From Sulfurihydrogenibium subterraneum DSM 15120 (lineage in GTDB: Bacteria > Aquificota > Aquificia > Aquificales > Hydrogenothermaceae), in the NCBI RefSeq assembly GCF_000619805.1, contig NZ_JHUV01000008.1, positions 62,001-126,000 on the forward strand: a DNA stretch of 64,000 nt, given 5' to 3'. Shown here in pieces: positions 1 to 64,000 of this stretch. Position 1 is the stretch's first letter; each line of letters opens with the position of its first letter. A program made the translations under genes and the position numbers. The notes below the pieces were generated by a model, which worked only from the letters and a program-made list of their open reading frames with translations, did no database searches and was not told the DNA's origin.

Positions 1-1
1 G

Positions 2-592
2 TTCTTCTATTCTTCTATAGGTAGAAAGGTATCTATATCTGCAGAGGATGTTATTAATTTGGCTAAAAACTCTGTTGGTGTTAATATTGTTGCTTTGAAG
101 GTTTCTCTTAAGGTTGATATTGAAAGACTTTTGTTCCTTGAAAAGCAGGTTAAAGAGCTTGAGGATGTTTTTGTTGATTTGATGAAGGATTTTTTTTGTG
201 AAGATGTAGAGATTGTTTCTTCTATAGCTGGTGTTTCTGAAAAGCTTGCGTGTAGTTTTATTTCTGAGATTGAAAGTATAAGTAGGTTTGAAAATGCTAA
301 GAAGCTTATTAGTTATGCTGGGACTGACCCTGTTGTTAAGCAGTCTGGTAGGTGGAAAGTTAGAATGAGTATATCTAAACAGGGTAATCCTCATTTGAGG
401 AATATTCTTTATCAGATGGCTACTGGTGTTGTTATGTGGAATGATGTGTTTAAGGAGTATTACAGGAGGAAGTATGAGCAGTTTAAAAGTAGGAAGAAAG
501 CTATGATTGCTGTTGTTAATAAGCTTGTTCGTGTCGTATTTGCTATGCTGTCTAAACGGGTGTTTTCTGATATACAAGCTTTAGTATTATAA
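2..592 (+). CDS. IS110-family transposase, C-terminal part (cut by window edge)
   Basis: The frame is open from the left window edge, so only the C-terminal ~196 residues are visible. They match the C-terminal (Transposase_20) half of IS110/IS116/IS902 transposases: a coiled linker, a helix-hairpin-helix-like stretch (SSIAGVSEKLACSFISEI), then the hallmark region with SYAGTDP, SGRWK and GNPHLR. The DEDD catalytic N-terminus lies outside the window. The stop at 590-592 is only a few bases from the cas8-like sequence on the other strand, so this is the right end of the element. The + strand is unusually T-rich compared with the neighbours. Family call is confident; whether the element is intact cannot be seen. 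Confidence 0.88.
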   Translation, partial: FFYSSIGRKVSISAEDVINLAKNSVGVNIVALKVSLKVDIERLLFLEKQVKELEDVFVDLMKDFFCEDVEIVSSIAGVSEKLACSFISEIESISRFENAKKLISYAGTDPVVKQSGRWKVRMSISKQGNPHLRNILYQMATGVVMWNDVFKEYYRRKYEQFKSRKKAMIAVVNKLVRVVFAMLSKRVFSDIQALVL

Positions 593-737
593 GCTCTAGT
601 ATTTCTTCAGGCTTTTTGTTTACTTTAATATAATATTCTCCATCTGTTTCATATTCTTCTTCAAAAAAATCTAAAATCTTTTTTAGACCGTATATACCCA
701 AATCATACTGAAAGCTTCCTGTTAATACATATTTCAT
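552..737 (-). pseudogene. Truncated CRISPR type I Cas8-like gene (N-terminal fragment)
   Basis: This 61-codon frame starts with an ATG overlapping the cas6 stop (ATGA), so it was the next gene of a cas operon. The first ~45 residues (MKYVLTGSFQYDLGIYGLKK, then an acidic stretch) resemble the N-terminus of Cst1/Cas8-type large Cascade subunits of type I-B-like systems. The last ~13 codons are simply the reverse complement of the IS110 transposase end, so the gene has been cut by the insertion after about 48 codons. A normal Cas8 has 450-600 residues. The Cas8 assignment rests on position and a short N-terminal match, so it is moderate; the truncation is clear. Confidence 0.6.
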
Positions 738-1531
738 TCCAAAACCTCCACCATTCCAAAACCTTGACCTGTTCTGTTTCCTATACCTATCTTATACAAG
801 AGCTCTAAATCTTTTGGATGACCTGAAAGTTTAAAAATTCCTGTGTTTCCTGTTAAATACATTACAGGCTTTCCTGTTTTTTCTCTAAAAGATTTAAGTG
901 TGTGTTTAACAACCTGTTTACTCATTTTTATCGGTTCAAATTTTAAGGGTTTTTCAAGACCTTTTCCTTTTATGTGAGGAGATGAAAGTATTCTATCGGT
1001 TATCTGGTTTAATTCTTTTTCAAAATTTTTGTCTGAAAAGAGGACTGGGTTGTCGTTTTTGTCTTCTACAATAATAGGAGCGTTTGCTTTAAAAATTACA
1101 GTATCACTTCTTATGGGCTTTTCGTTTAAAACGTCAACTCTTTTTATCTTAAGAATGACTCTTTCTCCGTTTACCAGCATATTTTCATGAGAGCTAAAGT
1201 CAAAATTTTTTAGTTTTTTTAGTCCGTTAAATAGCGTTATAACAAATCTGTAATCAGCAGAAGATATAAACAAGCTAAAATATGAATCTTTAGAATAAAA
1301 AAAGTAGTCTTTAACTGTAAAGTTGTTATCTATCTGAATTTCAGCTTCTTTGATTTCTTTATTTGGTGGTGGGACTAAGTTAAACGTAAAAGGTTTTGTT
1401 ATTTTGTTTTCATACAGAAAATCTTTATACTCTTTGTCTGAATTTTTAAGAGCTTCTTTGATTAGAGAAAGTATTCTATGTCTGTATAAAAATGGAATCA
1501 TCGGAGCTTCTAACATTATTTTTATTCTCAC
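734..1531 (-). CDS. cas6: CRISPR-associated endoribonuclease Cas6
   Basis: 265 residues, usual Cas6 length. Cas6 cuts the CRISPR precursor transcript within each repeat to give crRNAs and often stays bound to the 3' hairpin. The N-terminal ferredoxin-like fold starts MRIKIMLEAP with the early IPFLYRHRI segment, and the C-terminus carries the diagnostic glycine-rich loop (GIGNRTGQGFGMVEV, residues ~249-263). A catalytic His is not obvious; His-39, the SPHI and KHTL segments are candidates. It is first in a cas operon whose next gene is truncated by the IS110 element. No repeat array is visible in the window. Confidence 0.9.
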   Translation of the reverse strand: MRIKIMLEAPMIPFLYRHRILSLIKEALKNSDKEYKDFLYENKITKPFTFNLVPPPNKEIKEAEIQIDNNFTVKDYFFYSKDSYFSLFISSADYRFVITLFNGLKKLKNFDFSSHENMLVNGERVILKIKRVDVLNEKPIRSDTVIFKANAPIIVEDKNDNPVLFSDKNFEKELNQITDRILSSPHIKGKGLEKPLKFEPIKMSKQVVKHTLKSFREKTGKPVMYLTGNTGIFKLSGHPKDLELLYKIGIGNRTGQGFGMVEVLE

Positions 1532-1615
1532 AAATTTCCCCCAAAAAGAGCTTTAGTATATTATAACAATAATTTTTGGATTTTCTGACAAGTTGGACTT
1601 AATAATAGTTGAAAA

Positions 1616-2209
1616 TCAAGGTAATAATACTGCTAATACATAACTCTTTAACTTTTCAAAGTTTTCTTGGGATTGCTGGGATTTATAAATCTTCAGCAGT
1701 CTTATTAACTCTTCTTTATTTTTTAATCCTCTACTAATAAACTGGACTATATTCAACACATTTTTTGGTTTTAAGGATTTTGTAGCTCTTTCAAAGTCTA
1801 TAAGATAAAGTTTTTGATTTTTATCAACAAGGACGTTTGTATATGGTCGGTGCATCTCTCCTTTGTCTATCTTTAAGGTGTCTAAAATAAACCCTTGGTC
1901 TAAGAGTTGAGTTATTAAGTGTTTGTAGTTATCTTTATTCAGAACTTCGTTAAGAGGCTTTCCATCTATGTACTGGTAGGCTATAAAGTCTTCTCCTGAA
2001 AACTTATATACAGATCCTATACCGTGCTTGTTTACTTGCTGTAGTATTATCCCTTCTTTTTGGATAGGATGTTTGTGTATGTCTTCAGATGCAACTTTAA
2101 ATGCTAAGTCCTGACCTTCAAAATTACCTCTGTAAACTACAGCTCTCCAACCTTCACCGATTTTTGTTAGATTTTCTATTTTAGGTTTTATATCGGAGAA
2201 TTTTAACAA
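1616..2209 (-). CDS. Small atypical Ser/Thr kinase (RIO/Bud32-like, COG2112 type)
   Basis: 197 residues forming a minimal protein-kinase fold: glycine loop IGEGWRAVVYRG (residues 17-28), ATP-binding Lys-38 in AFKVA, candidate Glu-52, a catalytic-loop equivalent KGEMHRPYTNVLVD (116-129), and a metal-binding IDFERA (D138). The catalytic Asp is replaced by Glu-118, as I recall for the archaeal and bacterial COG2112 kinases, so this may be a family trait rather than loss. It is last in an operon behind lolA and a membrane protein, 4 bases after the latter. Substrate unknown. Kinase fold is well supported; activity is not. Confidence 0.7.
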   Translation of the reverse strand: MLKFSDIKPKIENLTKIGEGWRAVVYRGNFEGQDLAFKVASEDIHKHPIQKEGIILQQVNKHGIGSVYKFSGEDFIAYQYIDGKPLNEVLNKDNYKHLITQLLDQGFILDTLKIDKGEMHRPYTNVLVDKNQKLYLIDFERATKSLKPKNVLNIVQFISRGLKNKEELIRLLKIYKSQQSQENFEKLKSYVLAVLLP

Positions 2210-2213
2210 TTTT

Positions 2214-2654
2214 TTATTTACCTATATGACTCCAAATTTCGTTATCGATGTTATGTAAAACGTATTCAGGAGCTCTAAGCTTCACCACATACTTTCCATC
2301 TATCTGTAAAATGCTCCCATTTTCATCTTTTTCAAAGACTGCATCAATAACAAGCTGTTTTCCTTTATAAACTTTGTATCCGTCTGGAAGTTCTTCAAGC
2401 TTATCAAATCTAAGCATATTTGCTTGCTTTTGTAGTATATCTTTTATCATCTCTTTTTTAGGAAATGATACAACTCTCTCTGATATCTGCTCGTTGTAAT
2501 ATTTATCGTTAAACCAAACTAAAATTGAAAAGACTATCACTGTCAAATCTATAAAGCCAAATGTGATAGCATACTTTGTATCTCCTTTTACTAAGAAGAC
2601 AAAAGTTAATGCTAACAAAAGAAAGATTATTGTTAAAGTAATTTTTTTCAACAT
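2214..2654 (-). CDS. Hypothetical membrane protein, two N-terminal helices
   Basis: 146 residues. Two hydrophobic segments (about residues 4-22 and 30-47) are followed by a soluble C-terminal domain of ~95 residues that alternates charged and beta-prone stretches and ends in EYVLHNIDNEIWSHIGK. I do not recognise a family. It sits 10 bases after lolA and 4 bases before the kinase gene, so it belongs to the thioredoxin-lolA transcription unit and is probably an inner-membrane protein. No catalytic motif is visible. Confidence 0.6.
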   Translation of the reverse strand: MLKKITLTIIFLLLALTFVFLVKGDTKYAITFGFIDLTVIVFSILVWFNDKYYNEQISERVVSFPKKEMIKDILQKQANMLRFDKLEELPDGYKVYKGKQLVIDAVFEKDENGSILQIDGKYVVKLRAPEYVLHNIDNEIWSHIGK

Positions 2655-2664
2655 AAACGTCCTC

Positions 2665-3270
2665 TTACTGTTTGATTACTTCTACATTTTTTGGCAGTTT
2701 AAAGTCTATAGTTATTGGAGTGCTGAGATATTTAAAATATTTAAACTCTAACTCTATCTTATTTCCATCTGAGTCTATAGCAGATATTTTTTGCAGTTTT
2801 AAAGTATTTTTTTCTATTGTAAGCTCAAGTGATTTAACGTCGTTGCTATTTTTAGGTATTAGGTCTAATATTACAGAATTTTTATTCTCTTGATGAGATT
2901 TTACGCTAAAAACTTTGTTTATTGGTTTGTTGTCAACGAATATGCTTATCACATCTGTTATAAGTAGGCTGTTTTGTGGTGATGTTATTACAGCTTGGTT
3001 TTCTTGTAGGTTGTAGAGAATTATTTTCTCTTTTGTCATAAAAATGATTTGCTTATATGGTTTTGTGTAATCTAATTTTATAGTCAGTGGTTTTGAAGCT
3101 TTTACTTCTCCTGTAAATACGTCTGGATTTTTAAAGCCTGCTTGATAGGTTTTTTGGGTGAATTCAGACTCAAAGCCTTTTATCTCGTTTAGTTTTTTTT
3201 GAAATTCAGATAAAAAATCCTGTCCAAAGGACAGGTTAAATAAAAGAAGGATTATAGATAGATACTTCAT
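2665..3270 (-). CDS. lolA: Outer-membrane lipoprotein carrier protein LolA
   Basis: LolA accepts lipoproteins from the inner-membrane LolCDE complex and ferries them across the periplasm. The start chosen is the ATG at 3270, which overlaps the thioredoxin-gene stop as TAATG; a start 4 codons upstream would put extra residues before a clean signal peptide (MKYLSIILLLFNLSFG, cleavage near QDF). The mature part has the LolA pattern FLSEFQKKLNEIKGFESEFTQ, GEVKASKPLTIKLDY and a C-terminal LPKNVEVIK. About 201 residues, normal for LolA. Confidence 0.85.
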   Translation of the reverse strand: MKYLSIILLLFNLSFGQDFLSEFQKKLNEIKGFESEFTQKTYQAGFKNPDVFTGEVKASKPLTIKLDYTKPYKQIIFMTKEKIILYNLQENQAVITSPQNSLLITDVISIFVDNKPINKVFSVKSHQENKNSVILDLIPKNSNDVKSLELTIEKNTLKLQKISAIDSDGNKIELEFKYFKYLSTPITIDFKLPKNVEVIKQ

Positions 3271-4079
3271 TAGTATAACCACATTGCAAGTTTTTTCCTA
3301 TACTCTTTTGTAAGTGGATGGGACTCTCCAAGGAGTGTAAAGATAGAAACCATCGCTTTTCTTGCTCCGTCATCTTTAAACTTTCTGTCTTGTTTTACTA
3401 TCTCTAAGAATAATTTTAGAGCTTCTTCGTAATTTTCTTCTACCGCGTAGCAAGAAGCTTGAGCATATAGTTTTTCTAACTCCGTGTTTACCTCTTTGTT
3501 TTCACACTCTTTTTTGAGCTGGATAAACTCTTTTAATGCTTGTGCTTGTGTAAAGTACTCTTTATCGTACTCTTTTATTGAGTTTAAAAGTTTTTCAGCT
3601 TCTTCAAGATGGTTAGTTTTTATCATAAACTTAGAAGCTTCTATTATAAGTTTTTTATTTTCTGGGTACTTTTCTACAGCTTCTTTGAAAAGCTGGTAAG
3701 CTCCTTCTCTGTTTCCTGATAGTATCATCATACTTGCTTCTTCTATTATTTTGTCTGCTTGGGATTTTATATATTTACTGATTATGTTTCTAACTTGGCT
3801 TTCGGGTAGAGCTCCTACAAATTTATCAACTACTTTCCCATCTTTTATTATTCTTACATCTGGAATACCGTGAACGCCAAACTCCTGGGCTATGTCAGGG
3901 TTCTCGTCTGTGTTTACTTTTGCAAGGATAAATCCAAACTCTTTTGAGAGTTTTTCAAGGATAGGTTTTAAAGCTCTACAAGGTCCACACCAAGGTGCCC
4001 AAAAGTCTACAACTACAAGATTTTCATATGATTTTTCTAATACTTCTGAAAAGTTATCAGAGTTAACATCTATAATCAT
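3270..4079 (-). CDS. Thioredoxin domain-TPR fusion protein (YbbN/CnoX-like)
   Basis: 269 residues: a thioredoxin domain (residues 1-105) with an intact WAPWCGPC active site and the GIPDVRII cis-Pro region, followed by ~150 residues of tetratricopeptide-like helices (EEASMMILSGNREGAYQLF, YEEALKLFLEIVKQ). This is the layout of E. coli YbbN/CnoX, a chaperone-like thioredoxin acting with GroEL/DnaK; the E. coli protein lacks CxxC, but here both cysteines are present, so redox activity is possible. Strong ribosome site GGAGG lies ahead of the ATG. First gene of the trx-lolA-membrane protein-kinase unit, with its own promoter at 4124-4151. Confidence 0.85.
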   Translation of the reverse strand: MIIDVNSDNFSEVLEKSYENLVVVDFWAPWCGPCRALKPILEKLSKEFGFILAKVNTDENPDIAQEFGVHGIPDVRIIKDGKVVDKFVGALPESQVRNIISKYIKSQADKIIEEASMMILSGNREGAYQLFKEAVEKYPENKKLIIEASKFMIKTNHLEEAEKLLNSIKEYDKEYFTQAQALKEFIQLKKECENKEVNTELEKLYAQASCYAVEENYEEALKLFLEIVKQDRKFKDDGARKAMVSIFTLLGESHPLTKEYRKKLAMWLY

Positions 4080-4123
4080 TCTTACCTACCTCCAAACTTT
4101 ACAAAGATTTACTTATATAATTT

Positions 4124-4151
4124 ATTATAACCATTTTAAAGTTATGTTCAA
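4124..4151 (-). promoter_or_regulatory. Sigma70-type promoter for the thioredoxin-lolA unit
   Basis: Read on the minus strand: TTGAAC (4151-4146), 16-base spacer, TATAAT (4129-4124), 45 bases before the ATG at 4079. The -35 element overlaps the stop codon of the Nudix gene. Confidence 0.6.
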
Positions 4152-4558
4152 CTGTTTAAAAAGTCTCTAACTATCTTTCCGTGGTCAAAAACAAGTTTAT
4201 CAAAAGGTATCTCTTCTAATCTGTATACTTCAGCTTTCTTTGCGTCATCTTTACCTATGGGTTGCCCGTAGGCTTTACATACAAAAACTATAGAAACAGT
4301 GTGGAATCTTGGGTCTCTGTCAGGTTTTGAATACACGTTAAACAGTTTTAATATTTCAACGTCTAAGTTTGTTTCTTCCTTCATCTCTCTGATTAGAGCA
4401 TCTTCAACACTTTCTCCTATATCTACAAATCCTCCTGGTAAAGCTAAACCGTAAGGTGGATTTTTTCTCTCTATTAGAACTATTCCTTTAAAGTTTTCTT
4501 TTTCATCAAAAACTTTAATAATTCCGTCAACTGCTACGTAAGGTGTTTTTATTGCCAT
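4148..4558 (-). CDS. Nudix hydrolase (ADP-ribose pyrophosphatase-like)
   Basis: 136 residues with a complete Nudix box, GGFVDIGESVEDALIREM followed by KEETNLDV (consensus GX5EX7REUXEEXGU, with the final Gly replaced by Asn in this copy). Nudix enzymes hydrolyse nucleoside diphosphates linked to another group; the size and the SKPDRDPRFHTVSIVFVC segment fit ADP-ribose/NADH pyrophosphatase-like members, but substrate cannot be fixed from sequence. The ATG lies 2 bases after the murE stop, so it is translationally linked to murE. Confidence 0.85.
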   Translation of the reverse strand: MAIKTPYVAVDGIIKVFDEKENFKGIVLIERKNPPYGLALPGGFVDIGESVEDALIREMKEETNLDVEILKLFNVYSKPDRDPRFHTVSIVFVCKAYGQPIGKDDAKKAEVYRLEEIPFDKLVFDHGKIVRDFLNS

Positions 4559-4559
4559 A

Positions 4560-6032
4560 TTATAGCTCCTTCAGTATTTGTATAGCTACTTCTTTATCGT
4601 CAAATGGTATAACTTGGTCTTTAATTATCTGATAGTTTTCGTGTCCTTTTCCAGCTATTAGGACTATATCTCCTTTTTGAGCCATTTTTATAGCATACTT
4701 TATAGCTTTTTTTCTATCTGGCTCTACTTGGACTTTAGACTTTTGAGTTATTCCTTCTAATATGTCGTTTATTATCTGATTTGGGTCTTCAAATCTTGGG
4801 TTGTCTGACGTAATTATTACTACATCTGATAAATCTTCTGCAACTTTTCCCATAAGAGGTCTTTTAGTTCTGTCTCTGTTTCCTCCAGCTCCAAAAACAG
4901 TGATTATTTTGTTTTGTTTTATCTGGTTTAAAGATTTTAAAATGTTTTCAAGGGCATCTGGTGTGTGGGCATAATCTATCACAATTATAAAATCTTTCCC
5001 TTCTACAACCTCAAACCTGCCTTTTATTGGATTTAAATCTAAGGTTGTACTTTGCAAAAAGTCCATATCAAATCCATCTTTTATAAGAAAAGATATAGAA
5101 GCTGATAGGTTAAATACATTAAAAAGTCCTCTTAGTTTTGTTTTAAAGGTTATGTTTTTTCCTCTATACTCTACGTTAAACAAAGTTTCAAAGATAGACA
5201 GTTTATAGTCTTTTATCTTAAACTCTCCTTCAAACCCATAGGTTATAAAGTCTATCTTTTCTTTAAAATCGTTGTATATTCTTTTTCCATAAGGGTCATC
5301 TATATTTATACTGCCTATGGGTTTGTCGTTGAAAAGCTGTATCTGGTTGAAAAACTCTCTTTTTGCTAAAAAGTAGTTTTCCATAGTTCTGTGGTAGTCT
5401 AAATGGTCTTGAGTAAGGTTTGTAAAAATACCTCCGTAGAATATAGTTGAGTAGACTCTTAATTGGTCAGCTGCGTGAGATGATACCTCTGCAACTACCA
5501 CATCACAACCTTTTTCTTTCATAAGATTAAGAGTTTTAAACCATTGGACTGGGTCTGGTGTTGTATGTCCAGAAGATATAATCTCATCTCCTATACGGTA
5601 GTTTATCGTTCCTATTACTCCTACTTTGTATCCTGCTTTTTCGTAATACTGGGCAAGAAGGTTAGAGACAGTGGTCTTTCCGTTTGTCCCTGTAATTCCT
5701 ATAACTTTTAAATACTTTGAAGGTTCATCATAAAATTTATTTGAAGCTGTAGCAAGACTTTTTCTTGTATTTTCTGAAAATACTATATTAATGTGAGGAT
5801 AGTCTCTTTTAAGTTTATCTGTTAATGAAGTATCTTGAATAAAAATAGTGTTAGCACCTTTGCTAATAGCAGATTCTATAAAGTTGTGTCCGTCTGTAGA
5901 GCTTCCTTTGATAGCAAAAAAGGCGTAATCTTTTTCTACTTTGTCGCTGTTATTAGCCAAACCTTTTATAACTTGACTTTCTCCAAAGTTTATAACTTTT
6001 TCATCTGTTAGTAAATCTTGCAGCTTCTTCAT
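4560..6032 (-). CDS. murE: UDP-N-acetylmuramoyl-L-alanyl-D-glutamate-2,6-diaminopimelate ligase
   Basis: 490 residues. Adds the third residue, meso-diaminopimelate, to the peptidoglycan precursor in the cytoplasm using ATP. The Mur ligase P-loop GTNGKTT is at residues 115-121, the central domain has VAEVSSHAADQLR and NLTQDHLDYH, and the C-terminal domain carries DNPR, the motif that selects meso-DAP rather than lysine. Agreement with dapE at 35.5-36.6 kb, which also implies DAP-type peptidoglycan. Begins directly after the stop of the deacetylase-like gene and is followed within 2 bases by the Nudix gene. Confidence 0.95.
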   Translation of the reverse strand: MKKLQDLLTDEKVINFGESQVIKGLANNSDKVEKDYAFFAIKGSSTDGHNFIESAISKGANTIFIQDTSLTDKLKRDYPHINIVFSENTRKSLATASNKFYDEPSKYLKVIGITGTNGKTTVSNLLAQYYEKAGYKVGVIGTINYRIGDEIISSGHTTPDPVQWFKTLNLMKEKGCDVVVAEVSSHAADQLRVYSTIFYGGIFTNLTQDHLDYHRTMENYFLAKREFFNQIQLFNDKPIGSINIDDPYGKRIYNDFKEKIDFITYGFEGEFKIKDYKLSIFETLFNVEYRGKNITFKTKLRGLFNVFNLSASISFLIKDGFDMDFLQSTTLDLNPIKGRFEVVEGKDFIIVIDYAHTPDALENILKSLNQIKQNKIITVFGAGGNRDRTKRPLMGKVAEDLSDVVIITSDNPRFEDPNQIINDILEGITQKSKVQVEPDRKKAIKYAIKMAQKGDIVLIAGKGHENYQIIKDQVIPFDDKEVAIQILKEL

Positions 6033-6953
6033 CTAAACCTCTAACATCTTTTCTATTGTAAGCTTTACACTTTCTCCTAAGGCGTCTAAGTTGTATCCAC
6101 CTTCTAACATAAATATGTAGGGTACATCTTTTAGCTTTAATATACTTTCTACGATTTTTCCTATGCCTTCTGTGCTTACTTCTAAGTACGTAAGAGGGTC
6201 ATCTTCGTGTAAGTCATATCCAGCTGATACAAGTATTATATCAGGGTTAAAAGATTCTACCAAAGGTGGTAGTACTTCTCTGTAAACCTGTATATATACA
6301 TCATCTCCAGTTCCTGCTGGTAGTGGGACGTTATAAGTGTATCCATAGCCTTTTCCTATGCCTTTTTCATCTTTTGAGCCTGTTCCTGGATAGAATGGAT
6401 ATTCATGAGTTGAAAAGTAAAAAACTGTATCGTCATCGTAAAAAGCTTTTTGAGTTCCATTTCCGTGGTGGGCGTCAAAGTCTATTATAAAGACTTTTTT
6501 AAGACCTTTGCTTTGTGCATACCTTGCTGTGATTGCTATATTGTTAAAAATGCAAAATCCCATAGCTTTATCTTTTTCTGAGTGGTGTCCTGGGGGTCTG
6601 ACTGCACAAAAAACCCTTTCTACCTCTTTTGTTAATATTTTATCTACAGCCTCCAGTCCTGCACCTACAGCCATTACAGCAGCATCGTAAGAATGTATTC
6701 CTACGTGAGTGTCAGGGTCTAAGTAGCCTCCTCCCGCAGAGCAAAAATCCATAATCTCCTGAGGATAGTAAGTATCATGTATAAGGGTTATCTCCTTTGC
6801 AGTTGATCTTCTTGGGCTTATGTGAATAAGTCTATCTTTAAGTGGCTCAATATACTTATTAATGTAAATCAATCTTTGAGGTGATTCTGGATGACCTATA
6901 CCTGTATCGTGTTTTAAGTAAATATCATCGTAAATGTAGCCCACTTTTCTCAT
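6033..6953 (-). CDS. Histone deacetylase/AcuC superfamily deacetylase-like protein
   Basis: 306 residues of the zinc-dependent HDAC/acetylpolyamine amidohydrolase fold. Visible active-site elements: HPESPQRL (21-28), catalytic His pair PPGHH (H123, H124), zinc ligands D160 and H162 in DFDAHHGNGTQ, third ligand D247 in SAGYD, and the GGYN loop near the end. Bacterial members act on acetylated polyamines or proteins (AcuC removes acetyl from acetyl-CoA synthetase); Aquifex HDLP is a close precedent within the phylum. Substrate here unknown. It leads the murE-Nudix unit, with no gap to murE. Confidence 0.88.
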   Translation of the reverse strand: MRKVGYIYDDIYLKHDTGIGHPESPQRLIYINKYIEPLKDRLIHISPRRSTAKEITLIHDTYYPQEIMDFCSAGGGYLDPDTHVGIHSYDAAVMAVGAGLEAVDKILTKEVERVFCAVRPPGHHSEKDKAMGFCIFNNIAITARYAQSKGLKKVFIIDFDAHHGNGTQKAFYDDDTVFYFSTHEYPFYPGTGSKDEKGIGKGYGYTYNVPLPAGTGDDVYIQVYREVLPPLVESFNPDIILVSAGYDLHEDDPLTYLEVSTEGIGKIVESILKLKDVPYIFMLEGGYNLDALGESVKLTIEKMLEV

Positions 6954-7097
6954 TCTACTTCCCCTTTTAAAGATTTTACACTCCTACTTCGTTTTTAAAG
7001 CCACCTTGCTAAAACTTTATTTTAAACTATTTTATATCAACATTCTGTTAAAATAGATAATTATAAATATAATCCAAAACATCTAAGGAGTAAAAAA

Positions 7098-8429
7098 ATG
7101 TTCAGAGTTGCAATAGTAGGAAGACCTAATGTAGGAAAATCTTCCCTTTTTAACAGGTTAATAGGTAAAAGAAAGGCAATAGTTGAAGATATACCGGGCG
7201 TTACAAGAGATAGGATAATATCAACAACAGAGTGGAGAGGCACAAGGTTTGAAGTAGTAGATACAGGTGGTTATATAACTTCAGATGAAGACAAATTTGC
7301 ACCTTACATAAGAAAGCAAGTTGAAAAAGAACTTCAAGAGGCAGACCTTCTGGTTTTTGTAGTTGATGGAAAAGCCGGTTTAACACCGTTAGATAAAGAG
7401 ATTGCAACACTTCTTCACAGAACAGAAAAACCTGTTATAGTAGCTGTAAACAAGATAGATGACCCAGAAAAAGAAAAGCTTGCTTACGAGTTTTACGAAC
7501 TTGGTTTTCAAGATGTAATTCCTATTTCAACTATACAAAAGTTAGGCATAGCAGACCTTTTAGATAAGATATACCAGTACATTCCAGACTATGAAAAAGA
7601 GATAGAGTACGAAGAAGAGGAAGAAGAAAAGGATTACATAAAAGTAGCAATTGTAGGAAAACCAAACGCTGGAAAATCTTCTCTTTTAAACGCAATACTT
7701 AACGAGGAAAGAGTTTTAGTATCTGACATTCCCGGAACAACGAGAGACACGGTTGACACTCTTTTTGAAAAAGATGGTCAAAAGTTTCTATTTTTAGATA
7801 CAGCAGGAATAAGAAAAAGGTCTAAAGTAGAGTATGGAGTAGAGTTTTTCTCAGTTGGAAGGTCTATAGAGGCTATAGAAAAAGCAGATGTAGTAGTACT
7901 TGTAATAGATGCTACTGCAGGAGCTACAGAACAAGACCAAAAAATTGCCGGATTAATACAAAGAAAATATAAACCAGCTGTTATAGTGATAAACAAAATA
8001 GATATGGTAAAAGAAAAAGATTTAGAGAAGGTTATAAAACACGTTAAAGAAAAACTCTACTTTATTGACTATGCACCGATAGTTTTAACATCTGCATCTA
8101 AAAGAACTGGTATAGAAGAATTTTTAAAACAGATTGTCAACGTTTATAACCAAGTATGGAAAAGAATTGGTACAGGTCAGCTCAACAGAGCATTGAAACA
8201 GATTACTTCATTAAGACAACCACCTTCATACCAAGGAAAACCATTAAAGATATACTATGCAACACAGTTAGAAGGAAAACCACCTGCGTTTTTGCTATTT
8301 GTAAACAAAGCAGAAGGCTTTAAAGAAAATTACGTAAAATTTTTAGAAAACAACTTAAGAAAACTTTTAGGATTAGAAAACTCACCGATAAAACTGTTAT
8401 TTAAAGGTAAAGAAGAAAAATCAGATTGA
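7098..8429 (+). CDS. der: Ribosome biogenesis GTPase Der (EngA)
   Basis: 443 residues with the tandem GTPase domains that only Der has: G1 motifs GRPNVGKSS (residues 8-16) and GKPNAGKSS (~187-195), G3 DTGG and DTAG, G4 NKID twice, then the C-terminal KH-like domain. Der assists 50S subunit assembly. A strong AAGGAG at 7085-7090 precedes the ATG. The two G domains are separated by an acidic linker rich in Glu (EYEEEEEEKD). Divergent from the deacetylase-murE unit, with a TATAAT at 7068-7073 in the intergenic region. Confidence 0.97.
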   Translation: MFRVAIVGRPNVGKSSLFNRLIGKRKAIVEDIPGVTRDRIISTTEWRGTRFEVVDTGGYITSDEDKFAPYIRKQVEKELQEADLLVFVVDGKAGLTPLDKEIATLLHRTEKPVIVAVNKIDDPEKEKLAYEFYELGFQDVIPISTIQKLGIADLLDKIYQYIPDYEKEIEYEEEEEEKDYIKVAIVGKPNAGKSSLLNAILNEERVLVSDIPGTTRDTVDTLFEKDGQKFLFLDTAGIRKRSKVEYGVEFFSVGRSIEAIEKADVVVLVIDATAGATEQDQKIAGLIQRKYKPAVIVINKIDMVKEKDLEKVIKHVKEKLYFIDYAPIVLTSASKRTGIEEFLKQIVNVYNQVWKRIGTGQLNRALKQITSLRQPPSYQGKPLKIYYATQLEGKPPAFLLFVNKAEGFKENYVKFLENNLRKLLGLENSPIKLLFKGKEEKSD

Positions 8430-8474
8430 TACTATGGTAAAATATACACTCTTAAAAATCCTAGGAGTTAAAAG

Positions 8475-9227
8475 TTGTTAGTATACGCTTTACAGCTAAA
8501 CTTAGAATTGGGAAACGTAGATTCTAATATGAAAAAAGTATGCGATATACTTAGCTCCAGAAAAATAAAATCAGATTCGTTAGTACTACTTCCTGAGATG
8601 TTTAGCTGTGGTTTTGACAACGATAATCTCATAGAACACGCTAAAAAAACTCCAAAAATATACAGAGAGCTTCAAGAAATATCAAAAGAAAAAAAGTTAG
8701 TTATAGCTGGGACAGTTCCTGAAAGGAAAAAAAATGAAATATACAACATGGGATTTGTAATAGATAACGGAGAGATAACGGCAAAAAGACCTAAAGTAAA
8801 ACTGTTTACACCTACAAACGAGCACAAATACTTTAAAGCGGGAAAAAATATACATATAGACATTACAGAAAGCTCTGCTGGAAACCTTGGATTTATGATA
8901 TGTTTTGAGCTTAGATTTCCAAATATAGCTTACCATTTAAGAAAAAAAGATGTAGAGATAATTCTTGTACCAGCTCAGTGGGGAAAAGAAAGAGTAGAAC
9001 ATCTAAAAATCTTGTCCAGGGCAAGGGCGATTGAAACTCAATCTTTTGTTATTGTTAGCAATACAGTTGGAAAGATAGGAGAGATAGAGTATGCTGGACA
9101 CTCGGGTATATACTCACCTTGGGGCGATATACTTGATATAGAGAGAAACGATGAAGGAGTTGTTTGGACAGACATTGACTTAGATGAAGTTTATAAAGTT
9201 AGAAATAAAATAAAAATGGAGCTGTAA
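8475..9227 (+). CDS. Carbon-nitrogen hydrolase (nitrilase superfamily amidase)
   Basis: 250 residues with the Glu-Lys-Cys triad of the nitrilase fold: Glu in LLPEMF, Lys in RPKVKLF and Cys in MICFELRFP. The pattern and length resemble the Nit2/YafV omega-amidase branch, which repairs deaminated glutamine, but other amides are possible. Starts with TTG, supported by AGGAG just upstream; no in-frame ATG would keep the first beta strand (LVYALQLNLELGN). Lies between der and pyrE, ending 1 base before pyrE. Confidence 0.85.
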   Translation: MLVYALQLNLELGNVDSNMKKVCDILSSRKIKSDSLVLLPEMFSCGFDNDNLIEHAKKTPKIYRELQEISKEKKLVIAGTVPERKKNEIYNMGFVIDNGEITAKRPKVKLFTPTNEHKYFKAGKNIHIDITESSAGNLGFMICFELRFPNIAYHLRKKDVEIILVPAQWGKERVEHLKILSRARAIETQSFVIVSNTVGKIGEIEYAGHSGIYSPWGDILDIERNDEGVVWTDIDLDEVYKVRNKIKMEL

Positions 9228-9228
9228 G

Positions 9229-9780
9229 ATGGATTACAAAAAAAGATTAGAAGAGTTAATCAAAGAAAGAGCTTTAAAAGTAGCAGATGAACCAATATTT
9301 AAGCTATCTTCTGGAAAAATGAGCAACTACTACCTTGATCTAAGGACTATAACCTTAGACCCAGAAGGTGGATACGTAATTGGAAACCTTGTTTACCAGA
9401 TGGTTAAAGATAAAAAACCAGACGCAGTAGGAGGTCTAACCCTCGGAGCTGACCCGATAGCCTATGCCACTTCCCTTGTATCGTATCTTAATAATGACCC
9501 TATAAAGCCCTTTGTTGTAAGGAAAGAGCCTAAAGGACACGGAACAGGAAAACAGATAGAAGGAAACGTAAAACCGGGAGAAAATGTTTATATATTAGAA
9601 GATGTTGTAACTACAGCAGGGTCTTCTTTGAAAGCATGTAAAGTAGCAAAAGAGTTTGGTTTAAACGTACTGGGAGTAATAGCTATAGTTGATAGAGAAG
9701 AAGGTGGAGAAGAGAATCTAAAAAAAGAAGGATTTGAGCTTATACCTATTTTTAAAGTTTCACATTTTCTTAAAAAGTAG
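9229..9780 (+). CDS. pyrE: Orotate phosphoribosyltransferase
   Basis: 183 residues. Converts orotate and PRPP to orotidine 5'-phosphate in pyrimidine synthesis. The PRPP-binding motif is seen as VYILEDVVTTAGSS, preceded by the flexible-loop region RKEPKGHGTGKQIEG. Another pyrimidine gene, pyrB, lies at 13.1-14.0 kb on the other strand. The stop overlaps the 3' end of the convergent ccsA-like gene by 11 bases. Confidence 0.95.
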   Translation: MDYKKRLEELIKERALKVADEPIFKLSSGKMSNYYLDLRTITLDPEGGYVIGNLVYQMVKDKKPDAVGGLTLGADPIAYATSLVSYLNNDPIKPFVVRKEPKGHGTGKQIEGNVKPGENVYILEDVVTTAGSSLKACKVAKEFGLNVLGVIAIVDREEGGEENLKKEGFELIPIFKVSHFLKK

Positions 9781-10570
9781 GGTGTCCTACAAGCCAAAAA
9801 ACGATAAATGCAAATAAACTTCCTATAAGGGTCAGATAAGACCCTTTCCTTCCTTTTATATGTTTTATAAGTCTTGCATGAAGAATAAAACCGTAAAAAA
9901 TCCACAGAATAAATAAAAGAACCTGCTTAATATCCCATATCCAATGTTTACCTACGTAAATAGCACTCCATAGAGAAGAGGCTATTAAACCTATACTCAA
10001 AAAGATAAACGCTAAAATTGTAGATTTATACTCCAAATTTTGAACCAAGGACAAAGAAGAAGAAAACTTAACAACAAAAAATGAGTTCACTTTCTTTCTT
10101 TTTAAATCTCTATCTGTAAAAATGTATATAATTGCAGCAATAGATGAAAATACAATTAAACCATATGCAAGAATTAAAGACCCAACATGAAGATAAAACC
10201 AAAAGTTATTGTAAATGTTTTGAGTGCCTTGTGATAAAGGTATAGAAAAAGCTAGTAAAAACATTACAAACGGAGCTATTAAAGAACCAAACTCTATAAG
10301 TTGTTTTCTATAAAAAAAAGAAAATCCATAAAAGATAGCAGCAAGAATCAGTCCAAGAAAAACTAAAATCTCTTCCAAAGAATGTAAAGGAAGAGCTTTA
10401 TTATTTAGAGTATTTAAAACAAAAAGAAGAAGCTGAAAAGTAAAACCCAGTCCAAAAAAGGAATGTCCAAACTTTTGAACTTTACTGTTTTTTGTAAACA
10501 AGTATATCCAAAAACTAACCGATGATAAAAAGTAAAACAGTATAGGCATGAGTAAAAAAAGTTTGCTCAT
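9770..10570 (-). CDS. ccsA: Cytochrome c assembly protein, CcsA/ResC family
   Basis: 266 residues, about eight membrane helices. It carries the heme-handling signature of the CcmC/CcmF/CcsA family, here HWIWDIKQ (WxWD core), with flanking conserved His in NFWFYLHVGS and FILHARLIKH. CcsA works with CcsB (ResB) in system II to move heme out and attach it to periplasmic c-type cytochromes. No ccsB is in the window. Convergent with pyrE, 11-base overlap. Confidence 0.85.
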   Translation of the reverse strand: MSKLFLLMPILFYFLSSVSFWIYLFTKNSKVQKFGHSFFGLGFTFQLLLFVLNTLNNKALPLHSLEEILVFLGLILAAIFYGFSFFYRKQLIEFGSLIAPFVMFLLAFSIPLSQGTQNIYNNFWFYLHVGSLILAYGLIVFSSIAAIIYIFTDRDLKRKKVNSFFVVKFSSSLSLVQNLEYKSTILAFIFLSIGLIASSLWSAIYVGKHWIWDIKQVLLFILWIFYGFILHARLIKHIKGRKGSYLTLIGSLFAFIVFWLVGHPTF

Positions 10571-10666
10571 CTTACAGAATCTCCAAAAAGTATCTTTTAA
10601 GGATTATTTTACACGAAAATATGATATAAGTTAATGGCTAATGTCAGAATTTTATTATAGAGAACA

Positions 10667-10686
10667 CTCCCTGTTCAACCAGGGAG
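10667..10686 (-). terminator. Hairpin after gltD, possible terminator
   Basis: CTCCCTG (10667-10673), 6-base loop, CAGGGAG (10680-10686): a perfect 7-bp GC-rich stem just past the gltD stop. The sequence after it on the minus strand is only moderately T-rich (TGTTCTCTAT), so termination may be partial. Confidence 0.5.
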
Positions 10687-10696
10687 CTATAGATTA

Positions 10697-12148
10697 TTAC
10701 TCTTCTCCGTATTTCCATTCGTTAGTCATTAAATATTCATGAATACTTTCTGCTGCATCTCTACCATGTCTTACAGCTACTACTACAGTATCTCCGCCGT
10801 TTACAACATCTCCACCTGCAAATATGCCTTCAACGTTTGTTCTAAACTTTTTATCTACTGTAGATAGATTATTCCATTTGTCTATATTTAATCCTTCTAC
10901 ATCTTTGTAGGCAAGAGGGTTATCTCCTTGACCTACAGCCATAACAACTGCATCACACTCAATTATATGTTCTGAACCGGGAACTTCCACGGGTTTTGGT
11001 CTTCCACCTTTTTCATCTGGAACAAGCTCCATTTTTATACACTTTAAACCTACCACTTCTCCTTTTTCATTTCCTATAACTTCTATAGGTTGTGTTAACC
11101 AACGTAAAATCGCTCCTTCTTCAGCTAAGTGATCCCATTCTTCCTGCCTTGCAGAAGATGTATCTCTCGTTCTTCTGTATACTAAGTGAGTTTCATTACC
11201 AAGTCTTATTGATGTGTACATACAGTCAGCAGCTGTAAATCCACCACCGATAACGGCAACTTTTTTATTTCTTGGAAGCTCTATATCTACTTCTGGAGCA
11301 AGCATATCATCTACATTGTCAACATTTGCCTTCATTAAGAAAGATATTGCTGTGTACACCCCTTTTAAATCTTCCCCTGGAATACCCATCTTTTTCCCTC
11401 TTCCACTACCAACACCTATAAACACCGCATCAAATTGTTTCCTTAAATCATTTAAAGATATATCTTTTCCAACTTTTATTCCTGTTTTTATTTCAACTCC
11501 TAATTTTTCTATCAATGAAATCTCCCAGTCTAAAACCTCTCTATCTAACCTTGCTGTAGGAATACCGTATCTCATTACACCGCCGGTAAATGGCAAAGCC
11601 TCAAACACTACTACTGAATGACCTTTCTTAGCTAAGAAGTAAGCAGCTGATAATCCAGCAGGTCCAGCCCCAACTACTGCAACTTTTTTACCAGTTGGTG
11701 GGTCTTGAGGGTCTTTCCACTGTATTCCGGACATTCTGATAGAATCTCCTACAAACCTTTCTAATCCACCTATATTTACAGCCTGACCATTGTCTTTAAA
11801 TGTAAGAACGCATGTACTTTCACAAAGTCTATCTTGAGGACAAACCCTTCCACATACTGATGGGAATGGGTTCTTTGCCCTGAGGATTCTCATTGCTTCA
11901 ATAAGGTTGTTATTCTGAATCTGCTCTATCCACAGATTTATATCACCATAAACAGGACAACCATACTTACCTTGATGCTCTTGGCAAGGAGGCTTTTTAC
12001 AGAGTATACATCTATTTGCTTCATCTTTTGCAGCTGTATGCCCCAAACCTAAAGAGTACTCTTTAAATGTATTTTTTCTTATTTCTGGCGGTAATAATGG
12101 AATAGGATTTCTATCGTGTCTTCGGTAAACGATTTTTTTCTTTTCCAT
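10697..12148 (-). CDS. gltD: Glutamate synthase small subunit (NADPH, GltD-type)
   Basis: 483 residues. Passes electrons from NADPH via FAD and [4Fe-4S] clusters to the glutamate synthase large subunit. N-terminal cluster cysteines are CILCKKPPCQEHQGKYGCP and CGRVCPQDRLCESTC; then FAD Rossmann motif VAVVGAGPAGLSAA, NADPH motif VAVIGGGFTAADC and the C-terminal GIFAGGDVVNGG. Homologous small-subunit-like proteins also serve other oxidoreductases, and no gltB is in the window, so its partner is elsewhere or different. Lies 27 bases downstream of argF, with a hairpin after its stop. Confidence 0.88.
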   Translation of the reverse strand: MEKKKIVYRRHDRNPIPLLPPEIRKNTFKEYSLGLGHTAAKDEANRCILCKKPPCQEHQGKYGCPVYGDINLWIEQIQNNNLIEAMRILRAKNPFPSVCGRVCPQDRLCESTCVLTFKDNGQAVNIGGLERFVGDSIRMSGIQWKDPQDPPTGKKVAVVGAGPAGLSAAYFLAKKGHSVVVFEALPFTGGVMRYGIPTARLDREVLDWEISLIEKLGVEIKTGIKVGKDISLNDLRKQFDAVFIGVGSGRGKKMGIPGEDLKGVYTAISFLMKANVDNVDDMLAPEVDIELPRNKKVAVIGGGFTAADCMYTSIRLGNETHLVYRRTRDTSSARQEEWDHLAEEGAILRWLTQPIEVIGNEKGEVVGLKCIKMELVPDEKGGRPKPVEVPGSEHIIECDAVVMAVGQGDNPLAYKDVEGLNIDKWNNLSTVDKKFRTNVEGIFAGGDVVNGGDTVVVAVRHGRDAAESIHEYLMTNEWKYGEE

Positions 12149-12175
12149 TCAAAACCTCCGTCTATTTTTTAAAGT

Positions 12176-13087
12176 CTATTTTTTAAATAAAAGACTCATT
12201 AAAGATTTTTGAACGTGTAATCTGTTTTCAGCTTGGTTAAATATAACATCTGCATAGCGTTCAAAAACATCTTCTGATATTTCTTCTCCTTTGTGAGCAG
12301 GAAGACAGTGCATTACAACTGCGTCTGGTTTTGCCAGTACAACTAAATCTTTATTTACAGTAAAACCTTCAAACGCTTTTTTCTTTTCTTTTTCTCCTTC
12401 TTGACCCATACTGACCCATACGTCAGTGTAGATTACATCTGCATCTAAAACTGCTTTTTTGGGGTCGTTGGTCAACTCTATTTTTGAACCTGTTTTTTGA
12501 GCAATAATTACAGCTTCTAAGACCGCTTTTGAGTTTGGTTCATAATTTGGTGGTGTTGCAACTGAAATATCCATTCCCATCACAGCACACGCAAGTAAAA
12601 GAGTATTTGCCATATTGTTTCCATCTCCTACGTAAGCAATCTTCTTACCTGCTAATGTTCCGAAGACCTCTGTTATCGTCATTAAATCTGCTAAAACTTG
12701 ACAAGGATGTTGATAGTCTGTTAATGCATTTATAACTGGAATATTGCCGTACTTTGCCAAATCTTCAACTTCTTGATGAGAAAAAGTTCTTATTACTATA
12801 CCATCTAAGTATCTTGCCATCACTCTTGCTGTATCTTTTATATCTTCACCCCTTGCCAGCTGTGTAGATGAACCAGATATATAAACAGGTTGACCACCCA
12901 TCTGATAAACGCCAACTTCAAAAGAAAGTCTTGTCCTTGTTGACTGTTTCATAAAAATAAGACCTATAGATTTACCTTTTAAAGATTGGTCTAAAAATTT
13001 ATCTTTTTTTAACTTTTTTGCATACTCTATAATGTTCAAAACCTCTTCTTTATTAAGGTCTGTAAAAGAAATAAAACTCCTTGCCAT
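12176..13087 (-). CDS. argF: Ornithine carbamoyltransferase
   Basis: 303 residues. Forms citrulline from ornithine and carbamoyl phosphate in arginine synthesis. Carbamoyl-phosphate loop STRTRLSFE, HPCQVLADL, and the ornithine-specific MHCLPAHKGEE are all present (aspartate enzymes have HPGPVNRG instead). Follows the related pyrB by 43 bases and precedes gltD, so enzymes that share carbamoyl phosphate and glutamine/glutamate are grouped. Confidence 0.96.
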   Translation of the reverse strand: MARSFISFTDLNKEEVLNIIEYAKKLKKDKFLDQSLKGKSIGLIFMKQSTRTRLSFEVGVYQMGGQPVYISGSSTQLARGEDIKDTARVMARYLDGIVIRTFSHQEVEDLAKYGNIPVINALTDYQHPCQVLADLMTITEVFGTLAGKKIAYVGDGNNMANTLLLACAVMGMDISVATPPNYEPNSKAVLEAVIIAQKTGSKIELTNDPKKAVLDADVIYTDVWVSMGQEGEKEKKKAFEGFTVNKDLVVLAKPDAVVMHCLPAHKGEEISEDVFERYADVIFNQAENRLHVQKSLMSLLFKK

Positions 13088-13130
13088 TTTAAAACCTCCA
13101 TAAAAAATATAACATTGTTTTATTTTGAAG

Positions 13131-14036
13131 TCAACTTAAAAGATATTTATATACCGCCATTCTTATAAAAAGGCCATTTTCTACTTGATTTAGGATTAAA
13201 CTTCTATCTGAGTATACAAGCTCACTTTGAATTTCGACTCCTCTGTTAACAGGTCCAGGGTGCATTATAACAGCATCTGGCTTCATAATTTTTAGCAGTT
13301 CCTGATTTAATCCATACTTTATAGAGTATTCTCTAAGTGTAGAGAAAAAAGGTTTATCTTGTCTTTCTAACTGTATTCTAAGAAATATAACAACATCTTT
13401 ATCTTTTACTGCTTCTTTAATATCTGTTGTAATGTAATCTGCTCCTAAGGCTTCGTAGTGCCTTGGTAGCATTGTCATAGGAGCACATAACGTAATTTCT
13501 GACCCTAACTTCTTAAACAGTTTTACGTCAGACCTTGCAACTCTACTGTGTTGTATATCTCCTACAATGGCTATTTTAAGACCTTCTAGACTTCCTTTTT
13601 TTTCTAAAACAGTGAATGCATCTAATAATCCCTGAGTAGGATGTTCATTTGTCCCATCACCGGCATTTATAACATGACTTTTTACACTGTCTGCTACTAT
13701 TTTTGCAGCTCCTGACATATAGTGTCTTATTACTATAAAGTCAGAGTTCAACGCTTCTAAAGTTTTTACCGTATCATAAAGAGTCTCTCCTTTTTTTACA
13801 GAGCTTGAAGATGCTGATATGTTTATAGTATCAGCTCCCAATATTTTTCCGGCAAGTTCAAAGGAAGTTCTGGTTCTTGTAGAATTTTCGAAAAACACAA
13901 GTAAAACGGAATATCCTCTTAAATCGTTAAACTTCTTTTCTCCTTTTAAAAATCTACTTTTGTAATCCTTTGCTAATTGAAAAATTTTTTGAATGTCTTT
14001 TTTTTCAAGTTGGTTTACAGAGTAAAGGTCTTTCAT
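13131..14036 (-). CDS. pyrB: Aspartate carbamoyltransferase catalytic subunit
   Basis: 301 residues. First committed step of pyrimidine synthesis. Motifs STRTRTSFE (carbamoyl phosphate), HPTQGLLDAFT and MHPGPVNRGVEI (aspartate-specific). No pyrI regulatory subunit is adjacent. GAGG ribosome site lies just before the ATG. First gene of a pyrB-argF-gltD unit. Confidence 0.96.
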   Translation of the reverse strand: MKDLYSVNQLEKKDIQKIFQLAKDYKSRFLKGEKKFNDLRGYSVLLVFFENSTRTRTSFELAGKILGADTINISASSSSVKKGETLYDTVKTLEALNSDFIVIRHYMSGAAKIVADSVKSHVINAGDGTNEHPTQGLLDAFTVLEKKGSLEGLKIAIVGDIQHSRVARSDVKLFKKLGSEITLCAPMTMLPRHYEALGADYITTDIKEAVKDKDVVIFLRIQLERQDKPFFSTLREYSIKYGLNQELLKIMKPDAVIMHPGPVNRGVEIQSELVYSDRSLILNQVENGLFIRMAVYKYLLS

Positions 14037-14137
14037 TATTAAACCTCACTACTTAGAATATTTATCATTTAACGGTTTTATATCTTCCTTATTTAAAACT
14101 GCTATGTAAAATTTTAACATATAGGACACTTTACAAT

Positions 14138-14710
14138 TTAGTAAATTTTCTTTAACCTTGTTATAGTTAAGTATAAAAAGTAAAAGATTAATCCAATGAC
14201 AACAATAGATAATCCAAATATAAAGTAATAATGCTTTAAGTCTCCAAAAATTGCTGTAGCTGTATGTCCCAGTAGATAGCCAATTGTCAAGAATATTGAA
14301 GCCCAGAGTATCAACGATAAAATATTAAAAAAAAGAAACTTATAAACGTTAAACCCAGTTGCACCCATAAGCATCATTGGAACAACTCTCATTCCATACA
14401 AAAATCTTATTATAAATAAAGAGTATATTCCATACTTTTCTACCAATTTCTTAGCTTTTCTGTACCTTTTTTTAGTGTATTTATTTCCAAGTAGAATATG
14501 CCTTCCTTTCCATCTTCCTAAGAAAAAGTAGATAAGCTCGTGGGTTAGAGCTCCAAAAATCGAAAATATAAAGGTTGGCAAAGGCTGTAAAAAACCGTGT
14601 TTAATAAAAAATCCAGCCACTAATAAAAACAGCTCTCCTTCTATAAACGTTCCCAAAAAAACAGCAAAATAACCGTAAGAAGACAGAAAGCTTTCTAAGT
14701 TTTCAACCAT
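14138..14710 (-). CDS. DedA-family membrane protein
   Basis: About 190 residues with 4-6 membrane helices and the DedA pattern: an early acidic GTFIEGELFLLVAGFF, then FFLGRWKGR, and the amphipathic FIIRFLYGMRVVPMMLMGATG. DedA proteins are proton-dependent flippases (UndP or phospholipid recycling). The ATG at 14725 sits only 5 bases after the tRNA-Arg 3' end and has no ribosome site; the ATG at 14710 has GGAG 8 bases upstream and keeps all conserved sequence, so I chose it. Downstream of, and probably co-transcribed with, the tRNA and protease. Confidence 0.85.
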   Translation of the reverse strand: MVENLESFLSSYGYFAVFLGTFIEGELFLLVAGFFIKHGFLQPLPTFIFSIFGALTHELIYFFLGRWKGRHILLGNKYTKKRYRKAKKLVEKYGIYSLFIIRFLYGMRVVPMMLMGATGFNVYKFLFFNILSLILWASIFLTIGYLLGHTATAIFGDLKHYYFIFGLSIVVIGLIFYFLYLTITRLKKIY

Positions 14711-14730
14711 TAATAAATTCTCCATAATAG

Positions 14731-14804
14731 TGTCCCTGGGCGGACTTGAACCGCCGACCTCCGGATTAGGAATCCAGTGCTCTGTCCTACTGAGCTACAG
14801 GGAC
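14731..14804 (-). tRNA. tRNA-Arg (anticodon CCT)
   Basis: 74 bases, cloverleaf complete: acceptor GTCCCTG/CAGGGAC with discriminator A, D arm from GCTCAGTAGGACAGAGC, anticodon stem CTGGA/TCCGG with loop TTCCTAA, T arm GGCGGTTCAAGTCCGCC. CCA is not encoded. Its 5' 18 bases overlap the stop-codon region of the M16 protease gene. Confidence 0.97.
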
Positions 14805-16109
14805 ACTGTTTTTTTCTGGCAGTAATCTTACTTCTGTGTAGTTATTATCTTTTAAGGTTTTAAGATAGTTCTCTATATCTTCTTTTCTAACTTTTTTAAT
14901 TCTTTGTATAAACTCTAAGTCGTACTTTATGTCTCCTGTTGTTGTAATAGCGTATCCAGCTGACTCTGCATCGTTTTCAACTTCTTCCCTTGAAAAAACT
15001 TCTCTATTTATTATTCTCTTTTTAGCATTTTCAATAACTTCTTCTGGAATACCGTTTTCTTGATAGTTTTTTATTATTTCAAAAATTTTAGCTTTTGCTG
15101 TTTCTACTTTGTCTGGGTCAGCAACAAAGTAAAATAAAAACTGACTTGTTCCAACGTGAGCCATGTATCCACCCATTATAGACTGGACATAACCTTTTTC
15201 TTTTAACTCTTGATACATTACAGAACTTTTTCCGTTTAACAGTATCTCTTCAAGTACAGTTAAAGCAGGAGAGATTTTATCTCTTATAGATGGAGCTTGC
15301 CAACCTATTGCCACATAAGCCCTTGTTATCTGAGGTTTGTAAATGTCTTCTCTTCTAACCTCTGTTTGAGGGTCTTCTAAATCTACTTTCGGTGGTTTGT
15401 AGTACTGCCCTTTTACAGTTGAAAAGGTATTGTTTATCTCTTTTAAAACTTCTTCGGCGTTAACATTACCTACGACAACAACAGTAGTGTTTGAAGAGGT
15501 ATAGTGGGAGTAAAAGTAGTTTCTTACTAATTCAGGAGTATAGTTTTCGATGGTTTCTCTGTACCCAATAACTGGATGTTTGTAATTTGTCTTTTTATAG
15601 GCAAGTTTGTAGTAAGTATCCCAAAGGTAGCTCTTAGGATTATCTAAATGTCTATTTAGCTCTTCTAAAACGATTGGTTTTTCTTTTGCAATCATTTCAT
15701 CAGATAAAGATGGCTGGGTTGTCATGTAGTAAAGATACTTTAAAGCGTCTTTCCAGAAGAGATTTCCAATTTCTATGTGGTAGTAGGTAAAATCAAAGCT
15801 TGTAGCTGCGTTTATACTTCCACCTTTTTTCTCTACCTCAAACTCTATCTCTCCCGGTTTTGTGTACTTTGTACCGTTAAATAACATATGCTCTAAAAAG
15901 TGGGACAGACCTCTTTCGTTGTCTTTTTCGTAAACAGACCCTACACCAAACCAAACTTGAACTGCCACTGCTTGAGTGTCTTTTCTTTCTTTGATTATTA
16001 CAGACACACCGTTTTTTAACTTTTTAATAGTAATTTTTTCTTTACTTTCTGCTTTTGCTATAGCTAACGCCATTAATAAACTCCATATAATTAGTATTTT
16101 TTTATACAT
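14787..16109 (-). CDS. M16-family zinc peptidase, exported
   Basis: 440 residues. A signal peptide (MYKKILIIWSLLMALAIAKA) is followed by the inverted zinc motif HFLEH (H70, E73, H74) with third ligand E150, 76 residues later as expected for M16 (pitrilysin/processing peptidase) proteins. The C-terminal half has the paired inactive M16_C domain. Acts in the periplasm; substrate unknown. The last six codons and TAG stop lie inside tRNA-Arg: the stop is the TAG of the tRNA D-loop (GCTCAGTAG). Start overlaps the Tim44-like gene by 8 bases. Confidence 0.92.
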   Translation of the reverse strand: MYKKILIIWSLLMALAIAKAESKEKITIKKLKNGVSVIIKERKDTQAVAVQVWFGVGSVYEKDNERGLSHFLEHMLFNGTKYTKPGEIEFEVEKKGGSINAATSFDFTYYHIEIGNLFWKDALKYLYYMTTQPSLSDEMIAKEKPIVLEELNRHLDNPKSYLWDTYYKLAYKKTNYKHPVIGYRETIENYTPELVRNYFYSHYTSSNTTVVVVGNVNAEEVLKEINNTFSTVKGQYYKPPKVDLEDPQTEVRREDIYKPQITRAYVAIGWQAPSIRDKISPALTVLEEILLNGKSSVMYQELKEKGYVQSIMGGYMAHVGTSQFLFYFVADPDKVETAKAKIFEIIKNYQENGIPEEVIENAKKRIINREVFSREEVENDAESAGYAITTTGDIKYDLEFIQRIKKVRKEDIENYLKTLKDNNYTEVRLLPEKNSVPVAQ

Positions 16110-16983
16110 CTTGAACCTGTCTTATGTCGTCAAGTTTCCAGTTTAAAGCTTTACCTACAAACGCCCAGTACTCTTTGAATACCACTGGATTATCTTTATC
16201 TCCTTCTACAACGTTTCCATTACTGTCAACTGTATAATCTTTTGCCTGTGCTTCAATTTCTAATATTGCTACTTTATTATCCCCTTCTTCTTCAACGTGG
16301 ACTATCTCTGCGTTTAAAATTTTTACATCTTCCACTATGTTTCTCAAACCTTTTGATTTTAAGTCTTGCAGCTGAGAGTTTAGATAAACGTACATTCTAT
16401 CTGTTAAAAAATTTCTAACTGATGATAGATTTCCTTCACTCCACGCCTTTTGGATATCTATAAACGCATTTTTAGCAAGGTTTAGTATAAGCTCTTCATT
16501 TATGTAAGAAGCTGTTGATAAAGTAGAATCACTGTAATAATCAGATAGGTTTTGTATATTAGCGTTTGTAGGTGTAGCGTAGGCTGGCTCTTCTTCTCTT
16601 TTCTTTAAAAAAACTTTAAACATTAAGTACACAATACCGATGATAAGTAATATCTCAAGTAGTCCCGGCATTCCAAACTGAAGACCATGTCCCATCAGTA
16701 AAGAAAGTAGAGCTCCAAATATCATTCCACCAATTAACCATTTAAAGATAGGATTTGAGAAGAAAGATGGTTTAGGTTGAGGTTGCTGATATGCAGGATT
16801 TTGTGTATTTTGTCTTTGTTGATAGTAAGAAGGTTGGTTTGTCTCTTTACTTGGTTTGTTAAACTGGTATGATTTATAAGACCTAAAACCTGATGAAGAG
16901 CCTTTTCCTGCTCTTGCAAATGAATCATCTATTAATAGCATTGTTAAAGCTATTACTGATAAAATAGCCAAAAACTTTTTCAT
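16102..16983 (-). CDS. Tim44-like domain membrane protein
   Basis: 293 residues. Signal or anchor at 1-23, then a Ser/Tyr/Gln/Pro-rich linker (residues ~30-75), two membrane helices around 80-120 separated by GHGLQFGMPG, and a C-terminal Tim44-like (NTF2-fold) domain with NAFIDIQKAWSEGNLSSVRN and a final YWAFVGKALNWKLDDIRQ. Bacterial Tim44-like proteins are poorly characterised; they are thought to bind membranes or translocases. Gene overlaps the M16 peptidase, suggesting a shared envelope role. Confidence 0.8.
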   Translation of the reverse strand: MKKFLAILSVIALTMLLIDDSFARAGKGSSSGFRSYKSYQFNKPSKETNQPSYYQQRQNTQNPAYQQPQPKPSFFSNPIFKWLIGGMIFGALLSLLMGHGLQFGMPGLLEILLIIGIVYLMFKVFLKKREEEPAYATPTNANIQNLSDYYSDSTLSTASYINEELILNLAKNAFIDIQKAWSEGNLSSVRNFLTDRMYVYLNSQLQDLKSKGLRNIVEDVKILNAEIVHVEEEGDNKVAILEIEAQAKDYTVDSNGNVVEGDKDNPVVFKEYWAFVGKALNWKLDDIRQVQDV

Positions 16984-17033
16984 ACTAAAGCCTCCAACTT
17001 AATCTTAAAGATTATTATATATACAACTTGTAT

Positions 17034-18332
17034 TTATATCAACCTTGTAAGAATAAGCCCGATGAGTGTAAAAAGAAGAGTAGGAAGTGTTAAGACAATA
17101 CCGACTTTAAAGTAGTATCCCCACGAGATATGTATACCTTTTTGATTTAAGACGTAAAGCCATAGTAAAGTTGCCAGAGAACCAATAGGAGTCATTTTTG
17201 GTCCTAAATCACAGCCTATAACGTTTGCATAAGCCAAATACTTCATAGTTGGTAAATCAAATCCAGTATCTAATATAGACAGGTTTACTACCATCACAGA
17301 AGGTAAGTTATTCATAATTGAAGATAAAAATGCTGCTAAAAATCCGGTTGCTATAATACCTAAATCTAAAGATATTAATGTTGATTGTTTTATTAAGTAA
17401 GTGATAAAATCAGTAAATCCTGTATTTTTCAAACCGTAAACAACTACATACATACCTATAGAAAAAACAACTATTTTCCAAGGAGTTTCTTTAATAACAA
17501 GAGATTTCATATCTACTATTTCTTCTTTGTAAGTAGCTACACCAAGAATAAAAGCACCTATACCTATGATAATAGAAACAGGAATGTGATAATACTCCCC
17601 TACAAAAAATCCTATAAGCAGTATTAAAAATACAAACCAGCTTAACTTAAAGATAAACCAATCTTTTATAGCGTATTTTGGTGGTTTATCTTCAATAGCT
17701 TCTAAATCTACTCTTTTTAAAAGGTCTTTTCTAAAATAAAAGTAAAGAACAACGATAGTTGCAATCAAAGAAAAAAAGTTAACAAACACCATAACAGAGG
17801 CATACTCAAAAAAACCTATCTTAAAGATGTCAGCTGTAAGGATATTTACCAAGTTAGATATAATCAGAGGAAGGCTTGTTGTATCTGCTACAAAACCACT
17901 ACCCATAATATAAGGAAGCATATACCTTTGACTTAATCCAAGATGTTTTATTTTTTGATACACAATAGGGGTAAGGATTAAAGCTGCACCGTCATTGGCA
18001 AAAAAGGCTGATATTCCCGCACCTAAAAGGACTAAGTATATAAAAAGTTTTACTCCATCTCCTTTAGAAAAATCTATTATATGAAGGGCAGCCCATTCAA
18101 AAAATCCGATTTTATCAAGAATTAAAGATATAAAGATGATACCTATAAACGCAAGTGTCGGATCCCAAACTATCTCAACTACTTTATAAACGTCATCTAT
18201 AGACACAACTCCAAATAAGAGAGAAACTGCAGCTCCAAAAGTGGCACTCCAACCTATATCTATACCTTTTGGCTTTTTTATTACCAGAAAAAGAGTTAAG
18301 ATAAAAATTAATAAAGCTATTATTTTTTCCAT
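17034..18332 (-). CDS. arsB: Arsenite efflux permease ArsB
   Basis: 432 residues, about 11-12 membrane helices, ArsB/NhaD (ion transporter) superfamily. Conserved segments: FFANDGAALILTPIVY and, in the second half, FLSSIMNNLPSVMVVNLS and NVIGCDLGPKMTPIGSLATLLW, which match arsenite/antimonite:H+ antiporters. Exports arsenite made by ArsC. Last gene of a four-gene ars operon, 6 bases after arsC. Confidence 0.92.
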   Translation of the reverse strand: MEKIIALLIFILTLFLVIKKPKGIDIGWSATFGAAVSLLFGVVSIDDVYKVVEIVWDPTLAFIGIIFISLILDKIGFFEWAALHIIDFSKGDGVKLFIYLVLLGAGISAFFANDGAALILTPIVYQKIKHLGLSQRYMLPYIMGSGFVADTTSLPLIISNLVNILTADIFKIGFFEYASVMVFVNFFSLIATIVVLYFYFRKDLLKRVDLEAIEDKPPKYAIKDWFIFKLSWFVFLILLIGFFVGEYYHIPVSIIIGIGAFILGVATYKEEIVDMKSLVIKETPWKIVVFSIGMYVVVYGLKNTGFTDFITYLIKQSTLISLDLGIIATGFLAAFLSSIMNNLPSVMVVNLSILDTGFDLPTMKYLAYANVIGCDLGPKMTPIGSLATLLWLYVLNQKGIHISWGYYFKVGIVLTLPTLLFTLIGLILTRLI

Positions 18333-18338
18333 CCTTTT

Positions 18339-18761
18339 TTACAAGTTTTTGATAAGCTGTTCCACACGTTTTTTTATTTCATCTCTAACGTTTCTAAAAG
18401 CGTTTAACTTTGCATCTTCAGTTAGTCCTATTACTCTTGCTGGGTCTGGTAAACCCCAATGTTGAGTGTTTGCACCAGGAACAACTGGACAGCTTTCTGC
18501 AGCATCACCACAGAGCGTAATCACATAATCCATCTGATTTATAGGTATTTCATCTATATGTTTTGAATATTGGTCAGATATATCTATACCTTCTTCTTTC
18601 ATTACCTCAATAGCTTTTGGGTGAATGTATCCTGATGGGTTAGAGCCTGCCGAGTAAAATTCAATATTTTTTCCATACTTTTTAGCAAAAAATTTGGCAT
18701 ATCCTTCTGCCATCTGACTTCTTGCAGAGTTTCCAGTACAAATAAAAGCTATCTTAACCAT
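18339..18761 (-). CDS. arsC: Arsenate reductase, thioredoxin-coupled (low-MW phosphatase type)
   Basis: 140 residues. The CX5R loop CTGNSAR (C8-R14) binds arsenate, and C84 and C91 (LCGDAAESCP) complete the three-cysteine relay that is reduced by thioredoxin, as in the S. aureus pI258 enzyme. DPA near the end (LPDPAR) supplies the catalytic Asp. Converts arsenate to arsenite for ArsB. Start overlaps the arsR end by 8 bases. Confidence 0.95.
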   Translation of the reverse strand: MVKIAFICTGNSARSQMAEGYAKFFAKKYGKNIEFYSAGSNPSGYIHPKAIEVMKEEGIDISDQYSKHIDEIPINQMDYVITLCGDAAESCPVVPGANTQHWGLPDPARVIGLTEDAKLNAFRNVRDEIKKRVEQLIKNL

Positions 18762-19071
18762 CTTTTACCTCACAGGAGATTTTATCAAGATTTTCACTTA
18801 TAGCTTTATCTATAAGAGGTAAAACTCTATTTAAACCTTCATTATCTTTATTTAAAGAGTAGTAAACCCATCTTCCGTCTTTTCTTGCTTTAAAAATCTT
18901 TGATTCTCTTAAAATCCTAAGGTGAAATGATATTCTCGGTTGAGACAGGTTAAAGTAATCTAAAAAGTTGCATACACATAACTCTCCGTGTTTTAAAACC
19001 ATCTTAACCATCTTTAGCCTTATAGGGTCTGATAGTGCATGAAAAAGTAGCTGAAGCTCCTTTTCTGTCAT
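18754..19071 (-). CDS. arsR: ArsR/SmtB-family arsenic-responsive repressor
   Basis: 105 residues, winged helix. The metal site ELCVCNFLDYF (C32, C34) in the helix before the recognition helix is the As(III)/Sb(III) site of E. coli-type ArsR; recognition helix LSQPRISFHLRILRES, then the wing RKDGRWVYYSLN. Arsenite binding would release the operator. It overlaps both neighbours by 4-8 bases, so it is translated within the ars operon it probably controls. Confidence 0.93.
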   Translation of the reverse strand: MTEKELQLLFHALSDPIRLKMVKMVLKHGELCVCNFLDYFNLSQPRISFHLRILRESKIFKARKDGRWVYYSLNKDNEGLNRVLPLIDKAISENLDKISCEVKDG

Positions 19072-19358
19072 TTTTGTTTTACTTCTATAAATTTTTGAGA
19101 TTTCTCCATAGCCTGACTAATATCCTCTTCTTTTACATCTCCCCTTATCTCTATCACAGGCTTTCCATTTTCTACTCTAAAATTCATAAAACTAATCTTG
19201 GCTTTTATTTCTTGGGACATACAATCACACTTTCCCGTTTTACAATTATCCACTATCTCTTTTACATCTTCTATGTTTACATTTTCTTGAACTTGGATTT
19301 TGATACCTTCTTCTGTTTCAACTATTTGGCTAATTTCTTTTAGCTTTTTCTTTTCCAT
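19068..19358 (-). CDS. Small cysteine-bearing protein heading the ars operon, unrecognised
   Basis: 96 residues from the ATG at 19358, preferred because GAGG is correctly spaced before it; the GTG four codons upstream lies inside that ribosome site. The only obvious motif is a three-cysteine cluster, DNCKTGKCDCMS (C39, C44, C46), in an otherwise charged protein with no signal peptide or membrane helix. Three closely spaced thiols in an ars operon suggest arsenite binding, perhaps a chaperone or sensor, but this is inference. Overlaps arsR by 4 bases. It is not ArsD or ArsC by sequence. Confidence 0.6.
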   Translation of the reverse strand: MEKKKLKEISQIVETEEGIKIQVQENVNIEDVKEIVDNCKTGKCDCMSQEIKAKISFMNFRVENGKPVIEIRGDVKEEDISQAMEKSQKFIEVKQK

Positions 19359-19370
19359 ATCTAACTTCAC

Positions 19371-19432
19371 CTCAAAATTTTTTTATGTATAAAAGTATAA
19401 AAAAATTTTTATATATAAATCATGATAAAACT
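19371..19432 (-). promoter_or_regulatory. AT-rich promoter/operator region of the ars operon
   Basis: The only non-coding stretch ahead of the four ars genes. It holds tandem GTATAAAA octamers (19387-19394, 19395-19402) and a near-palindrome TATAAAAAAATTTTTATA (19396-19413). On the minus strand TATACT-like -10 candidates are present but no convincing -35. Operator role for ArsR is inferred. Confidence 0.4.
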
Positions 19433-19440
19433 CACAAAAA

Positions 19441-19459
19441 CCACCTGTTTATCAGGTGG
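19441..19459 (-). terminator. Intrinsic terminator after the metE-OMP unit
   Basis: Perfect 7-bp stem CCACCTG/CAGGTGG with loop TTTAT, followed on the minus strand by TTTTTGTG. Sits 13 bases after the outer-membrane protein stop and separates that unit from the ars operon. Confidence 0.8.
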
Positions 19460-19471
19460 CTTTTATAATAG

Positions 19472-20263
19472 TTAAAAAGCTAATCCAACTAAAGCGTACC
19501 CGCCTTTTATCTTAATGTCAGTTTTAACGTCTTTTTCGTCTATTTTTAGTTTTTCGTATCTATATCCAGCTTCAATAAATGGTTTTAAAATTCCTATAGG
19601 TATTAAATTTGCAGCATACAACCTCGCACCAGCAGTGTAATCGTAATAAGTATCTTTGTTATAACTTATGTAGTTTACAGACCCAACAGCTGAAAAGTAA
19701 GGTATAGGTTTGATTTCTGTGGCTAAGTGTAGCATAGGAACTGGCAAAGTGATAGATTTACTTTCACTAACCTTTTGACCTGTGGTTTTATCTGTACCGT
19801 TTAACTTTCCGTCAAAGAAAACAGTCCTTATGTTAAGTCCAAGCTCAATGTCTAAAACACCGTTGCTTAATGTTTTTACTAAAGGAGCGTTAAAGTATAA
19901 AGTTGTATCAAGTCTATCAAGTTTAACTGATAAGTTGTAATCAGCATTTGCTTGAAAAGTATAATTACCCCACTTTATATCTCTTGTTAGAGTCCCATTT
20001 CCGTCAAATTTCATGGGCATATAACTGAGCTTTACGTTTGGGAGTAAAGGTAAAGGATGCTCTACTTTCAATCTTACCCAAGGTTTTGTTTTGTCCGATA
20101 TGTGGGCATCGTTTTTAAGGTCTATTTTGTCAGTATCTGTTATAGGTTTGTAAGAAACATAACCACTTGGTTTTTGCTGGACAGCTCCAACAGAAAATTC
20201 AAGCTCCATAGCATTCACTACAAAAGGAACTAATAATCCAGTAGCAACTAAATACTTTCTCAT
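19472..20263 (-). CDS. Outer-membrane beta-barrel protein (TIGR04219-like)
   Basis: 263 residues: signal peptide MRKYLVATGLLVPFVVNA, then alternating strand pattern with a C-terminal aromatic (GGYALVGLAF) as in outer-membrane barrels. The layout (MELEFSVGAVQQKPSGYVSY at the mature start, PWVRLKVEHPLPLLPNVKL, VPMLHLATEIKPIPYFSAVGS) fits the TIGR04219 family of unknown function. Only 26 bases separate it from metE, so it is probably read from the metE promoter and would share that regulation. A strong terminator follows. Confidence 0.72.
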   Translation of the reverse strand: MRKYLVATGLLVPFVVNAMELEFSVGAVQQKPSGYVSYKPITDTDKIDLKNDAHISDKTKPWVRLKVEHPLPLLPNVKLSYMPMKFDGNGTLTRDIKWGNYTFQANADYNLSVKLDRLDTTLYFNAPLVKTLSNGVLDIELGLNIRTVFFDGKLNGTDKTTGQKVSESKSITLPVPMLHLATEIKPIPYFSAVGSVNYISYNKDTYYDYTAGARLYAANLIPIGILKPFIEAGYRYEKLKIDEKDVKTDIKIKGGYALVGLAF

Positions 20264-20289
20264 TTTCCCCCTTTCAAAAAGAATTTAAA

Positions 20290-22575
20290 CTATTGTATTT
20301 CACTTCTTAGCTTTTTCGCAACGTTTACCATATTTTTCAAAGATTTTATAGTTTCATCCCAGCCTCTTGTTTTTAAACCACAGTCTGGATTAATCCATAT
20401 AAGGTTTTTATCAATATATCTCAAAGATCTTCTTACAATCTCTTCTATCTCTTCTTCCCTTGGGACTCTTGGAGAGTGAATATCGTAAACACCTATACCT
20501 ATACCGTGGTCATAGTTGAACTTTTCAAAAGCAGTGAGTATTTCACCTTTACTTCTTGAAGCTTCTATGGATATAACATCTGCGTCCATTTTGTATATGT
20601 ACTCTATTATCTCGTTAAACTCTGAATAACACATATGAGTATGAATCTGGGTTTCGTCTTTTACAGTGTCGTGGGATAGTTTAAATGCGTTTACAGCCCA
20701 GTTTAGGTAGTGTTCTTGTTTTGACTTTTTAAGTGGGAGTCCTTCTCTAAATGCTGGCTCATCTATCTGTATTATTTTTATTCCAGCTTTTTCTAAGTCT
20801 ATCACCTCTTGTCTTAAAGCTAAAGCTATCTGATAAGCAATGTCCTCTTTTGGAATATCTTTTCTATAAAAAGACCAGTTTAGGATAGTCACAGGTCCTG
20901 TCAACATTCCTTTTACAGGTCTGTTTGTAAGAGATTGAGCATACGTAATCTCTTCTAATGTCATAGGGTTTGGCCTTGATACATCACCATAAATAATAGG
21001 GGGTCTTACACATCTTGTTCCGTAGGATTGAACCCATCCGTTTTTTGTAAATGCAAAACCTTCTAACTTTTCACCAAAAAACTCAACCATATCAGTTCTT
21101 TCAAACTCACCGTGAACTAAAACGTCTAAATCAAGATCTTCTTGTATTTTTATAACGTTTGCTATTTGAGATTTTATAAACTCTTTATACTCTTTTTCTG
21201 TTATTCTTCCTGCTTTGTAGTCAGCTCTAACCTTTCTAACTTCTTGTGTTTGTGGGAAACTTCCTATAGTCGTTGTAGGGAAAAGTGGTAGTTTTAATAT
21301 GTCCATCTGTTTTTTGTATCTTTCTTTAAACGGTTTTTTTCTTCCAACTCCTTGGTTTTTATACTGGTTTACTAACTTTCTAACTTCTTCGTTTTTGTAT
21401 TTGTCCCTTATATCTTGTAGGTTTTGTTTTGGGAGCTCTTTTCCTTCTGTAAAATGCTGTTTTAATGTTGTAAGCTCCTGTAATCTCTCATCTGCAAAGG
21501 ATAGAAGATTTATTAAATCTTCACTTAAATGTCCTACTTCTGGTTTAAGGCTAACAGGAAGGTGGAATAAAGGAGCTGCGTTTGAAATGATTATATTTTC
21601 TTGAGATACGTAGTCAAATAAAGATTTTATAAACTCTGCTGTTTGTCTCAAATCTGTTTTCCAAGGGTCTCTTCCTGATACAACCCCTGCTACTAATAAC
21701 TTATCTTTTGGAAATCCATACCTTTTAATGTTTTCAAAGTTTTCTGTGTTTGACACAAAATCAAGTCCTATACCTTTTACAGGAAGGTTAACAAGTTTTT
21801 CATACGAAGATAGGCTTTCGTAGTAAGTTTGAACTATAACATCTAATTTATCAATACCTTCAACTACTTTTTTATAGATTTTTAATGCAAGGTCTACTTC
21901 TTTATCTGATAAATCAAGGACAAAGGCAGGCTCGTCAAGTTGAACTATTTTAACTCCTTCATCTTGGAGCTGTCTTAAAACTTGGTTGTAAAGATCTGCA
22001 AAGTAATCTAAAAAGTACTCAAACTTCTCACTTTCTGGAGCTTTTACCATCTCCATTAAAATAGAGCCTTCCTGTCTTTGATAGACTTTTGACAGATAAA
22101 CAAATGTAAAAGGTCCTACTATCACAGGTTTTGTTTCTATTGATAGACTTTCTTTGATACTTTTGTAAGATTCTAATGGTCTATTTTTTTCAAGTTTTAT
22201 ATCTCCTGCAAGCTCTGGAACTATGTAGTGATAGTTTGTATCAAACCACTTTGTCATTTCACAGGCAATAGCATCATCACTTCCCCTTGCCATTGAAAAA
22301 TATAGGTCAAGGGAGTCTTCAATCTTTTTAAACCTTTCAGGGATAACGTTAAACATAGTAGCTGTATCAAGGACAAAGTCGTAAAGTGAAAAGTCATTAG
22401 AAGGAACTATATCTATACCAGCTTCTAAAACTTTTTTTATTCTGTTTATATTAATCTCATGAGCTTTTTCAAAGAGCTGGCTTTTTGTAATCTCACCCTT
22501 CCAGTAAGATTCTACCACTTTTTTTAACTCTCTATTTTCACCTATCTTGGGATAACCAAAAACAGTTGTTTTCAT
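20290..22575 (-). CDS. metE: Cobalamin-independent methionine synthase
   Basis: 761 residues, full-length MetE with N- and C-terminal TIM barrels. Transfers methyl from 5-methyl-THF (triglutamate) to homocysteine without B12, using catalytic zinc. Zinc ligands: IHTHMCYSEF (His and Cys), a downstream Glu, and NPDCGLKTRGW (Cys). Start motif TTVFGYPKIGENRELKK is typical. metF at 40.5 kb supplies the methyl-THF. Its promoter carries two 7-1-7 palindromes (22593-22607 and 22634-22648), implying repression by a Fur-family regulator, possibly the one encoded divergently. Confidence 0.96.
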   Translation of the reverse strand: MKTTVFGYPKIGENRELKKVVESYWKGEITKSQLFEKAHEININRIKKVLEAGIDIVPSNDFSLYDFVLDTATMFNVIPERFKKIEDSLDLYFSMARGSDDAIACEMTKWFDTNYHYIVPELAGDIKLEKNRPLESYKSIKESLSIETKPVIVGPFTFVYLSKVYQRQEGSILMEMVKAPESEKFEYFLDYFADLYNQVLRQLQDEGVKIVQLDEPAFVLDLSDKEVDLALKIYKKVVEGIDKLDVIVQTYYESLSSYEKLVNLPVKGIGLDFVSNTENFENIKRYGFPKDKLLVAGVVSGRDPWKTDLRQTAEFIKSLFDYVSQENIIISNAAPLFHLPVSLKPEVGHLSEDLINLLSFADERLQELTTLKQHFTEGKELPKQNLQDIRDKYKNEEVRKLVNQYKNQGVGRKKPFKERYKKQMDILKLPLFPTTTIGSFPQTQEVRKVRADYKAGRITEKEYKEFIKSQIANVIKIQEDLDLDVLVHGEFERTDMVEFFGEKLEGFAFTKNGWVQSYGTRCVRPPIIYGDVSRPNPMTLEEITYAQSLTNRPVKGMLTGPVTILNWSFYRKDIPKEDIAYQIALALRQEVIDLEKAGIKIIQIDEPAFREGLPLKKSKQEHYLNWAVNAFKLSHDTVKDETQIHTHMCYSEFNEIIEYIYKMDADVISIEASRSKGEILTAFEKFNYDHGIGIGVYDIHSPRVPREEEIEEIVRRSLRYIDKNLIWINPDCGLKTRGWDETIKSLKNMVNVAKKLRSEIQ

Positions 22576-22592
22576 TTTTTACCTCCTGCAAA

Positions 22593-22607
22593 TGCAAATT
22601 ATTTGCA
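22593..22607. promoter_or_regulatory. 7-1-7 palindrome, box 1 (metE start site)
   Basis: TGCAAAT-T-ATTTGCA, a perfect 7-1-7 inverted repeat, the geometry of Fur/Zur/PerR operators. An extra TGCAAA half-site abuts it at 22587-22592. It lies just downstream of the metE -10 element, where bound repressor would block initiation. Confidence 0.7.
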
Positions 22608-22609
22608 AA

Positions 22610-22638
22610 AGTATACCATAATTTAAATTCAAATGCAA
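22610..22638 (-). promoter_or_regulatory. metE promoter
   Basis: On the minus strand, TTGCAT (22638-22633), 17-base spacer, TATACT (22615-22610). The -35 element lies inside box 2 and the -10 is followed at once by box 1, so the promoter is bracketed by both palindromes. Confidence 0.65.
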
Positions 22639-22648
22639 ATCATTTGCA
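22634..22648. promoter_or_regulatory. 7-1-7 palindrome, box 2 (metE -35 / fur upstream)
   Basis: TGCAAAT-C-ATTTGCA, again a perfect 7-1-7 repeat. A further half-site TTGCAAAA follows at 22655-22662. It covers the metE -35 and lies ~25 bases upstream of the -10 of the divergent regulator gene. Confidence 0.7.
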
Positions 22649-22671
22649 AAAACCTTGCAAAATACTTTAAA

Positions 22672-22680
22672 TGATATAAT
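22672..22680 (+). promoter_or_regulatory. Extended -10 promoter of the Fur-family gene
   Basis: TGATATAAT, an extended -10 (TGN-TATAAT), 38 bases before the ATG at 22718. The region where a -35 would lie holds the half-site TTGCAAAA, so autoregulation is plausible. Confidence 0.55.
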
Positions 22681-22717
22681 ATTTACTCACTTTAGATATT
22701 TTAGATATGGAGACATT

Positions 22718-23158
22718 ATGAAAAAGTTAGTAATACCCCAAGGATATAAAACTACAAAACAGAGAAAGGCTATCTTAGAAGTTTTAGAAGAAAATATTAC
22801 ACCTATGCATGCAGAAGAAATATACTTTAAACTTAAAGAAAAAGGAATAGATATAAGCCTTTCAACTATATACAGAAATCTTGATATGCTTCAAAAACAA
22901 GGTTTAGTTGTTAAAGCTTACATGTTAAACGAAGATAAAGCAAGGTTTGGACTTTCTTCAAAAAAGAATTACTTAATCTGTCAAGAGTGTAAAAAGATAG
23001 TGATAATAGATAACTGTCCTTTTGAAAAATTTAAAGAAGAGCTTATAGAAGTCCACGGATTTGACATTTTAGGACATAGTATAGAAGTCTATGGAATCTG
23101 TCCAGAATGTAAAGAAAAAATCAAAAACGACGAAAAGCTTTTACAAGAAAATAAATAA
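22718..23158 (+). CDS. Fur-family metal-responsive regulator with atypical sensor motif
   Basis: 146 residues from the ATG at 22718 (GGAG upstream); longer frames from 22655 add unconserved sequence across the promoter. Winged helix with recognition segment SLSTIYRNLDMLQKQGLV. Structural zinc pairs C88/C91 (LICQEC) and C128/C131 (GICPEC) are present, as are H31, H113 and H120. The HHxH motif that normally precedes the first CxxC is replaced by KKNY (82-85), so the metal sensed may differ from Fe, Zn or peroxide-type members. Divergent from metE, with two 7-1-7 boxes between. Cannot be assigned to Fur, Zur, Nur or PerR from sequence alone. Confidence 0.88.
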   Translation: MKKLVIPQGYKTTKQRKAILEVLEENITPMHAEEIYFKLKEKGIDISLSTIYRNLDMLQKQGLVVKAYMLNEDKARFGLSSKKNYLICQECKKIVIIDNCPFEKFKEELIEVHGFDILGHSIEVYGICPECKEKIKNDEKLLQENK

Positions 23159-23678
23159 TTAAGAGCTCTAAAACAATAAGTAAATAGTGAAGATAGTAAA
23201 CCTGCTGTTGATTTTGAGTAATGTTAAAAAAGTACTCTAAAGATTTATAAAAGGCAAAAGAAGCTCCAAGACCTAAAAGGTATCCTGACTGTTTATAAAC
23301 ATCAAGTATAGACAAAAGTTTTTTCTTTTTTAAAATAATCGTTTCAGTCCTTACAAGATAAGAACCAAACATAAAGGTTATTTGATAACCTGAGTATATA
23401 AACAAGGCTGTAGAGTAGGAAAAGGGCTTTAATAAAAAAGCTGTTATTACAAAAAACATTACAATCTCTACAAATAGAGATATTAGGAAAAATAGCCTAA
23501 CATTCATAAGTTTTTCGTAAAACTTTGCTACTATCAACATTCCTAATGCAAGTAAAATACCGCCGATAGAAAATACAGAAGGTTGTAAAGGAGAGTAAAT
23601 AGAAAACACTGAGCCGATAGACAGCCCTGCAAATAAAGAGTTTAAAAACTTGTATCTGATATAACTTTTAACGTCCAT
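23121..23678 (-). CDS. Inner-membrane protein paired with the TonB receptor
   Basis: 185 residues, very hydrophobic, 5-6 predicted helices, starting MDVKSYIRYKFLNSLFAG. The spacing of helices and basic loops (KFYEKLMNVRLFF, VRTETIILKKKKLLS) is reminiscent of one half of an MFS transporter, but no signature is decisive. The gene starts 4 bases after the TonB-receptor stop, so it is co-transcribed and under box 3 control; an inner-membrane permease for the same ligand is a reasonable guess. Its 3' end overlaps the Fur-family gene by 38 bases on the opposite strand. Confidence 0.6.
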   Translation of the reverse strand: MDVKSYIRYKFLNSLFAGLSIGSVFSIYSPLQPSVFSIGGILLALGMLIVAKFYEKLMNVRLFFLISLFVEIVMFFVITAFLLKPFSYSTALFIYSGYQITFMFGSYLVRTETIILKKKKLLSILDVYKQSGYLLGLGASFAFYKSLEYFFNITQNQQQVYYLHYLLIVLELLIIYFLVKAFRRF

Positions 23679-23681
23679 ATT

Positions 23682-25481
23682 TTAAAAACTTCCGTTTAAT
23701 CCTGCATATATAGACCTTCCAAACGACGCATAACCATAAACTGTTTGATAGTACTTATTTGTAATATTGTCAATCTTTAAATATGCGGATAGATATTTGT
23801 TTAACTTGATGTTTAAAGTTGTGTTAAGTATAGTATAGTAGCCAGTTTGAACATTGTTAGTATCTTTTCTTTTTCCTATATACTGTCCGTTAAAGTTTAT
23901 AGAGATACTATCTACAGGGAAGGTTGTAATGTTAAAATCTATCTTTTCTTTAGGTCTTCTTGGTAGGTCTTTATCATTTTTGTCTTTTGCAGAAAGGTTT
24001 GTATATCCTATGTAAACATCTATATTAAAGTTTTTAAAAATATACCTGTAAGACATTTCATAACCTTTTATCTTTGAATCACCTGATATGTTAGCATACT
24101 TAAATGTATTTAAATTAAAATCTATCATATCAGTAATTTTATAGTGAAAGTAATCAAAAGAAAAACCTTTATAAGAAAAGCCTAAATCGTAGCTTTTTGT
24201 ATTCTCTGGTTTTAAGTTAGGATTACCGTCACGACTGAAAAGTTGATAAAGAGTTGGGACGTTGTAAGCTGTGCCGTAGTTTGCAAGAATGTAAAAATCT
24301 TTGTTAAAAATGTACTTTCCACCAAACTTGTAAGTAATTTTATCAGAAAATTTACTGTAGTTATCTGACCTTACAGACTGGGATAAAACCAAGTCTTTTA
24401 TCATTAGTATGTTTGTAATAAAGTATCCTGTGTTGTGGTATCTATTATTAAGATTTGAATCATTTTCTACAAAGTCTTGTCTTACAAATCCTAAATTTAA
24501 AAATGAGTTTTTTACATAATCTAACCTATACTTAAATCCTAACTCTTTTACTCTACCTTCATAACCATAACTTTTTATCCAGCCTTTAGGTTCATTATAC
24601 TGCCTGTAAAAATCTGATTGATTGTAATATATTTGTGCTTGATAATTTTTTATCGTTTTTGTGTACTTAAAAGTGTAAAACTTTTCATTTATATGAGCTT
24701 TATTCTCTGCATCTGCAGGTTTAAACGTTATAGAATCAAATCCATCATAGTTAACTATTGCGTCAATAAATCTCATTGTAGACTCTACATTATCATTCTC
24801 AGTTATATTTAACCCTATTTTCAAGTTTACAGTATCATTTTTGTAAGGGTCTGGTTCCATTTTTAAATCTTTCCACTTTTTCCCATATGGTTCAACAGCT
24901 GATATAGATTGAGAATCTAATCTATGTAAGCCAAAAAGTAGGTATATTTTATCGTTTGCAAAAGAAAAAGTTGTTCCGTATCTTCTTGTTATATAACTAC
25001 CGTATTCAAAGTAAGCATTTGAAGAAAAACCTTTCTTTGGTTTTTTCGTGATTATGTTTATCACTCCTGCCGTTGCGTCAGCTCCCCATACACCAGACTG
25101 AGTCCCTTTTATAATCTCTATCTGTTGAATGTCTGTAGCAAGAATGTGTTCAATCATAGCCCCATTTAAACCAGTTATATCATTTAGTCTTATACCGTCT
25201 AATAAAATTAAAGTTCTTATTGGTCCAAAACCTCTTAAATATAAAGATGTAGTTTGTCCGTATCCACCATTTGATACAAAAGAAATATCAGATATTTTAG
25301 TTATAACCTCTGTTAACGTTTTAGGTTTTATCTCTTGAAGCTCCTCTTGGGTAATAATATTTACAGGGGAAGTTGTTTGAGTTAAAGATGACCCTGTCCC
25401 GTAAGAAGACACTATATTTACCTCTTCCTGTGCCATTACAAACTTTGAAGTAAGTAAAGCCATAACCAGTAATCTTTTCAA
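23682..25481 (-). CDS. TonB-dependent outer-membrane receptor (BtuB-like)
   Basis: About 599 residues. I chose the TTG at 25481, with AAGGAGGAG 5 bases upstream and a signal peptide MKRLLVMALLTSKFVMA; the first in-frame ATG at 25517 would lie inside the operator. Plug domain: TTSPVNIITQEEL, LYLRGFGPIRTLILLDGIRL, IQQIEIIKGTQSGVWGADAT, GVINIITKK. Barrel ends YAGLNGSF with terminal Phe. The plug resembles BtuB (cobalamin), though siderophore and zinc receptors are related, so the ligand is open. Controlled by box 3 and followed by a membrane protein. Confidence 0.9.
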   Translation of the reverse strand: MKRLLVMALLTSKFVMAQEEVNIVSSYGTGSSLTQTTSPVNIITQEELQEIKPKTLTEVITKISDISFVSNGGYGQTTSLYLRGFGPIRTLILLDGIRLNDITGLNGAMIEHILATDIQQIEIIKGTQSGVWGADATAGVINIITKKPKKGFSSNAYFEYGSYITRRYGTTFSFANDKIYLLFGLHRLDSQSISAVEPYGKKWKDLKMEPDPYKNDTVNLKIGLNITENDNVESTMRFIDAIVNYDGFDSITFKPADAENKAHINEKFYTFKYTKTIKNYQAQIYYNQSDFYRQYNEPKGWIKSYGYEGRVKELGFKYRLDYVKNSFLNLGFVRQDFVENDSNLNNRYHNTGYFITNILMIKDLVLSQSVRSDNYSKFSDKITYKFGGKYIFNKDFYILANYGTAYNVPTLYQLFSRDGNPNLKPENTKSYDLGFSYKGFSFDYFHYKITDMIDFNLNTFKYANISGDSKIKGYEMSYRYIFKNFNIDVYIGYTNLSAKDKNDKDLPRRPKEKIDFNITTFPVDSISINFNGQYIGKRKDTNNVQTGYYTILNTTLNIKLNKYLSAYLKIDNITNKYYQTVYGYASFGRSIYAGLNGSF

Positions 25482-25501
25482 AATTCTCCTCCTTATGCAA
25501 A

Positions 25502-25516
25502 TGCAAATTATTTGCA
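25502..25516. promoter_or_regulatory. 7-1-7 palindrome, box 3 (TonB-receptor operator)
   Basis: TGCAAAT-T-ATTTGCA with an abutting TGCAAA half-site at 25496-25501. The 21-base block is identical to 22587-22607 upstream of metE. A minus-strand TATAAT (25525-25520) ends just before the box, so the box covers the start of transcription of the receptor gene. Confidence 0.7.
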
Positions 25517-25539
25517 ATTATTATAACACACTTGTTTTA

Positions 25540-25548
25540 TGCTATAAT
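25540..25548 (+). promoter_or_regulatory. Extended -10 promoter of the PHP-PAP2 pair
   Basis: TGCTATAAT, an extended -10, 32 bases before the ATG at 25580. No good -35 is visible. Confidence 0.5.
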
Positions 25549-25579
25549 CTTTCTGTTTAATTTCATCTTTAGGAGAAGA

Positions 25580-26641
25580 ATGGAATTACTCTTACTACTA
25601 CTATTTTTATACATAATATATTTTGAATTTAGACCAGTTAGAATTATAAATCTTGATAAAGTTTCAAAAACAGACTTTAAAGAAATAAACTTATACAAAT
25701 ACAACGTTATAGCCCACGTCCATACCCAGTTTTCTTTTGATTCATTAGGCAAACCCTCTGATATAAAAAAAGCTATGGAAGAAAATAGCATAGACTTTGT
25801 TTTTATAACAGACCACGACAATACAGATTACAGCCTATTTGAAGATGATAGAATTTTTTCGGGAATAGAAAAAAACACCCCTGACGGAAGATTACTGCTC
25901 CTTGGCAATACACTTCCAGTTATATCTCATCCTCACAACTTTGATTTTGAACATTACAGATGGAAAGGAGAGTTTAAAGAAGGACATCTTTACGAGTTTA
26001 TAGACATTAAAGATATAGTTGTGTGGAATAAGTTTATAACTGGATTAGCACTTATAAAAAATATATCAATATATCCTCTTACAAGGAATATAGTCCATAA
26101 GTGGAACAGTCTTATACCCATAGACAAATGGAGAAAACTTTATTGGGATAGGGCTAAACATCTAAACATAATAGGCGGACTTGACCTTCACGTAAAAGTT
26201 GTTTATCAAGAGAGAACTCACGGACTTTTAATACCTTCTTACAAAGCTGGATTTAAATGGCTAATAAACAAAGTTTACTCAAAACAACCAATAAGGACAA
26301 AACAAGAGATTTTAAAAGCCCTTGAAGATGGAAATCTTTATCTATCAATCAATCAAAACTTTATAGATATATACGGAGAAGATGAAGAAGGAGTAAAGAT
26401 TTTAGGAGAAAGTTTAAAATCAGGTGGCAAGATAAACATAAAATCCCTAAAAAAAGCAGTTAATATTATCTATCACAACTGTGTTCCAATTTTGAAAACA
26501 GACACTTCAGAATTTTCTTTTAAAGTTGAGAAAGAAGGGGATTATCACTTGGAAGTTTACGAGTATGATTTTAAAATTTTCAACCTTTACTTTGGATTTA
26601 GACCTGTAGTATTAACAAACAAATTTAAGGTGATAAATTGA
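25580..26641 (+). CDS. Membrane-anchored PHP-domain phosphoesterase
   Basis: 353 residues from the ATG at 25580 (AGGAG at 25571-25575). One N-terminal helix (MELLLLLLFLYIIYFEF) is followed by a PHP metal-dependent hydrolase domain: HVHTQFSFD, FITDHDN, SHPHNFDF and GGLDLHVK supply the usual His/Asp metal ligands. PHP proteins hydrolyse phosphoesters; the substrate is unknown. The C-terminal ~80 residues look beta-rich (FSFKVEKEGDYHLEVYEYDF). The stop overlaps the start of the PAP2 phosphatase gene (TTGA), so the two probably act together at the membrane. Confidence 0.82.
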   Translation: MELLLLLLFLYIIYFEFRPVRIINLDKVSKTDFKEINLYKYNVIAHVHTQFSFDSLGKPSDIKKAMEENSIDFVFITDHDNTDYSLFEDDRIFSGIEKNTPDGRLLLLGNTLPVISHPHNFDFEHYRWKGEFKEGHLYEFIDIKDIVVWNKFITGLALIKNISIYPLTRNIVHKWNSLIPIDKWRKLYWDRAKHLNIIGGLDLHVKVVYQERTHGLLIPSYKAGFKWLINKVYSKQPIRTKQEILKALEDGNLYLSINQNFIDIYGEDEEGVKILGESLKSGGKINIKSLKKAVNIIYHNCVPILKTDTSEFSFKVEKEGDYHLEVYEYDFKIFNLYFGFRPVVLTNKFKVIN

Positions 26642-27159
26642 GAAAAGACTGGGAAGTATCTATAAAGTGGAATGTAAAACTGTTTTATCTGATAAATCAA
26701 AAAAGGTTTAAATTTTTAGACAATTTTTACAAGTACTTTTTTTATATGGGAAAGACTTACTCACTACCCCTATACTTTCTACTTTTTTATATTTTTACAG
26801 ATACAACTGCCTTCAAACATCTTATAGTAAGCCTTATTATAACAGGAATACTTATGCCTACATTAAAGTATATCTTCAGACATAAAAGACCTTCTTCACT
26901 ACTTGAAAATGTGTATCTACTTGAGCCTGTAAGTTTAAAAAGTTTTCCTTCAGCTGACAGTGGATACGTTGCTACTATATTTGGAGTATCTTTATTTTAT
27001 GGAAGTTTGCCATTATCTGTAATACTATTTATTTTAATGATTTTAGTTGGTTATGGTAGAGTTTATATGGGAGCTCACTTTCCTTTAGATGTAATTACTG
27101 GTTATACTATAGGAATTTTATCTGCGGTAGCAGGATTTTATTTAATTTCTCATTTTTAA
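26638..27159 (+). CDS. PAP2-family membrane phosphatase
   Basis: 173 residues, 5-6 helices. Motif C1 is KYIFRHKRP (KX6RP) and C3 is GRVYMGAHFPLDV (RX5HX3D). Motif C2, normally PSGH, reads PSADS, so the proton-donating His is replaced. PAP2 enzymes remove phosphate from lipid phosphates or undecaprenyl pyrophosphate. TTG start overlapping the preceding stop. Convergent with cusA, 18-base overlap. Confidence 0.82.
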   Translation: MRKDWEVSIKWNVKLFYLINQKRFKFLDNFYKYFFYMGKTYSLPLYFLLFYIFTDTTAFKHLIVSLIITGILMPTLKYIFRHKRPSSLLENVYLLEPVSLKSFPSADSGYVATIFGVSLFYGSLPLSVILFILMILVGYGRVYMGAHFPLDVITGYTIGILSAVAGFYLISHF

Positions 27160-30100
27160 ACTGTACAGAGCAGGGATTAAGAATAAAGATGTTATAAAGG
27201 AAGTTAATATTCCTCCAAGCATTGGAAGTGCCACAACAGATATAACCTCATAACCTGAGCCTTTTAGTAAAACAGCTGGGATTAAGCTTGCTAAGATTGT
27301 TATCATAGTCATAGTTTTTGGTCTAACTCTTTTAACAGAACCAGAATATATTTTACTTATAAATTCTTCTTTATTGACGATTTTAGATTCTTTTAATGCG
27401 TTAACTATATAAATAATCATAACTATTGTCATCTCTGCAGCTATACCAAGGAGTGCTAAAAATCCTGTAATACTTGCAATACTTAATTTGTATCCAAGTA
27501 TATACATTGCTAAGAATCCTCCAAATACAGAAACAGGTAATGTGATTATAACTAAAAGTGTTTCAAATAATCTTTCGAAACTTAAATAAACTAAAACAAA
27601 AATTGTTATTAACACTAAAGGTATTATTAACTTTAAGTCATTTAAAGCTTCTTGCCAGTACTCAAATTGTCCGCTAAATTGATAATAGTATCCTGTTGGA
27701 AAATTTACCTCTTTATTAATCTTTTCTGTAGCGGTCTGTACTATTTTAGTAATATCTGCATTTTGTTTTGGTGTTATATACACATATGACACAAACAGAC
27801 CATTTTCTGATTTAATCTCAGCTGGAGATGATGTTTTTTTTATCTCTGCAACGGCTTTCAAAGGAATAAATTTATCATTTAATGGTAATAAAACTTCTTC
27901 TGGATTTTGTCTTAAATCTCTTGGAATACCAAGAGTGATGTTATATCTTTCTCTACCATATATGTACACAGACACAGGAGTATTACCAAATAAATACTCA
28001 ACAGTTTTTGCTACATCTTCTACTCTTAAACCGTATAGTCCTAATTTTTCTCTATCTGGAGCAATATCTAAATAAGTAGAGTAAGAGCTTCTTTCTGCAA
28101 AGACACTAATAACCCCTTCCATACCAGTTAAAGCCATTTCTACATTTTTTGCTAATTCGAGGGTTTGGTTAATATCAGAGCCATAAATTTTTATTCCAAG
28201 AGGAGTTCTTATACCTGTAGATATCATATCAATTCTTCCTCTAATTGGCATAGTCCAGCTGTTTACAACACCAGTAATTTGTAATGCTGTATCCAGCTGT
28301 GTAATTAAATTTTCATATGTCATTCCATCACGCCACTTTTCAGTAGGCTTAAGAGCTATAATAGTCTCTATCATAGATAAGGGTGCAGGGTCTGTTGGTG
28401 TATCAGCTCTCCCTGCTTTACCAAAAACAGTCTCAACTTCTGGAAAACTTTTTATTATTTTATCTTGTAGAGTAAGTAATCTTTGAGCTTCTTGAATAGA
28501 TATACCTGCTGATGTAATAGGCATATACATTATTACACCTTCATTTAGCTGAGGCATAAACTCTTTTTGTAAATTTTTATATATAAGATAGTTTCCTACT
28601 ATGGATACAGGTATCAGCATTAATATTAGATATCTGTATTTTAATGCAAGAAAAAATAAAGGAGTGTAGATTTTTATAAAAAACCTAACTACAGGATGTC
28701 TTTCTTCTGGAATAAACTTTCCTTTACCTAAGTAATAGATTAAAACAGGAACAACTATCAAAGAAAAAACAGAAGCTGTAAGCATTGAGAAAGTTTTTGT
28801 TAAAATCAGTGGCTCGAATAACTTTCCAGCCTGTCCTTTCAAAGATAATAAAGGAACAAACGAAACAGCAACAATCAGTAAAGCTAAAAATATAGGTTTT
28901 CCTACCTCAGAAAAAGATTCTTTTATTGCTTCTACTACTGATTTACCTTCTTCTCTTCTTTTAACAAATGATTCTATTAAAACGATTGATGCATCTACCA
29001 TTGTACCTATTGCAATAGCTATTCCACCTAAGGACATTATGTTTGAACTTACATTAAAAAAGTCCATAAAGATAAAAGTAGATAAAACAGATAAAACTAA
29101 AAAGATTACAACTACAATACCCAGCGTTATACTCAACAAAAACAGTCCTATTACAACTACAACAACAAAAGATTCCTCAATTAAAACCTTTTTTAAGTGA
29201 TTTATAGAGTCTTCTATAAATTTTGACCTGTCGTAAACAGGTATAATTTCTACATCTGATGGCAGACCACTTTTTAGAATATTTAATTTTTCTTTTACCT
29301 GCTGGATTGTTTTATAAGCGTTTGCATTTGACCTCATAATAACAACTGTGCCAACAGTATTTCCAAGACCATTAAAATCAGCAGTACCCATTCTTAAAGC
29401 TGGAGTTTCAATAACCTTAGCAAAATCTCCAATTTTTATTGGAACTGAATCTTTTACTTTTACTACAGTATTTTTCATATCATCCATAGATGATACATAA
29501 CCTTTAGACCTAACTATAAACTCTCTGGAGTTATATTCTATATACTTTCCACCTGTTTCTTTATTTGTTTCTTTTAAGGCATTTATTATTTCTTCTAAAG
29601 ACACATTAAACTGTAAACATTTTTTTGGGTCTAAAATAACTCTAAACTCTTTTTCAAAGCCTCCAACTGATACAACATCAGCAACATTTTCAACTGAAAG
29701 CAGTCCATACTTAAGATAAAAGTTTTGAATAGACCAAAGTTTATCTAAAGACATACTTTTTGAAACTAACACATACTGATATATCCATCCTACACCTGTA
29801 GCATCTGGAGAGAGTTCTATGCTAGCTTGAGGTGGTAAACTATCCTTTATAGAAGACAGCTTCTCTAAAACTCTACTTCTTGCCCAGTATAGGTCAACTC
29901 CATCTTGAAAAATTATATAAACTATAGAGTAGTTAGGCATAGAATAGCCTCTAACAGATTTAACCTTTGCAAGACCCATTAAGTTTGAAACAATAGGATA
30001 AGTAATTTGATTTTCTATTACTGAAGGCGATTGACCTATCCATTTTGAATACACAATAACCTGAGTATCGGTTAAATCTGGAATCGCATCTACAGGCATT

Positions 30101-30195
30101 TTTTTAATAGAGTATAACCCGTAAAAAAATATAAAAATACATAAAGATAAGATTACAAGCCTATACTTAATTAAAATGTCTATTAATCTATCCAT
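27142..30195 (-). CDS. cusA: Heavy-metal efflux RND transporter, CusA-like
   Basis: 1017 residues, full-length HME-RND pump with 12 membrane helices and two large periplasmic loops. MDRLIDILIKYRLVIL start, PVDAIPDLTDTQVIV, the TM4 proton-relay GTMVDASIVLIE, and the Met-containing porter region (IDMISTGIRTPLGIKIYG) are typical of Cu+/Ag+ pumps such as CusA. Together with cusB and the tolC-like gene it spans both membranes. Nine genes of this type also export Zn/Co (CzcA), but the accompanying NosL-like protein and Met-rich adaptor favour copper or silver. Last gene of the operon. Confidence 0.93.
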   Translation of the reverse strand: MDRLIDILIKYRLVILSLCIFIFFYGLYSIKKMPVDAIPDLTDTQVIVYSKWIGQSPSVIENQITYPIVSNLMGLAKVKSVRGYSMPNYSIVYIIFQDGVDLYWARSRVLEKLSSIKDSLPPQASIELSPDATGVGWIYQYVLVSKSMSLDKLWSIQNFYLKYGLLSVENVADVVSVGGFEKEFRVILDPKKCLQFNVSLEEIINALKETNKETGGKYIEYNSREFIVRSKGYVSSMDDMKNTVVKVKDSVPIKIGDFAKVIETPALRMGTADFNGLGNTVGTVVIMRSNANAYKTIQQVKEKLNILKSGLPSDVEIIPVYDRSKFIEDSINHLKKVLIEESFVVVVVIGLFLLSITLGIVVVIFLVLSVLSTFIFMDFFNVSSNIMSLGGIAIAIGTMVDASIVLIESFVKRREEGKSVVEAIKESFSEVGKPIFLALLIVAVSFVPLLSLKGQAGKLFEPLILTKTFSMLTASVFSLIVVPVLIYYLGKGKFIPEERHPVVRFFIKIYTPLFFLALKYRYLILMLIPVSIVGNYLIYKNLQKEFMPQLNEGVIMYMPITSAGISIQEAQRLLTLQDKIIKSFPEVETVFGKAGRADTPTDPAPLSMIETIIALKPTEKWRDGMTYENLITQLDTALQITGVVNSWTMPIRGRIDMISTGIRTPLGIKIYGSDINQTLELAKNVEMALTGMEGVISVFAERSSYSTYLDIAPDREKLGLYGLRVEDVAKTVEYLFGNTPVSVYIYGRERYNITLGIPRDLRQNPEEVLLPLNDKFIPLKAVAEIKKTSSPAEIKSENGLFVSYVYITPKQNADITKIVQTATEKINKEVNFPTGYYYQFSGQFEYWQEALNDLKLIIPLVLITIFVLVYLSFERLFETLLVIITLPVSVFGGFLAMYILGYKLSIASITGFLALLGIAAEMTIVMIIYIVNALKESKIVNKEEFISKIYSGSVKRVRPKTMTMITILASLIPAVLLKGSGYEVISVVALPMLGGILTSFITSLFLIPALYSLKMRN

Positions 30196-30199
30196 TTTT

Positions 30200-30628
30200 T
30201 TAGTGAGTATGAGTATCTAATTTTTCAATTAAATCTCTTGTTATGTCTTTAAAAGAGTAAACTTTTTCTTTTTTAGAAAATTTTGTGGCAGATAGTTTTG
30301 TAGAGAATGGAGCTAAATCAGGTCCCATAGGTCCATCTTGAATAATTACGTAATAGGCTAATCTTCCATCAATCCACTTTCCAGTATTGTAATCTTTTAC
30401 CCAAATCTCTGATGCTTTATCTTGATTTAAAAAGTAGAATTTCAAAATGTGCTTTGGACTTTCTGCAAATTTGTAAGAACCATCTTTTAGCTTCACCTGA
30501 GATAGAAGTTTATCTTTAGGACTTACACTCATGCCACATATAGGGCATCTTTCTTCTTTCTGAAGATCCTTTGGTTGCCCAAAGGAAGTAGTAATAACAA
30601 CTAAAATAAGAGCTAAAATCCATCTCAT
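30200..30628 (-). CDS. NosL-like copper-binding protein
   Basis: 142 residues. Signal peptide (MRWILALILVVITTSFG), then the NosL family copper site CPICGM (C28, C31, M33), followed by the family's FAESPKHILKFYF, WVKDYNTGKWIDGRLAYYVI and GPMGPDLAPFSTK blocks. NosL is a Cu(I) lipoprotein involved in copper delivery to nitrous oxide reductase; here no lipobox is evident and it lies between cusB and cusA, so a role as a periplasmic copper carrier handing ion to the efflux pump is inferred. 4 bases before cusA. Confidence 0.85.
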   Translation of the reverse strand: MRWILALILVVITTSFGQPKDLQKEERCPICGMSVSPKDKLLSQVKLKDGSYKFAESPKHILKFYFLNQDKASEIWVKDYNTGKWIDGRLAYYVIIQDGPMGPDLAPFSTKLSATKFSKKEKVYSFKDITRDLIEKLDTHTH

Positions 30629-30642
30629 ACCTATATACCTCC

Positions 30643-31968
30643 TTAGTAAAGATTTTTAATTTGAGCTTCTGAGTCTAACAAAAAGTTTCCTTTTACCACA
30701 ACTTTATCTCCTTCTTTAAGTCCTTCTAAGACTTGACAGTAATCTTGAACACATCTTCCAATTTTTACTTTCTTTAGAACATAGCTTCCATCAGAAGTCT
30801 CTAAGAATACAATCTGTCTATCACCAGTATCAACAACAGCCGATTCTGGAACAGCTAAAATCTTTCCTAACGGTTTTTCTATTAAAATATCTACCAGCTG
30901 ATTTATCTTTAAGTCTTTAGGTTTTATAACCTTTATTCTACATTTAAACGTTTTAGATTCTTTGTTCGCCTCAGGGAAAATATAATCTATCTTTCCCGTT
31001 ATACTGTCTTCAGACCCAACAGGAGTTATTAAAACTTCCATATTTTTCTTTACAGAAGATATATAAATGTATGGAATTTCTGCTATAATCCACAAAGTAG
31101 AAGTATCTACTATTTCATACGCAACCTCTCCTGATTTTATAAATCCACCGTCGTAAACTCCTTTTTTAGTTATTACACCATTTACTGGAGATACAATTAC
31201 CTCACCTTTTCCAAGATACCTTAATTTTTCCAAAACCGCTTTCTCTAAATCTTCCCTGTTTAAGCTTTTAGCAAGTTTTAACTCCTCTTTTACTATCTCT
31301 AAGTCAGGACTAAGAACTTTTAAAAGTGGAGTTCCCTTTTTTATCTCTTCTCCTTCAAATCTTTCAAATGTATCTATCACCCAACCATCAGACCTTAATG
31401 TTATACTCTTTATCTTTGGTAAATCGTAGGATACATAACCAACGACGTTAAAACTCTCTGTCAAATCTTTATAGCCAACCTCTGCCACTTCAACGCCTAT
31501 TTTTTGTTTATCTAACTGTATACTACCATTTTGTGTTTGTTTTTCACCACCAGGATAAAATGGAATATTAAGGCTGTATGTTAACTTTTTATCATCTAAA
31601 ACAAAAATTACCTGCCACCCCCCTGCCATAGATATATTTACTGTAGCTTCATAAATATTTTCTCCTGTCTTTTTTAGCTGAGCATCTTCCCTCATCTCAC
31701 CCATTCCTGGCATAGGAGGCATATAAAAGTAAACTTCTTTTATATTTTTGTTAGACTTTATAAAAATTTTATTTATGCCTACATCTAACGATATTTTAGT
31801 ACCGTACACGATAATTTCTGTTTCTGTATCTTTTATAGAAAAAAGATAGTTTTCGTTGTTTTCTAATTTTATACTTTGTTTTTTATAAAAAAGGTTATAT
31901 AGTAAAACACCAACTAACAACACTAAAAAGCCAATTATCAAATACTTAATTATCAAATGCTTTTTCAT
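30643..31968 (-). CDS. cusB: RND efflux membrane-fusion protein, CusB-like, with N-terminal YtkA-like domain
   Basis: 441 residues. One N-terminal helix (residues 8-27), then a ~95-residue beta-sandwich resembling YtkA/FixH-like domains with a Met-rich loop (FYMPPMPGMGEMRED; M83, M86, M89, M92), then the adaptor core: barrel-sandwich halves (SDGWVIDTFERFEGEEIKKG, VIVSPVNGVITKKGVYDGGF), short alpha hairpin, and a C-terminal beta domain (VPESAVVDTGDRQIVFLE). It links CusA to the outer-membrane channel and may deliver Cu(I). Overlaps the tolC-like gene by 4 bases. Confidence 0.9.
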   Translation of the reverse strand: MKKHLIIKYLIIGFLVLLVGVLLYNLFYKKQSIKLENNENYLFSIKDTETEIIVYGTKISLDVGINKIFIKSNKNIKEVYFYMPPMPGMGEMREDAQLKKTGENIYEATVNISMAGGWQVIFVLDDKKLTYSLNIPFYPGGEKQTQNGSIQLDKQKIGVEVAEVGYKDLTESFNVVGYVSYDLPKIKSITLRSDGWVIDTFERFEGEEIKKGTPLLKVLSPDLEIVKEELKLAKSLNREDLEKAVLEKLRYLGKGEVIVSPVNGVITKKGVYDGGFIKSGEVAYEIVDTSTLWIIAEIPYIYISSVKKNMEVLITPVGSEDSITGKIDYIFPEANKESKTFKCRIKVIKPKDLKINQLVDILIEKPLGKILAVPESAVVDTGDRQIVFLETSDGSYVLKKVKIGRCVQDYCQVLEGLKEGDKVVVKGNFLLDSEAQIKNLY

Positions 31969-33149
31969 AAAATTTCCTCTAAATGAAATCTTAACTTTAT
32001 ATTTTCTAACTTTAAATCTAAAATCATTAGCTTAATCTGAAAAATCTCTTCAAGAGTTTTTAAAATTTCACCTGATTCTGACTTTCCATACTTTAAAGAC
32101 AGTTCTATCGCATTTAACTGATTTCCTTTTTCTTGAAGCATTTTTTCATAGATATTAAGAATCTCTTTGTTTTTCTTATAAGTTATGTCTACAGTATGAA
32201 AAACATTTTTGATTCTTAACTTTTCATTTTCTAGCTGGAGCTGTTTTAACAGTTTTTCTTCTTTCTTTTGAAGTATGATTAAGTCTTCTTTCTTTGATTT
32301 AAAAATTGGCAAGCTTACACCTACTTTTAAAGTAAACATATCAGGTAAACCTTTTCTATACATATACTCTCCCATAAACTCAACATCTGGTAAGTACTCA
32401 ACTTTAGACCTTTGTATCTCTTGGACTGTTTTTTCTATATCAGTTTGAATCTGTTTTAGGTATACACTTTCATCCATGTAAGATTTTTCAGGAATAGGTT
32501 CAAAATCTAAAGTTTTATCATCCCTTAAAGGATACTCTCCCCCTATTAGATAAAAAATCTTATTCTTAACAACTTCTCTTTCTTTACTTATCTCTTCTAA
32601 AATTTTTTGTGCTTCTAACATTTTTACATCCAAACTTAATAAGTCTTTAAGCTGTAATTTTCCATACTTGTAATTCTCTTCAAAAATTTTTTTGTATTTC
32701 CTGTATAAATCTATCTGCTGGTTTACAACTTCTTCTTTTCTAAAAGAATAGACAAAATCTGCATAATTCTCTTTTATTTGTCTTTTTAACTGCTTTTCAA
32801 AAATAGTCCTATTTAAATCTATCAGCTCCCTTTCTTTTGCAACTATCTTACTGTCAAGATTTCTCTTAATAGGTAATGGATACTCCTGAGATAAGCCTAT
32901 CAAAAAACTACCCATAGGGTTGTTAGAAGATAAATAAGGTTTGTTAATCTCAAAATTACTAAATCCGACATATAATTTAGGATTAGGTAAAGATAAAACG
33001 TAGGATTGTTGCAAAGAGATTATATTTCTTTGGTGATTAAATTCTTTTAATTTTGGAGAGTTTTTTTCTGCAAAATTAAGTATGTCATCTAACTGACTGG
33101 CGAAACACAACTTATAAAAAAGCATAAATATGGTCAAGTATCTTTTCAT
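31965..33149 (-). CDS. Outer-membrane efflux protein (TolC/CusC family)
   Basis: 394 residues. Signal peptide MKRYLTIFMLFYKLCFA, then two repeats of the long coiled-coil helices typical of OEP proteins (QLDDILNFAEKNSPKLKEF start). It would form the outer-membrane exit duct for the CusAB pump. First gene of the tolC-cusB-nosL-cusA operon. There is no clear ribosome site before its ATG, and the predicted transcription start lies a few bases upstream, so translation may be leaderless. Confidence 0.88.
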   Translation of the reverse strand: MKRYLTIFMLFYKLCFASQLDDILNFAEKNSPKLKEFNHQRNIISLQQSYVLSLPNPKLYVGFSNFEINKPYLSSNNPMGSFLIGLSQEYPLPIKRNLDSKIVAKERELIDLNRTIFEKQLKRQIKENYADFVYSFRKEEVVNQQIDLYRKYKKIFEENYKYGKLQLKDLLSLDVKMLEAQKILEEISKEREVVKNKIFYLIGGEYPLRDDKTLDFEPIPEKSYMDESVYLKQIQTDIEKTVQEIQRSKVEYLPDVEFMGEYMYRKGLPDMFTLKVGVSLPIFKSKKEDLIILQKKEEKLLKQLQLENEKLRIKNVFHTVDITYKKNKEILNIYEKMLQEKGNQLNAIELSLKYGKSESGEILKTLEEIFQIKLMILDLKLENIKLRFHLEEIL

Positions 33150-33158
33150 AATTTTTAA

Positions 33159-33187
33159 TTATTACAAAATCTCTATGTTAATTACAA
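33159..33187 (-). promoter_or_regulatory. Promoter of the cus operon
   Basis: Minus strand: TTGTAA (33187-33182), 17-base spacer, TAATAA (33164-33159). The -10 ends only 9 bases before the ATG at 33149, leaving almost no leader. Confidence 0.45.
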
Positions 33188-33278
33188 GGATTTTATTTAA
33201 CTGTTTTTTTCACCAAAAAATTAAATGGTATGTAATAATATTATCAACATTAAGTTTTTTTAGAGGTTTTTAAAACCG

Positions 33279-33842
33279 TTGCTTAAAAGTAATCTTGCAA
33301 ACATCTTAACATTGATAAGGCTTATACTTGTACCTGTCTTTATAATTGCTTTATGGTATCAAAAACCTTTTATCGCTTTTGTTATATTTACAGTTGCAGG
33401 AATAACCGATGCTATTGATGGCTACATAGCAAGAAAGTTTAATCAAGTTTCACAGTTTGGGAAAATTGTTGACCCTATAGCAGACAAAACTCTGCTTGTA
33501 TCTGCATTTATATTCATATTTAACTCTCAACTTCCAATAAAATTTCCTTTTTGGTTTGTCGTTTTAGTTATATCAAGAGATTTGTATATATTAGCAGGAA
33601 GTCTTTTAATTTACTTTATAAAGGGATACCTAAAAGTAAGTCCTTCAGTTTTTGGTAAAGCTACAACCTTTTTTCAGATTACAACAGTAATATACACCCT
33701 CTTATCAAATATTAATATCAATATTTATAACGAAGTTTTTTACGATACTATACTGGGAATTACGCTTTTATTTATGGTATTGTCAACTTTGACTTACACT
33801 TATGATGGATTTAGACAGCTTAATATGACTAATATTTTTTAA
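33279..33842 (+). CDS. pgsA: CDP-diacylglycerol-glycerol-3-phosphate 3-phosphatidyltransferase
   Basis: 187 residues, about 5-6 helices. Contains the complete CDP-alcohol phosphotransferase motif DG(X)2AR(X)8G(X)3D(X)3D, seen from DGYIARKF to GKIVDPIADK. Makes phosphatidylglycerol phosphate in the inner membrane. Start is TTG at 33279; the family's N-terminal NLANILTLIRLILVP follows immediately. The stop is directly followed by the IS607-type relic. Confidence 0.93.
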   Translation: MLKSNLANILTLIRLILVPVFIIALWYQKPFIAFVIFTVAGITDAIDGYIARKFNQVSQFGKIVDPIADKTLLVSAFIFIFNSQLPIKFPFWFVVLVISRDLYILAGSLLIYFIKGYLKVSPSVFGKATTFFQITTVIYTLLSNININIYNEVFYDTILGITLLFMVLSTLTYTYDGFRQLNMTNIF

Positions 33843-33848
33843 TACCTC

Positions 33849-33877
33849 TTGACAAAATATAGCCAAATGATTATATC
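33849..33877 (+). promoter_or_regulatory. Promoter of the IS607-type relic
   Basis: TTGACA (33849-33854), 17-base spacer, TATATC (33872-33877). The ATG of the tnpA remnant is at 33885, where transcription should start, so the message would be leaderless. Confidence 0.55.
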
Positions 33878-33884
33878 TAATTGT

Positions 33885-34018
33885 ATGAAACCACAGGAAG
33901 TGATGGAAACTTTGAGAATATCCCAAAGTACTTTAAGAAGGCTCAGGAAAGAGGGGAAAATAAAGCAATCCGTTTACCAAAAGGCAATAAAGGATGTTAT
34001 CGGGTAAAAGAGTTCTGA
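33885..34018 (+). pseudogene. tnpA remnant: MerR-like HTH of an IS607 serine recombinase
   Basis: From the ATG, the frame reads LRISQSTLRRLRKEGKIK, the helix-turn-helix start of IS607 TnpA, but stops at 34005-34007. Dropping to the next frame in the AAATAAAGC run restores the family sequence KAIRLPKGNKGCYRVKEF before a TGA at 34016-34018. So one base is missing and the whole serine-recombinase catalytic domain (~150 residues) is gone. The end overlaps the tnpB start at 33994. Could the short HTH peptide still bind element ends? Possible but unsupported. Confidence 0.65.
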
Positions 34019-35511
34019 CAGTAAGAGTAAGTGGAAAAGAGAGAAAGAAAAAGGTAAGGACTTTGCTTTTAGATCTTGCCCACTTCAGAAACCTGCTAAT
34101 AATCCTTATCAGGAAATACAAAGAGTTTTATGGAACATATCCACTTCATCAGTCTATCCTTTATGGGCTTATTGCTAAAGTTTATACAGGTAAATATAAA
34201 CAAGAGTTTGAAGAGGTTTTAAGAAACATCCACCAAAAGGAAGGACTAAGAGACCTTCTTGAGAGCTTGAAGGTGCAGAAAGAGAGGATAGATAACTCTC
34301 ACTATATTCAATATCTTATCCGCCAGGTAATAAAAGACTTCACGAGCTTTTTCAAGTCTTTTAAAAGTTATAAAGAAAGCCCTCATAAATTCAAAGAAAC
34401 ACCTAAACCCCCTAAACCTAAGAAAATGAGATATCTGATAAACTTATCAGTTGAAGGAAACATTAACACTTTCAGGCAGGAAAAAGATAAATTAGTAATA
34501 AGACTTAAAAAAGGTGCATATCTTAAAGTTAAACTTCCCAGAAATTTCTCATATAGAGTTTCTTCTATAAGGCTCAAGCTTTTTGGAGATGACCTTTATG
34601 TAGATGTGGTCTATGAGCAAGAAGTAAAAAGAATAGAACCTAAAGGACAATACACAGCAGGCATAGACATAGGACTTGATGAAATGTTATCTGTAGTAAG
34701 TGAAAATCCCAGACTAAAAAGTTTCATTGTTTCAGGAAAAGAGATAAAGGCTTTCAATCAGTGGTTTAACAAGGAAAGAGCAAAGCTAAGAACTCAAATA
34801 GATTACCTGAAGAATGAGATAAAGAGTGAGAGCTATGAAAACACTGAAAGGCTTGAGAGAAAGTTAAAAGAACTTGAGATAAAGGAGAAAGTATTATCTG
34901 CGCACAGGAAAAGGTGGTTAGAGAACAATTTGCATAAACTCTCAAGAAAACTTGTAGATTTACTCTATGAAACAGGACACAAAGTCATTTACATAGGTAA
35001 GAATGCACTTGAAAGTAAAAATGGAATAAATCTTGGAAAGAAAACCAATCAAAACTTTGTCTTTATTCCCTTCAGGAGACTTGCGGAGATAATCAAATAT
35101 AAAGCTAAGGAACTTGGAATAGAAGTTGTGGAGGTAGATGAAAGTTATACCTCAAAGACTTCTCCTTTTGCAGATATATTTAAAGTGAGAAAGACAAAGG
35201 ATAAAACACTGTGTCAGGGTGAGAGAAAGGGAAACACATTTAAGGACAATGTCTTGAATAAGGTCTTTCATGCAGACCTTGTAGGAGCACTCAACATAAT
35301 GAGGGTGGGAGCAAAGCTCCTAAAACTTGGTTTTTATGAAAGTCTTAAGATTTTCTTTGTAAAGCTCTGTAATCCTGTAAGACTTAAACTGATTGACTTC
35401 TTCTACAAAGTATCCTCCGAGTCCATGTGGATAGGGGGTAGTAAGCGAGAGGTATTAGCTCTTGCAGGGTGGATGGAAAAGTTAGGTCATTTGGATGCAT
35501 TTAGTGTCTAA
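33994..35511 (+). CDS. tnpB: TnpB RNA-guided nuclease-like protein, zinc ribbon missing
   Basis: 505 residues, longer than most TnpB. RuvC-like catalytic residues are all present: D225 in AGIDIGLDE, E383 in EVDESYTSKTSP, and D428 in HADLVGALNI. In most TnpB proteins four cysteines form a zinc ribbon between the last two motifs; here that stretch (384-427) has only C407. Family knowledge: TnpB is a guide-RNA nuclease, ancestor of Cas12, whose omegaRNA comes from the element's right end. Active-site integrity suggests the protein may still cut DNA. 3' end overlaps dapE (opposite strand) by 11 bases. Confidence 0.85.
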   Translation: MLSGKRVLTVRVSGKERKKKVRTLLLDLAHFRNLLIILIRKYKEFYGTYPLHQSILYGLIAKVYTGKYKQEFEEVLRNIHQKEGLRDLLESLKVQKERIDNSHYIQYLIRQVIKDFTSFFKSFKSYKESPHKFKETPKPPKPKKMRYLINLSVEGNINTFRQEKDKLVIRLKKGAYLKVKLPRNFSYRVSSIRLKLFGDDLYVDVVYEQEVKRIEPKGQYTAGIDIGLDEMLSVVSENPRLKSFIVSGKEIKAFNQWFNKERAKLRTQIDYLKNEIKSESYENTERLERKLKELEIKEKVLSAHRKRWLENNLHKLSRKLVDLLYETGHKVIYIGKNALESKNGINLGKKTNQNFVFIPFRRLAEIIKYKAKELGIEVVEVDESYTSKTSPFADIFKVRKTKDKTLCQGERKGNTFKDNVLNKVFHADLVGALNIMRVGAKLLKLGFYESLKIFFVKLCNPVRLKLIDFFYKVSSESMWIGGSKREVLALAGWMEKLGHLDAFSV

Positions 35512-35518
35512 GACCTAA
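35482..35518. repeat. Inverted repeat at the tnpB/dapE junction
   Basis: TTAGGTC (35482-35488) and GACCTAA (35512-35518) are perfect inverted copies separated by 23 bases; the + strand continues with TTTTT. It could end the tnpB transcript, mark the element's right end, or be the terminal hairpin of an omegaRNA. Confidence 0.5.
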
Positions 35519-36580
35519 TTTTTCTGTACCTGACAAAAAGTTAGAAAAAATCTCAAAGTTTTTTTCAAGATTTTCAATTGGAATGTACTCATTTTTTTGG
35601 TGTGCTTGTGCTGTATCTCCAGGACCAAAGTTTACAGCATCTATCCCATACATACTTAACCTTCCAACATCAGTCCAAGCCTGTTTTGCTTCTACTTCCA
35701 AATTAAATCTATTTATCATCTCTTTTAAAATAGGGTTATCTTTACAAACTTTTCCTGCGGGAGATACATCTGTAAACTCTACTTCTGCCTGTCCTTCTAC
35801 AAAGTCTATAAGTTCTTTTTTTGCTTGGTCTATCGTCTTACCAGGTGCAAATCTGTAATTTAGATTTATTTTAAACTCATCTGGAATTATGTTTCTACCT
35901 CCACTATACTCTACCATAGTAGCGTTTAAAACTTCATAGTACTTTAAACCTTCAAAGTCATACTCTTTTCTACCAAAGTTGTAAAGCTTTTCTAAAAGTT
36001 TGTAAGCTTTATGTATTGCGTTGTCTCCTTCCCAAGGTCTTGCAGAGTGTGCCCTCTTTCCTTTAAACTTAACCCAAGCATGCATCGTCCCAAGACAGCC
36101 CATCTGTATCTTGTTATTTGTAGGCTCTAAAGCAAAGGCAAGGTCAGATTTTTGGATAATATTATATCTCTTTAAAAGAGGTTCTAAACCGTTTGTTTCA
36201 TAAGGACCTTCTTCTTTTTCATAAAAAACGTATATAAGATTATACTTACTCTCTTTTTTTGAAAATAATTCAGCCAGTACCATCATAACGGCAAGTCCAC
36301 CCTTCATATCACTTGCGCCAAGTCCGTATATCTTGCCATCAATAATCTGCCCTGTAAATTCATTTATTCCAGGAACTGTATCTAAATGTCCAAGTAGAGT
36401 TATAGTTTTTTTATCAGAATTTAAATCGTTGTAAGCAATTATAGAGTTGTTGTGTCTTATGATGTTTTTTAAGAATCTTTTTAAAAAATTTTCTACAAAA
36501 TCTGCTATTTCCTCTTCATTATCTATTACAGAGGGAATGTTAACAAGGTCTATGGTGTATTTTACGAGTTTTTCTTTCAT
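35501..36580 (-). CDS. dapE: Succinyl-diaminopimelate desuccinylase (M20 family)
   Basis: 359 residues of the M20 di-zinc peptidase family. Metal and catalytic motifs: LLGHLDTVP, GLGASDMKGG, EKEEGPYETNG, GTMHAWVKFKGKRAHSARPW (dimerisation domain). The overall pattern matches the DapE branch seen in actinobacteria and Aquificota; acetylornithine or LysW-lysine hydrolases are close relatives, so the substrate call is moderate, but DAP is needed by the MurE encoded here. The last few residues may derive from the adjacent relic element. Its ATG overlaps the IclR-type gene stop. Confidence 0.75.
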   Translation of the reverse strand: MKEKLVKYTIDLVNIPSVIDNEEEIADFVENFLKRFLKNIIRHNNSIIAYNDLNSDKKTITLLGHLDTVPGINEFTGQIIDGKIYGLGASDMKGGLAVMMVLAELFSKKESKYNLIYVFYEKEEGPYETNGLEPLLKRYNIIQKSDLAFALEPTNNKIQMGCLGTMHAWVKFKGKRAHSARPWEGDNAIHKAYKLLEKLYNFGRKEYDFEGLKYYEVLNATMVEYSGGRNIIPDEFKINLNYRFAPGKTIDQAKKELIDFVEGQAEVEFTDVSPAGKVCKDNPILKEMINRFNLEVEAKQAWTDVGRLSMYGIDAVNFGPGDTAQAHQKNEYIPIENLEKNFEIFSNFLSGTEKLGLRH

Positions 36581-37371
36581 AATTGAATTTCTTTTGAGTA
36601 TCCTAATTTTTCTGATAACTCTTCACTTGCTTTTAAGAAGCTTTCTTTTATCTTACCGTGTAAAAGATTAAATGATAACCTAAAAGAGGGAGCTGATAGG
36701 GTTAAAGCAGCTACTACATCTCCACTATAATCTCTAATAGGAACGGATAAACATCTAACTTCTTTTTCCCACTCTTCGTTATCAATTGCATAACCTTTTT
36801 TTCTAACTTCTTCCACCTCTTTCAAAAGCATATCTTTATCTGTAATTGTATTTTCTGTGAATTTTTCTAATTTTACTTCTTTAAAAAACTCTTCAATCTC
36901 TTCTTTCTCCATAAATGCAAGATGAACTTTTCCAGATGCAGAGGCATACATAGGAAGTAATCTTCCTACCCTAGATTTAACCACGACATTTTTTTCAACT
37001 TCATAAACATCTATATAAACTATTTCAAATCCACTTCTTGTAGCAAGATAAACATTTTCTTGAAATTCTTCTGCAAGTCTTTGTAAAAATGGCCTTGCTT
37101 GTCTTCTGATTTCAGAGTGAGACAGATAAGAATGACCAAGTTCAAAATTTTTTATTCCAAGAGAGTATATTTTTTTCCTTTTATTAAGGTCTAAATATCC
37201 TCTTATGACTAATGTTTCTAGTATTTTTTCTAAGGTTGTAGGAGATATATTGAATTTTTCTTCTAAGTCTTTGATTCTTACAGATTGTCTTCTTGCAACA
37301 TAAAAAAGTACATCAAAAGCTAAATCTACATTGTGTACTATATAATCTGACTTTTCTCTTTTACGATGCAT
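36577..37371 (-). CDS. IclR-family transcriptional regulator
   Basis: About 264 residues. N-terminal winged helix (VHNVDLAFDVLFYVARR, then recognition segment NISPTTLEKILETLVIRGYL) and a C-terminal GAF-like effector domain with YASASGKVHLAF and GYAIDNEEWEKEVRCLSVPI, the classic IclR signatures. I chose the ATG at 37371 over the TTG two codons upstream. It overlaps dapE by 4 bases and follows tRNA-Val and tRNA-Asp on the same strand. Effector unknown; target may include dapE. Confidence 0.9.
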   Translation of the reverse strand: MHRKREKSDYIVHNVDLAFDVLFYVARRQSVRIKDLEEKFNISPTTLEKILETLVIRGYLDLNKRKKIYSLGIKNFELGHSYLSHSEIRRQARPFLQRLAEEFQENVYLATRSGFEIVYIDVYEVEKNVVVKSRVGRLLPMYASASGKVHLAFMEKEEIEEFFKEVKLEKFTENTITDKDMLLKEVEEVRKKGYAIDNEEWEKEVRCLSVPIRDYSGDVVAALTLSAPSFRLSFNLLHGKIKESFLKASEELSEKLGYSKEIQL

Positions 37372-37395
37372 TTTCAACTCTAATGTATTATTAAG

Positions 37396-37471
37396 CGGAG
37401 CCGACGGGATTCGAACCCGCGACCTCCTGCGTGACAGGCAGGCGTTCTGGGCCGAGCTGAACTACGGCTCC
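37396..37471 (-). tRNA. tRNA-Asp (anticodon GTC)
   Basis: 76 bases. Acceptor GGAGCCG/CGGCTCC, discriminator G, D arm GTTCAGCTCGGCCCAGAAC, anticodon arm CCTGC-CTGTCAC-GCAGG, T arm TCGCGGGTTCGAATCCCGT. CCA not encoded. Confidence 0.97.
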
Positions 37472-37487
37472 GTCTTCTTTTATTTAG

Positions 37488-37561
37488 TGGGCGGTAGAGG
37501 ATTCGAACCTCTGACCCCCTCCTTGTAAGGGAGGTGCTCTGGCCAGCTGAGCTAACCGCCC
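37488..37561 (-). tRNA. tRNA-Val (anticodon TAC)
   Basis: 74 bases. Acceptor GGGCGGT/ACCGCCC, discriminator A, anticodon arm CCTCC-CTTACAA-GGAGG, T arm CAGAGGTTCGAATCCTCT. CCA not encoded. 16 bases ahead of tRNA-Asp in the same transcript. Confidence 0.97.
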
Positions 37562-37579
37562 AAGCAATAACAGGTAAAT

Positions 37580-37608
37580 ATAATACTACATTTTAACGAT
37601 GCTGTCAA
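37580..37608 (-). promoter_or_regulatory. Strong promoter of the tRNA-Val/tRNA-Asp unit
   Basis: Minus strand: TTGACA (37608-37603), 17-base spacer, TATTAT (37585-37580), ending 18 bases before tRNA-Val. The -35 overlaps the mltG stop. Confidence 0.8.
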
Positions 37609-38609
37609 TAGTTTTTTATATTTTCTTCAACATTCTTTAAGTGTTCTTGGTAATTATCTGAAAATATGTGCCTTTTTTTATCATTTGACAAAACGTAATA
37701 AAAATAATCTGTCTTTCGAGGATTGAGTGTAGCTTTCAGTGATGAGATACTAAAATTACAGATAGGAGTAGGGGGTAAACCTTTGTATTTATAAGTATTA
37801 AAAGGTGAGTCAATTTTCATATTTTCTTTCGTTAGATTGCCAGAGTAAATGTTTTTCAACCTTAAAGCGTATATAACTGTTGGGTCTATATCTAATTTCA
37901 TGTTAGCTTTTAAACGGTTGAATATCACAGATGCTATAATTGGTTTTTCTTCAGGTAAATAGGTCTCTTTTTCTATTAAAGAAGCTATTATCATAGCTTC
38001 ATAAAAAGTTATTCTCTTTTTATAAAATTCTGAATAATCTTTTGATTCTACTTTTTCTTTATAAGGTAAGTACTTTTTTTTAAAGACCTCTAAAAATTTG
38101 GCAGTAAGCGTTTCTGCCGTTTCATTTTCATCTACTCTATAACTCTCAGGAGGAAAGTACCCTTCAAAAGAATCTCCCACAAGTCCGTATTTTTTAACAT
38201 TTTCCTTATTAAAGACAAACTTTATAAAATCTTCTTTTTTTATTATTTTCTCTTTTTCTAACTTTTCTGCGATGTCAAGAAGATTATCCCCAGGTATTAT
38301 AGTAAAAAGTCTTAGCTTTACTTCCCCTTTAGCTAACTTTTCGTAAATATCTTTTAATGAATATTCTCCTTTAAACTGGTAAGTTCCAGCTTTTAAAGTT
38401 TTATCTTTATGAAGTTTAGTATAGATAAAAAATAAGTACTTGTTGATTATTAATCCTTCTTTTTCTAAAATTTCTCCTATTTCAAGTGTAGATGAACCTT
38501 TTGGAATAGTGATTTCTTTGTTTATATAGACCTTTTTGTTTAAAAGAGTTAACGAAAACAAAATAAGAATTAGAACTACTATAAAAGATGAAATTAATAC
38601 CTTTTTCAT
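37605..38609 (-). CDS. mltG: Endolytic murein transglycosylase MltG (YceG)
   Basis: 334 residues. One N-terminal helix (residues 4-24), a LysM-like region (TIPKGSSTLEIGEILEKEGLI) and the YceG catalytic domain with FEGYFPPESY, the catalytic Glu in IIASLIEKET, SVIFNRLKANMKLDIDPTVIYAL and SPFNTYKYKGLPPTPICN. Cuts nascent glycan strands in the periplasm. Overlaps ruvX by 4 bases, as the two genes are neighbours in many bacteria. Confidence 0.94.
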   Translation of the reverse strand: MKKVLISSFIVVLILILFSLTLLNKKVYINKEITIPKGSSTLEIGEILEKEGLIINKYLFFIYTKLHKDKTLKAGTYQFKGEYSLKDIYEKLAKGEVKLRLFTIIPGDNLLDIAEKLEKEKIIKKEDFIKFVFNKENVKKYGLVGDSFEGYFPPESYRVDENETAETLTAKFLEVFKKKYLPYKEKVESKDYSEFYKKRITFYEAMIIASLIEKETYLPEEKPIIASVIFNRLKANMKLDIDPTVIYALRLKNIYSGNLTKENMKIDSPFNTYKYKGLPPTPICNFSISSLKATLNPRKTDYFYYVLSNDKKRHIFSDNYQEHLKNVEENIKNY

Positions 38610-39022
38610 TTACCAAAAAAAAGACTGTCTAAATATGTTTGAAGAATGAAAACAGCTGATAGGCTATCTATATACTCTTTCATATTTTTCTTCTTTTTAG
38701 TTTGGGAAAGATGTTTTTCTGCTAAAGATGTTGTAAATCTTTCATCAATGAATACTATATTTATGTTAGGAATGTACTGTTTTAGCTTTTCTGCAAAATC
38801 TTTTGTATACTCTACTTGTTGACCTTGTAAACCTTTTAGGGTTATTGGAAGTCCTATAACTACAGTAGATATATTCTGACTTTCAATTAAGGATTTTATA
38901 TTTTGAAAAACATTTTCATCATTTTTAATGTAATCTAAAGGTTTGGCAGTTATACCAAGGGGGTCGCTTACAGCAACCCCAATTCTTTTTGTTCCTATAT
39001 CTAAAGCTAGGATTCTACTCAA
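38606..39022 (-). CDS. ruvX: Holliday-junction resolvase-like nuclease RuvX (YqgF)
   Basis: 138 residues, RNase H-like fold. LALDIGTKRIGVAVSDPLG, VIGLPITLKG and FIDERFTTSLAEK carry the conserved Asp/Glu residues. Implicated in processing of pre-16S rRNA and Holliday junctions. Overlaps both the DUF2892 gene and mltG by 4 bases. Confidence 0.93.
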   Translation of the reverse strand: MSRILALDIGTKRIGVAVSDPLGITAKPLDYIKNDENVFQNIKSLIESQNISTVVIGLPITLKGLQGQQVEYTKDFAEKLKQYIPNINIVFIDERFTTSLAEKHLSQTKKKKNMKEYIDSLSAVFILQTYLDSLFFGK

Positions 39023-39210
39023 GATGCTGTAGTTTCTTCCTTTGAGGATATTCCAGCTATTTTATAAAGCGGACAAAAACCTGTTATTGCGGTAAGTAGT
39101 AAAACTACACCTACAAAAGTAGCAACAACAAATATTCCACCTTTTTCTACACCGAGGTATACCAACATCGTTCCTACTAAAACTCTTACTAAAACATCCC
39201 ATAAAGCCAT
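39019..39210 (-). CDS. Small DUF2892 membrane protein
   Basis: 63 residues, two helices (about 5-20 and 26-43), then TGFCPLYKIAGIS, the conserved cytoplasmic-end motif of DUF2892 (the membrane part of YgaP rhodaneses). The Cys may have a redox or sulfur role but function is unknown. Between leuC and ruvX, translationally coupled to ruvX. Confidence 0.8.
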   Translation of the reverse strand: MALWDVLVRVLVGTMLVYLGVEKGGIFVVATFVGVVLLLTAITGFCPLYKIAGISSKEETTAS

Positions 39211-39223
39211 TGTTTATCCCCCT

Positions 39224-40519
39224 TTATAAAGTAATTAAAGTCTCAACGTCTTCGTATCTGGCAACTTCATCAGGATGGGCAATTCTTCCAAGTACTGCAG
39301 ATGCTGCAGCTACTGCAGGGCTTGAAAGGTAAACTTGACTCTTTGGATGACCCATTCTTCCTACAAAGTTTCTATTAGAAGTAGATAAACATACCTCTCC
39401 TTCTGCAAGTATTCCCATATGTCCTCCAAGACAAGGACCACATGTAGAAGTACTTATTAAACATCCTGCATCTGCAAGAATCTCGAGTAAACCTTCATGA
39501 AGTGCTTGTTTGTATATTTGGTCAGAAGCAGGTATAACTATACATCTAACTTCAGGATGAACTTTCTTTCCTTTTAATATAGCTGCTGCTATTCTTAAAT
39601 CAGAAAGTCTCCCGTTTGTACAAGAGCCTATAAATACTTGATCTATATGTGTTCCCGCAACTTCGCTAACAGGTTTTACGTTAGAAGGAAGATTTGGACA
39701 AGCTACAACAGGCTCTATTTTATTTGCGTCAAATTCATACTCACAGCAGTACTTTGCATCTGGGTCTGATTTGTATATTTTAAATTCTCTGTTTGCCCTT
39801 TTTCTAACCCATTCTATAGTTTTTTCATCAGCTTCTATTACTGCATTCTTTCCACCAGCTTCTATTGCCATATTGGCAATTGTAAGTCTATTATCAATAT
39901 CTAAAGCTTTTATAGCCTCTCCATGATACTCCATTGCTTTGTAAAGAGCTCCGTCAACACCAATCTTTCCAATAACAGTAAGAACAAAATCTTTACCACC
40001 AACCCATTTTTGAGGTTTTCCGTAAAAGGTAAATTTCATAGTTTCTGGCACTCTAAGCCATGTTTCTCCTGTAGCCCATATATAAGCTATATCAGTAGAA
40101 CCTACCCCTGTAGAAAAAGCACCTATTCCTCCGTATGTACAAGTATGAGAGTCAGCTCCTATCACAAGGTCTCCCGGAACAACAAAACCTTTTTCCGGAA
40201 GTAAAGTGTGCATTACTCCACTGTCTTGACCTTCAAAGTAGTTTTTTATACCCATTTTTTTTGCAAAGTCTCTTGATATCTTAATCTGCTGAGCTGATAG
40301 AATATCTTTTGGTGGGAAAAAGTGATCCATAACTAAAGCTATTTTATTTGGGTCAAAAACCCTGTCTATACCATACTTTTCAAGTTGTTTTATAGCAAGT
40401 GGAGCTGTAATGTCGTTTGCGATTGCCAAGTCCACTTTTACTGTTACTAACTCACCAGGTTCAACGTAATCTTTTCCTGCATGAGCTGCTATTATCTTCT
40501 CAGTTATTGTCATTCCCAT
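39224..40519 (-). CDS. leuC: 3-isopropylmalate dehydratase large subunit
   Basis: 431 residues, the shorter aconitase-family type common in archaea and thermophiles. [4Fe-4S] ligands: Cys in FIGSCTNGR and the pair in STCGPCLGGHMG. Other motifs: VMDHFFPP, GADSHTCTYGGIGAF. Converts 2- to 3-isopropylmalate; homoaconitase is a close alternative. The small subunit leuD is not in the window; leuA is at 45.1 kb on the other strand. AGGAGG ribosome site. Confidence 0.9.
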   Translation of the reverse strand: MGMTITEKIIAAHAGKDYVEPGELVTVKVDLAIANDITAPLAIKQLEKYGIDRVFDPNKIALVMDHFFPPKDILSAQQIKISRDFAKKMGIKNYFEGQDSGVMHTLLPEKGFVVPGDLVIGADSHTCTYGGIGAFSTGVGSTDIAYIWATGETWLRVPETMKFTFYGKPQKWVGGKDFVLTVIGKIGVDGALYKAMEYHGEAIKALDIDNRLTIANMAIEAGGKNAVIEADEKTIEWVRKRANREFKIYKSDPDAKYCCEYEFDANKIEPVVACPNLPSNVKPVSEVAGTHIDQVFIGSCTNGRLSDLRIAAAILKGKKVHPEVRCIVIPASDQIYKQALHEGLLEILADAGCLISTSTCGPCLGGHMGILAEGEVCLSTSNRNFVGRMGHPKSQVYLSSPAVAAASAVLGRIAHPDEVARYEDVETLITL

Positions 40520-40552
40520 AATAAATACCTCCTATATAAAAAGTATAAATAA

Positions 40553-41428
40553 TTATAACAGACCTTTTATATTATTATAAATTTGGATAGTTGCATCCGA
40601 CTTGTTTAATGTATAAAAATGTAAACCTTTTACACCATTTTTCAATAAGTCTTCACACTGCTTGGTAGCAAATTCTATACCTGTTTTTTTAGTCTCTTCT
40701 GGATTATCTGCATACTTTTCAAAAAGTTTTACTACTTCTTCTGGTATAGTAGCACCACATAAAGATGCAAACTTCCTTATCTGGTTAAAGTTTGTAATTG
40801 GCATAATACCCGGAATAATGGGAATTTTTATACCTGCTTTTTCACATCTGTCTAAAAAATCGTAAAAGTAAACATTGTCAAAAAACATCTGAGTAATGGA
40901 AAAACTAGCTCCGGCTTCTACTTTCTGCTTAAAGTAGTAAATATCCCTTTCAAGGTTTGGACTCTCTGGATGCCCCTCTGGATAAGATGCTACAGCTATA
41001 CAAAAGTAATCTTGGAAATTATATTTAATAAAAGATACTAACTCAGATGCATACTTGCAACCGTCAAAAGGAATATCTTTTTTATCAAAAGACATAGGTA
41101 TATCTCCCCTCAAAGCTAATATATTTTCAATGCCAATGTTTTTATAATCTTCAAGTATCTGTCTAATTTCTTCTCTTGAATGTCCTACACAGGTTAAATG
41201 TGCCATAACTGTTAGACCTGTTTCTTCATGAATTTTTTTTACTGTATCTCTTGTTTTTTCTCTTGTACTTCCTCCAGCTCCATAAGTAACAGAAACAAAA
41301 GTAGGATTGACAGGTTTTAATTCCTCAATAGTTTTAAACAACGCATCTTCTAATTCTTTTGTTTTTGGAGGAAAAAATTCGAAAGATATAGATATTTTTT
41401 CTTTTTTTAACTTATCTATTATTTTCAT
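40553..41428 (-). CDS. metF: 5,10-methylenetetrahydrofolate reductase
   Basis: 291 residues, single FAD-binding TIM barrel. Motifs [38 protein letters not shown] and [10 protein letters not shown]. Produces 5-methyl-THF, the methyl donor for MetE at 20.3-22.6 kb. Upstream of leuC by 33 bases; divergent from the tRNA-Lys/Glu/Val cluster. Confidence 0.95.
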
Positions 41429-41471
41429 AAAGCAACCTCACAAAAGTTTTCCTTTTATTGTAATAAAACAG

Positions 41472-41500
41472 TTGCACATAATCAACTGATATGGTATATT
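41472..41500 (+). promoter_or_regulatory. Promoter of the tRNA-Lys/Glu/Val cluster
   Basis: TTGCAC (41472-41477), 17-base spacer, TATATT (41495-41500), 15 bases before tRNA-Lys. The -35 lies in an inverted repeat CAGTTG...CAACTG (41469-41488). Confidence 0.6.
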
Positions 41501-41515
41501 ATTTATCTCTAATGT

Positions 41516-41588
41516 GAGTCGCTAGCTCAGTCGGTAGAGCACCGGTCTTTTAAACCGGTGGTCCTGGGTTCGATTCCCAGGCGACTCA
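41516..41588 (+). tRNA. tRNA-Lys (anticodon TTT)
   Basis: 73 bases. Acceptor GAGTCGC/GCGACTC, discriminator A, D arm GCTCAGTCGGTAGAGC, anticodon arm CCGGT-CTTTTAA-ACCGG, T arm CTGGGTTCGATTCCCAG. CCA not encoded. Confidence 0.98.
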
Positions 41589-41603
41589 CTTCAAAACGAA
41601 TAT

Positions 41604-41678
<75 letters not shown>

Positions 41679-41710
41679 TCTTCTATATAAATCTTTGATA
41701 ATCCTCTTTT

Positions 41711-41783
41711 GGTCGGTTAGCTCAGTTGGCAGAGCACCTGCTCGACACGCAGGGGGTCAGAGGTTCAAGTCCTCTACCGACCA
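41711..41783 (+). tRNA. tRNA-Val (anticodon GAC)
   Basis: 73 bases. Acceptor GGTCGGT/ACCGACC, discriminator A, D arm GCTCAGTTGGCAGAGC, anticodon arm CCTGC-TCGACAC-GCAGG, T arm AGAGGTTCAAGTCCTCT. CCA not encoded. Complements the TAC isoacceptor at 37.5 kb. Confidence 0.97.
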
Positions 41784-41805
41784 TTTCACTTGTCAAAAAA
41801 TAATT

Positions 41806-41834
41806 TTGTCATTATATCTATATTAGAATAAAAT
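41806..41834 (+). promoter_or_regulatory. Promoter of the zinc-ribbon gene
   Basis: TTGTCA (41806-41811), 17-base spacer, TAAAAT (41829-41834). An overlapping alternative is TTGTCA (41790-41795), 17 bases, TATATC (41813-41818). Confidence 0.5.
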
Positions 41835-41853
41835 TTAGAGGAGGGTTTATGTC

Positions 41854-42237
41854 ATGGAAAGAGTAATTGTAATTCGTGAAAAATCAAAAATTTTACTTTT
41901 AAATCCATTAACAAATGAAATTAAAGGTCAGTTTAACACTGTTTCAGAAGCTGTTAAATATGCGATTTTAAATAACTTTGAACTTCCAGAGCAAGCTTTT
42001 GACGGTTCATTTATTAAAGAAAATGTAAATTTCATTTATTTTAATGGAAAAGACTTTGAATATGCAAATGGAGATTTGCTTACTGATGCAAAAAGATGTT
42101 TACAGTGTGGATGGATTGCAAGAAGTAGCGAAATCATTGATGAACTTGGTAATTCTCATGAATGTTATAAATGTTTAAGATGTGGATTTATAGAAATGTG
42201 TACTCCTATCCCTGAGGAAATGGCTGAAGGAGAATAA
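41854..42237 (+). CDS. Hypothetical protein with C-terminal zinc-ribbon-like cysteines
   Basis: 127 residues. GAGGAGG at 41838-41844 fixes the start. The N-terminal ~75 residues are beta/alpha with no recognised family; the C-terminus has CLQCG, CYKC and CLRCG plus a later Cys, spaced like a zinc ribbon or rubredoxin-type knuckle pair. No signal peptide or membrane helix, so cytoplasmic. Stands alone between the tRNA cluster and the convergent ycbK gene. RNA, DNA or protein binding are all possible; no function assigned. Confidence 0.65.
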   Translation: MERVIVIREKSKILLLNPLTNEIKGQFNTVSEAVKYAILNNFELPEQAFDGSFIKENVNFIYFNGKDFEYANGDLLTDAKRCLQCGWIARSSEIIDELGNSHECYKCLRCGFIEMCTPIPEEMAEGE

Positions 42238-42786
42238 CTACCAGTATCTTATCCTGCCTGTGTCTATATGAACAAATCCAGAGGATGGGTAATATCCCAC
42301 TCCTCCTGCTTTTAAAGATTTTGCTGCATCTCTAAGGGTAGAAAGTGGAATTCCTTCTATATTAATATCTATAGCTCTTCCTTCTAAATGTAAGCTATGT
42401 TTTGCCACACCAGAACTTTTTTCTCTTAAAAGGTTGTTAGTTTTTGGAGATCTATATCCTGAAATTATATTTATTGGTTTGTTTTCTACTTCCAAAACTT
42501 TTCTTAATACATATATAGTATCTAAAAGTTTTACATCAATAGGTTTAATCTCATTAACTCTAAAATCTCTTAAAATATAAAAAATTTTTTTTAAAGATTC
42601 TTCGTTATAATTTCCCCTGAAGCAATAAACTTCTTTTAAATACTCTCCAGTATGAATATTATAAAAATATAATAATCTTTCTTCATCATAGATACTATTA
42701 ATCACTCTGGCTAAAGAACTTTTTGGGAAAAAAGAAAATACTCCAAAACAACCCATATACTTAAAAAAATCTCTTCTATTCATCAT
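42238..42786 (-). CDS. ycbK: Tat-exported murein endopeptidase-like protein (YcbK/MepK, M15 family)
   Basis: 182 residues. The N-terminus has a twin-arginine motif, NRRDFFKYMG (R4, R5), then a hydrophobic stretch. The M15/DUF882 zinc site is complete: SGYRSPKTN, H133 and D140 in HSLHLEGRAIDI, and H173 in FVHIDTG. E. coli YcbK (MepK) is a Tat substrate that cleaves 3-3 crosslinks made by L,D-transpeptidases. The gene overlaps ycbB by 11 bases, the same gene order as in E. coli, and tatA lies just upstream. Confidence 0.88.
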   Translation of the reverse strand: MMNRRDFFKYMGCFGVFSFFPKSSLARVINSIYDEERLLYFYNIHTGEYLKEVYCFRGNYNEESLKKIFYILRDFRVNEIKPIDVKLLDTIYVLRKVLEVENKPINIISGYRSPKTNNLLREKSSGVAKHSLHLEGRAIDINIEGIPLSTLRDAAKSLKAGGVGYYPSSGFVHIDTGRIRYW

Positions 42787-44287
42787 CCTTCTTTAACTTT
42801 TCAAGAATTTTTTTATCAAATCTATATATGTCTTCATAGAAAAAAATTTTATCATTTTTAACCTCAGTAGTAAAGTAAAAGATGTAAATAATAACATCCT
42901 TATTTATTTTTAATTGCATCGTTTTACCAGAATTAATGATATCTAAAATATTTTTTTCTTCTTCATTTAAAAGGTAGGAAGCTAAAAGTAATGCATTTTC
43001 CAACCTAATACATCCAGAACTAAAAGCACGTTTTACCTTTAAGAACAAATCTTTATAGGGTGTATCATGTAGATATACACCAAATGGATTTTTAAAAAAT
43101 ATTTTTATTCTTCCAAGAGAGTTTTTATCACCTGGAAGCTGAACTAGGTTAAAAGGGAAAAAGTATTCATTATAAAGATACCAGTTTATCTTTTTGTAAT
43201 CTATATACTTCCCTTCATACAATACTTTGAAATTGTATTCTTCAAGATAGTTTGGATTTTTTTTAATTTTTGGAAGCAGGTCTTTTACCGCTATCTTTTT
43301 AGGAACATACCAAAAAGGATTTAATATAACTTCAGTTACCTTCCCAAAATATATTGGAGTTGGTCTAAAATCTTCAATATAATTTTTCCCGACAATCACT
43401 TTCATTTCTAAAATTTTTTTATTATTCTGATAATACTTAAGATAAAAAGATGGAATGTTTATTTCTATCCTTTCTGGAGCTAAGGTTTCTGGTAGCCATC
43501 TATACTTTTCAAGATTGACTTTTATAATTTCTATTCTTTCCTGGACAGATCTATTTAGTTCATATCTTGTTTTAGGACCAACTACTCCATCAGGATCTAA
43601 CAGATGTCTTTCCTGAAAAGATTTAACGGCTTCTAACACTTCTTCATCAAAAAGGTCTGATTCTAAATTTTTCTGGTTTTTATAATCTCCATACACAAAA
43701 AGAATCTTTTTCAAATTCTTTACTTCTTGACGTTTTGAGTTAAGATGAAGTTTGCTTCTTATTTTAGGTAACTCATTTTTAATAAGGTAATACTCTCTTA
43801 AAATTTTTTTTAATTCTTTATACTGCTGAAATTTAGGTTCGCAAACCTCTTCGATTTTAGCGATATCAGATGTTTTTAAGATTTTTACAATATCATTGTA
43901 AGGAAAATCTTTTTTAACAACGGTATTCCATGTGTTAAAAATTTCTCTTGGATTTACATTACCGTAATATAAATCTTTACAGTATTTAATTAGTGTTTTT
44001 GTAAGGATTATATCATCTAGCTTTTTATCAGACTTTAGATTCACATTATAATCATCGGGATTTAAGCCGTTAAGATAGCTTGCTTGTAAAAGAGCAAGGA
44101 AGTTTTCTACTTTTTCGCTCTCTTCCCAAAAAGGTTTATTCTCGTTGAGTTGATACAAAATTTCAACATCTTTATCTATTAAGCCAGAAAAAGAATTTTT
44201 ACTTTCAGCTTTTAAGGAAAAAGCTATTGAAAATAAAAAAAATAAAACTGATGACAGCTTAAACAAATTTTTAAATCTTTTCTTCAA
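42776..44287 (-). CDS. ycbB: L,D-transpeptidase (YcbB/LdtD-like)
   Basis: 503 residues. N-terminal signal/anchor (MKKRFKNLFKLSSVLFFLFS), a scaffold domain, a peptidoglycan-binding domain (LEAVKSFQERHLLDPDGVVG PKT, around 215-240) and a YkuD catalytic domain with GVYLHDTPYK and the nucleophile in SSGCIRLENA (C426). Forms 3-3 crosslinks between DAP residues in the periplasm. Its start overlaps the tatA end by 17 bases. Confidence 0.9.
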   Translation of the reverse strand: MKKRFKNLFKLSSVLFFLFSIAFSLKAESKNSFSGLIDKDVEILYQLNENKPFWEESEKVENFLALLQASYLNGLNPDDYNVNLKSDKKLDDIILTKTLIKYCKDLYYGNVNPREIFNTWNTVVKKDFPYNDIVKILKTSDIAKIEEVCEPKFQQYKELKKILREYYLIKNELPKIRSKLHLNSKRQEVKNLKKILFVYGDYKNQKNLESDLFDEEVLEAVKSFQERHLLDPDGVVGPKTRYELNRSVQERIEIIKVNLEKYRWLPETLAPERIEINIPSFYLKYYQNNKKILEMKVIVGKNYIEDFRPTPIYFGKVTEVILNPFWYVPKKIAVKDLLPKIKKNPNYLEEYNFKVLYEGKYIDYKKINWYLYNEYFFPFNLVQLPGDKNSLGRIKIFFKNPFGVYLHDTPYKDLFLKVKRAFSSGCIRLENALLLASYLLNEEEKNILDIINSGKTMQLKINKDVIIYIFYFTTEVKNDKIFFYEDIYRFDKKILEKLKKDDE

Positions 44288-44498
44288 CTTTTTCCTTTTT
44301 TACTACCTCTGCTTCTATTTCTTTTGGCTTAACTACTTTTTCTTCTTCTTTCTTTTCTTCACCTGAAAAAGCTTGTTTGAAACTTCTTATACCTTCCCCT
44401 AAACCTCTACCTATCTCGGGAAGTTTTTTTGCTCCAAAGAGCAAAACAAGTATTCCAAATATAATAAGTAACTCTGGTAATCCTATTGAACCCATCAT
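44271..44498 (-). CDS. tatA: Twin-arginine translocase subunit TatA/E
   Basis: 75 residues: N-terminal helix (LPELLIIFGILVLLFGAKKLPEIGRGLGEGIRSF, hallmark FGAKKLPE) followed by an amphipathic helix and a charged Lys/Glu tail. TatA forms the Tat pore. No tatC is in the window. Its operon encodes a twin-arginine substrate (YcbK), and the hydrogenase small subunit at 62 kb is another likely client. Confidence 0.93.
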   Translation of the reverse strand: MMGSIGLPELLIIFGILVLLFGAKKLPEIGRGLGEGIRSFKQAFSGEEKKEEEKVVKPKEIEAEVVKKEKVEEKI

Positions 44499-44509
44499 AA
44501 ACCTCCTAA

Positions 44510-44977
44510 TTAAATTTTTTTAAGCTTTTTAATCTCTTCTAATACTTCATCAATAGATTCTTCTATTCTTTCTGGTTTCCAAATTTTCACAATATAGCCT
44601 TTTTCGTTAACAAGTATTCCTGTCCTTACTATCTTTTCCTTCTCTATTCCATTTACATTAACCTTTTCATACGCACCTAATCCTTTTATAACAGTTAAAG
44701 TTGGATCTGATAAAAGCTCAAATGTTATGTTGTGATCTGATTTAAATTTTCTATGAACTTCAACAGGGTCTTCACTTATCCCAACAACAATTACTCCTAA
44801 AGATGAGATTTTTTCCAAGTTTTCCTTAAATGGGCATTCAGATCTGTTACATCTAAATTTTTCATCTGTTGGATATATGTATATGAAAATAGGTTTGCCA
44901 TTCCCTAAAAGTTGATTTAAAGAAACTTTTTTGTCTTCTGCATTAAGTAGCTCAAAATTTTGGATTATTTCTGCCAT
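44510..44977 (-). CDS. bcp: Peroxiredoxin, Bcp/AhpC-TSA family
   Basis: 155 residues, thioredoxin fold. The active-site region is IYIYPTDEKFRCNRSECPF, giving C43 and C48, the peroxidatic/resolving pair spaced five apart as in BCP-type peroxiredoxins (usual motif GCTxExCxF). Reduces peroxides with thioredoxin. First gene of the bcp-tatA-ycbB-ycbK unit; divergent from leuA. Confidence 0.82.
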   Translation of the reverse strand: MAEIIQNFELLNAEDKKVSLNQLLGNGKPIFIYIYPTDEKFRCNRSECPFKENLEKISSLGVIVVGISEDPVEVHRKFKSDHNITFELLSDPTLTVIKGLGAYEKVNVNGIEKEKIVRTGILVNEKGYIVKIWKPERIEESIDEVLEEIKKLKKI

Positions 44978-45114
44978 GTTTATTCTCCTTTAATTTCTAT
45001 CTGTTAATTAAAAATTTTAACACAAAGCAAAAAAAAAGCAAATTTCTTGATAAATGTTTTTATGGTATCATATTTTTCTTATTGAGAATTGTTTTTAAAT
45101 TATTGGAGGATACT

Positions 45115-46665
45115 ATGGAGAAGTTGATTATATTTGATACAACTTTAAGAGATGGAGAGCAAGCTCCCGGATTTTCTATGACAGTTGAAGAAAAAGTAAA
45201 AATGGCTTTACAACTTGAAAAGTTAGGAGTAGATGTTATTGAGGCAGGATTTGCTGCAGCTTCAGAAGGAGATTTTGAAGCTGTAAAAAGAGTAGCAGAA
45301 GAGATAAAAAATGCTAAAGTTTGTTCGTTGGCACGAGCATTACAGTCTGATATAGATAAAGCAGGAGAAGCACTTACACCAGCTGAAAATAGAAGAATAC
45401 ATACATTTATAGCAACATCTCCAATCCATATGCAGTATAAATTAAAAATGTCACCAGATGAAGTTGTAGAGAGGGCTATTGCAGCTGTAAAGTACGCTTT
45501 AAAATACACAGACGACGTTGAGTTTTCAGCAGAGGACGCTTTTAGGTCGGAAAGAGAGTTTTTATACAGAGTTTTTGAAGCTGTTATAAAAGCTGGAGCT
45601 AAAACTATAAACGTTCCAGATACTGTAGGTTATGCCATTCCAGAAGAGTTTGGACAGCTTATAGCAGATATAAAAAACAACGTTCCAAATATAGACAAAG
45701 CTGTTATAAGTGTTCACTGTCATAACGACCTTGGTTTAGCAGTGGCAAACTCTCTATCAGCTGTAAAAAACGGAGCAAGGCAGGTTCACGCTACAGTTAA
45801 CGGTATTGGAGAAAGAGCAGGAAATGCAGCTGTAGAAGAAGTAGTAATGGCTATAAAAGTCAGACACGACTACTTTAAAGGTATTTACACAACTGTAAAC
45901 ACAAAAGAGATATATAAGACAAGCAGATTACTTTGTAGAATCACTGGAAGTTTTGTCCAGCCAAACAAGGCAATCGTAGGAGATAACGCCTTTGCCCATG
46001 AAGCTGGTATACACCAACACGGAATATTGGCGCATAGAGAAACTTACGAAATAATGAGAGCTGAAGATGTTGGAGTTCCTAAATCAAAAATAGTATTGGG
46101 AAAACACTCAGGAAGACACGCATTTAAAACAAGACTTCAGGAGTTGGGATACACCAATCTAACAGATGCAGAGATAGACTCACTATTTATAAAGTTTAAA
46201 AAACTTGCAGACAAGAAAAAAGAAGTTTTTGATGAAGATATAGAAGCATTGATATTAGAAGAGTTTTCTTTCTTTGAAAATAAAGTAAAAGTAAACTACT
46301 TCCACGTCGTAAGTGGAGATAACGTTATACCTTCAGCAACAGTGAAAATAGAAAAAGACGGAGAAGAAATTGTATCCACAGCTTCAGGCGATGGACCGAT
46401 AGATAGCGTAATTAATGCAGTAGAGAAAGCCTTGGATATAAAAGGAAAGCTCTTAGATTACACTATAAGATCTTTATCTTCAGGTAAAGATGCTATGGGA
46501 GAAGTTAGAGTATTGGTTAGATTTGATGATACAGATTATGTTGCCTCTGGAAAAGGAACATCAACAGACATTATAGAAGCAAGTTTAAAAGCTTACGTTG
46601 ATGCTTACAATAAATACACTGCAAGAAAGGCATTTTTACAAAAAAGGATATCAGAAGGAGTGTAA
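45115..46665 (+). CDS. leuA: 2-isopropylmalate synthase
   Basis: 516 residues from the ATG at 45115 (GGAGG upstream); an upstream frame extension lacks support. HMGL-like TIM barrel with FDTTLRDGEQAPGFSM, SVHCHNDLGLAVANS, the GxGERAGN motif NGIGERAGNAAVEE, and a C-terminal LeuA dimer/regulatory domain, so leucine feedback is expected. Condenses acetyl-CoA and 2-oxoisovalerate. Its stop is immediately followed by the M23 peptidase start. Confidence 0.95.
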   Translation: MEKLIIFDTTLRDGEQAPGFSMTVEEKVKMALQLEKLGVDVIEAGFAAASEGDFEAVKRVAEEIKNAKVCSLARALQSDIDKAGEALTPAENRRIHTFIATSPIHMQYKLKMSPDEVVERAIAAVKYALKYTDDVEFSAEDAFRSEREFLYRVFEAVIKAGAKTINVPDTVGYAIPEEFGQLIADIKNNVPNIDKAVISVHCHNDLGLAVANSLSAVKNGARQVHATVNGIGERAGNAAVEEVVMAIKVRHDYFKGIYTTVNTKEIYKTSRLLCRITGSFVQPNKAIVGDNAFAHEAGIHQHGILAHRETYEIMRAEDVGVPKSKIVLGKHSGRHAFKTRLQELGYTNLTDAEIDSLFIKFKKLADKKKEVFDEDIEALILEEFSFFENKVKVNYFHVVSGDNVIPSATVKIEKDGEEIVSTASGDGPIDSVINAVEKALDIKGKLLDYTIRSLSSGKDAMGEVRVLVRFDDTDYVASGKGTSTDIIEASLKAYVDAYNKYTARKAFLQKRISEGV

Positions 46666-47961
46666 ATGAGAAAGCTATTTGTACTCTTATTTTTTATTTT
46701 AATTTTCGGTTTAGCTTATTTTAGCGGAATTCTAAACTTTTCAAAACCAATAGTAGAGTACAAAGGTTTAAACTCTTTAGGTAGTGAAGGTATTATTGAT
46801 GTTAATGTAAAAGATGAAAAACCGGGTCTAAACAGCGTAGAGGTGTTTTTAAAACAAGGAAATCAAATTGTAAAAATATACAGCACTAATTTAGACGGTA
46901 AAAAAGAGGAAGAGATAAAAATTAAAGTAAATCCAAAAAGTTATGGATTTTTAGAAGGTAAAGGAAGCATAATAGTAGAAGCAACAGATAAATCCTTACT
47001 TAAAAACAAAGCTATATTAGAAAAAGAAATTAACTTTGATTTTACGCCACCTACCATCTCAATAGTAAATTACACTCAAAATATGATAAATGGTGGAACT
47101 GGATTTGTATTTTTCCAATCTAATGAAGAACTAAAAGATGCAAATGTTAATGTAGGTGAGGTTAACTTTAAATGTTTAAAGATAAATCAGACTTATATCT
47201 GTCCTTTTAGCATTCCATACTACTTTGATAGTGTAAAACCTATAATCTTGAACGTATCTGATTATGCAGGAAATGATATAAAGCAAGGTTTAGGAATAAA
47301 TATAAAATGGATAACTTATGCAAAATCTATTTTAGATATAGATGATAACTTTATAGAAAATAAAGTAAAACCATTGTCAGATAAAAACTTTAACAATCCA
47401 GTTGACCTTTTTAGGTATGTAAACGTAGAAATTAGAAAAAGAAACGAAGATTTAATACACAAAAAATCATCAGAATGTAAAAACTTAAAACCTATGTTTG
47501 AAGGAGAATTTATATATTTGGAAAACTCAGCCAAACTGGGTGGTTTTGCAGACTATAGAAAATACAGGTATAACGGTCAAATAATAGAAGGAGCAGACGC
47601 ATATCACAAAGGATTTGATTTTGCTTCTGTAAAAAATGCCAATGTTAAAGCTTCTAACAATGGAGAAGTTGTTTTTGCAGGATTTTTAGGCATATACGGA
47701 AACAGTGTAATAATAGACCATGGTTTATGTGTCTATACTCTTTACTCTCACTTAAGCCAGATTAATGTTAAAGAAGGACAAAAAGTAGTCAAGGGACAAC
47801 TTATCGGAAAAACAGGAGCTACTGGTTTAGCCGTGGGAGACCACTTACACTATGGTGTTTTAGTAAACGGTATAGAAGTAAACCCTGTAGAATGGTTTGA
47901 TATAAAATGGCTAAACACAAGATTCTACGATACATACAAAACAATAGGAGGTGAAAAGTAG
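46666..47961 (+). CDS. M23-family (LytM) peptidoglycan endopeptidase-like protein
   Basis: 431 residues. N-terminal helix (5-22), a long beta-rich region with Ig-like features, and a C-terminal M23 domain: YHKGFDFAS (HxxxD), GNSVIIDHGLCVYTLYSHLS, and GDHLHYG (HxH). All zinc ligands appear present, so it is likely active on the cell wall rather than a degenerate activator. Lies between leuA and the transaldolase gene without gaps. Confidence 0.88.
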   Translation: MRKLFVLLFFILIFGLAYFSGILNFSKPIVEYKGLNSLGSEGIIDVNVKDEKPGLNSVEVFLKQGNQIVKIYSTNLDGKKEEEIKIKVNPKSYGFLEGKGSIIVEATDKSLLKNKAILEKEINFDFTPPTISIVNYTQNMINGGTGFVFFQSNEELKDANVNVGEVNFKCLKINQTYICPFSIPYYFDSVKPIILNVSDYAGNDIKQGLGINIKWITYAKSILDIDDNFIENKVKPLSDKNFNNPVDLFRYVNVEIRKRNEDLIHKKSSECKNLKPMFEGEFIYLENSAKLGGFADYRKYRYNGQIIEGADAYHKGFDFASVKNANVKASNNGEVVFAGFLGIYGNSVIIDHGLCVYTLYSHLSQINVKEGQKVVKGQLIGKTGATGLAVGDHLHYGVLVNGIEVNPVEWFDIKWLNTRFYDTYKTIGGEK

Positions 47962-48618
47962 ATGAAGTTTTTCATTGACACAGCAGATATAGAAGAGATA
48001 AGAAAAGCCAACAGTTTAGGATTTTTAGACGGAGTTACCACAAACCCTACATTGATAGCAAAAACAAAAAGACCATTTATGGAAGTTGTTAAAGAAATTC
48101 TAAGTGAAATTCCTGATAAACCTGTGAGCCTTGAAGTTGCAAGCACAGACTTTCAAGGAATGGTAAGAGAAGGTGAAAAATTAGCAGAACTTGGAAAAAA
48201 CGTAGTAATAAAAATACCAATGACTGTAGAAGGATTAAAAGCTGTAAAATATTTTGAAAGCAAAGGAATAAAAACAAATGTAACACTTGTTTTTTCACCT
48301 GCACAAGCACTGCTTGCTATGAAGTTAGGAGCTTCTTACATATCACCTTTTGTAGGTCGTTTAGACGATATAAGCCATACAGGAATGGATTTAATAAGGC
48401 AGATAAAGACAATAAAAGAAAACTACTGTTTTAAATCAGAAATAATCGTAGCATCTGTGAGAAATCCGATACATGTTCTTGAATCTGCAATAATAGGAGC
48501 AGATATAGCAACAATACCTTACAATGTAATATCTCAACTTGCAAAACATCCATTAACAGATATAGGATTAGAAAGATTTTTAAAAGACTGGGAAAGTGTA
48601 CCAGAAAAACCTTTTTAA
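47962..48618 (+). CDS. tal: Transaldolase (TalC/MipB type)
   Basis: 218 residues, the short class of transaldolase/fructose-6-phosphate aldolase. [28 protein letters not shown], the Schiff-base Lys in VVIKIPMT and [22 protein letters not shown]. Pentose phosphate pathway. Starts directly after the M23 stop. Confidence 0.93.
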
Positions 48619-48620
48619 AG

Positions 48621-48908
48621 ATGAAGTACCGAAAAAAAGGTATAAAAAGAGAGCATTCAATAATAGAAGATTTTGAGAAAGACCTACAGACCCTCGTCGA
48701 AGAGGGTCTTATAAAATCAGCAATTCCTGGTAGAATATACACAAGTCCGAAAGCACAAAGCGGTAGAAAGGTAATAACTTACCAGTATGATACAGAATCG
48801 GGAGCAAAACTACTAATAAAAAAAGGTTCAACTGTTCAAGAAGTGTTTGTTATTACAGATAAAAGAGAAGAGTTAAAAGAGTATGTAAAAACTAAATATA
48901 TTATATAA
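48621..48908 (+). CDS. Small hypothetical protein, DUF2103-like
   Basis: 95 residues, basic. The opening KYRKKGIKREHSIIEDFEKD and the SAIPGRIYT segment resemble DUF2103, described as putative metal-binding proteins, though only a few residues support this. Two bases after transaldolase, last gene of the leuA-M23-tal unit. Function unknown. Confidence 0.55.
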   Translation: MKYRKKGIKREHSIIEDFEKDLQTLVEEGLIKSAIPGRIYTSPKAQSGRKVITYQYDTESGAKLLIKKGSTVQEVFVITDKREELKEYVKTKYII

Positions 48909-49013
48909 GTTATTAAAATTCAAGTATTTTTTTCTTAAATTTATCCTATTAATTCTACCACAAAATTTTTTATTGTCAAAAATTTTTTTCTATTATCTAT
49001 TAAAAATTTTTAA

Positions 49014-49019
49014 TATAAT
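49014..49019 (+). promoter_or_regulatory. Likely -10 element of dnaA
   Basis: TATAAT 32 bases before the dnaA ATG, at the end of a 142-base AT-rich gap (48909-49050). A -35 match is not convincing. No clear cluster of DnaA boxes is seen in the gap. Confidence 0.4.
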
Positions 49020-49050
49020 GAAAACCCCAAAATAAAATAAAAGGGTTAAA

Positions 49051-50391
49051 ATGGAAAGCAAGGAAATTTTCACAAACAAAATATGGGTTAATGTCCTTGC
49101 TGATTTGAAGGAAAAAGTGGATGAAAACACATATTCCTTACTTTCTGGATTAGATAATGTAGAAATCAAAAACAACAGTTTATATATATATACACCAGAT
49201 AATGTATATAAAACATGGATTTTAGCAGATTTGTTAGAAGATATAACTTCATCTGCTAAAAAAGTGATAGGACAAGATGTTAATATCAAAGTTATTTCAT
49301 TAAAAGAGATAAAAAACCAAAAAAAAGAGGAAGAAAAAAAACAAGAAGACAAAAACTTTTACGGATATCTAACTTTAAATCCAAAGTTAACTTTTAAAAA
49401 CTTGGTCATAGGAAATAACAATAAGGTTGCATACCAATCATGTATAGCAGTGGCAGAAAATCCCGGAAAAATATTTAATCCACTTTTTATTTATGGAGAT
49501 GTTGGTCTTGGAAAAACTCATATGTTACATGCTACTGCATACCATTTACTAAAAAGAAATCAAAATGCAAAAATAATATATACAACAGCAGACACGTTCG
49601 CATCTGAGATGTTTTCTTATATCCAAAAAGGAATGATTTTAGAGTTTAGAAAGAGATACAAAGATGTTGATTTACTACTGATGGATGATATTCAATTTCT
49701 TGTTGGTAAAGAGAGAACTCAAATTGAGTTTTATCACATATTTAACATTCTTTATACTACAGGAAAACAGATTATACTATCATCAGATCAGCCACCAAAT
49801 AGTCTTAGAGGTATAGAAAAAAGATTAATAAGTAGATTTAATAGCGGCTTAATCGTGGAAATAACAAAGCCAGACTTAGAAACAAAAATCAGTATAATAA
49901 ATAAAAAGGCAAGTGAATACAACATAGCAATACCCCGAGAAGTTGCAATCTTTTTATCAAAAATAGTAAACTCAAGTGTTAGAGAACTTGAAGGAGCTGT
50001 TAAAAGATTAAAGGCATACTGTGAGATAATGGGAAGACCATTAAACCTTGAAACAGCAAAAACAGTTTTAAAAGATATTGTAGAGCTGAAAGAAATTAAA
50101 CCTATTTCTGTAGAAACTATTATAGATGAAGTTTGCAATTACTTCAAAATTGATAAAAAAGATTTACTTAGTGATAAGAAAAATAAAAACTTGGTCATTG
50201 CAAGGCAAATAGCTATGTATTTATCAAAGACCCTTACAGAAGAGTCATTGTCCTCACTATCTACATACTTTAAAAAGAAAAATCACTCGACTATTATAAG
50301 TGCTTGCAATAAAGTAGAAGATTTAATTGATAAAGATAGAAAATTTAAGTTGATAGTAGACTTTCTAAAAGATAAACTTATTGCATCATAA
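49051..50391 (+). CDS. dnaA: Chromosomal replication initiator DnaA
   Basis: 446 residues with all four domains: N-terminal domain I (IWVNVLADLKEKVDENTY), a short lysine/glutamate-rich linker, the AAA+ domain with Walker A GDVGLGKTH and Walker B LLMDDIQFL, and the DNA-binding domain IV with the signature KKKNHSTIISACNKV (usually GGRDHSTV). dnaN is not adjacent, and neighbours are metabolic genes, as happens in deep-branching phyla. 3' end overlaps a convergent gene by 14 bases. Confidence 0.96.
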   Translation: MESKEIFTNKIWVNVLADLKEKVDENTYSLLSGLDNVEIKNNSLYIYTPDNVYKTWILADLLEDITSSAKKVIGQDVNIKVISLKEIKNQKKEEEKKQEDKNFYGYLTLNPKLTFKNLVIGNNNKVAYQSCIAVAENPGKIFNPLFIYGDVGLGKTHMLHATAYHLLKRNQNAKIIYTTADTFASEMFSYIQKGMILEFRKRYKDVDLLLMDDIQFLVGKERTQIEFYHIFNILYTTGKQIILSSDQPPNSLRGIEKRLISRFNSGLIVEITKPDLETKISIINKKASEYNIAIPREVAIFLSKIVNSSVRELEGAVKRLKAYCEIMGRPLNLETAKTVLKDIVELKEIKPISVETIIDEVCNYFKIDKKDLLSDKKNKNLVIARQIAMYLSKTLTEESLSSLSTYFKKKNHSTIISACNKVEDLIDKDRKFKLIVDFLKDKLIAS

Positions 50392-51229
50392 TAAGGTTTA
50401 GTATATCATCTTCGTCAAGAACAAATTCTTTATAGAAAATAACTAAACAAAAATTACCAAATTTTTTACTAAAAATATATTTAAAACCTAATTCTTTATT
50501 TATTTCATTATTTACATAAAGTTTATCATCACATAATTTTTCAGTAATAAAACTATAATCCAACTCACAACCATACTTAAAATAATCATTTTTTTCCAAA
50601 TCATACACTATTATACAGTCAGCGTTTAATATATCGTACAAAAACTTACCAAAAAACATAGGAGATATTTTACCTTTTTTAAAAAGGTTTAATGTTGTTG
50701 AAACTTCGTAGTATTTTTTATAAAACTCTGATTTAGATTTACATTTTAGGAAGTTTAAAAAACTCTCTTGGGCAGTAGAAATTTTTTTTGATACTAATTC
50801 ATTTAAATTTTTATTTAAATAAACGTTTTTAATAAGAAACAAATTTACACCGATAACAAAAGATACATAGAAAAAATCATAGAAGTTCGTTTGGTAAAAA
50901 TTATAAACAACAACGGGCATAGTTATTAAACTTAAGAATAAAATATGTTTTAAGTTATTTTCAGGAATCAAAAGAAGATAGTAAAATAATAAAAAATAAA
51001 TGTTTCCTGTCGCATATGAAAAGTAAGTAAGCATAACAAGATCAGAGGTATAAACGAAAAATTTTAAAAATTTATGTTGTAAAAGTGGACTGATTAAAAA
51101 AGATCCAACCGTATAAGCCAAAATTAAAAATAAAAGAGGATATTTGTAATCATAGTTAAAAAAATAGACATATCCGACTAAAGTTAATGATATTAAAAGT
51201 TTTATAATAAAGTTTAATTTATATATCAT
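50378..51229 (-). CDS. Membrane protein with sensor-like layout, no output domain
   Basis: 283 residues. Five to six hydrophobic helices occupy residues ~5-140, followed by a helical linker (KKISTAQESFLNFLK) and a ~110-residue soluble region with a GAF-like feel (FLYDILNADCIIVYDLEKND, FKYIFSKKFGNFCLVIFYKE). This resembles the input half of a histidine kinase, but no kinase, cyclase or response domain follows. Family not recognised. Starts with ATG overlapping the preceding stop (TAATG). Very AT-rich. Confidence 0.5.
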   Translation of the reverse strand: MIYKLNFIIKLLISLTLVGYVYFFNYDYKYPLLFLILAYTVGSFLISPLLQHKFLKFFVYTSDLVMLTYFSYATGNIYFLLFYYLLLIPENNLKHILFLSLITMPVVVYNFYQTNFYDFFYVSFVIGVNLFLIKNVYLNKNLNELVSKKISTAQESFLNFLKCKSKSEFYKKYYEVSTTLNLFKKGKISPMFFGKFLYDILNADCIIVYDLEKNDYFKYGCELDYSFITEKLCDDKLYVNNEINKELGFKYIFSKKFGNFCLVIFYKEFVLDEDDILNLIMMQ

Positions 51230-51810
51230 TATAATACCCTATTTGTAAAATCCATCAAAAACGCTAAAGGCTTATTTATCAGATGAGGAGTAAAAAAGGT
51301 TTTATCCATTCTATCTGTAAATGCATAATTATCATCTATCAAAAAAAGGATAGTTTTTATATCAGGTTTATATTTAGTTTTAACGTTTTTTATTATTACA
51401 TCTACACCAGAACTTTTAGAAGATTTTATAACTTTTTTAAAATCTTCATGCAAAAACTTATATAAACCTACATAATTGTATCCAGATCCAGCATTTTTTA
51501 AATCAATGTTGTAAAGAATATTATTTAAGTCAATAGAAGAGTTATAAAAATCTAAAAAGTAATCTCTTGCGTTTTCAGAGTAAATAAATACTCTAATTCT
51601 AAATCCTTTTGGCATTCTAATGTTTAAGAATCTATTTATTATCTCTTTAAGTAGCTGTAAAGAGGAGTACTCTATAAGGTTATCTGGATTAGATACAGGC
51701 ATGGAGATGGTTGTAAATTTTTCCCCATACCCAATATCACAGTAGTAAATATCTTTTTTAACTTCTTTAAAATTTATAATATTTTCAAAAACATCTAAAA
51801 CCTTTTTCAC
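51229..51810 (-). CDS. Hypothetical protein coupled to ilvE and the sensor-like gene
   Basis: 193 residues, mixed alpha/beta, no signal peptide or membrane helix. A GTG start overlaps the ilvE stop (AAGTGA). Notable segments are IRMPKGFRIRVFIYSENARDYF and TILFLIDDNYAFTDRMD, the latter like a Rossmann-type strand ending in two Asp. I do not recognise a family. Overlap with both neighbours indicates an ilvE-orf-membrane protein transcript. Confidence 0.5.
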   Translation of the reverse strand: MKKVLDVFENIINFKEVKKDIYYCDIGYGEKFTTISMPVSNPDNLIEYSSLQLLKEIINRFLNIRMPKGFRIRVFIYSENARDYFLDFYNSSIDLNNILYNIDLKNAGSGYNYVGLYKFLHEDFKKVIKSSKSSGVDVIIKNVKTKYKPDIKTILFLIDDNYAFTDRMDKTFFTPHLINKPLAFLMDFTNRVL

Positions 51811-52715
51811 TTTATCTCAACAATCCAATTTTTATACTTTTCTACCTTTCCTCTTACTGCGTCAAAGTAGATATCTTTTATCTTTTTAGTTATCTCTCCA
51901 ACAGTTCCACTTCCTATTTTTCTACCGTCTATCTCTATCACAGGTGATATTTGAGCTCCTGTTCCACAGAAAAACACCTCATCAGCCACATAAAGCTCTG
52001 TTCTTGCAAGACTTCTTTCTATAACAGAAATTCCTAAGTCAGATGCAATATCAATCACAGCTTTTCTTGTTATACCTTCTAAAATATCATCACTAACAGG
52101 CGGAGTTATAAGTTTTCCATCTCTTACTATAAATATATTCTCTGCACTTCCTTCAGATACAAAACCGTTTTTATTTAAGACAATTGCTTCTTCTGCACCA
52201 GCCAACAATGCTTCTGTTTTTGCTAAAGCGCTGTTTACGTAGGCTCCTGTAACTTTCAGTCTCGGTGGAATCATATTATCGTTAAGTCTTACCCAAGATG
52301 AGACTTTTGCTTTAATACCTTTGTCTGTATCTATGTAGTCTCCAAGTGGGAGTGTGTATATGGCAATCTTTGCAGTATAACCGATTAACTTTGGACCTAT
52401 TGCAAGGTCAGAGAAGTAAACTATTGGTCTAATATAAACATCTTCTTTATGGTTGTTTCTTTTTACTAACTCTTTTGTTATCTCCACTAATTCATCTATA
52501 CTCTCTTCTATTTCCATATTCAATATTCTCATATTTTTAAAAAGTCTTTGGTAATGTTCTTTGAAAAATAGACCGTACATAGTATCATTTTCTTTGTTGT
52601 AGTAAGCTCTTATCCCTTCAAATACAGCTGTTCCATAGTGAAAAGAGTTTGTTTTAATGCTGATTTTTGCCTCTTCTTCTTCCACAAATTTATTTTCAAA
52701 GTAAACTATACCCAT
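51807..52715 (-). CDS. ilvE: Branched-chain amino acid aminotransferase
   Basis: 302 residues, class IV PLP fold. FHYGTAVFEGIRAYY near the start, the PLP-Lys in VTGAYVNSALAKTEAL, GFVSEGSAENIFIV, and the late FFCGTGAQISPV are diagnostic. Last step in Leu/Ile/Val synthesis, complementing leuA and leuC. AGGAGG ribosome site. Confidence 0.94.
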   Translation of the reverse strand: MGIVYFENKFVEEEEAKISIKTNSFHYGTAVFEGIRAYYNKENDTMYGLFFKEHYQRLFKNMRILNMEIEESIDELVEITKELVKRNNHKEDVYIRPIVYFSDLAIGPKLIGYTAKIAIYTLPLGDYIDTDKGIKAKVSSWVRLNDNMIPPRLKVTGAYVNSALAKTEALLAGAEEAIVLNKNGFVSEGSAENIFIVRDGKLITPPVSDDILEGITRKAVIDIASDLGISVIERSLARTELYVADEVFFCGTGAQISPVIEIDGRKIGSGTVGEITKKIKDIYFDAVRGKVEKYKNWIVEIK

Positions 52716-52765
52716 ACAATTCCTCCTGATTTTTGTTAAAAAATTTTATCATTTTAATATTTGTG

Positions 52766-52794
52766 TTGCAATTTGTTTTTAAAAAGGTTAAAAT
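52766..52794 (+). promoter_or_regulatory. Promoter of rpsU-yqeY-cvpA
   Basis: TTGCAA (52766-52771), 17-base spacer, TAAAAT (52789-52794), 38 bases before the rpsU ATG. Confidence 0.6.
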
Positions 52795-52832
52795 ATTCTG
52801 TATTAATTAAATTTTAGGAGGTATGAAAGTTA

Positions 52833-53027
52833 ATGGCAACAGTCGTAGTAGAAGGAGATTTTGAAAAAGCATTAAAGAAATTCAAAAAGATTATTGAAAA
52901 AGAAGGTATCTTAACAGAATATAAAAGAAGAGAGTTTTACGAAAAACCATCTGTTAAAAGAAAAAGAAAAGAAAGAGCTGCAAGAAAAAGATTAATAAAG
53001 GCATTAAAGAAAAAGGGATTGCTGTAA
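52833..53027 (+). CDS. rpsU: 30S ribosomal protein S21
   Basis: 64 residues, basic. [41 protein letters not shown] and the Lys/Arg-rich tail are standard S21. GGAGG upstream. Stop directly abuts the yqeY start, the same pairing as in many bacteria. Confidence 0.95.
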
Positions 53028-53474
53028 ATGGCTGAGCTTTTCAAAAAGCTTCAAGAAGAAATGAAAGCCGCTATGAAAAGCGGCGATAAAGATAGATTAT
53101 CTACTATCAGAATGTTAATCTCAGAGATTAAAAAAGTTCAGATAGATTCAAAAAAAGAACTTTCCGATGAAGAGATTATATCAATTCTTCAAAAGTACGT
53201 AAAACAGAGAAAGGAAGCTTATCAGCAATACTCACAAGCAGGAAGAGAAGATTTAGCTAACAAAGAACTTAAGGAGGTAGAAGTAGTACAAGAGTTTTTA
53301 CCTCAACCTCTTTCAGAAGAGGAAATCAGTGAAATAGTTGAAGAGACAATTAAAGAAGTTGGTGCAACCTCTGTTAAAGATATGGGAAAAGTTGTTAAGG
53401 CAGTAATGGAAAAAGTTAAAGGAAGAGCTGAAGGGTCTGTTGTAAGTAAAATAGTTAAAGAAAAGTTAAGTTAA
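53028..53474 (+). CDS. yqeY: GatB/YqeY domain-containing protein
   Basis: 148 residues, all-helical. LQEEMKAAMKSGDKDRLSTIRML, the YVKQRKEAYQQYSQAGREDLA segment and EVVQEFLPQPLSEEEI are typical of stand-alone YqeY, which resembles the tRNA-binding tail of GatB. Function unproven; possibly tRNA-linked. Confidence 0.92.
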   Translation: MAELFKKLQEEMKAAMKSGDKDRLSTIRMLISEIKKVQIDSKKELSDEEIISILQKYVKQRKEAYQQYSQAGREDLANKELKEVEVVQEFLPQPLSEEEISEIVEETIKEVGATSVKDMGKVVKAVMEKVKGRAEGSVVSKIVKEKLS

Positions 53475-53489
53475 TTACGAAAAGTAATT

Positions 53490-53933
53490 ATGCTTGATTT
53501 TATACTTGTCTTGGCTTTTTTATACTTTTTACTACTTGGTATTTATAGAGGTTTTTTAAATCTTGTTTTTAAATTTTTGGGTTTTTTTAGCGGTATCTTT
53601 GTAGGTATCGCTTTTTATAAACCCTTTAGTAGCATACTTTCTAATGTCTTCTCTGCAAGTCCCTCAGTAATAAACTTTTTATCATTTCTACTTATTATTC
53701 TTGCTGTAATGGGTTTTAGTCTAATACTGGAAAAAGTATTAAAAAGATTTATCTACACTAAAAAATACATAAAGTTAGGAGATAGAATCTTGGGCGGAGT
53801 TTTAGGAATTTTTGTCTTTGTTGCCTGTGTCTTGTTTTTGGTTAATTTAAAAGAAAAGAATGAAATTGCAAACACTCTACTATCCAAATCTCAAATCGTA
53901 TCATTTATTTCCAAAAGCAATTATAAAAACTGA
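53490..53933 (+). CDS. CvpA-family membrane protein
   Basis: 147 residues, four helices. The first helix DFILVLAFLYFLLLGIYRGF and the later LGDRILGGVLGIFVFV fit CvpA (colicin V production, envelope homeostasis). 3' end overlaps the convergent hypF gene by 13 bases. Confidence 0.83.
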   Translation: MLDFILVLAFLYFLLLGIYRGFLNLVFKFLGFFSGIFVGIAFYKPFSSILSNVFSASPSVINFLSFLLIILAVMGFSLILEKVLKRFIYTKKYIKLGDRILGGVLGIFVFVACVLFLVNLKEKNEIANTLLSKSQIVSFISKSNYKN

Positions 53934-56170
53934 TTATATACAACTTGAACTTGACCTAAAGATATTCCTCCATCGTTAGGAGGTACGTTTTTATGATATA
54001 GAAATTTCTTCTTATTACCTTTTTCGATCAAAAGATTTAATAGAACTCTGTTTTGGAAAACTCCTCCTGAAAACCCTACTGGCAGGTCAAACTCTTTTGA
54101 AACGTCTAAAATAATTCTAACAAGCGTATTTATAAATCTTGAAACTTTTACTGATACTTCACTTTTGTCAAATATCAAATCTATAAAAGTATTATCGTAT
54201 TTTATTAGTCCATTTTTTATTTCATATGAGTAATGGTCTTTTACAGTATGATCGTAAAACTTTTCCATTATCATACCAGACTGCCCTTCGTAAGACAAAG
54301 TCTGGCGTATATTTAACAATGACGCTACAGCATCAAAAAGTCTTCCAACGGAGGAAGACAATGGGCTTTTTAATCCTTTTTCCCATATAGTATAAAAGCT
54401 TTCTATTTGTTTTTCAGAAACCTCTCTTACCGGTGTCGGGTTTAAATTTAAAACATCTTTTCCGAAAATTTTAAACAAGATTGACAGAGCTACTCTTTTT
54501 GGCTCTTTTACCGCTTTTTCTCCTCCAAGCAGTTTAAAATAATCAAAATGAAATACTCTATTAAACCCTGTGTAATCACAGACCAAGAACTCCCCTCCCC
54601 AGAGGTTGCCGTCAGCTCCGTATCCTGTTCCATCCCAACAAACAGCAAGTATTTTTTCGTTTTGAATCTGGTTATCAGCCATTAAAGATAAAGCATGGGC
54701 GTAATGGTGTTGAACTTGAATTAATTTTATATCAAAGTTAGATGTAAATTCTTTTGCCCATTTTGTTGAATAATAAAAAGGATGTAAGTCTGATACTACC
54801 ACGTCAGGGAAAAAATTATATAATTCAAAGAAAGTATTTATAATTTCTTCAAAATTTTGCCGAGAAGATACTGTTTCTAGGTCTCCTATATGTTGAGAAA
54901 TAAAAGCTTTATCATCTATTCCTAAGGCTATAGTTACTTTTTGGTGTCCTCCTACTGCTAAAACTTTATTTTTGAGTTTAAAAGGTAATTTAACTGGAAG
55001 TGGTGCATATCCTCTACTTTTACGTATAAAGAACATCTTATCTTTAACAGAAAAAACTACAGAATCATCTACTCTGTTTTTTATATCTCTGTTATGTACA
55101 AGAATGTAATCTGTAAAGTTTGAAAGTTTCTCAAAGGCTTCATCGTTATCTTTTACAATTGGCTCATCAGAAAGGTTTGCAGAAGTCATTACAAGAGGTT
55201 TTCCTGTAATTGTCAAAAGTAAATGGTGTATAGGTGAGTAAGGTAAAAAAACACCTATTTTATCTATATCAGGGGCTATTTTATCTGATAAATCAGTATT
55301 TTCTCTCTTTTTTATTAAGACTATCGGTTTTTCTGCAGAAGTTATTAAAATTTCATCAAAATCAGAGGGTTCTCCATATTTTTTTATAGTTTCTAAATCT
55401 TTAAACATTACTGCAAAAGGCTTCTCAAATCTTTTCTTTCTCTCTCTTAATGTAGAGACAGATGTGTCATTTGTAGCATCACACACGAGATGGAATCCGC
55501 CTATACCTTTAACTGCGACTATTTTTCCTTTAAGAATTAAACTTTTTAGTATTTCTATAGCCTCTAACGACTTTGCTATAAGTTGCTTATCCTTTGTATA
55601 AAGAAAAATTTCAGGACCGCACACAGGACAGGCATTTGGTTGAGCATGAAATCTTCTGTTTGATGGGTCTGTATATTCTCTTTTACATTCAGGACACATT
55701 TTAAACTTTTTCATTGTGGTGTTTTCTCTATCATAAGGGAGCTTTTCTATAATTGAAAATCTGGGACCACAGTTTGTACAGTTTATAAAAGGATACATGT
55801 ATCTTCTATCTGATGGGTCGTACAACTCTCTTAAACATTCATCACACGTGGATATATCTGGAAGTATAAAAACGTTTTTTTCAGTATTAGAATTACTTTC
55901 TAAAATTTTAAAATCTTCGTAATTTTTTAATTCTTCAGAAAATTCTACAGATTGAGAAAATATGTTAGCAAGTCTTGGTTTTTCATTATGTATAGAAAGG
56001 ATAAAATCTTTTATAACTTTTTCCTCTCCTTCCACCTCTATAAATACGCCTTTACCGTCATTTAACACAAATCCATTCAGTCTATATCTCCTAGCCAGAT
56101 TGTATACAAAAGGTCTAAAGCCAACTCCTTGAACAGCTCCAGTAAGCTTTATTATAGCTCTCTTAATCAA
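53921..56170 (-). CDS. hypF: Carbamoyltransferase HypF, intact
   Basis: About 749 residues. Makes thiocyanate for the CN ligands of the Ni-Fe site by activating carbamoyl phosphate and handing carbamoyl to HypE. Numbered from the TTG at 56170 (a TTG seven codons upstream is possible): acylphosphatase VQGVGFRPF (catalytic Arg-19), zinc fingers CDEC, CTNC, CPEC and CPVC (109-184), YrdC-like domain (KGIGGFHLVCDAT, RERKKRFEKPFA, TSANLSDEPI) and Kae1-like domain (HHYAHALSLMADN, WDGTGYGADG, SGGVFQN). Overlaps the stop of the preceding HypF-like gene. Confidence 0.93.
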   Translation of the reverse strand: MIKRAIIKLTGAVQGVGFRPFVYNLARRYRLNGFVLNDGKGVFIEVEGEEKVIKDFILSIHNEKPRLANIFSQSVEFSEELKNYEDFKILESNSNTEKNVFILPDISTCDECLRELYDPSDRRYMYPFINCTNCGPRFSIIEKLPYDRENTTMKKFKMCPECKREYTDPSNRRFHAQPNACPVCGPEIFLYTKDKQLIAKSLEAIEILKSLILKGKIVAVKGIGGFHLVCDATNDTSVSTLRERKKRFEKPFAVMFKDLETIKKYGEPSDFDEILITSAEKPIVLIKKRENTDLSDKIAPDIDKIGVFLPYSPIHHLLLTITGKPLVMTSANLSDEPIVKDNDEAFEKLSNFTDYILVHNRDIKNRVDDSVVFSVKDKMFFIRKSRGYAPLPVKLPFKLKNKVLAVGGHQKVTIALGIDDKAFISQHIGDLETVSSRQNFEEIINTFFELYNFFPDVVVSDLHPFYYSTKWAKEFTSNFDIKLIQVQHHYAHALSLMADNQIQNEKILAVCWDGTGYGADGNLWGGEFLVCDYTGFNRVFHFDYFKLLGGEKAVKEPKRVALSILFKIFGKDVLNLNPTPVREVSEKQIESFYTIWEKGLKSPLSSSVGRLFDAVASLLNIRQTLSYEGQSGMIMEKFYDHTVKDHYSYEIKNGLIKYDNTFIDLIFDKSEVSVKVSRFINTLVRIILDVSKEFDLPVGFSGGVFQNRVLLNLLIEKGNKKKFLYHKNVPPNDGGISLGQVQVVYNQFL

Positions 56171-58136
56171 TAAACATTCCACCCAAGACAAAATTTTCTT
56201 GACTAACAGAAAGTAGTTTATTTGTAAATAAGTTATATCTGCTAAGATGTTTTAAAATTCTACCTGTTAAGACTGTATTACTTAAAAAGTCTCCCGTAAT
56301 AATTACGTTTTTAGTATCAAACTTTGTGGATATTTTACTTACTTGGTTTTCTATAAACTCTGAAAATCCTTCTATCATTGAAAAAGAGATTATTTTTTCA
56401 TCATCTCCAGCTAATCTATAAGACATCAAACTAGCCAACGCCTTTTGCCAATCTATGTAAAAAGATCCCTTATCTTCTCTAATTACAAAATCTACCATAA
56501 GCCCTCTTGAAGTTTTAAAATCTAAGGCAAAGCTTTCTATTGTATCCACATCCCCTATATTAAGGATTTTTCCCATAATATTAAAAATAGATTTTAATCC
56601 ATTGGTAAATCCTAAACTCTCATTCAAATCTTTATTCTCTACATTAGGATTGAATTTTTCTATGTACCTTTTTACTAATCTGTCGTACTCCGGTGAAAGA
56701 TTTGATATTTCATTTAACACTGAAGATATTATTTGATTCTCATTTTTAAAGTACTTTAAAGGAAGTACTTTTATAAGAGGTTTTATATCTGATTTTTTTA
56801 TTGCTATCACACTTTCAAATTTCTTTGAGAGATATATACAGACAACTGATTCATCAAAAAGGTTATGTTCTGCTATAACAGACAGTATGGCTAGTTTATA
56901 TGGATTGTAATTATCCAACTCTATAATTTCATTCTTTCCTAACTCTTTAATTTTATCTATCTTATCTATAAGATATTCATTCTTACCTATTTTTGTACAT
57001 CCCAAATCTATATATTTAACGGTTTTTTCTACATCTTTATTTAATTTTAAAACAGCAGGGAATAAACCTCTCTCTCCTTCTAAAATTAAAGTTATACCTT
57101 GAACGACAGCCACTTTAAGCTCTTTTTGAGGATTTTCTATTTTTACATCAAAATCTAATCTGGGAGCTTCATAAGAATAATTTTTTTCATTTACAAACAC
57201 ATAATCTATTCCTTTTTTCTTTAAAAAGTCAGATAATGATACTAGTATGGGATCATCAGGAAGTTTAGCATACCAAAAATTTAAGTTAATATTCTCTTTT
57301 CTAGAGAATTCTTCTTTAAGTTGTAGTTTTACCAGAGGTTTTTCTATTGAAGCAAGTAGCTTTATTTCTTTGTTTGATAAGTACGCAATATTGTTTATAT
57401 TTTCCATATTTGTTATTAAGATATACGAATCTGCTCTAAATTGTTTACAGATAGATTTATACCCGTTTAAAGTTTTTACCACAACATCTTTGCCGTTTTT
57501 TATATACTCTGCTAACTTTAAAAGTATGTTTATATTTGCTTGAGAATTTAAAGATAAGATTTCTTCATTGCCTTCATAAAATGATATAGGTACAAAACAT
57601 TCATAACAAGATGTAAGAGGATACTTATATCTAAAACTATCTTTTGAGTTATACTCTTGTTGACAATTTTCACACATTTGAAAGTATTTAAAAATCGTAT
57701 TGTTTCTATCAAATGGATAATGAAACAGATAACTGTACTGAAAACCACAAAAATTACAGGATATAAAAGGATACAGGTATCTTCTACTGTTTGGATCTAA
57801 GAGCTCCTGAGTACAAGAGGGACAAAGACCATAATTTACTGGAAGAATATTTAAAGTTTTGTTTTTTATGTAAAAATCTTCAATTAGGATTTCTTCCTCT
57901 AAAACATTTACGGAAGCATCATTCATAAAAAAAGATAGAGGCAGTTTTGAACCTAATGTCTCCATAAATGTCTTTATTTTATCCTCATTTGATGATACTA
58001 CAATCTTTATTCCTTCTGAAGTTCTTTCAACATAACCTTTTACATTTTCTTTCTGTCCAATTCTTTTTACCAAAGGTAAAAATATATCATTTTGATATGG
58101 ATATGGTATTTTAATTTCCAATGTAATCTCATCCAT
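56163..58136 (-). CDS. Degenerate HypF paralogue, active sites lost
   Basis: 657 residues, alignable by eye with HypF along its length. The eight zinc-finger cysteines are kept (C105, C108, C127, C130, C155, C158, C177, C180) with DPNSRRYLYPFISC and YPFDRNNTIFKYF closely matching HypF. Elsewhere key sites are gone: the acylphosphatase VQGVGFR is YPYQNDIFL (Arg to Leu), the YrdC RxxKxKPF and TSAN motifs are absent, and the Kae1 HHxxH region reads NYNPYK. The frame is open and uninterrupted, so it is maintained. A scaffold, HypE partner or regulator of hypF is inferred. Starts directly after the protease gene. Confidence 0.8.
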   Translation of the reverse strand: MDEITLEIKIPYPYQNDIFLPLVKRIGQKENVKGYVERTSEGIKIVVSSNEDKIKTFMETLGSKLPLSFFMNDASVNVLEEEILIEDFYIKNKTLNILPVNYGLCPSCTQELLDPNSRRYLYPFISCNFCGFQYSYLFHYPFDRNNTIFKYFQMCENCQQEYNSKDSFRYKYPLTSCYECFVPISFYEGNEEILSLNSQANINILLKLAEYIKNGKDVVVKTLNGYKSICKQFRADSYILITNMENINNIAYLSNKEIKLLASIEKPLVKLQLKEEFSRKENINLNFWYAKLPDDPILVSLSDFLKKKGIDYVFVNEKNYSYEAPRLDFDVKIENPQKELKVAVVQGITLILEGERGLFPAVLKLNKDVEKTVKYIDLGCTKIGKNEYLIDKIDKIKELGKNEIIELDNYNPYKLAILSVIAEHNLFDESVVCIYLSKKFESVIAIKKSDIKPLIKVLPLKYFKNENQIISSVLNEISNLSPEYDRLVKRYIEKFNPNVENKDLNESLGFTNGLKSIFNIMGKILNIGDVDTIESFALDFKTSRGLMVDFVIREDKGSFYIDWQKALASLMSYRLAGDDEKIISFSMIEGFSEFIENQVSKISTKFDTKNVIITGDFLSNTVLTGRILKHLSRYNLFTNKLLSVSQENFVLGGMFID

Positions 58137-58679
58137 CTAAAAACTCCTTAAATTGTTGTATGACCCTATAAAATCAATGACAACATCTTGAATAGATTTA
58201 TCGTTTATTTTCTCATAATTAACTCCTAAATTTTCGAGTTCTTTAAGTACAAGATTTATAAAAGGATGAAATACATTTTCTAAAGTTAATGTTAATCCTA
58301 TTTCTGTTTTTGTTATGTCTTCTGGAACTACTCCTAAAACGATTACTTTTGCAGACTTACCTCCCAATGCTGCAAGATCAATCATCTGAAGTACTTCAAC
58401 CTCATGAGCTGTTTGGTGATAATATGATAATCCTGCAAGATTTTCTCCCTCTATTCTATAGATAGAACCTGCCCTATCATTAACAGAGATAACATCAAGT
58501 AAGATTACATAGTCATAATCTTGAAAGTACTCAATAAGTTTAAAGCCTCCAGTTCCTCCATCTATTAGTGATATTTCAGGATTGAATCTGTAGTTTTGTT
58601 GTAAATATTTAACGGCAAAAACGCCAAAACCTTCATCTTTAAAAAGTATATTTCCTACTCCTAAAACTGCTATCTTCAT
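58137..58679 (-). CDS. Hydrogenase maturation protease (HyaD/HynD type)
   Basis: 180 residues from the ATG at 58679, with GAGGTGG upstream. Trims the C-terminal tail of the large subunit once nickel is inserted. Nickel-sensing ligands E16 (FKDEGFG), D62 (LLDVIS) and H92 (QTAHEVEV) are present, with GVGNILFKDEG and DGGTGGF typical of the family. Length includes an extra ~20-residue tail beyond most homologues. Downstream of a terminator-like hairpin that separates it from hynC. Confidence 0.92.
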   Translation of the reverse strand: MKIAVLGVGNILFKDEGFGVFAVKYLQQNYRFNPEISLIDGGTGGFKLIEYFQDYDYVILLDVISVNDRAGSIYRIEGENLAGLSYYHQTAHEVEVLQMIDLAALGGKSAKVIVLGVVPEDITKTEIGLTLTLENVFHPFINLVLKELENLGVNYEKINDKSIQDVVIDFIGSYNNLRSF

Positions 58680-58700
58680 AGCCCACCTCAAAATAAAAAA

Positions 58701-58732
58701 GGAAAGCCGGCTGCTATTAAGCCTTACTTTCC
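58701..58732 (-). terminator. Hairpin with T-run between hynC and the protease gene
   Basis: On the minus strand, GGAAAG...CTTTCC with an inner GGCT...AGCC stem, followed at once by TTTTTTATTT (58700-58691). A textbook intrinsic terminator placed inside the operon, 15 bases after the hynC stop and 22 bases before the protease ATG. Confidence 0.8.
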
Positions 58733-58746
58733 TCTTTTAACATTTT

Positions 58747-59448
58747 TTATTCCTTAACTCTTTTAAATTTGTAACCACCAAAGACTATAGCAATATCTCC
58801 TTCTTTCCAGAATATAGTTCTCCACACTTGATAGTAGATATGAAACATTACCCAAGCAAGGATTAAATACATTGTAAAATGGTGAACCAATCTAACTCCA
58901 GCAAGCCCACCAAATACCCACAAAGTCCAGTCAGTTGTAATGTGAAGAAGCCATGGCCACCAACTACCTATAGAAGAAAGACCACTTCCTAAACCGGCAA
59001 CGTACATCTGAAATCCTGTAAATAACATTAACACTAACATTAGATGTAAAACTGTAAACCAAACGATATTGAAGCTGTCAGCATGAGAGCTATCAAAATT
59101 TTTTCTTCTGTTTAGAGTTATAAGATTTAGGAAAACTTCTTTAAATTCGTTAATATTTTGTTTAGTTGGTATTAACTTATAAGCATACCTTTCAAAGTTA
59201 CTTCTAAAGTATAAGTATGCTATAACTACAGAGACAATATCCAATAAAAGAGCAGCCATAAAATGGAGAAATCTGTTATAAGCCATAACAAACTTGTAAG
59301 CTGCTGGTTCAGATATTAAAGCCTGATAGTATGGATTAGCTATGTAAAGACCTGTTATTACAGCTGTAATAATACAAAAAACATTAGTCCAGTGTATTAT
59401 TCTCATCGTAACAGTCATTCTTTTTACGGGAATTAACTTTTCAGACAT
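58747..59448 (-). CDS. hynC: [NiFe]-hydrogenase cytochrome b subunit
   Basis: 233 residues, four to five helices. Candidate heme ligands His-19 (RIIHWTN), His-62 (RFLHFMAA), His-189/190 (RLVHHFTM) and His-203 (MFHIYY), the usual arrangement of HupC/HyaC di-heme cytochromes. Takes electrons from the small subunit to quinone. Overlaps hynL by 8 bases. Confidence 0.92.
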   Translation of the reverse strand: MSEKLIPVKRMTVTMRIIHWTNVFCIITAVITGLYIANPYYQALISEPAAYKFVMAYNRFLHFMAALLLDIVSVVIAYLYFRSNFERYAYKLIPTKQNINEFKEVFLNLITLNRRKNFDSSHADSFNIVWFTVLHLMLVLMLFTGFQMYVAGLGSGLSSIGSWWPWLLHITTDWTLWVFGGLAGVRLVHHFTMYLILAWVMFHIYYQVWRTIFWKEGDIAIVFGGYKFKRVKE

Positions 59449-61177
59449 AACACATACCTCCGGATATTGGATCTATTTTATACTGTGCAATTTCTCTGCC
59501 TTTTGTATCTAATACATGTACAGCACAGGCTATACAAGGGTCAAATGAGTGTACTGTTCTCAATATTTCTAACGGCTGATCTGGATTAGAGAGTGTTATG
59601 TTTGAAACTAAAGAACTTTCATATGCACCCATTCTTCCTTTGTAATCTCTTGGTCCTGCATTCCAAGTGGAAGGGACAACCGCTTGATAATTTGCAACTT
59701 TTCCATCAACAATTCTCACCCAGTGTCCCAAAGCACCTCTTGGAGCTTCTGTAAGTCCATAACCTTTTAACTCTTTTCCTTTAGTTAATTTGTCATAATC
59801 AAATTTAGTCCATGTATCAAGGTTTCCTTTCGCTGCATTAGATGCAAGCTGATCTATCCATTCTATCATTACATCGGATATCATCCATGTTTCTATAGCT
59901 CGTGCAGCGGTTCTTCCTACAGTTGAAAAGAGCGCTTGAAGAGGTAATCCAGCAACTTTTAAAGCTTTATCTACATAGTTTTTAATTCTTTCATTTCCTG
60001 ATGCGTATCCAACAATCATTCTTGCAAGTGGTCCAACCTCTACTCTTATATCATCGTATATAGGAGATTTTATCCATGAATACTTTTCATTGACTTTTAA
60101 TAAGCCATTTTCATCAAACCCTGTGTAATTAGGATTTGTTTGACCATCAAAAGGATGTAATGGTTTATCTGTATTTTCATATTTGTACCAACTGTGTGTA
60201 ACATCTTCTGTAACCTTAGATTGATCAAAAGGAATGACTTTTGTTAAATCTTTATTGACTACAATTCCTGAGGAAAATAGAAGTTTAGCTTTATAGTGAG
60301 GATTATCATCTAATGGAAAATCTCCGTAAACAAGGTAGTTTCCAAGACCAGCTCCCACACCGTTTAAAGCCTCATCTTTATAAACTTGTCCAGCCATTAT
60401 AATATCAGGTATATAAGCTCTCAAAACAAAGTCTCTTGACTTTAAAAGAAGTTCTTTAAATAATGCTGCTCTTGCAGGGTTTTTAATATCTTGAACACAC
60501 GTTACACCACCTACTACTATTGATTGTGGATGAGGGTTTTTACCACCATATATCGCCATCATTTGAGCCATCCATCTTTGAGCTTCCAAAGCTTCAAGAT
60601 AGTGTGCAGTTGCTATCAGGTTCTGTTCAGGAGTAAATTTATAAGATTTGTTTCCCCAGTACGCATTTGCAAAAGGTCCTAATCTTCCAGATTCTACAAA
60701 CTTTTTAAGTCTCTCCTGTATTGCTTTATACTGAGTTGGTGAGTTATACCAAGGATTTTCTGAATAATTTTCTGCTTCTTTTGCAGCTTTGTAAGGGTCT
60801 GCTTTTAAAGCTGAAACGATATCTACCCAATCAAGGGCATGTAAATGATAAAAATGAACAACGTGATCGTGAATATACAATGAGCCTTCTATCAGATTCC
60901 TCACCAATCTTGCGTTTGTTGGAGGTGTTATGCCCAATGCGTGTTCAACAGCTTTTATACTTGTCCAGTAATGTACACCTGTACAAACACCACATATTCT
61001 CATAGCTATAAGTCCACAATCTCTCGCATCTCTACCTTTAAGGATGGTTTCTATTCCTCTCCACATAGTTGAAGAACTGTAAGCATCGACAATTCTATTA
61101 TTTTCATCTAAAACTACTTCTATTCTAAGATGTCCTTCAATCCTTGTAATTGGGTCTACTACTAATCTTTTAGACAT
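59441..61177 (-). CDS. hynL: [NiFe]-hydrogenase large subunit (group 1, membrane-bound uptake)
   Basis: 578 residues. Nickel ligands: RICGVCTGVHYW (C62, C65) and DPCIACAVH (C548, C551). The motif is followed by a 24-residue tail (from VLDTKGREI to GGMCYV) that the maturation protease should remove after His-554. DPITRIEGHLRIE opens the protein. The long VSALKADPYKAA and TPTNAR segments match group 1 uptake enzymes. Catalyses H2 splitting at the periplasmic face. One base after hynS. Confidence 0.97.
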   Translation of the reverse strand: MSKRLVVDPITRIEGHLRIEVVLDENNRIVDAYSSSTMWRGIETILKGRDARDCGLIAMRICGVCTGVHYWTSIKAVEHALGITPPTNARLVRNLIEGSLYIHDHVVHFYHLHALDWVDIVSALKADPYKAAKEAENYSENPWYNSPTQYKAIQERLKKFVESGRLGPFANAYWGNKSYKFTPEQNLIATAHYLEALEAQRWMAQMMAIYGGKNPHPQSIVVGGVTCVQDIKNPARAALFKELLLKSRDFVLRAYIPDIIMAGQVYKDEALNGVGAGLGNYLVYGDFPLDDNPHYKAKLLFSSGIVVNKDLTKVIPFDQSKVTEDVTHSWYKYENTDKPLHPFDGQTNPNYTGFDENGLLKVNEKYSWIKSPIYDDIRVEVGPLARMIVGYASGNERIKNYVDKALKVAGLPLQALFSTVGRTAARAIETWMISDVMIEWIDQLASNAAKGNLDTWTKFDYDKLTKGKELKGYGLTEAPRGALGHWVRIVDGKVANYQAVVPSTWNAGPRDYKGRMGAYESSLVSNITLSNPDQPLEILRTVHSFDPCIACAVHVLDTKGREIAQYKIDPISGGMCYV

Positions 61178-61178
61178 C

Positions 61179-62429
61179 TTACTCCTCCTTGTTTGAAGTT
61201 ATTGTTTCTTTTTTTCCTGCCAAAGCGCTCATAACAGCATGAGCACCTATTCCTATGGCTGTAGCTGTTAAAATCGTTAACCCTACTCTATCTACTGTAG
61301 ATTCAACCCCACCAATAGCAGGAGGTCTTATATCACTTGCAGCAACAGGTCTTTCTGTAGCATATTTATCCCAGAAGTTTGGTTCTGAACAACCTATACA
61401 ACCTCTACCAACACCTATAGGCCAGTTAGTTCCATCGTTATATCTAACTATAGAACAGTTGTTGAAGGTAAATGGTCCTTTACATCCCATCTTATATAAA
61501 CAGAAGTTATTTTTTGCACCTTCGTCTCCCCATTCTTCAACAAATTCTCCGGCATCAAAGTGAGCCCTTCTTTCACAGTTATCGTGAATTCTGTACCCAA
61601 AAGCAAATTTAGGTCTCTTTAGAGAATCAAGTTCAGGTAATGAACCTGTAAGAACGTAATGCATAATAACTCCAACAATATTCACTGGATTTGCCGGACA
61701 AGCCGGAATGTTTACAACAGGAACACCACTAACAACATCCATTACTCCTACTGCTCCGGTAGGATTAGGATAGGCAGCTGGAACTCCTCCAAAAGATGCA
61801 CATGCACCAACTGCTATAACAGCTTTAGCATCTTTAGCTAATCTTCTTACTCTTTGAACACCAGTTTCAGGATGTCTTCCAGTTGTAAATGCATACTCCA
61901 TTTTTACTGGAATTGACCCTTCTACAAAAAGTAAATACTGACCCTTGAATGTTTTAACAGCATCTTCAAGACACTTTTCTGCTTGATCCCCTGCAGCAGC
62001 CATGAGTGTTTCTTGATATTCTATGGAGAGATAATCTAATATTAGCTCATCAACTGTAGGAGCAGAAGATCTTATAAGAGCTTCTGTATTTCCATCACAG
62101 TCTTGAATGTTTATCCATATAACAGGGACTCTATTCATAACTTCTGCAGCTTGAGCAACCAACGGCTCAAAAGACGGTGGGAGCATTAAAGTTGCGGTCA
62201 TCATTGAAACCCATTTAAAAAAGTCTCTCCTTGAAATATCCCACATTGAAAGGTATTCATCAAACTTTATATCATCTTCTCTAACAGGCTTTTGTGATTT
62301 AAGCCAGTTTAACCTCTCTTCTGCCTTTTTGTAAAGTTGATCGTAATACTCTTTCCCTTTATTCGTATCTATAAGGTTTGTTGGTTTTATAAACATCTCT
62401 CTTAAAAAATCTCTTCTAAAAAATTCCAT
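61179..62429 (-). CDS. hynS: [NiFe]-hydrogenase small subunit with Tat signal, variant proximal site
   Basis: 416 residues. Twin-arginine motif SRRDFFKWV (R67, R68) lies unusually far in, after ~60 extra residues; a second RR (R5, R6 in FFRRDFLRE) opens the protein. C-terminal anchor at ~381-402. Cluster ligands: distal H282, C285, C310, C316; medial C325, C344, C347; proximal C111, C210 (GACASFGG), C244 (IPACPA). The expected fourth proximal Cys is Asn-114 (CDGNTEA, usually CxGCxES). The extra cysteines of O2-tolerant enzymes are absent. Promoter at 62555-62582. Confidence 0.95.
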   Translation of the reverse strand: MEFFRRDFLREMFIKPTNLIDTNKGKEYYDQLYKKAEERLNWLKSQKPVREDDIKFDEYLSMWDISRRDFFKWVSMMTATLMLPPSFEPLVAQAAEVMNRVPVIWINIQDCDGNTEALIRSSAPTVDELILDYLSIEYQETLMAAAGDQAEKCLEDAVKTFKGQYLLFVEGSIPVKMEYAFTTGRHPETGVQRVRRLAKDAKAVIAVGACASFGGVPAAYPNPTGAVGVMDVVSGVPVVNIPACPANPVNIVGVIMHYVLTGSLPELDSLKRPKFAFGYRIHDNCERRAHFDAGEFVEEWGDEGAKNNFCLYKMGCKGPFTFNNCSIVRYNDGTNWPIGVGRGCIGCSEPNFWDKYATERPVAASDIRPPAIGGVESTVDRVGLTILTATAIGIGAHAVMSALAGKKETITSNKEE

Positions 62430-62532
62430 AGCTAAACCTCCAGATAAAGATTTTTTTATTCGGTAGAAATTTTTTACCTCTTACGTAGTGGTGGTGATCT
62501 TTCTCTTTTTAAAGTTTTCATTTCTACATCCC

Positions 62533-62546
62533 TGAATAGTTATTCA
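62533..62546. promoter_or_regulatory. Palindrome at the hydrogenase transcription start
   Basis: TGAATA-GT-TATTCA, a perfect 6-2-6 inverted repeat, 9 bases downstream of the -10 element of the hynS promoter. A possible operator; no matching regulator is encoded nearby. Confidence 0.4.
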
Positions 62547-62554
62547 TTCATATA

Positions 62555-62582
62555 ATGATAAAAGCAAAAAATTTTTTGTCAA
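62555..62582 (-). promoter_or_regulatory. Promoter of the hynSLC operon
   Basis: Minus strand: TTGACA (62582-62577), 16-base spacer, TATCAT (62560-62555). It is in the 171-base gap between hypA and hynS, so the structural genes have their own start apart from hypDEA. Confidence 0.65.
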
Positions 62583-62600
62583 CGTAAATGTTTACTAACC

Positions 62601-62945
62601 TTAGACTTCCAATTCTATACTTTTTAAAATCATATCCGTTCCGTCTATAACATCTATATTAAAACTTTGGCAAAATTGACAGACAAAGTTGTAATCTTCA
62701 ATGGTAAAATCCTGATTACAGTCATTACATCTACAAATTACACTTTGAATTTCAATGACAAACTCTGCATTTTCTGCTATAGTTTTTTCTTTAAAAGTAT
62801 TGAAAGCCACCTCTAAAAGATGTGGCTCTACTCCGGACATTTTTCCTATTTTCACTACTACTTTTGAAACAGATTTTGCATTATTTTTTCTAGCGTTTTC
62901 TTCTATAAGGTCTAACAAACTTTGCACTATTGAAAACTCATGCAT
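62601..62945 (-). CDS. hypA: Hydrogenase nickel-insertion protein HypA
   Basis: 114 residues from the ATG at 62945, giving the invariant nickel-binding MHEFSIVQ (His-2); a longer frame upstream would bury it. Zinc site CRCNDC and CQFC. Delivers nickel to the large subunit with HypB. Starts 1 base after the hypE stop. Confidence 0.94.
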   Translation of the reverse strand: MHEFSIVQSLLDLIEENARKNNAKSVSKVVVKIGKMSGVEPHLLEVAFNTFKEKTIAENAEFVIEIQSVICRCNDCNQDFTIEDYNFVCQFCQSFNIDVIDGTDMILKSIELEV

Positions 62946-62946
62946 C

Positions 62947-63945
62947 TTAACATATCCTCGGAAGTATCTCACCAGCTGGTGGCTCCATAATTCTTGAAGA
63001 TCCATAAGAAGCTTTCAGTATAACTCTTTTCTTCCCTTTGGATTTTACTTTTCCTATAAGTTGCGCATCTTTTCCAAGGGGGTTTTTCCTTAATGTTTCT
63101 AAAGTTTTTTCCGTATCTTCTTTTGATACTGCTAATACTATCCTACCTTCGTTTGCTAAAATATACGGTTCTAAACCTAGCAGTTCACATAATCCTTGAA
63201 CCTGTGGTTTAACAGGTATTTTCTCTTCCAAGACTTCTATTTCCACACTTGAACTTTCAGCCCATTCATTTAAAACAGCAGACAATCCGCCTCTGGTAGG
63301 GTCTCTCATAGCCTTTATTTTTACGTTTACTTTTATTAAGTCTTCTACTAAACTCCATACGGAAGCACAGTCTGAAGTCAGGTCTGTCTGCAAATCTATA
63401 CCTTCTCTTTGAGCCATAATACAAGCTCCGTGATCTCCAACAGTTCCCGATACAATTATAATATCTTCTTCTGATAAATTATGAGCAGATATTCCTTCGT
63501 AAACTACTTTCCCTAATCCAGATGTATTTATAAAAATTTTATCAACAAAACCTTTTGGAACTACTTTTGTGTCCCCTGTCACAATTAAAGCACCTGTTTT
63601 TTTCAGCTCTTCTGCCATAGATTTTACTATCCTTTCTAAATCTTCAAAAGGAAAACCTTCTTCTATAATAAAACTACAGCTTAAATACAATGGTTTTGCT
63701 CCCATTACAGAAAGATCGTTTACAGTTCCAGCCACTGCTAACTTTCCAATATCTCCACCATTGAAAAATATTGGAGATATGGTAAAAGAATCTGTTGTAA
63801 ATGCAATTTTTGAATTTATGTTTAAAATGGCAGAATCTTCCATACTTGAAAGAATCTCATTGTTAAAATATTTAAAAAAAAGTTCTTTTATCAATTTTTG
63901 AGTTTCTTCTCCGCCTCCACCGTGAGCAAGCATAATTTGTTTCAT
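62947..63945 (-). CDS. hypE: Hydrogenase maturation protein HypE
   Basis: 332 residues, PurM-like fold. LAHGGGGEETQKLI start, DPTRGGLSAVLNEWA, TGDTKVVPKG and the C-terminal PRIC whose Cys is carbamoylated by HypF and dehydrated to thiocyanate. Starts overlapping the hypD stop (ATGA). Confidence 0.96.
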   Translation of the reverse strand: MKQIMLAHGGGGEETQKLIKELFFKYFNNEILSSMEDSAILNINSKIAFTTDSFTISPIFFNGGDIGKLAVAGTVNDLSVMGAKPLYLSCSFIIEEGFPFEDLERIVKSMAEELKKTGALIVTGDTKVVPKGFVDKIFINTSGLGKVVYEGISAHNLSEEDIIIVSGTVGDHGACIMAQREGIDLQTDLTSDCASVWSLVEDLIKVNVKIKAMRDPTRGGLSAVLNEWAESSSVEIEVLEEKIPVKPQVQGLCELLGLEPYILANEGRIVLAVSKEDTEKTLETLRKNPLGKDAQLIGKVKSKGKKRVILKASYGSSRIMEPPAGEILPRIC

Positions 63946-64000
63946 TGTTTAAAAACCTCCGGATTTCCATACTTATAGTAAGCCGCGCAGGCACCTTCTG
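63942..64000 (-). CDS. hypD: HypD C-terminus (cut by window edge)
   Basis: The last ~18 codons before a TGA read EGACAAYYKYGNPEVFKQ, the conserved C-terminal end of HypD, which assembles the Fe(CN)2CO group with HypC. The stop overlaps the hypE start. The rest lies outside the window. Confidence 0.85.
   Translation of the reverse strand, partial: EGACAAYYKYGNPEVFKQ

Follow-up and report, generated by a model that had tools for sequence, protein, structure and literature searches.

In the window, by which we mean the whole 64,000-nt stretch of Sulfurihydrogenibium subterraneum DNA analysed here, hypE, hypA, hydA, hydB, hydC, hydD, a gene we call K and hypF form an operon-like run on the minus strand. 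The features considered below are as follows.

62947–63945, minus: hypE (Pfam/NCBIfam)
62601–63005, minus: hypA (Pfam/NCBIfam)
61179–62429, minus: hydA, hydrogenase small subunit (NCBIfam)
62235–62429, minus: N-terminal extension of HydA, ~60–65 aa before the Tat motif SRRDFFK, which co-occurs with K
59441–61177, minus: hydB, hydrogenase large subunit, of the subtype with which K co-occurs (NCBIfam and genome survey)
58747–59448, minus: hydC, Ni/Fe-hydrogenase b-type cytochrome subunit (NCBIfam)
58137–58691, minus: hydD, hydrogenase maturation protease (Pfam/NCBIfam)
56163–58136, minus: K (P0001, 657 aa), a probable HydE-type degenerate HypF paralogue (open reading frame, profiles, alignment, tree and AF2 model)
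57867–58136, minus: acylphosphatase-like domain of K (aa 1–90, limits approximate), catalytic Arg and Asn lost
57597–57824, minus: two HypF-type zinc fingers of K (aa 105–180), eight Cys kept
57132–57587, minus: shortened YrdC-like domain of K (aa 184–335, limits approximate), motifs lost
56166–57119, minus: Kae1-like domain of K (aa 340–657, limits approximate), metal and nucleotide residues lost
53921–56191, minus: intact hypF (TIGR00143, 840 bits); exact start codon unsure, among TTG/GTG candidates where the gene overlaps the end of K

Conservation of K and loss of its catalytic residues

A sequence-only reading of this DNA had described K as an uninterrupted frame packed between the protease gene and hypF. 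We confirm this frame, which runs along the minus strand from 58136 down to 56163. K starts with an ATG preceded by an aaggag ribosome-binding site, the hydD stop codon TAG abuts this ATG with no gap, and at its 3' end, stop codon included, K shares up to 29 nt with the start region of hypF. The intactness of the frame is far beyond chance. K orthologues occur in 18 further Hydrogenothermaceae genomes at about 33–80% identity and without internal stops (2 of the 18 are contig-cut fragments), with frames of 657–739 aa in 17 genomes. K is confined to this family within the 136 Aquificota genomes searched, and a scan of 84,980 species recovered full-length relatives in Campylobacterota, including Sulfurimonas. 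Estimates of dN/dS were 0.16–0.23 for K, indicating purifying selection, and 0.12–0.14 for HypF, all values being approximate because synonymous sites are partly saturated.

Profile searches identified K as HypF-related. Its Pfam matches comprised two copies of zf-HYPF, a weak acylphosphatase hit (1e-6) and a sub-threshold HypF_C_2, with no match to YrdC. Against the hypF equivalog TIGR00143, K scored 147.1 bits, under the cut-off of 466.1 that the adjoining hypF clears, in keeping with the earlier description of that neighbour as intact. HypF carbamoyltransferase thus shares domain order, fold and some operon neighbours with K, and zinc fingers with the K branch, whereas the acylphosphatase, YrdC and Kae1-like catalytic residues are all lost in K.

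To this last point we applied a column-by-column alignment of 70 sequences (32 HypF, 17 Aquificota K, 14 Campylobacterota K and 7 HydE). Among the 17 Aquificota K proteins, acylphosphatase R26 and N44 were each found in none, YrdC T336, S337, N339 and E343 in at most two each, and Kae1-like H470, H495, H496, H499 and D527 in none. The YrdC nucleotide-binding motifs KR..KPF and TSAN.S.EP and the Kae1-like metal/nucleotide motifs HHxxH, DGTGYG and NDGG are missing from K, as the sequence-only reading had noted for the acylphosphatase Arg, the YrdC motifs and the Kae1-like His residues. The eight zinc-finger cysteines, also pointed out there, are present in 17/17 Aquificota and 14/14 Campylobacterota K sequences, and HypF keeps the same catalytic and zinc-finger columns in 27–32 of 32 sequences. 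Catalytic residues that are near-invariant in HypF are therefore almost wholly absent from K of both phyla and from HydE, the exceptions being scattered single residues such as the Lys of KGIGGFHL in most Campylobacterota K.

An AF2 model of K built from 13 family rows (pLDDT 86.6, pTM 0.87) predicts that the overall HypF fold is retained. Foldseek ranks 1–9 were all HypF chains (E 1e-39 to 5e-25), the best PDB matches being 3vth, 3vti, 4g9i and 3tsp, of which 3vti is a HypE–HypF complex; AF2 was trained on HypF structures, making this match support rather than independent proof. Relocation of the missing motifs within K is ruled out by the alignment together with the model, which superposes on HypF end to end. 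The lost catalytic residues and the intact orthologues together strongly support the earlier picture of a kept, presumably non-enzymatic HypF paralogue with the HypF layout.

Relationship of K to HydE

The sequence-only reading knew of no described counterpart of K; our comparisons point to one, described at the genetic level. In Helicobacter pullorum, H. valdiviensis, H. burdigaliensis, H. mesocricetorum and Helicobacter sp. 11-8110, a family member of 542–575 aa lies directly after hydABCD, in the HydE position. Profile–profile alignment (hhalign) of K and HydE gave a probability of 100% (E 4e-44, 531 columns), and Helicobacter HydE scored 133–148 bits with the K profile and at most 22 with that of hypF. 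In a tree, K and HydE were split from 32 HypFs by one branch (SH-aLRT 100), as obtained by a quick method with no bootstrap and with long HydE branches. The order hydA-hydB-hydC-hydD-K(-hypF) is common to Aquificota and Campylobacterota, with hydA-hydB-hydC-K-hypF-hydD in Sulfurimonas. From this we infer that the HydE family is represented in Aquificota by K, and H. pylori HP0635 would belong to the same family, judging by operon position in the named Helicobacter species.

K and the HydE encoded in the hydABCDE operons of Helicobacter and Wolinella (HP0635 in H. pylori) thus appear alike in family, in their place after hydD and in the kind of hydrogenase they accompany. Helicobacter-type HydE differs in being shorter (528–575 aa) and having largely lost the zinc-finger Cys; its hypF does not adjoin, and its HypF origin is nearly invisible to public HMM libraries, with no family for HydE in Pfam or NCBIfam. 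HydE is ~18% identical to K, and its residue alignment with HypF is uncertain in places; the C-x2-C pairs are absent from the Helicobacter sequences when these are read directly. Parts of the YrdC-like and Kae1-like regions persist in the HydE branch, and the C-terminal part of the Kae1-like domain is what K most conserves with HydE. L146, a 558-aa Sulfurimonas protein with a weak match to one zf-HYPF, looks to be an intermediate between zinc-finger-bearing K and HydE. K would therefore be the bridge that reveals HydE as a degenerate HypF. Because the HydE branch largely lost the zinc fingers, these are not the core of the family's function: the earlier argument from their selective retention in K does not carry over to most sampled HydE, and we reject the fingers as the core retained function family-wide.

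Published work supplies a phenotype for this counterpart. H. pylori HydE is required for hydrogenase activity, its mutant being unrescued by nickel and normal for urease, as related in a later paper (PMC7695850 citing Benoit 2004). Recent papers call the function of HydE unknown (PMC7695850; PMC5557546), and a secondary citation ascribes HydD/HydE to membrane localisation (mBio 2016, PMC4992972). Our literature search, which covered Benoit 2004 through citing papers, found no account of HydE as HypF-like or as a HypF paralogue. What appears to be new here is the tracing of the HydE family to HypF through zinc-finger-bearing intermediates in Aquificota and Sulfurimonas.

Co-occurrence with one hydrogenase subtype

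The presence of K follows hydrogenase subtype, not hypF. We surveyed 61 Aquificota relatives, 20 of which encode a close HydB (69% identity or more). K was found in 19 of these 20 and in none of the 41 others (Fisher 7e-15), more than half of which have hypF and some of which have another hydrogenase. The single exception is a 78%-complete draft, and two drafts scored as HydB-less (G021 and G031) carry HydA of the subtype along with HydB fragments at contig breaks, which makes their scoring doubtful. The pattern recurred across 80 Campylobacterales genomes, with a family member in 61/64 that have HydB and 0/16 that lack it, at least three of these 16 having hypF. One of the three exceptions has a contig ending after hydD (G089), another is cut at hydB (G070) and the third has another hydrogenase type (G080); two further apparent exceptions (G072 and G092) each encode a divergent member of 470 aa.

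Particular genomes extend this picture. Those with two operons (L216 and L220) have one K/HydE per hydrogenase operon and a single HypF; in G008, K has been retained although ~145 kb separate it from hydB; L219 has a HydA-HydB-HydD set with neither HydC nor K; and L222 contains a duplicated operon copy with a broken K. Mirror-tree correlations with K were r 0.82, 0.80 and 0.78, with HydB/HydA not singled out over HypF. Part of this co-occurrence may stem from the operon having been inherited as a unit.

HydA varies in parallel. Wherever the 5' end of a K-associated Aquificota hydA is complete, the encoded HydA has a ~60-aa extension before SRRDFLK, and HydA of K-less genomes aligns only from about residue 49–65, save one from residue 27 with a broken frame. 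Alongside the reduced HydE, Helicobacter-type HydA retains ~40 aa. These sequences make the ~60-aa leader extension a candidate partner or docking site for K.

Possible roles in hydrogenase maturation

In our view, K/HydE is probably a pseudoenzyme that arose from HypF and now works as an assembly factor dedicated to one membrane-bound uptake [NiFe]-hydrogenase subtype (HydABC). An ancient HypF duplicate would have lost carbamoyl-phosphate hydrolase, adenylation and carbamoyl-transfer chemistry while keeping the HypF fold. Its HypF-like body may then offer a docking surface for the apo-hydrogenase (the HydB precursor, HydA bearing its extended Tat leader, or both), which K would hold or match to the common Hyp machinery (HypE/HypF and HypC/HypD) before HydD cleavage and Tat export. 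The comparisons above establish the homology to HypF and to the gene in the HydE position, the catalytic loss, purifying selection, operon position and co-occurrence; the lack of any enzymatic activity, the binding partner and the step are inferred.

If K instead paired with HypF or HypE, as the pseudoenzyme subunit of a HypF heterodimer that adjusts how fast or how stably HypE is carbamoylated, the overlap of its stop with the hypF start, which many Aquificota and Campylobacterota operons share with the window, would be readily explained, as would retention of the whole HypF fold. There is also a precedent in the t6A system, in which TsaB, a reduced-fold paralogue of TsaD, is the required partner of TsaD (PMC11648230). 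The TsaD–TsaB complex resembles the present case in that a degenerate Kae1-family paralogue is kept as an essential partner, but TsaB is single-domain and K multi-domain, and a HypF partnership of K is only putative. However, many genomes have hypF without K, two-operon genomes pair two K with one hypF, several genera have K and hypF at separate loci, and HydE has lost the fingers along with a large part of the common surface. A mere companion of HypF is thus disfavoured by the co-occurrence; because presence follows hydrogenase subtype rather than hypF, the heterodimer fits less well than a hydrogenase-specific role, and we judge it unlikely. A little less doubtful, although still improbable, is that K/HydE works chiefly as a chaperone for Tat proofreading or membrane targeting, binding the long HydA N-terminal extension. 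Extension length goes with K and with reduced HydE as described above, a published statement assigns HydD/E to membrane localisation, and no other gene takes the place of a dedicated chaperone in the scanned operons. Against this, co-occurrence within one hydrogenase clade does not demonstrate binding, no Tat chaperone is known to have the HypF fold, and the assignment to membrane localisation comes from a secondary citation.

An enzyme with a new activity on the HypF fold would account for the complete fold and for residues invariant in K of both phyla (in P0001, for example, E265, P267, D549, S569, A576 and G615), but these include no recognisable nucleotide- or metal-binding set and none of the three domains retains its ATP/AMP motifs, which leaves a new enzyme very improbable. 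Scarcely credible is that K is a decaying, functionless hypF duplicate: the lost catalytic residues and the broken K of L222 would fit, but intact frames in two phyla, the dN/dS values, a single ancient origin, near-perfect co-occurrence and the reported HydE mutant phenotype speak against it. Recent decay in one strain is ruled out by the intact orthologues, dN/dS and the single ancient origin in the tree.

The assembly-factor role preferred here has counterparts among known maturation systems. HoxV/HupK, described in the passages searched of a 2025 hydrogenase review (PMC12134894), offers a works-like comparison as a dead paralogue of a hydrogenase-system protein that became a dedicated maturation factor; it derives from the hydrogenase large subunit, and K from HypF. 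In Pfam or NCBIfam, K had no hydrogenase large-subunit (HoxV/HupK-type) match, and K/HydE had none to HyaE/HybE-type Tat chaperone families. The HypC/HybG/HupF and HypA/HybF sets treated in the same passages are Hyp-protein paralogues that confer hydrogenase specificity, and, unlike K, they keep metal- or cofactor-handling residues. Those passages contain no HypF-derived paralogue set and no mention of HydE, so the HypF-derived specificity in [NiFe]-hydrogenase maturation suggested by K would be a layer absent from them. A more specific version, which we offer tentatively, though we think it less likely than not, is that K/HydE is a subtype-specific checkpoint reading the extended HydA Tat leader and the apo-HydB of a single hydrogenase lineage and coupling Hyp cofactor delivery to export; if true, this would constitute a third layer of hydrogenase specificity besides the HypA/HybF and HypC/HybG paralogues. 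For the family as a whole, descent from HypF would turn the orphan gene HydE into a testable pseudoenzyme hypothesis.

HydA extension in K-bearing genomes

Among Aquificota HydA proteins with a complete 5' end, those of genomes bearing K, the catalytically degenerate HypF paralogue of the HydE family, carry a stretch N-terminal to the Tat motif that HydA of K-less relatives lacks (one K-less exception aligned from residue 27, in a broken frame).

Window 62235-62429, minus strand: HydA N-terminal extension, ~60-65 aa, conserved, preceding the Tat motif

Variant, broken and missing family members

Two strongly shortened K/HydE members were not picked up by general searches, and three K members have a second zinc finger that is 8 residues shorter with all four Cys present.

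L223:5500-6912: 470 aa, strongly shortened, flanked by hydD and hypF
L225:5456-6868: 470 aa, strongly shortened, flanked by hydD and hypF
L045:11533-13644: shorter second zinc finger
L044:8031-10148: shorter second zinc finger
L047:8929-11043: shorter second zinc finger

A hydA-hydB-hydD set (L219, G090:C18:29000-37500) contains neither hydC nor K/HydE; its genome, G090, has two more operons, both complete. In G224, K is broken into three ORFs (L222:4564-6516) in a second, near-identical hydrogenase operon copy, whereas the other copy is intact.

The K–hypF junction

A putative dnaA-like gene, named by eye from sequence alone, lies ~3.5 kb from the hypF end.

Window 49051-50391, plus strand: putative dnaA-like gene

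Near its start (window 56191 region), hypF has no in-frame ATG; the start codon is probably TTG or GTG, overlapping the 3' end of K, which suggests that K and hypF are translationally coupled.
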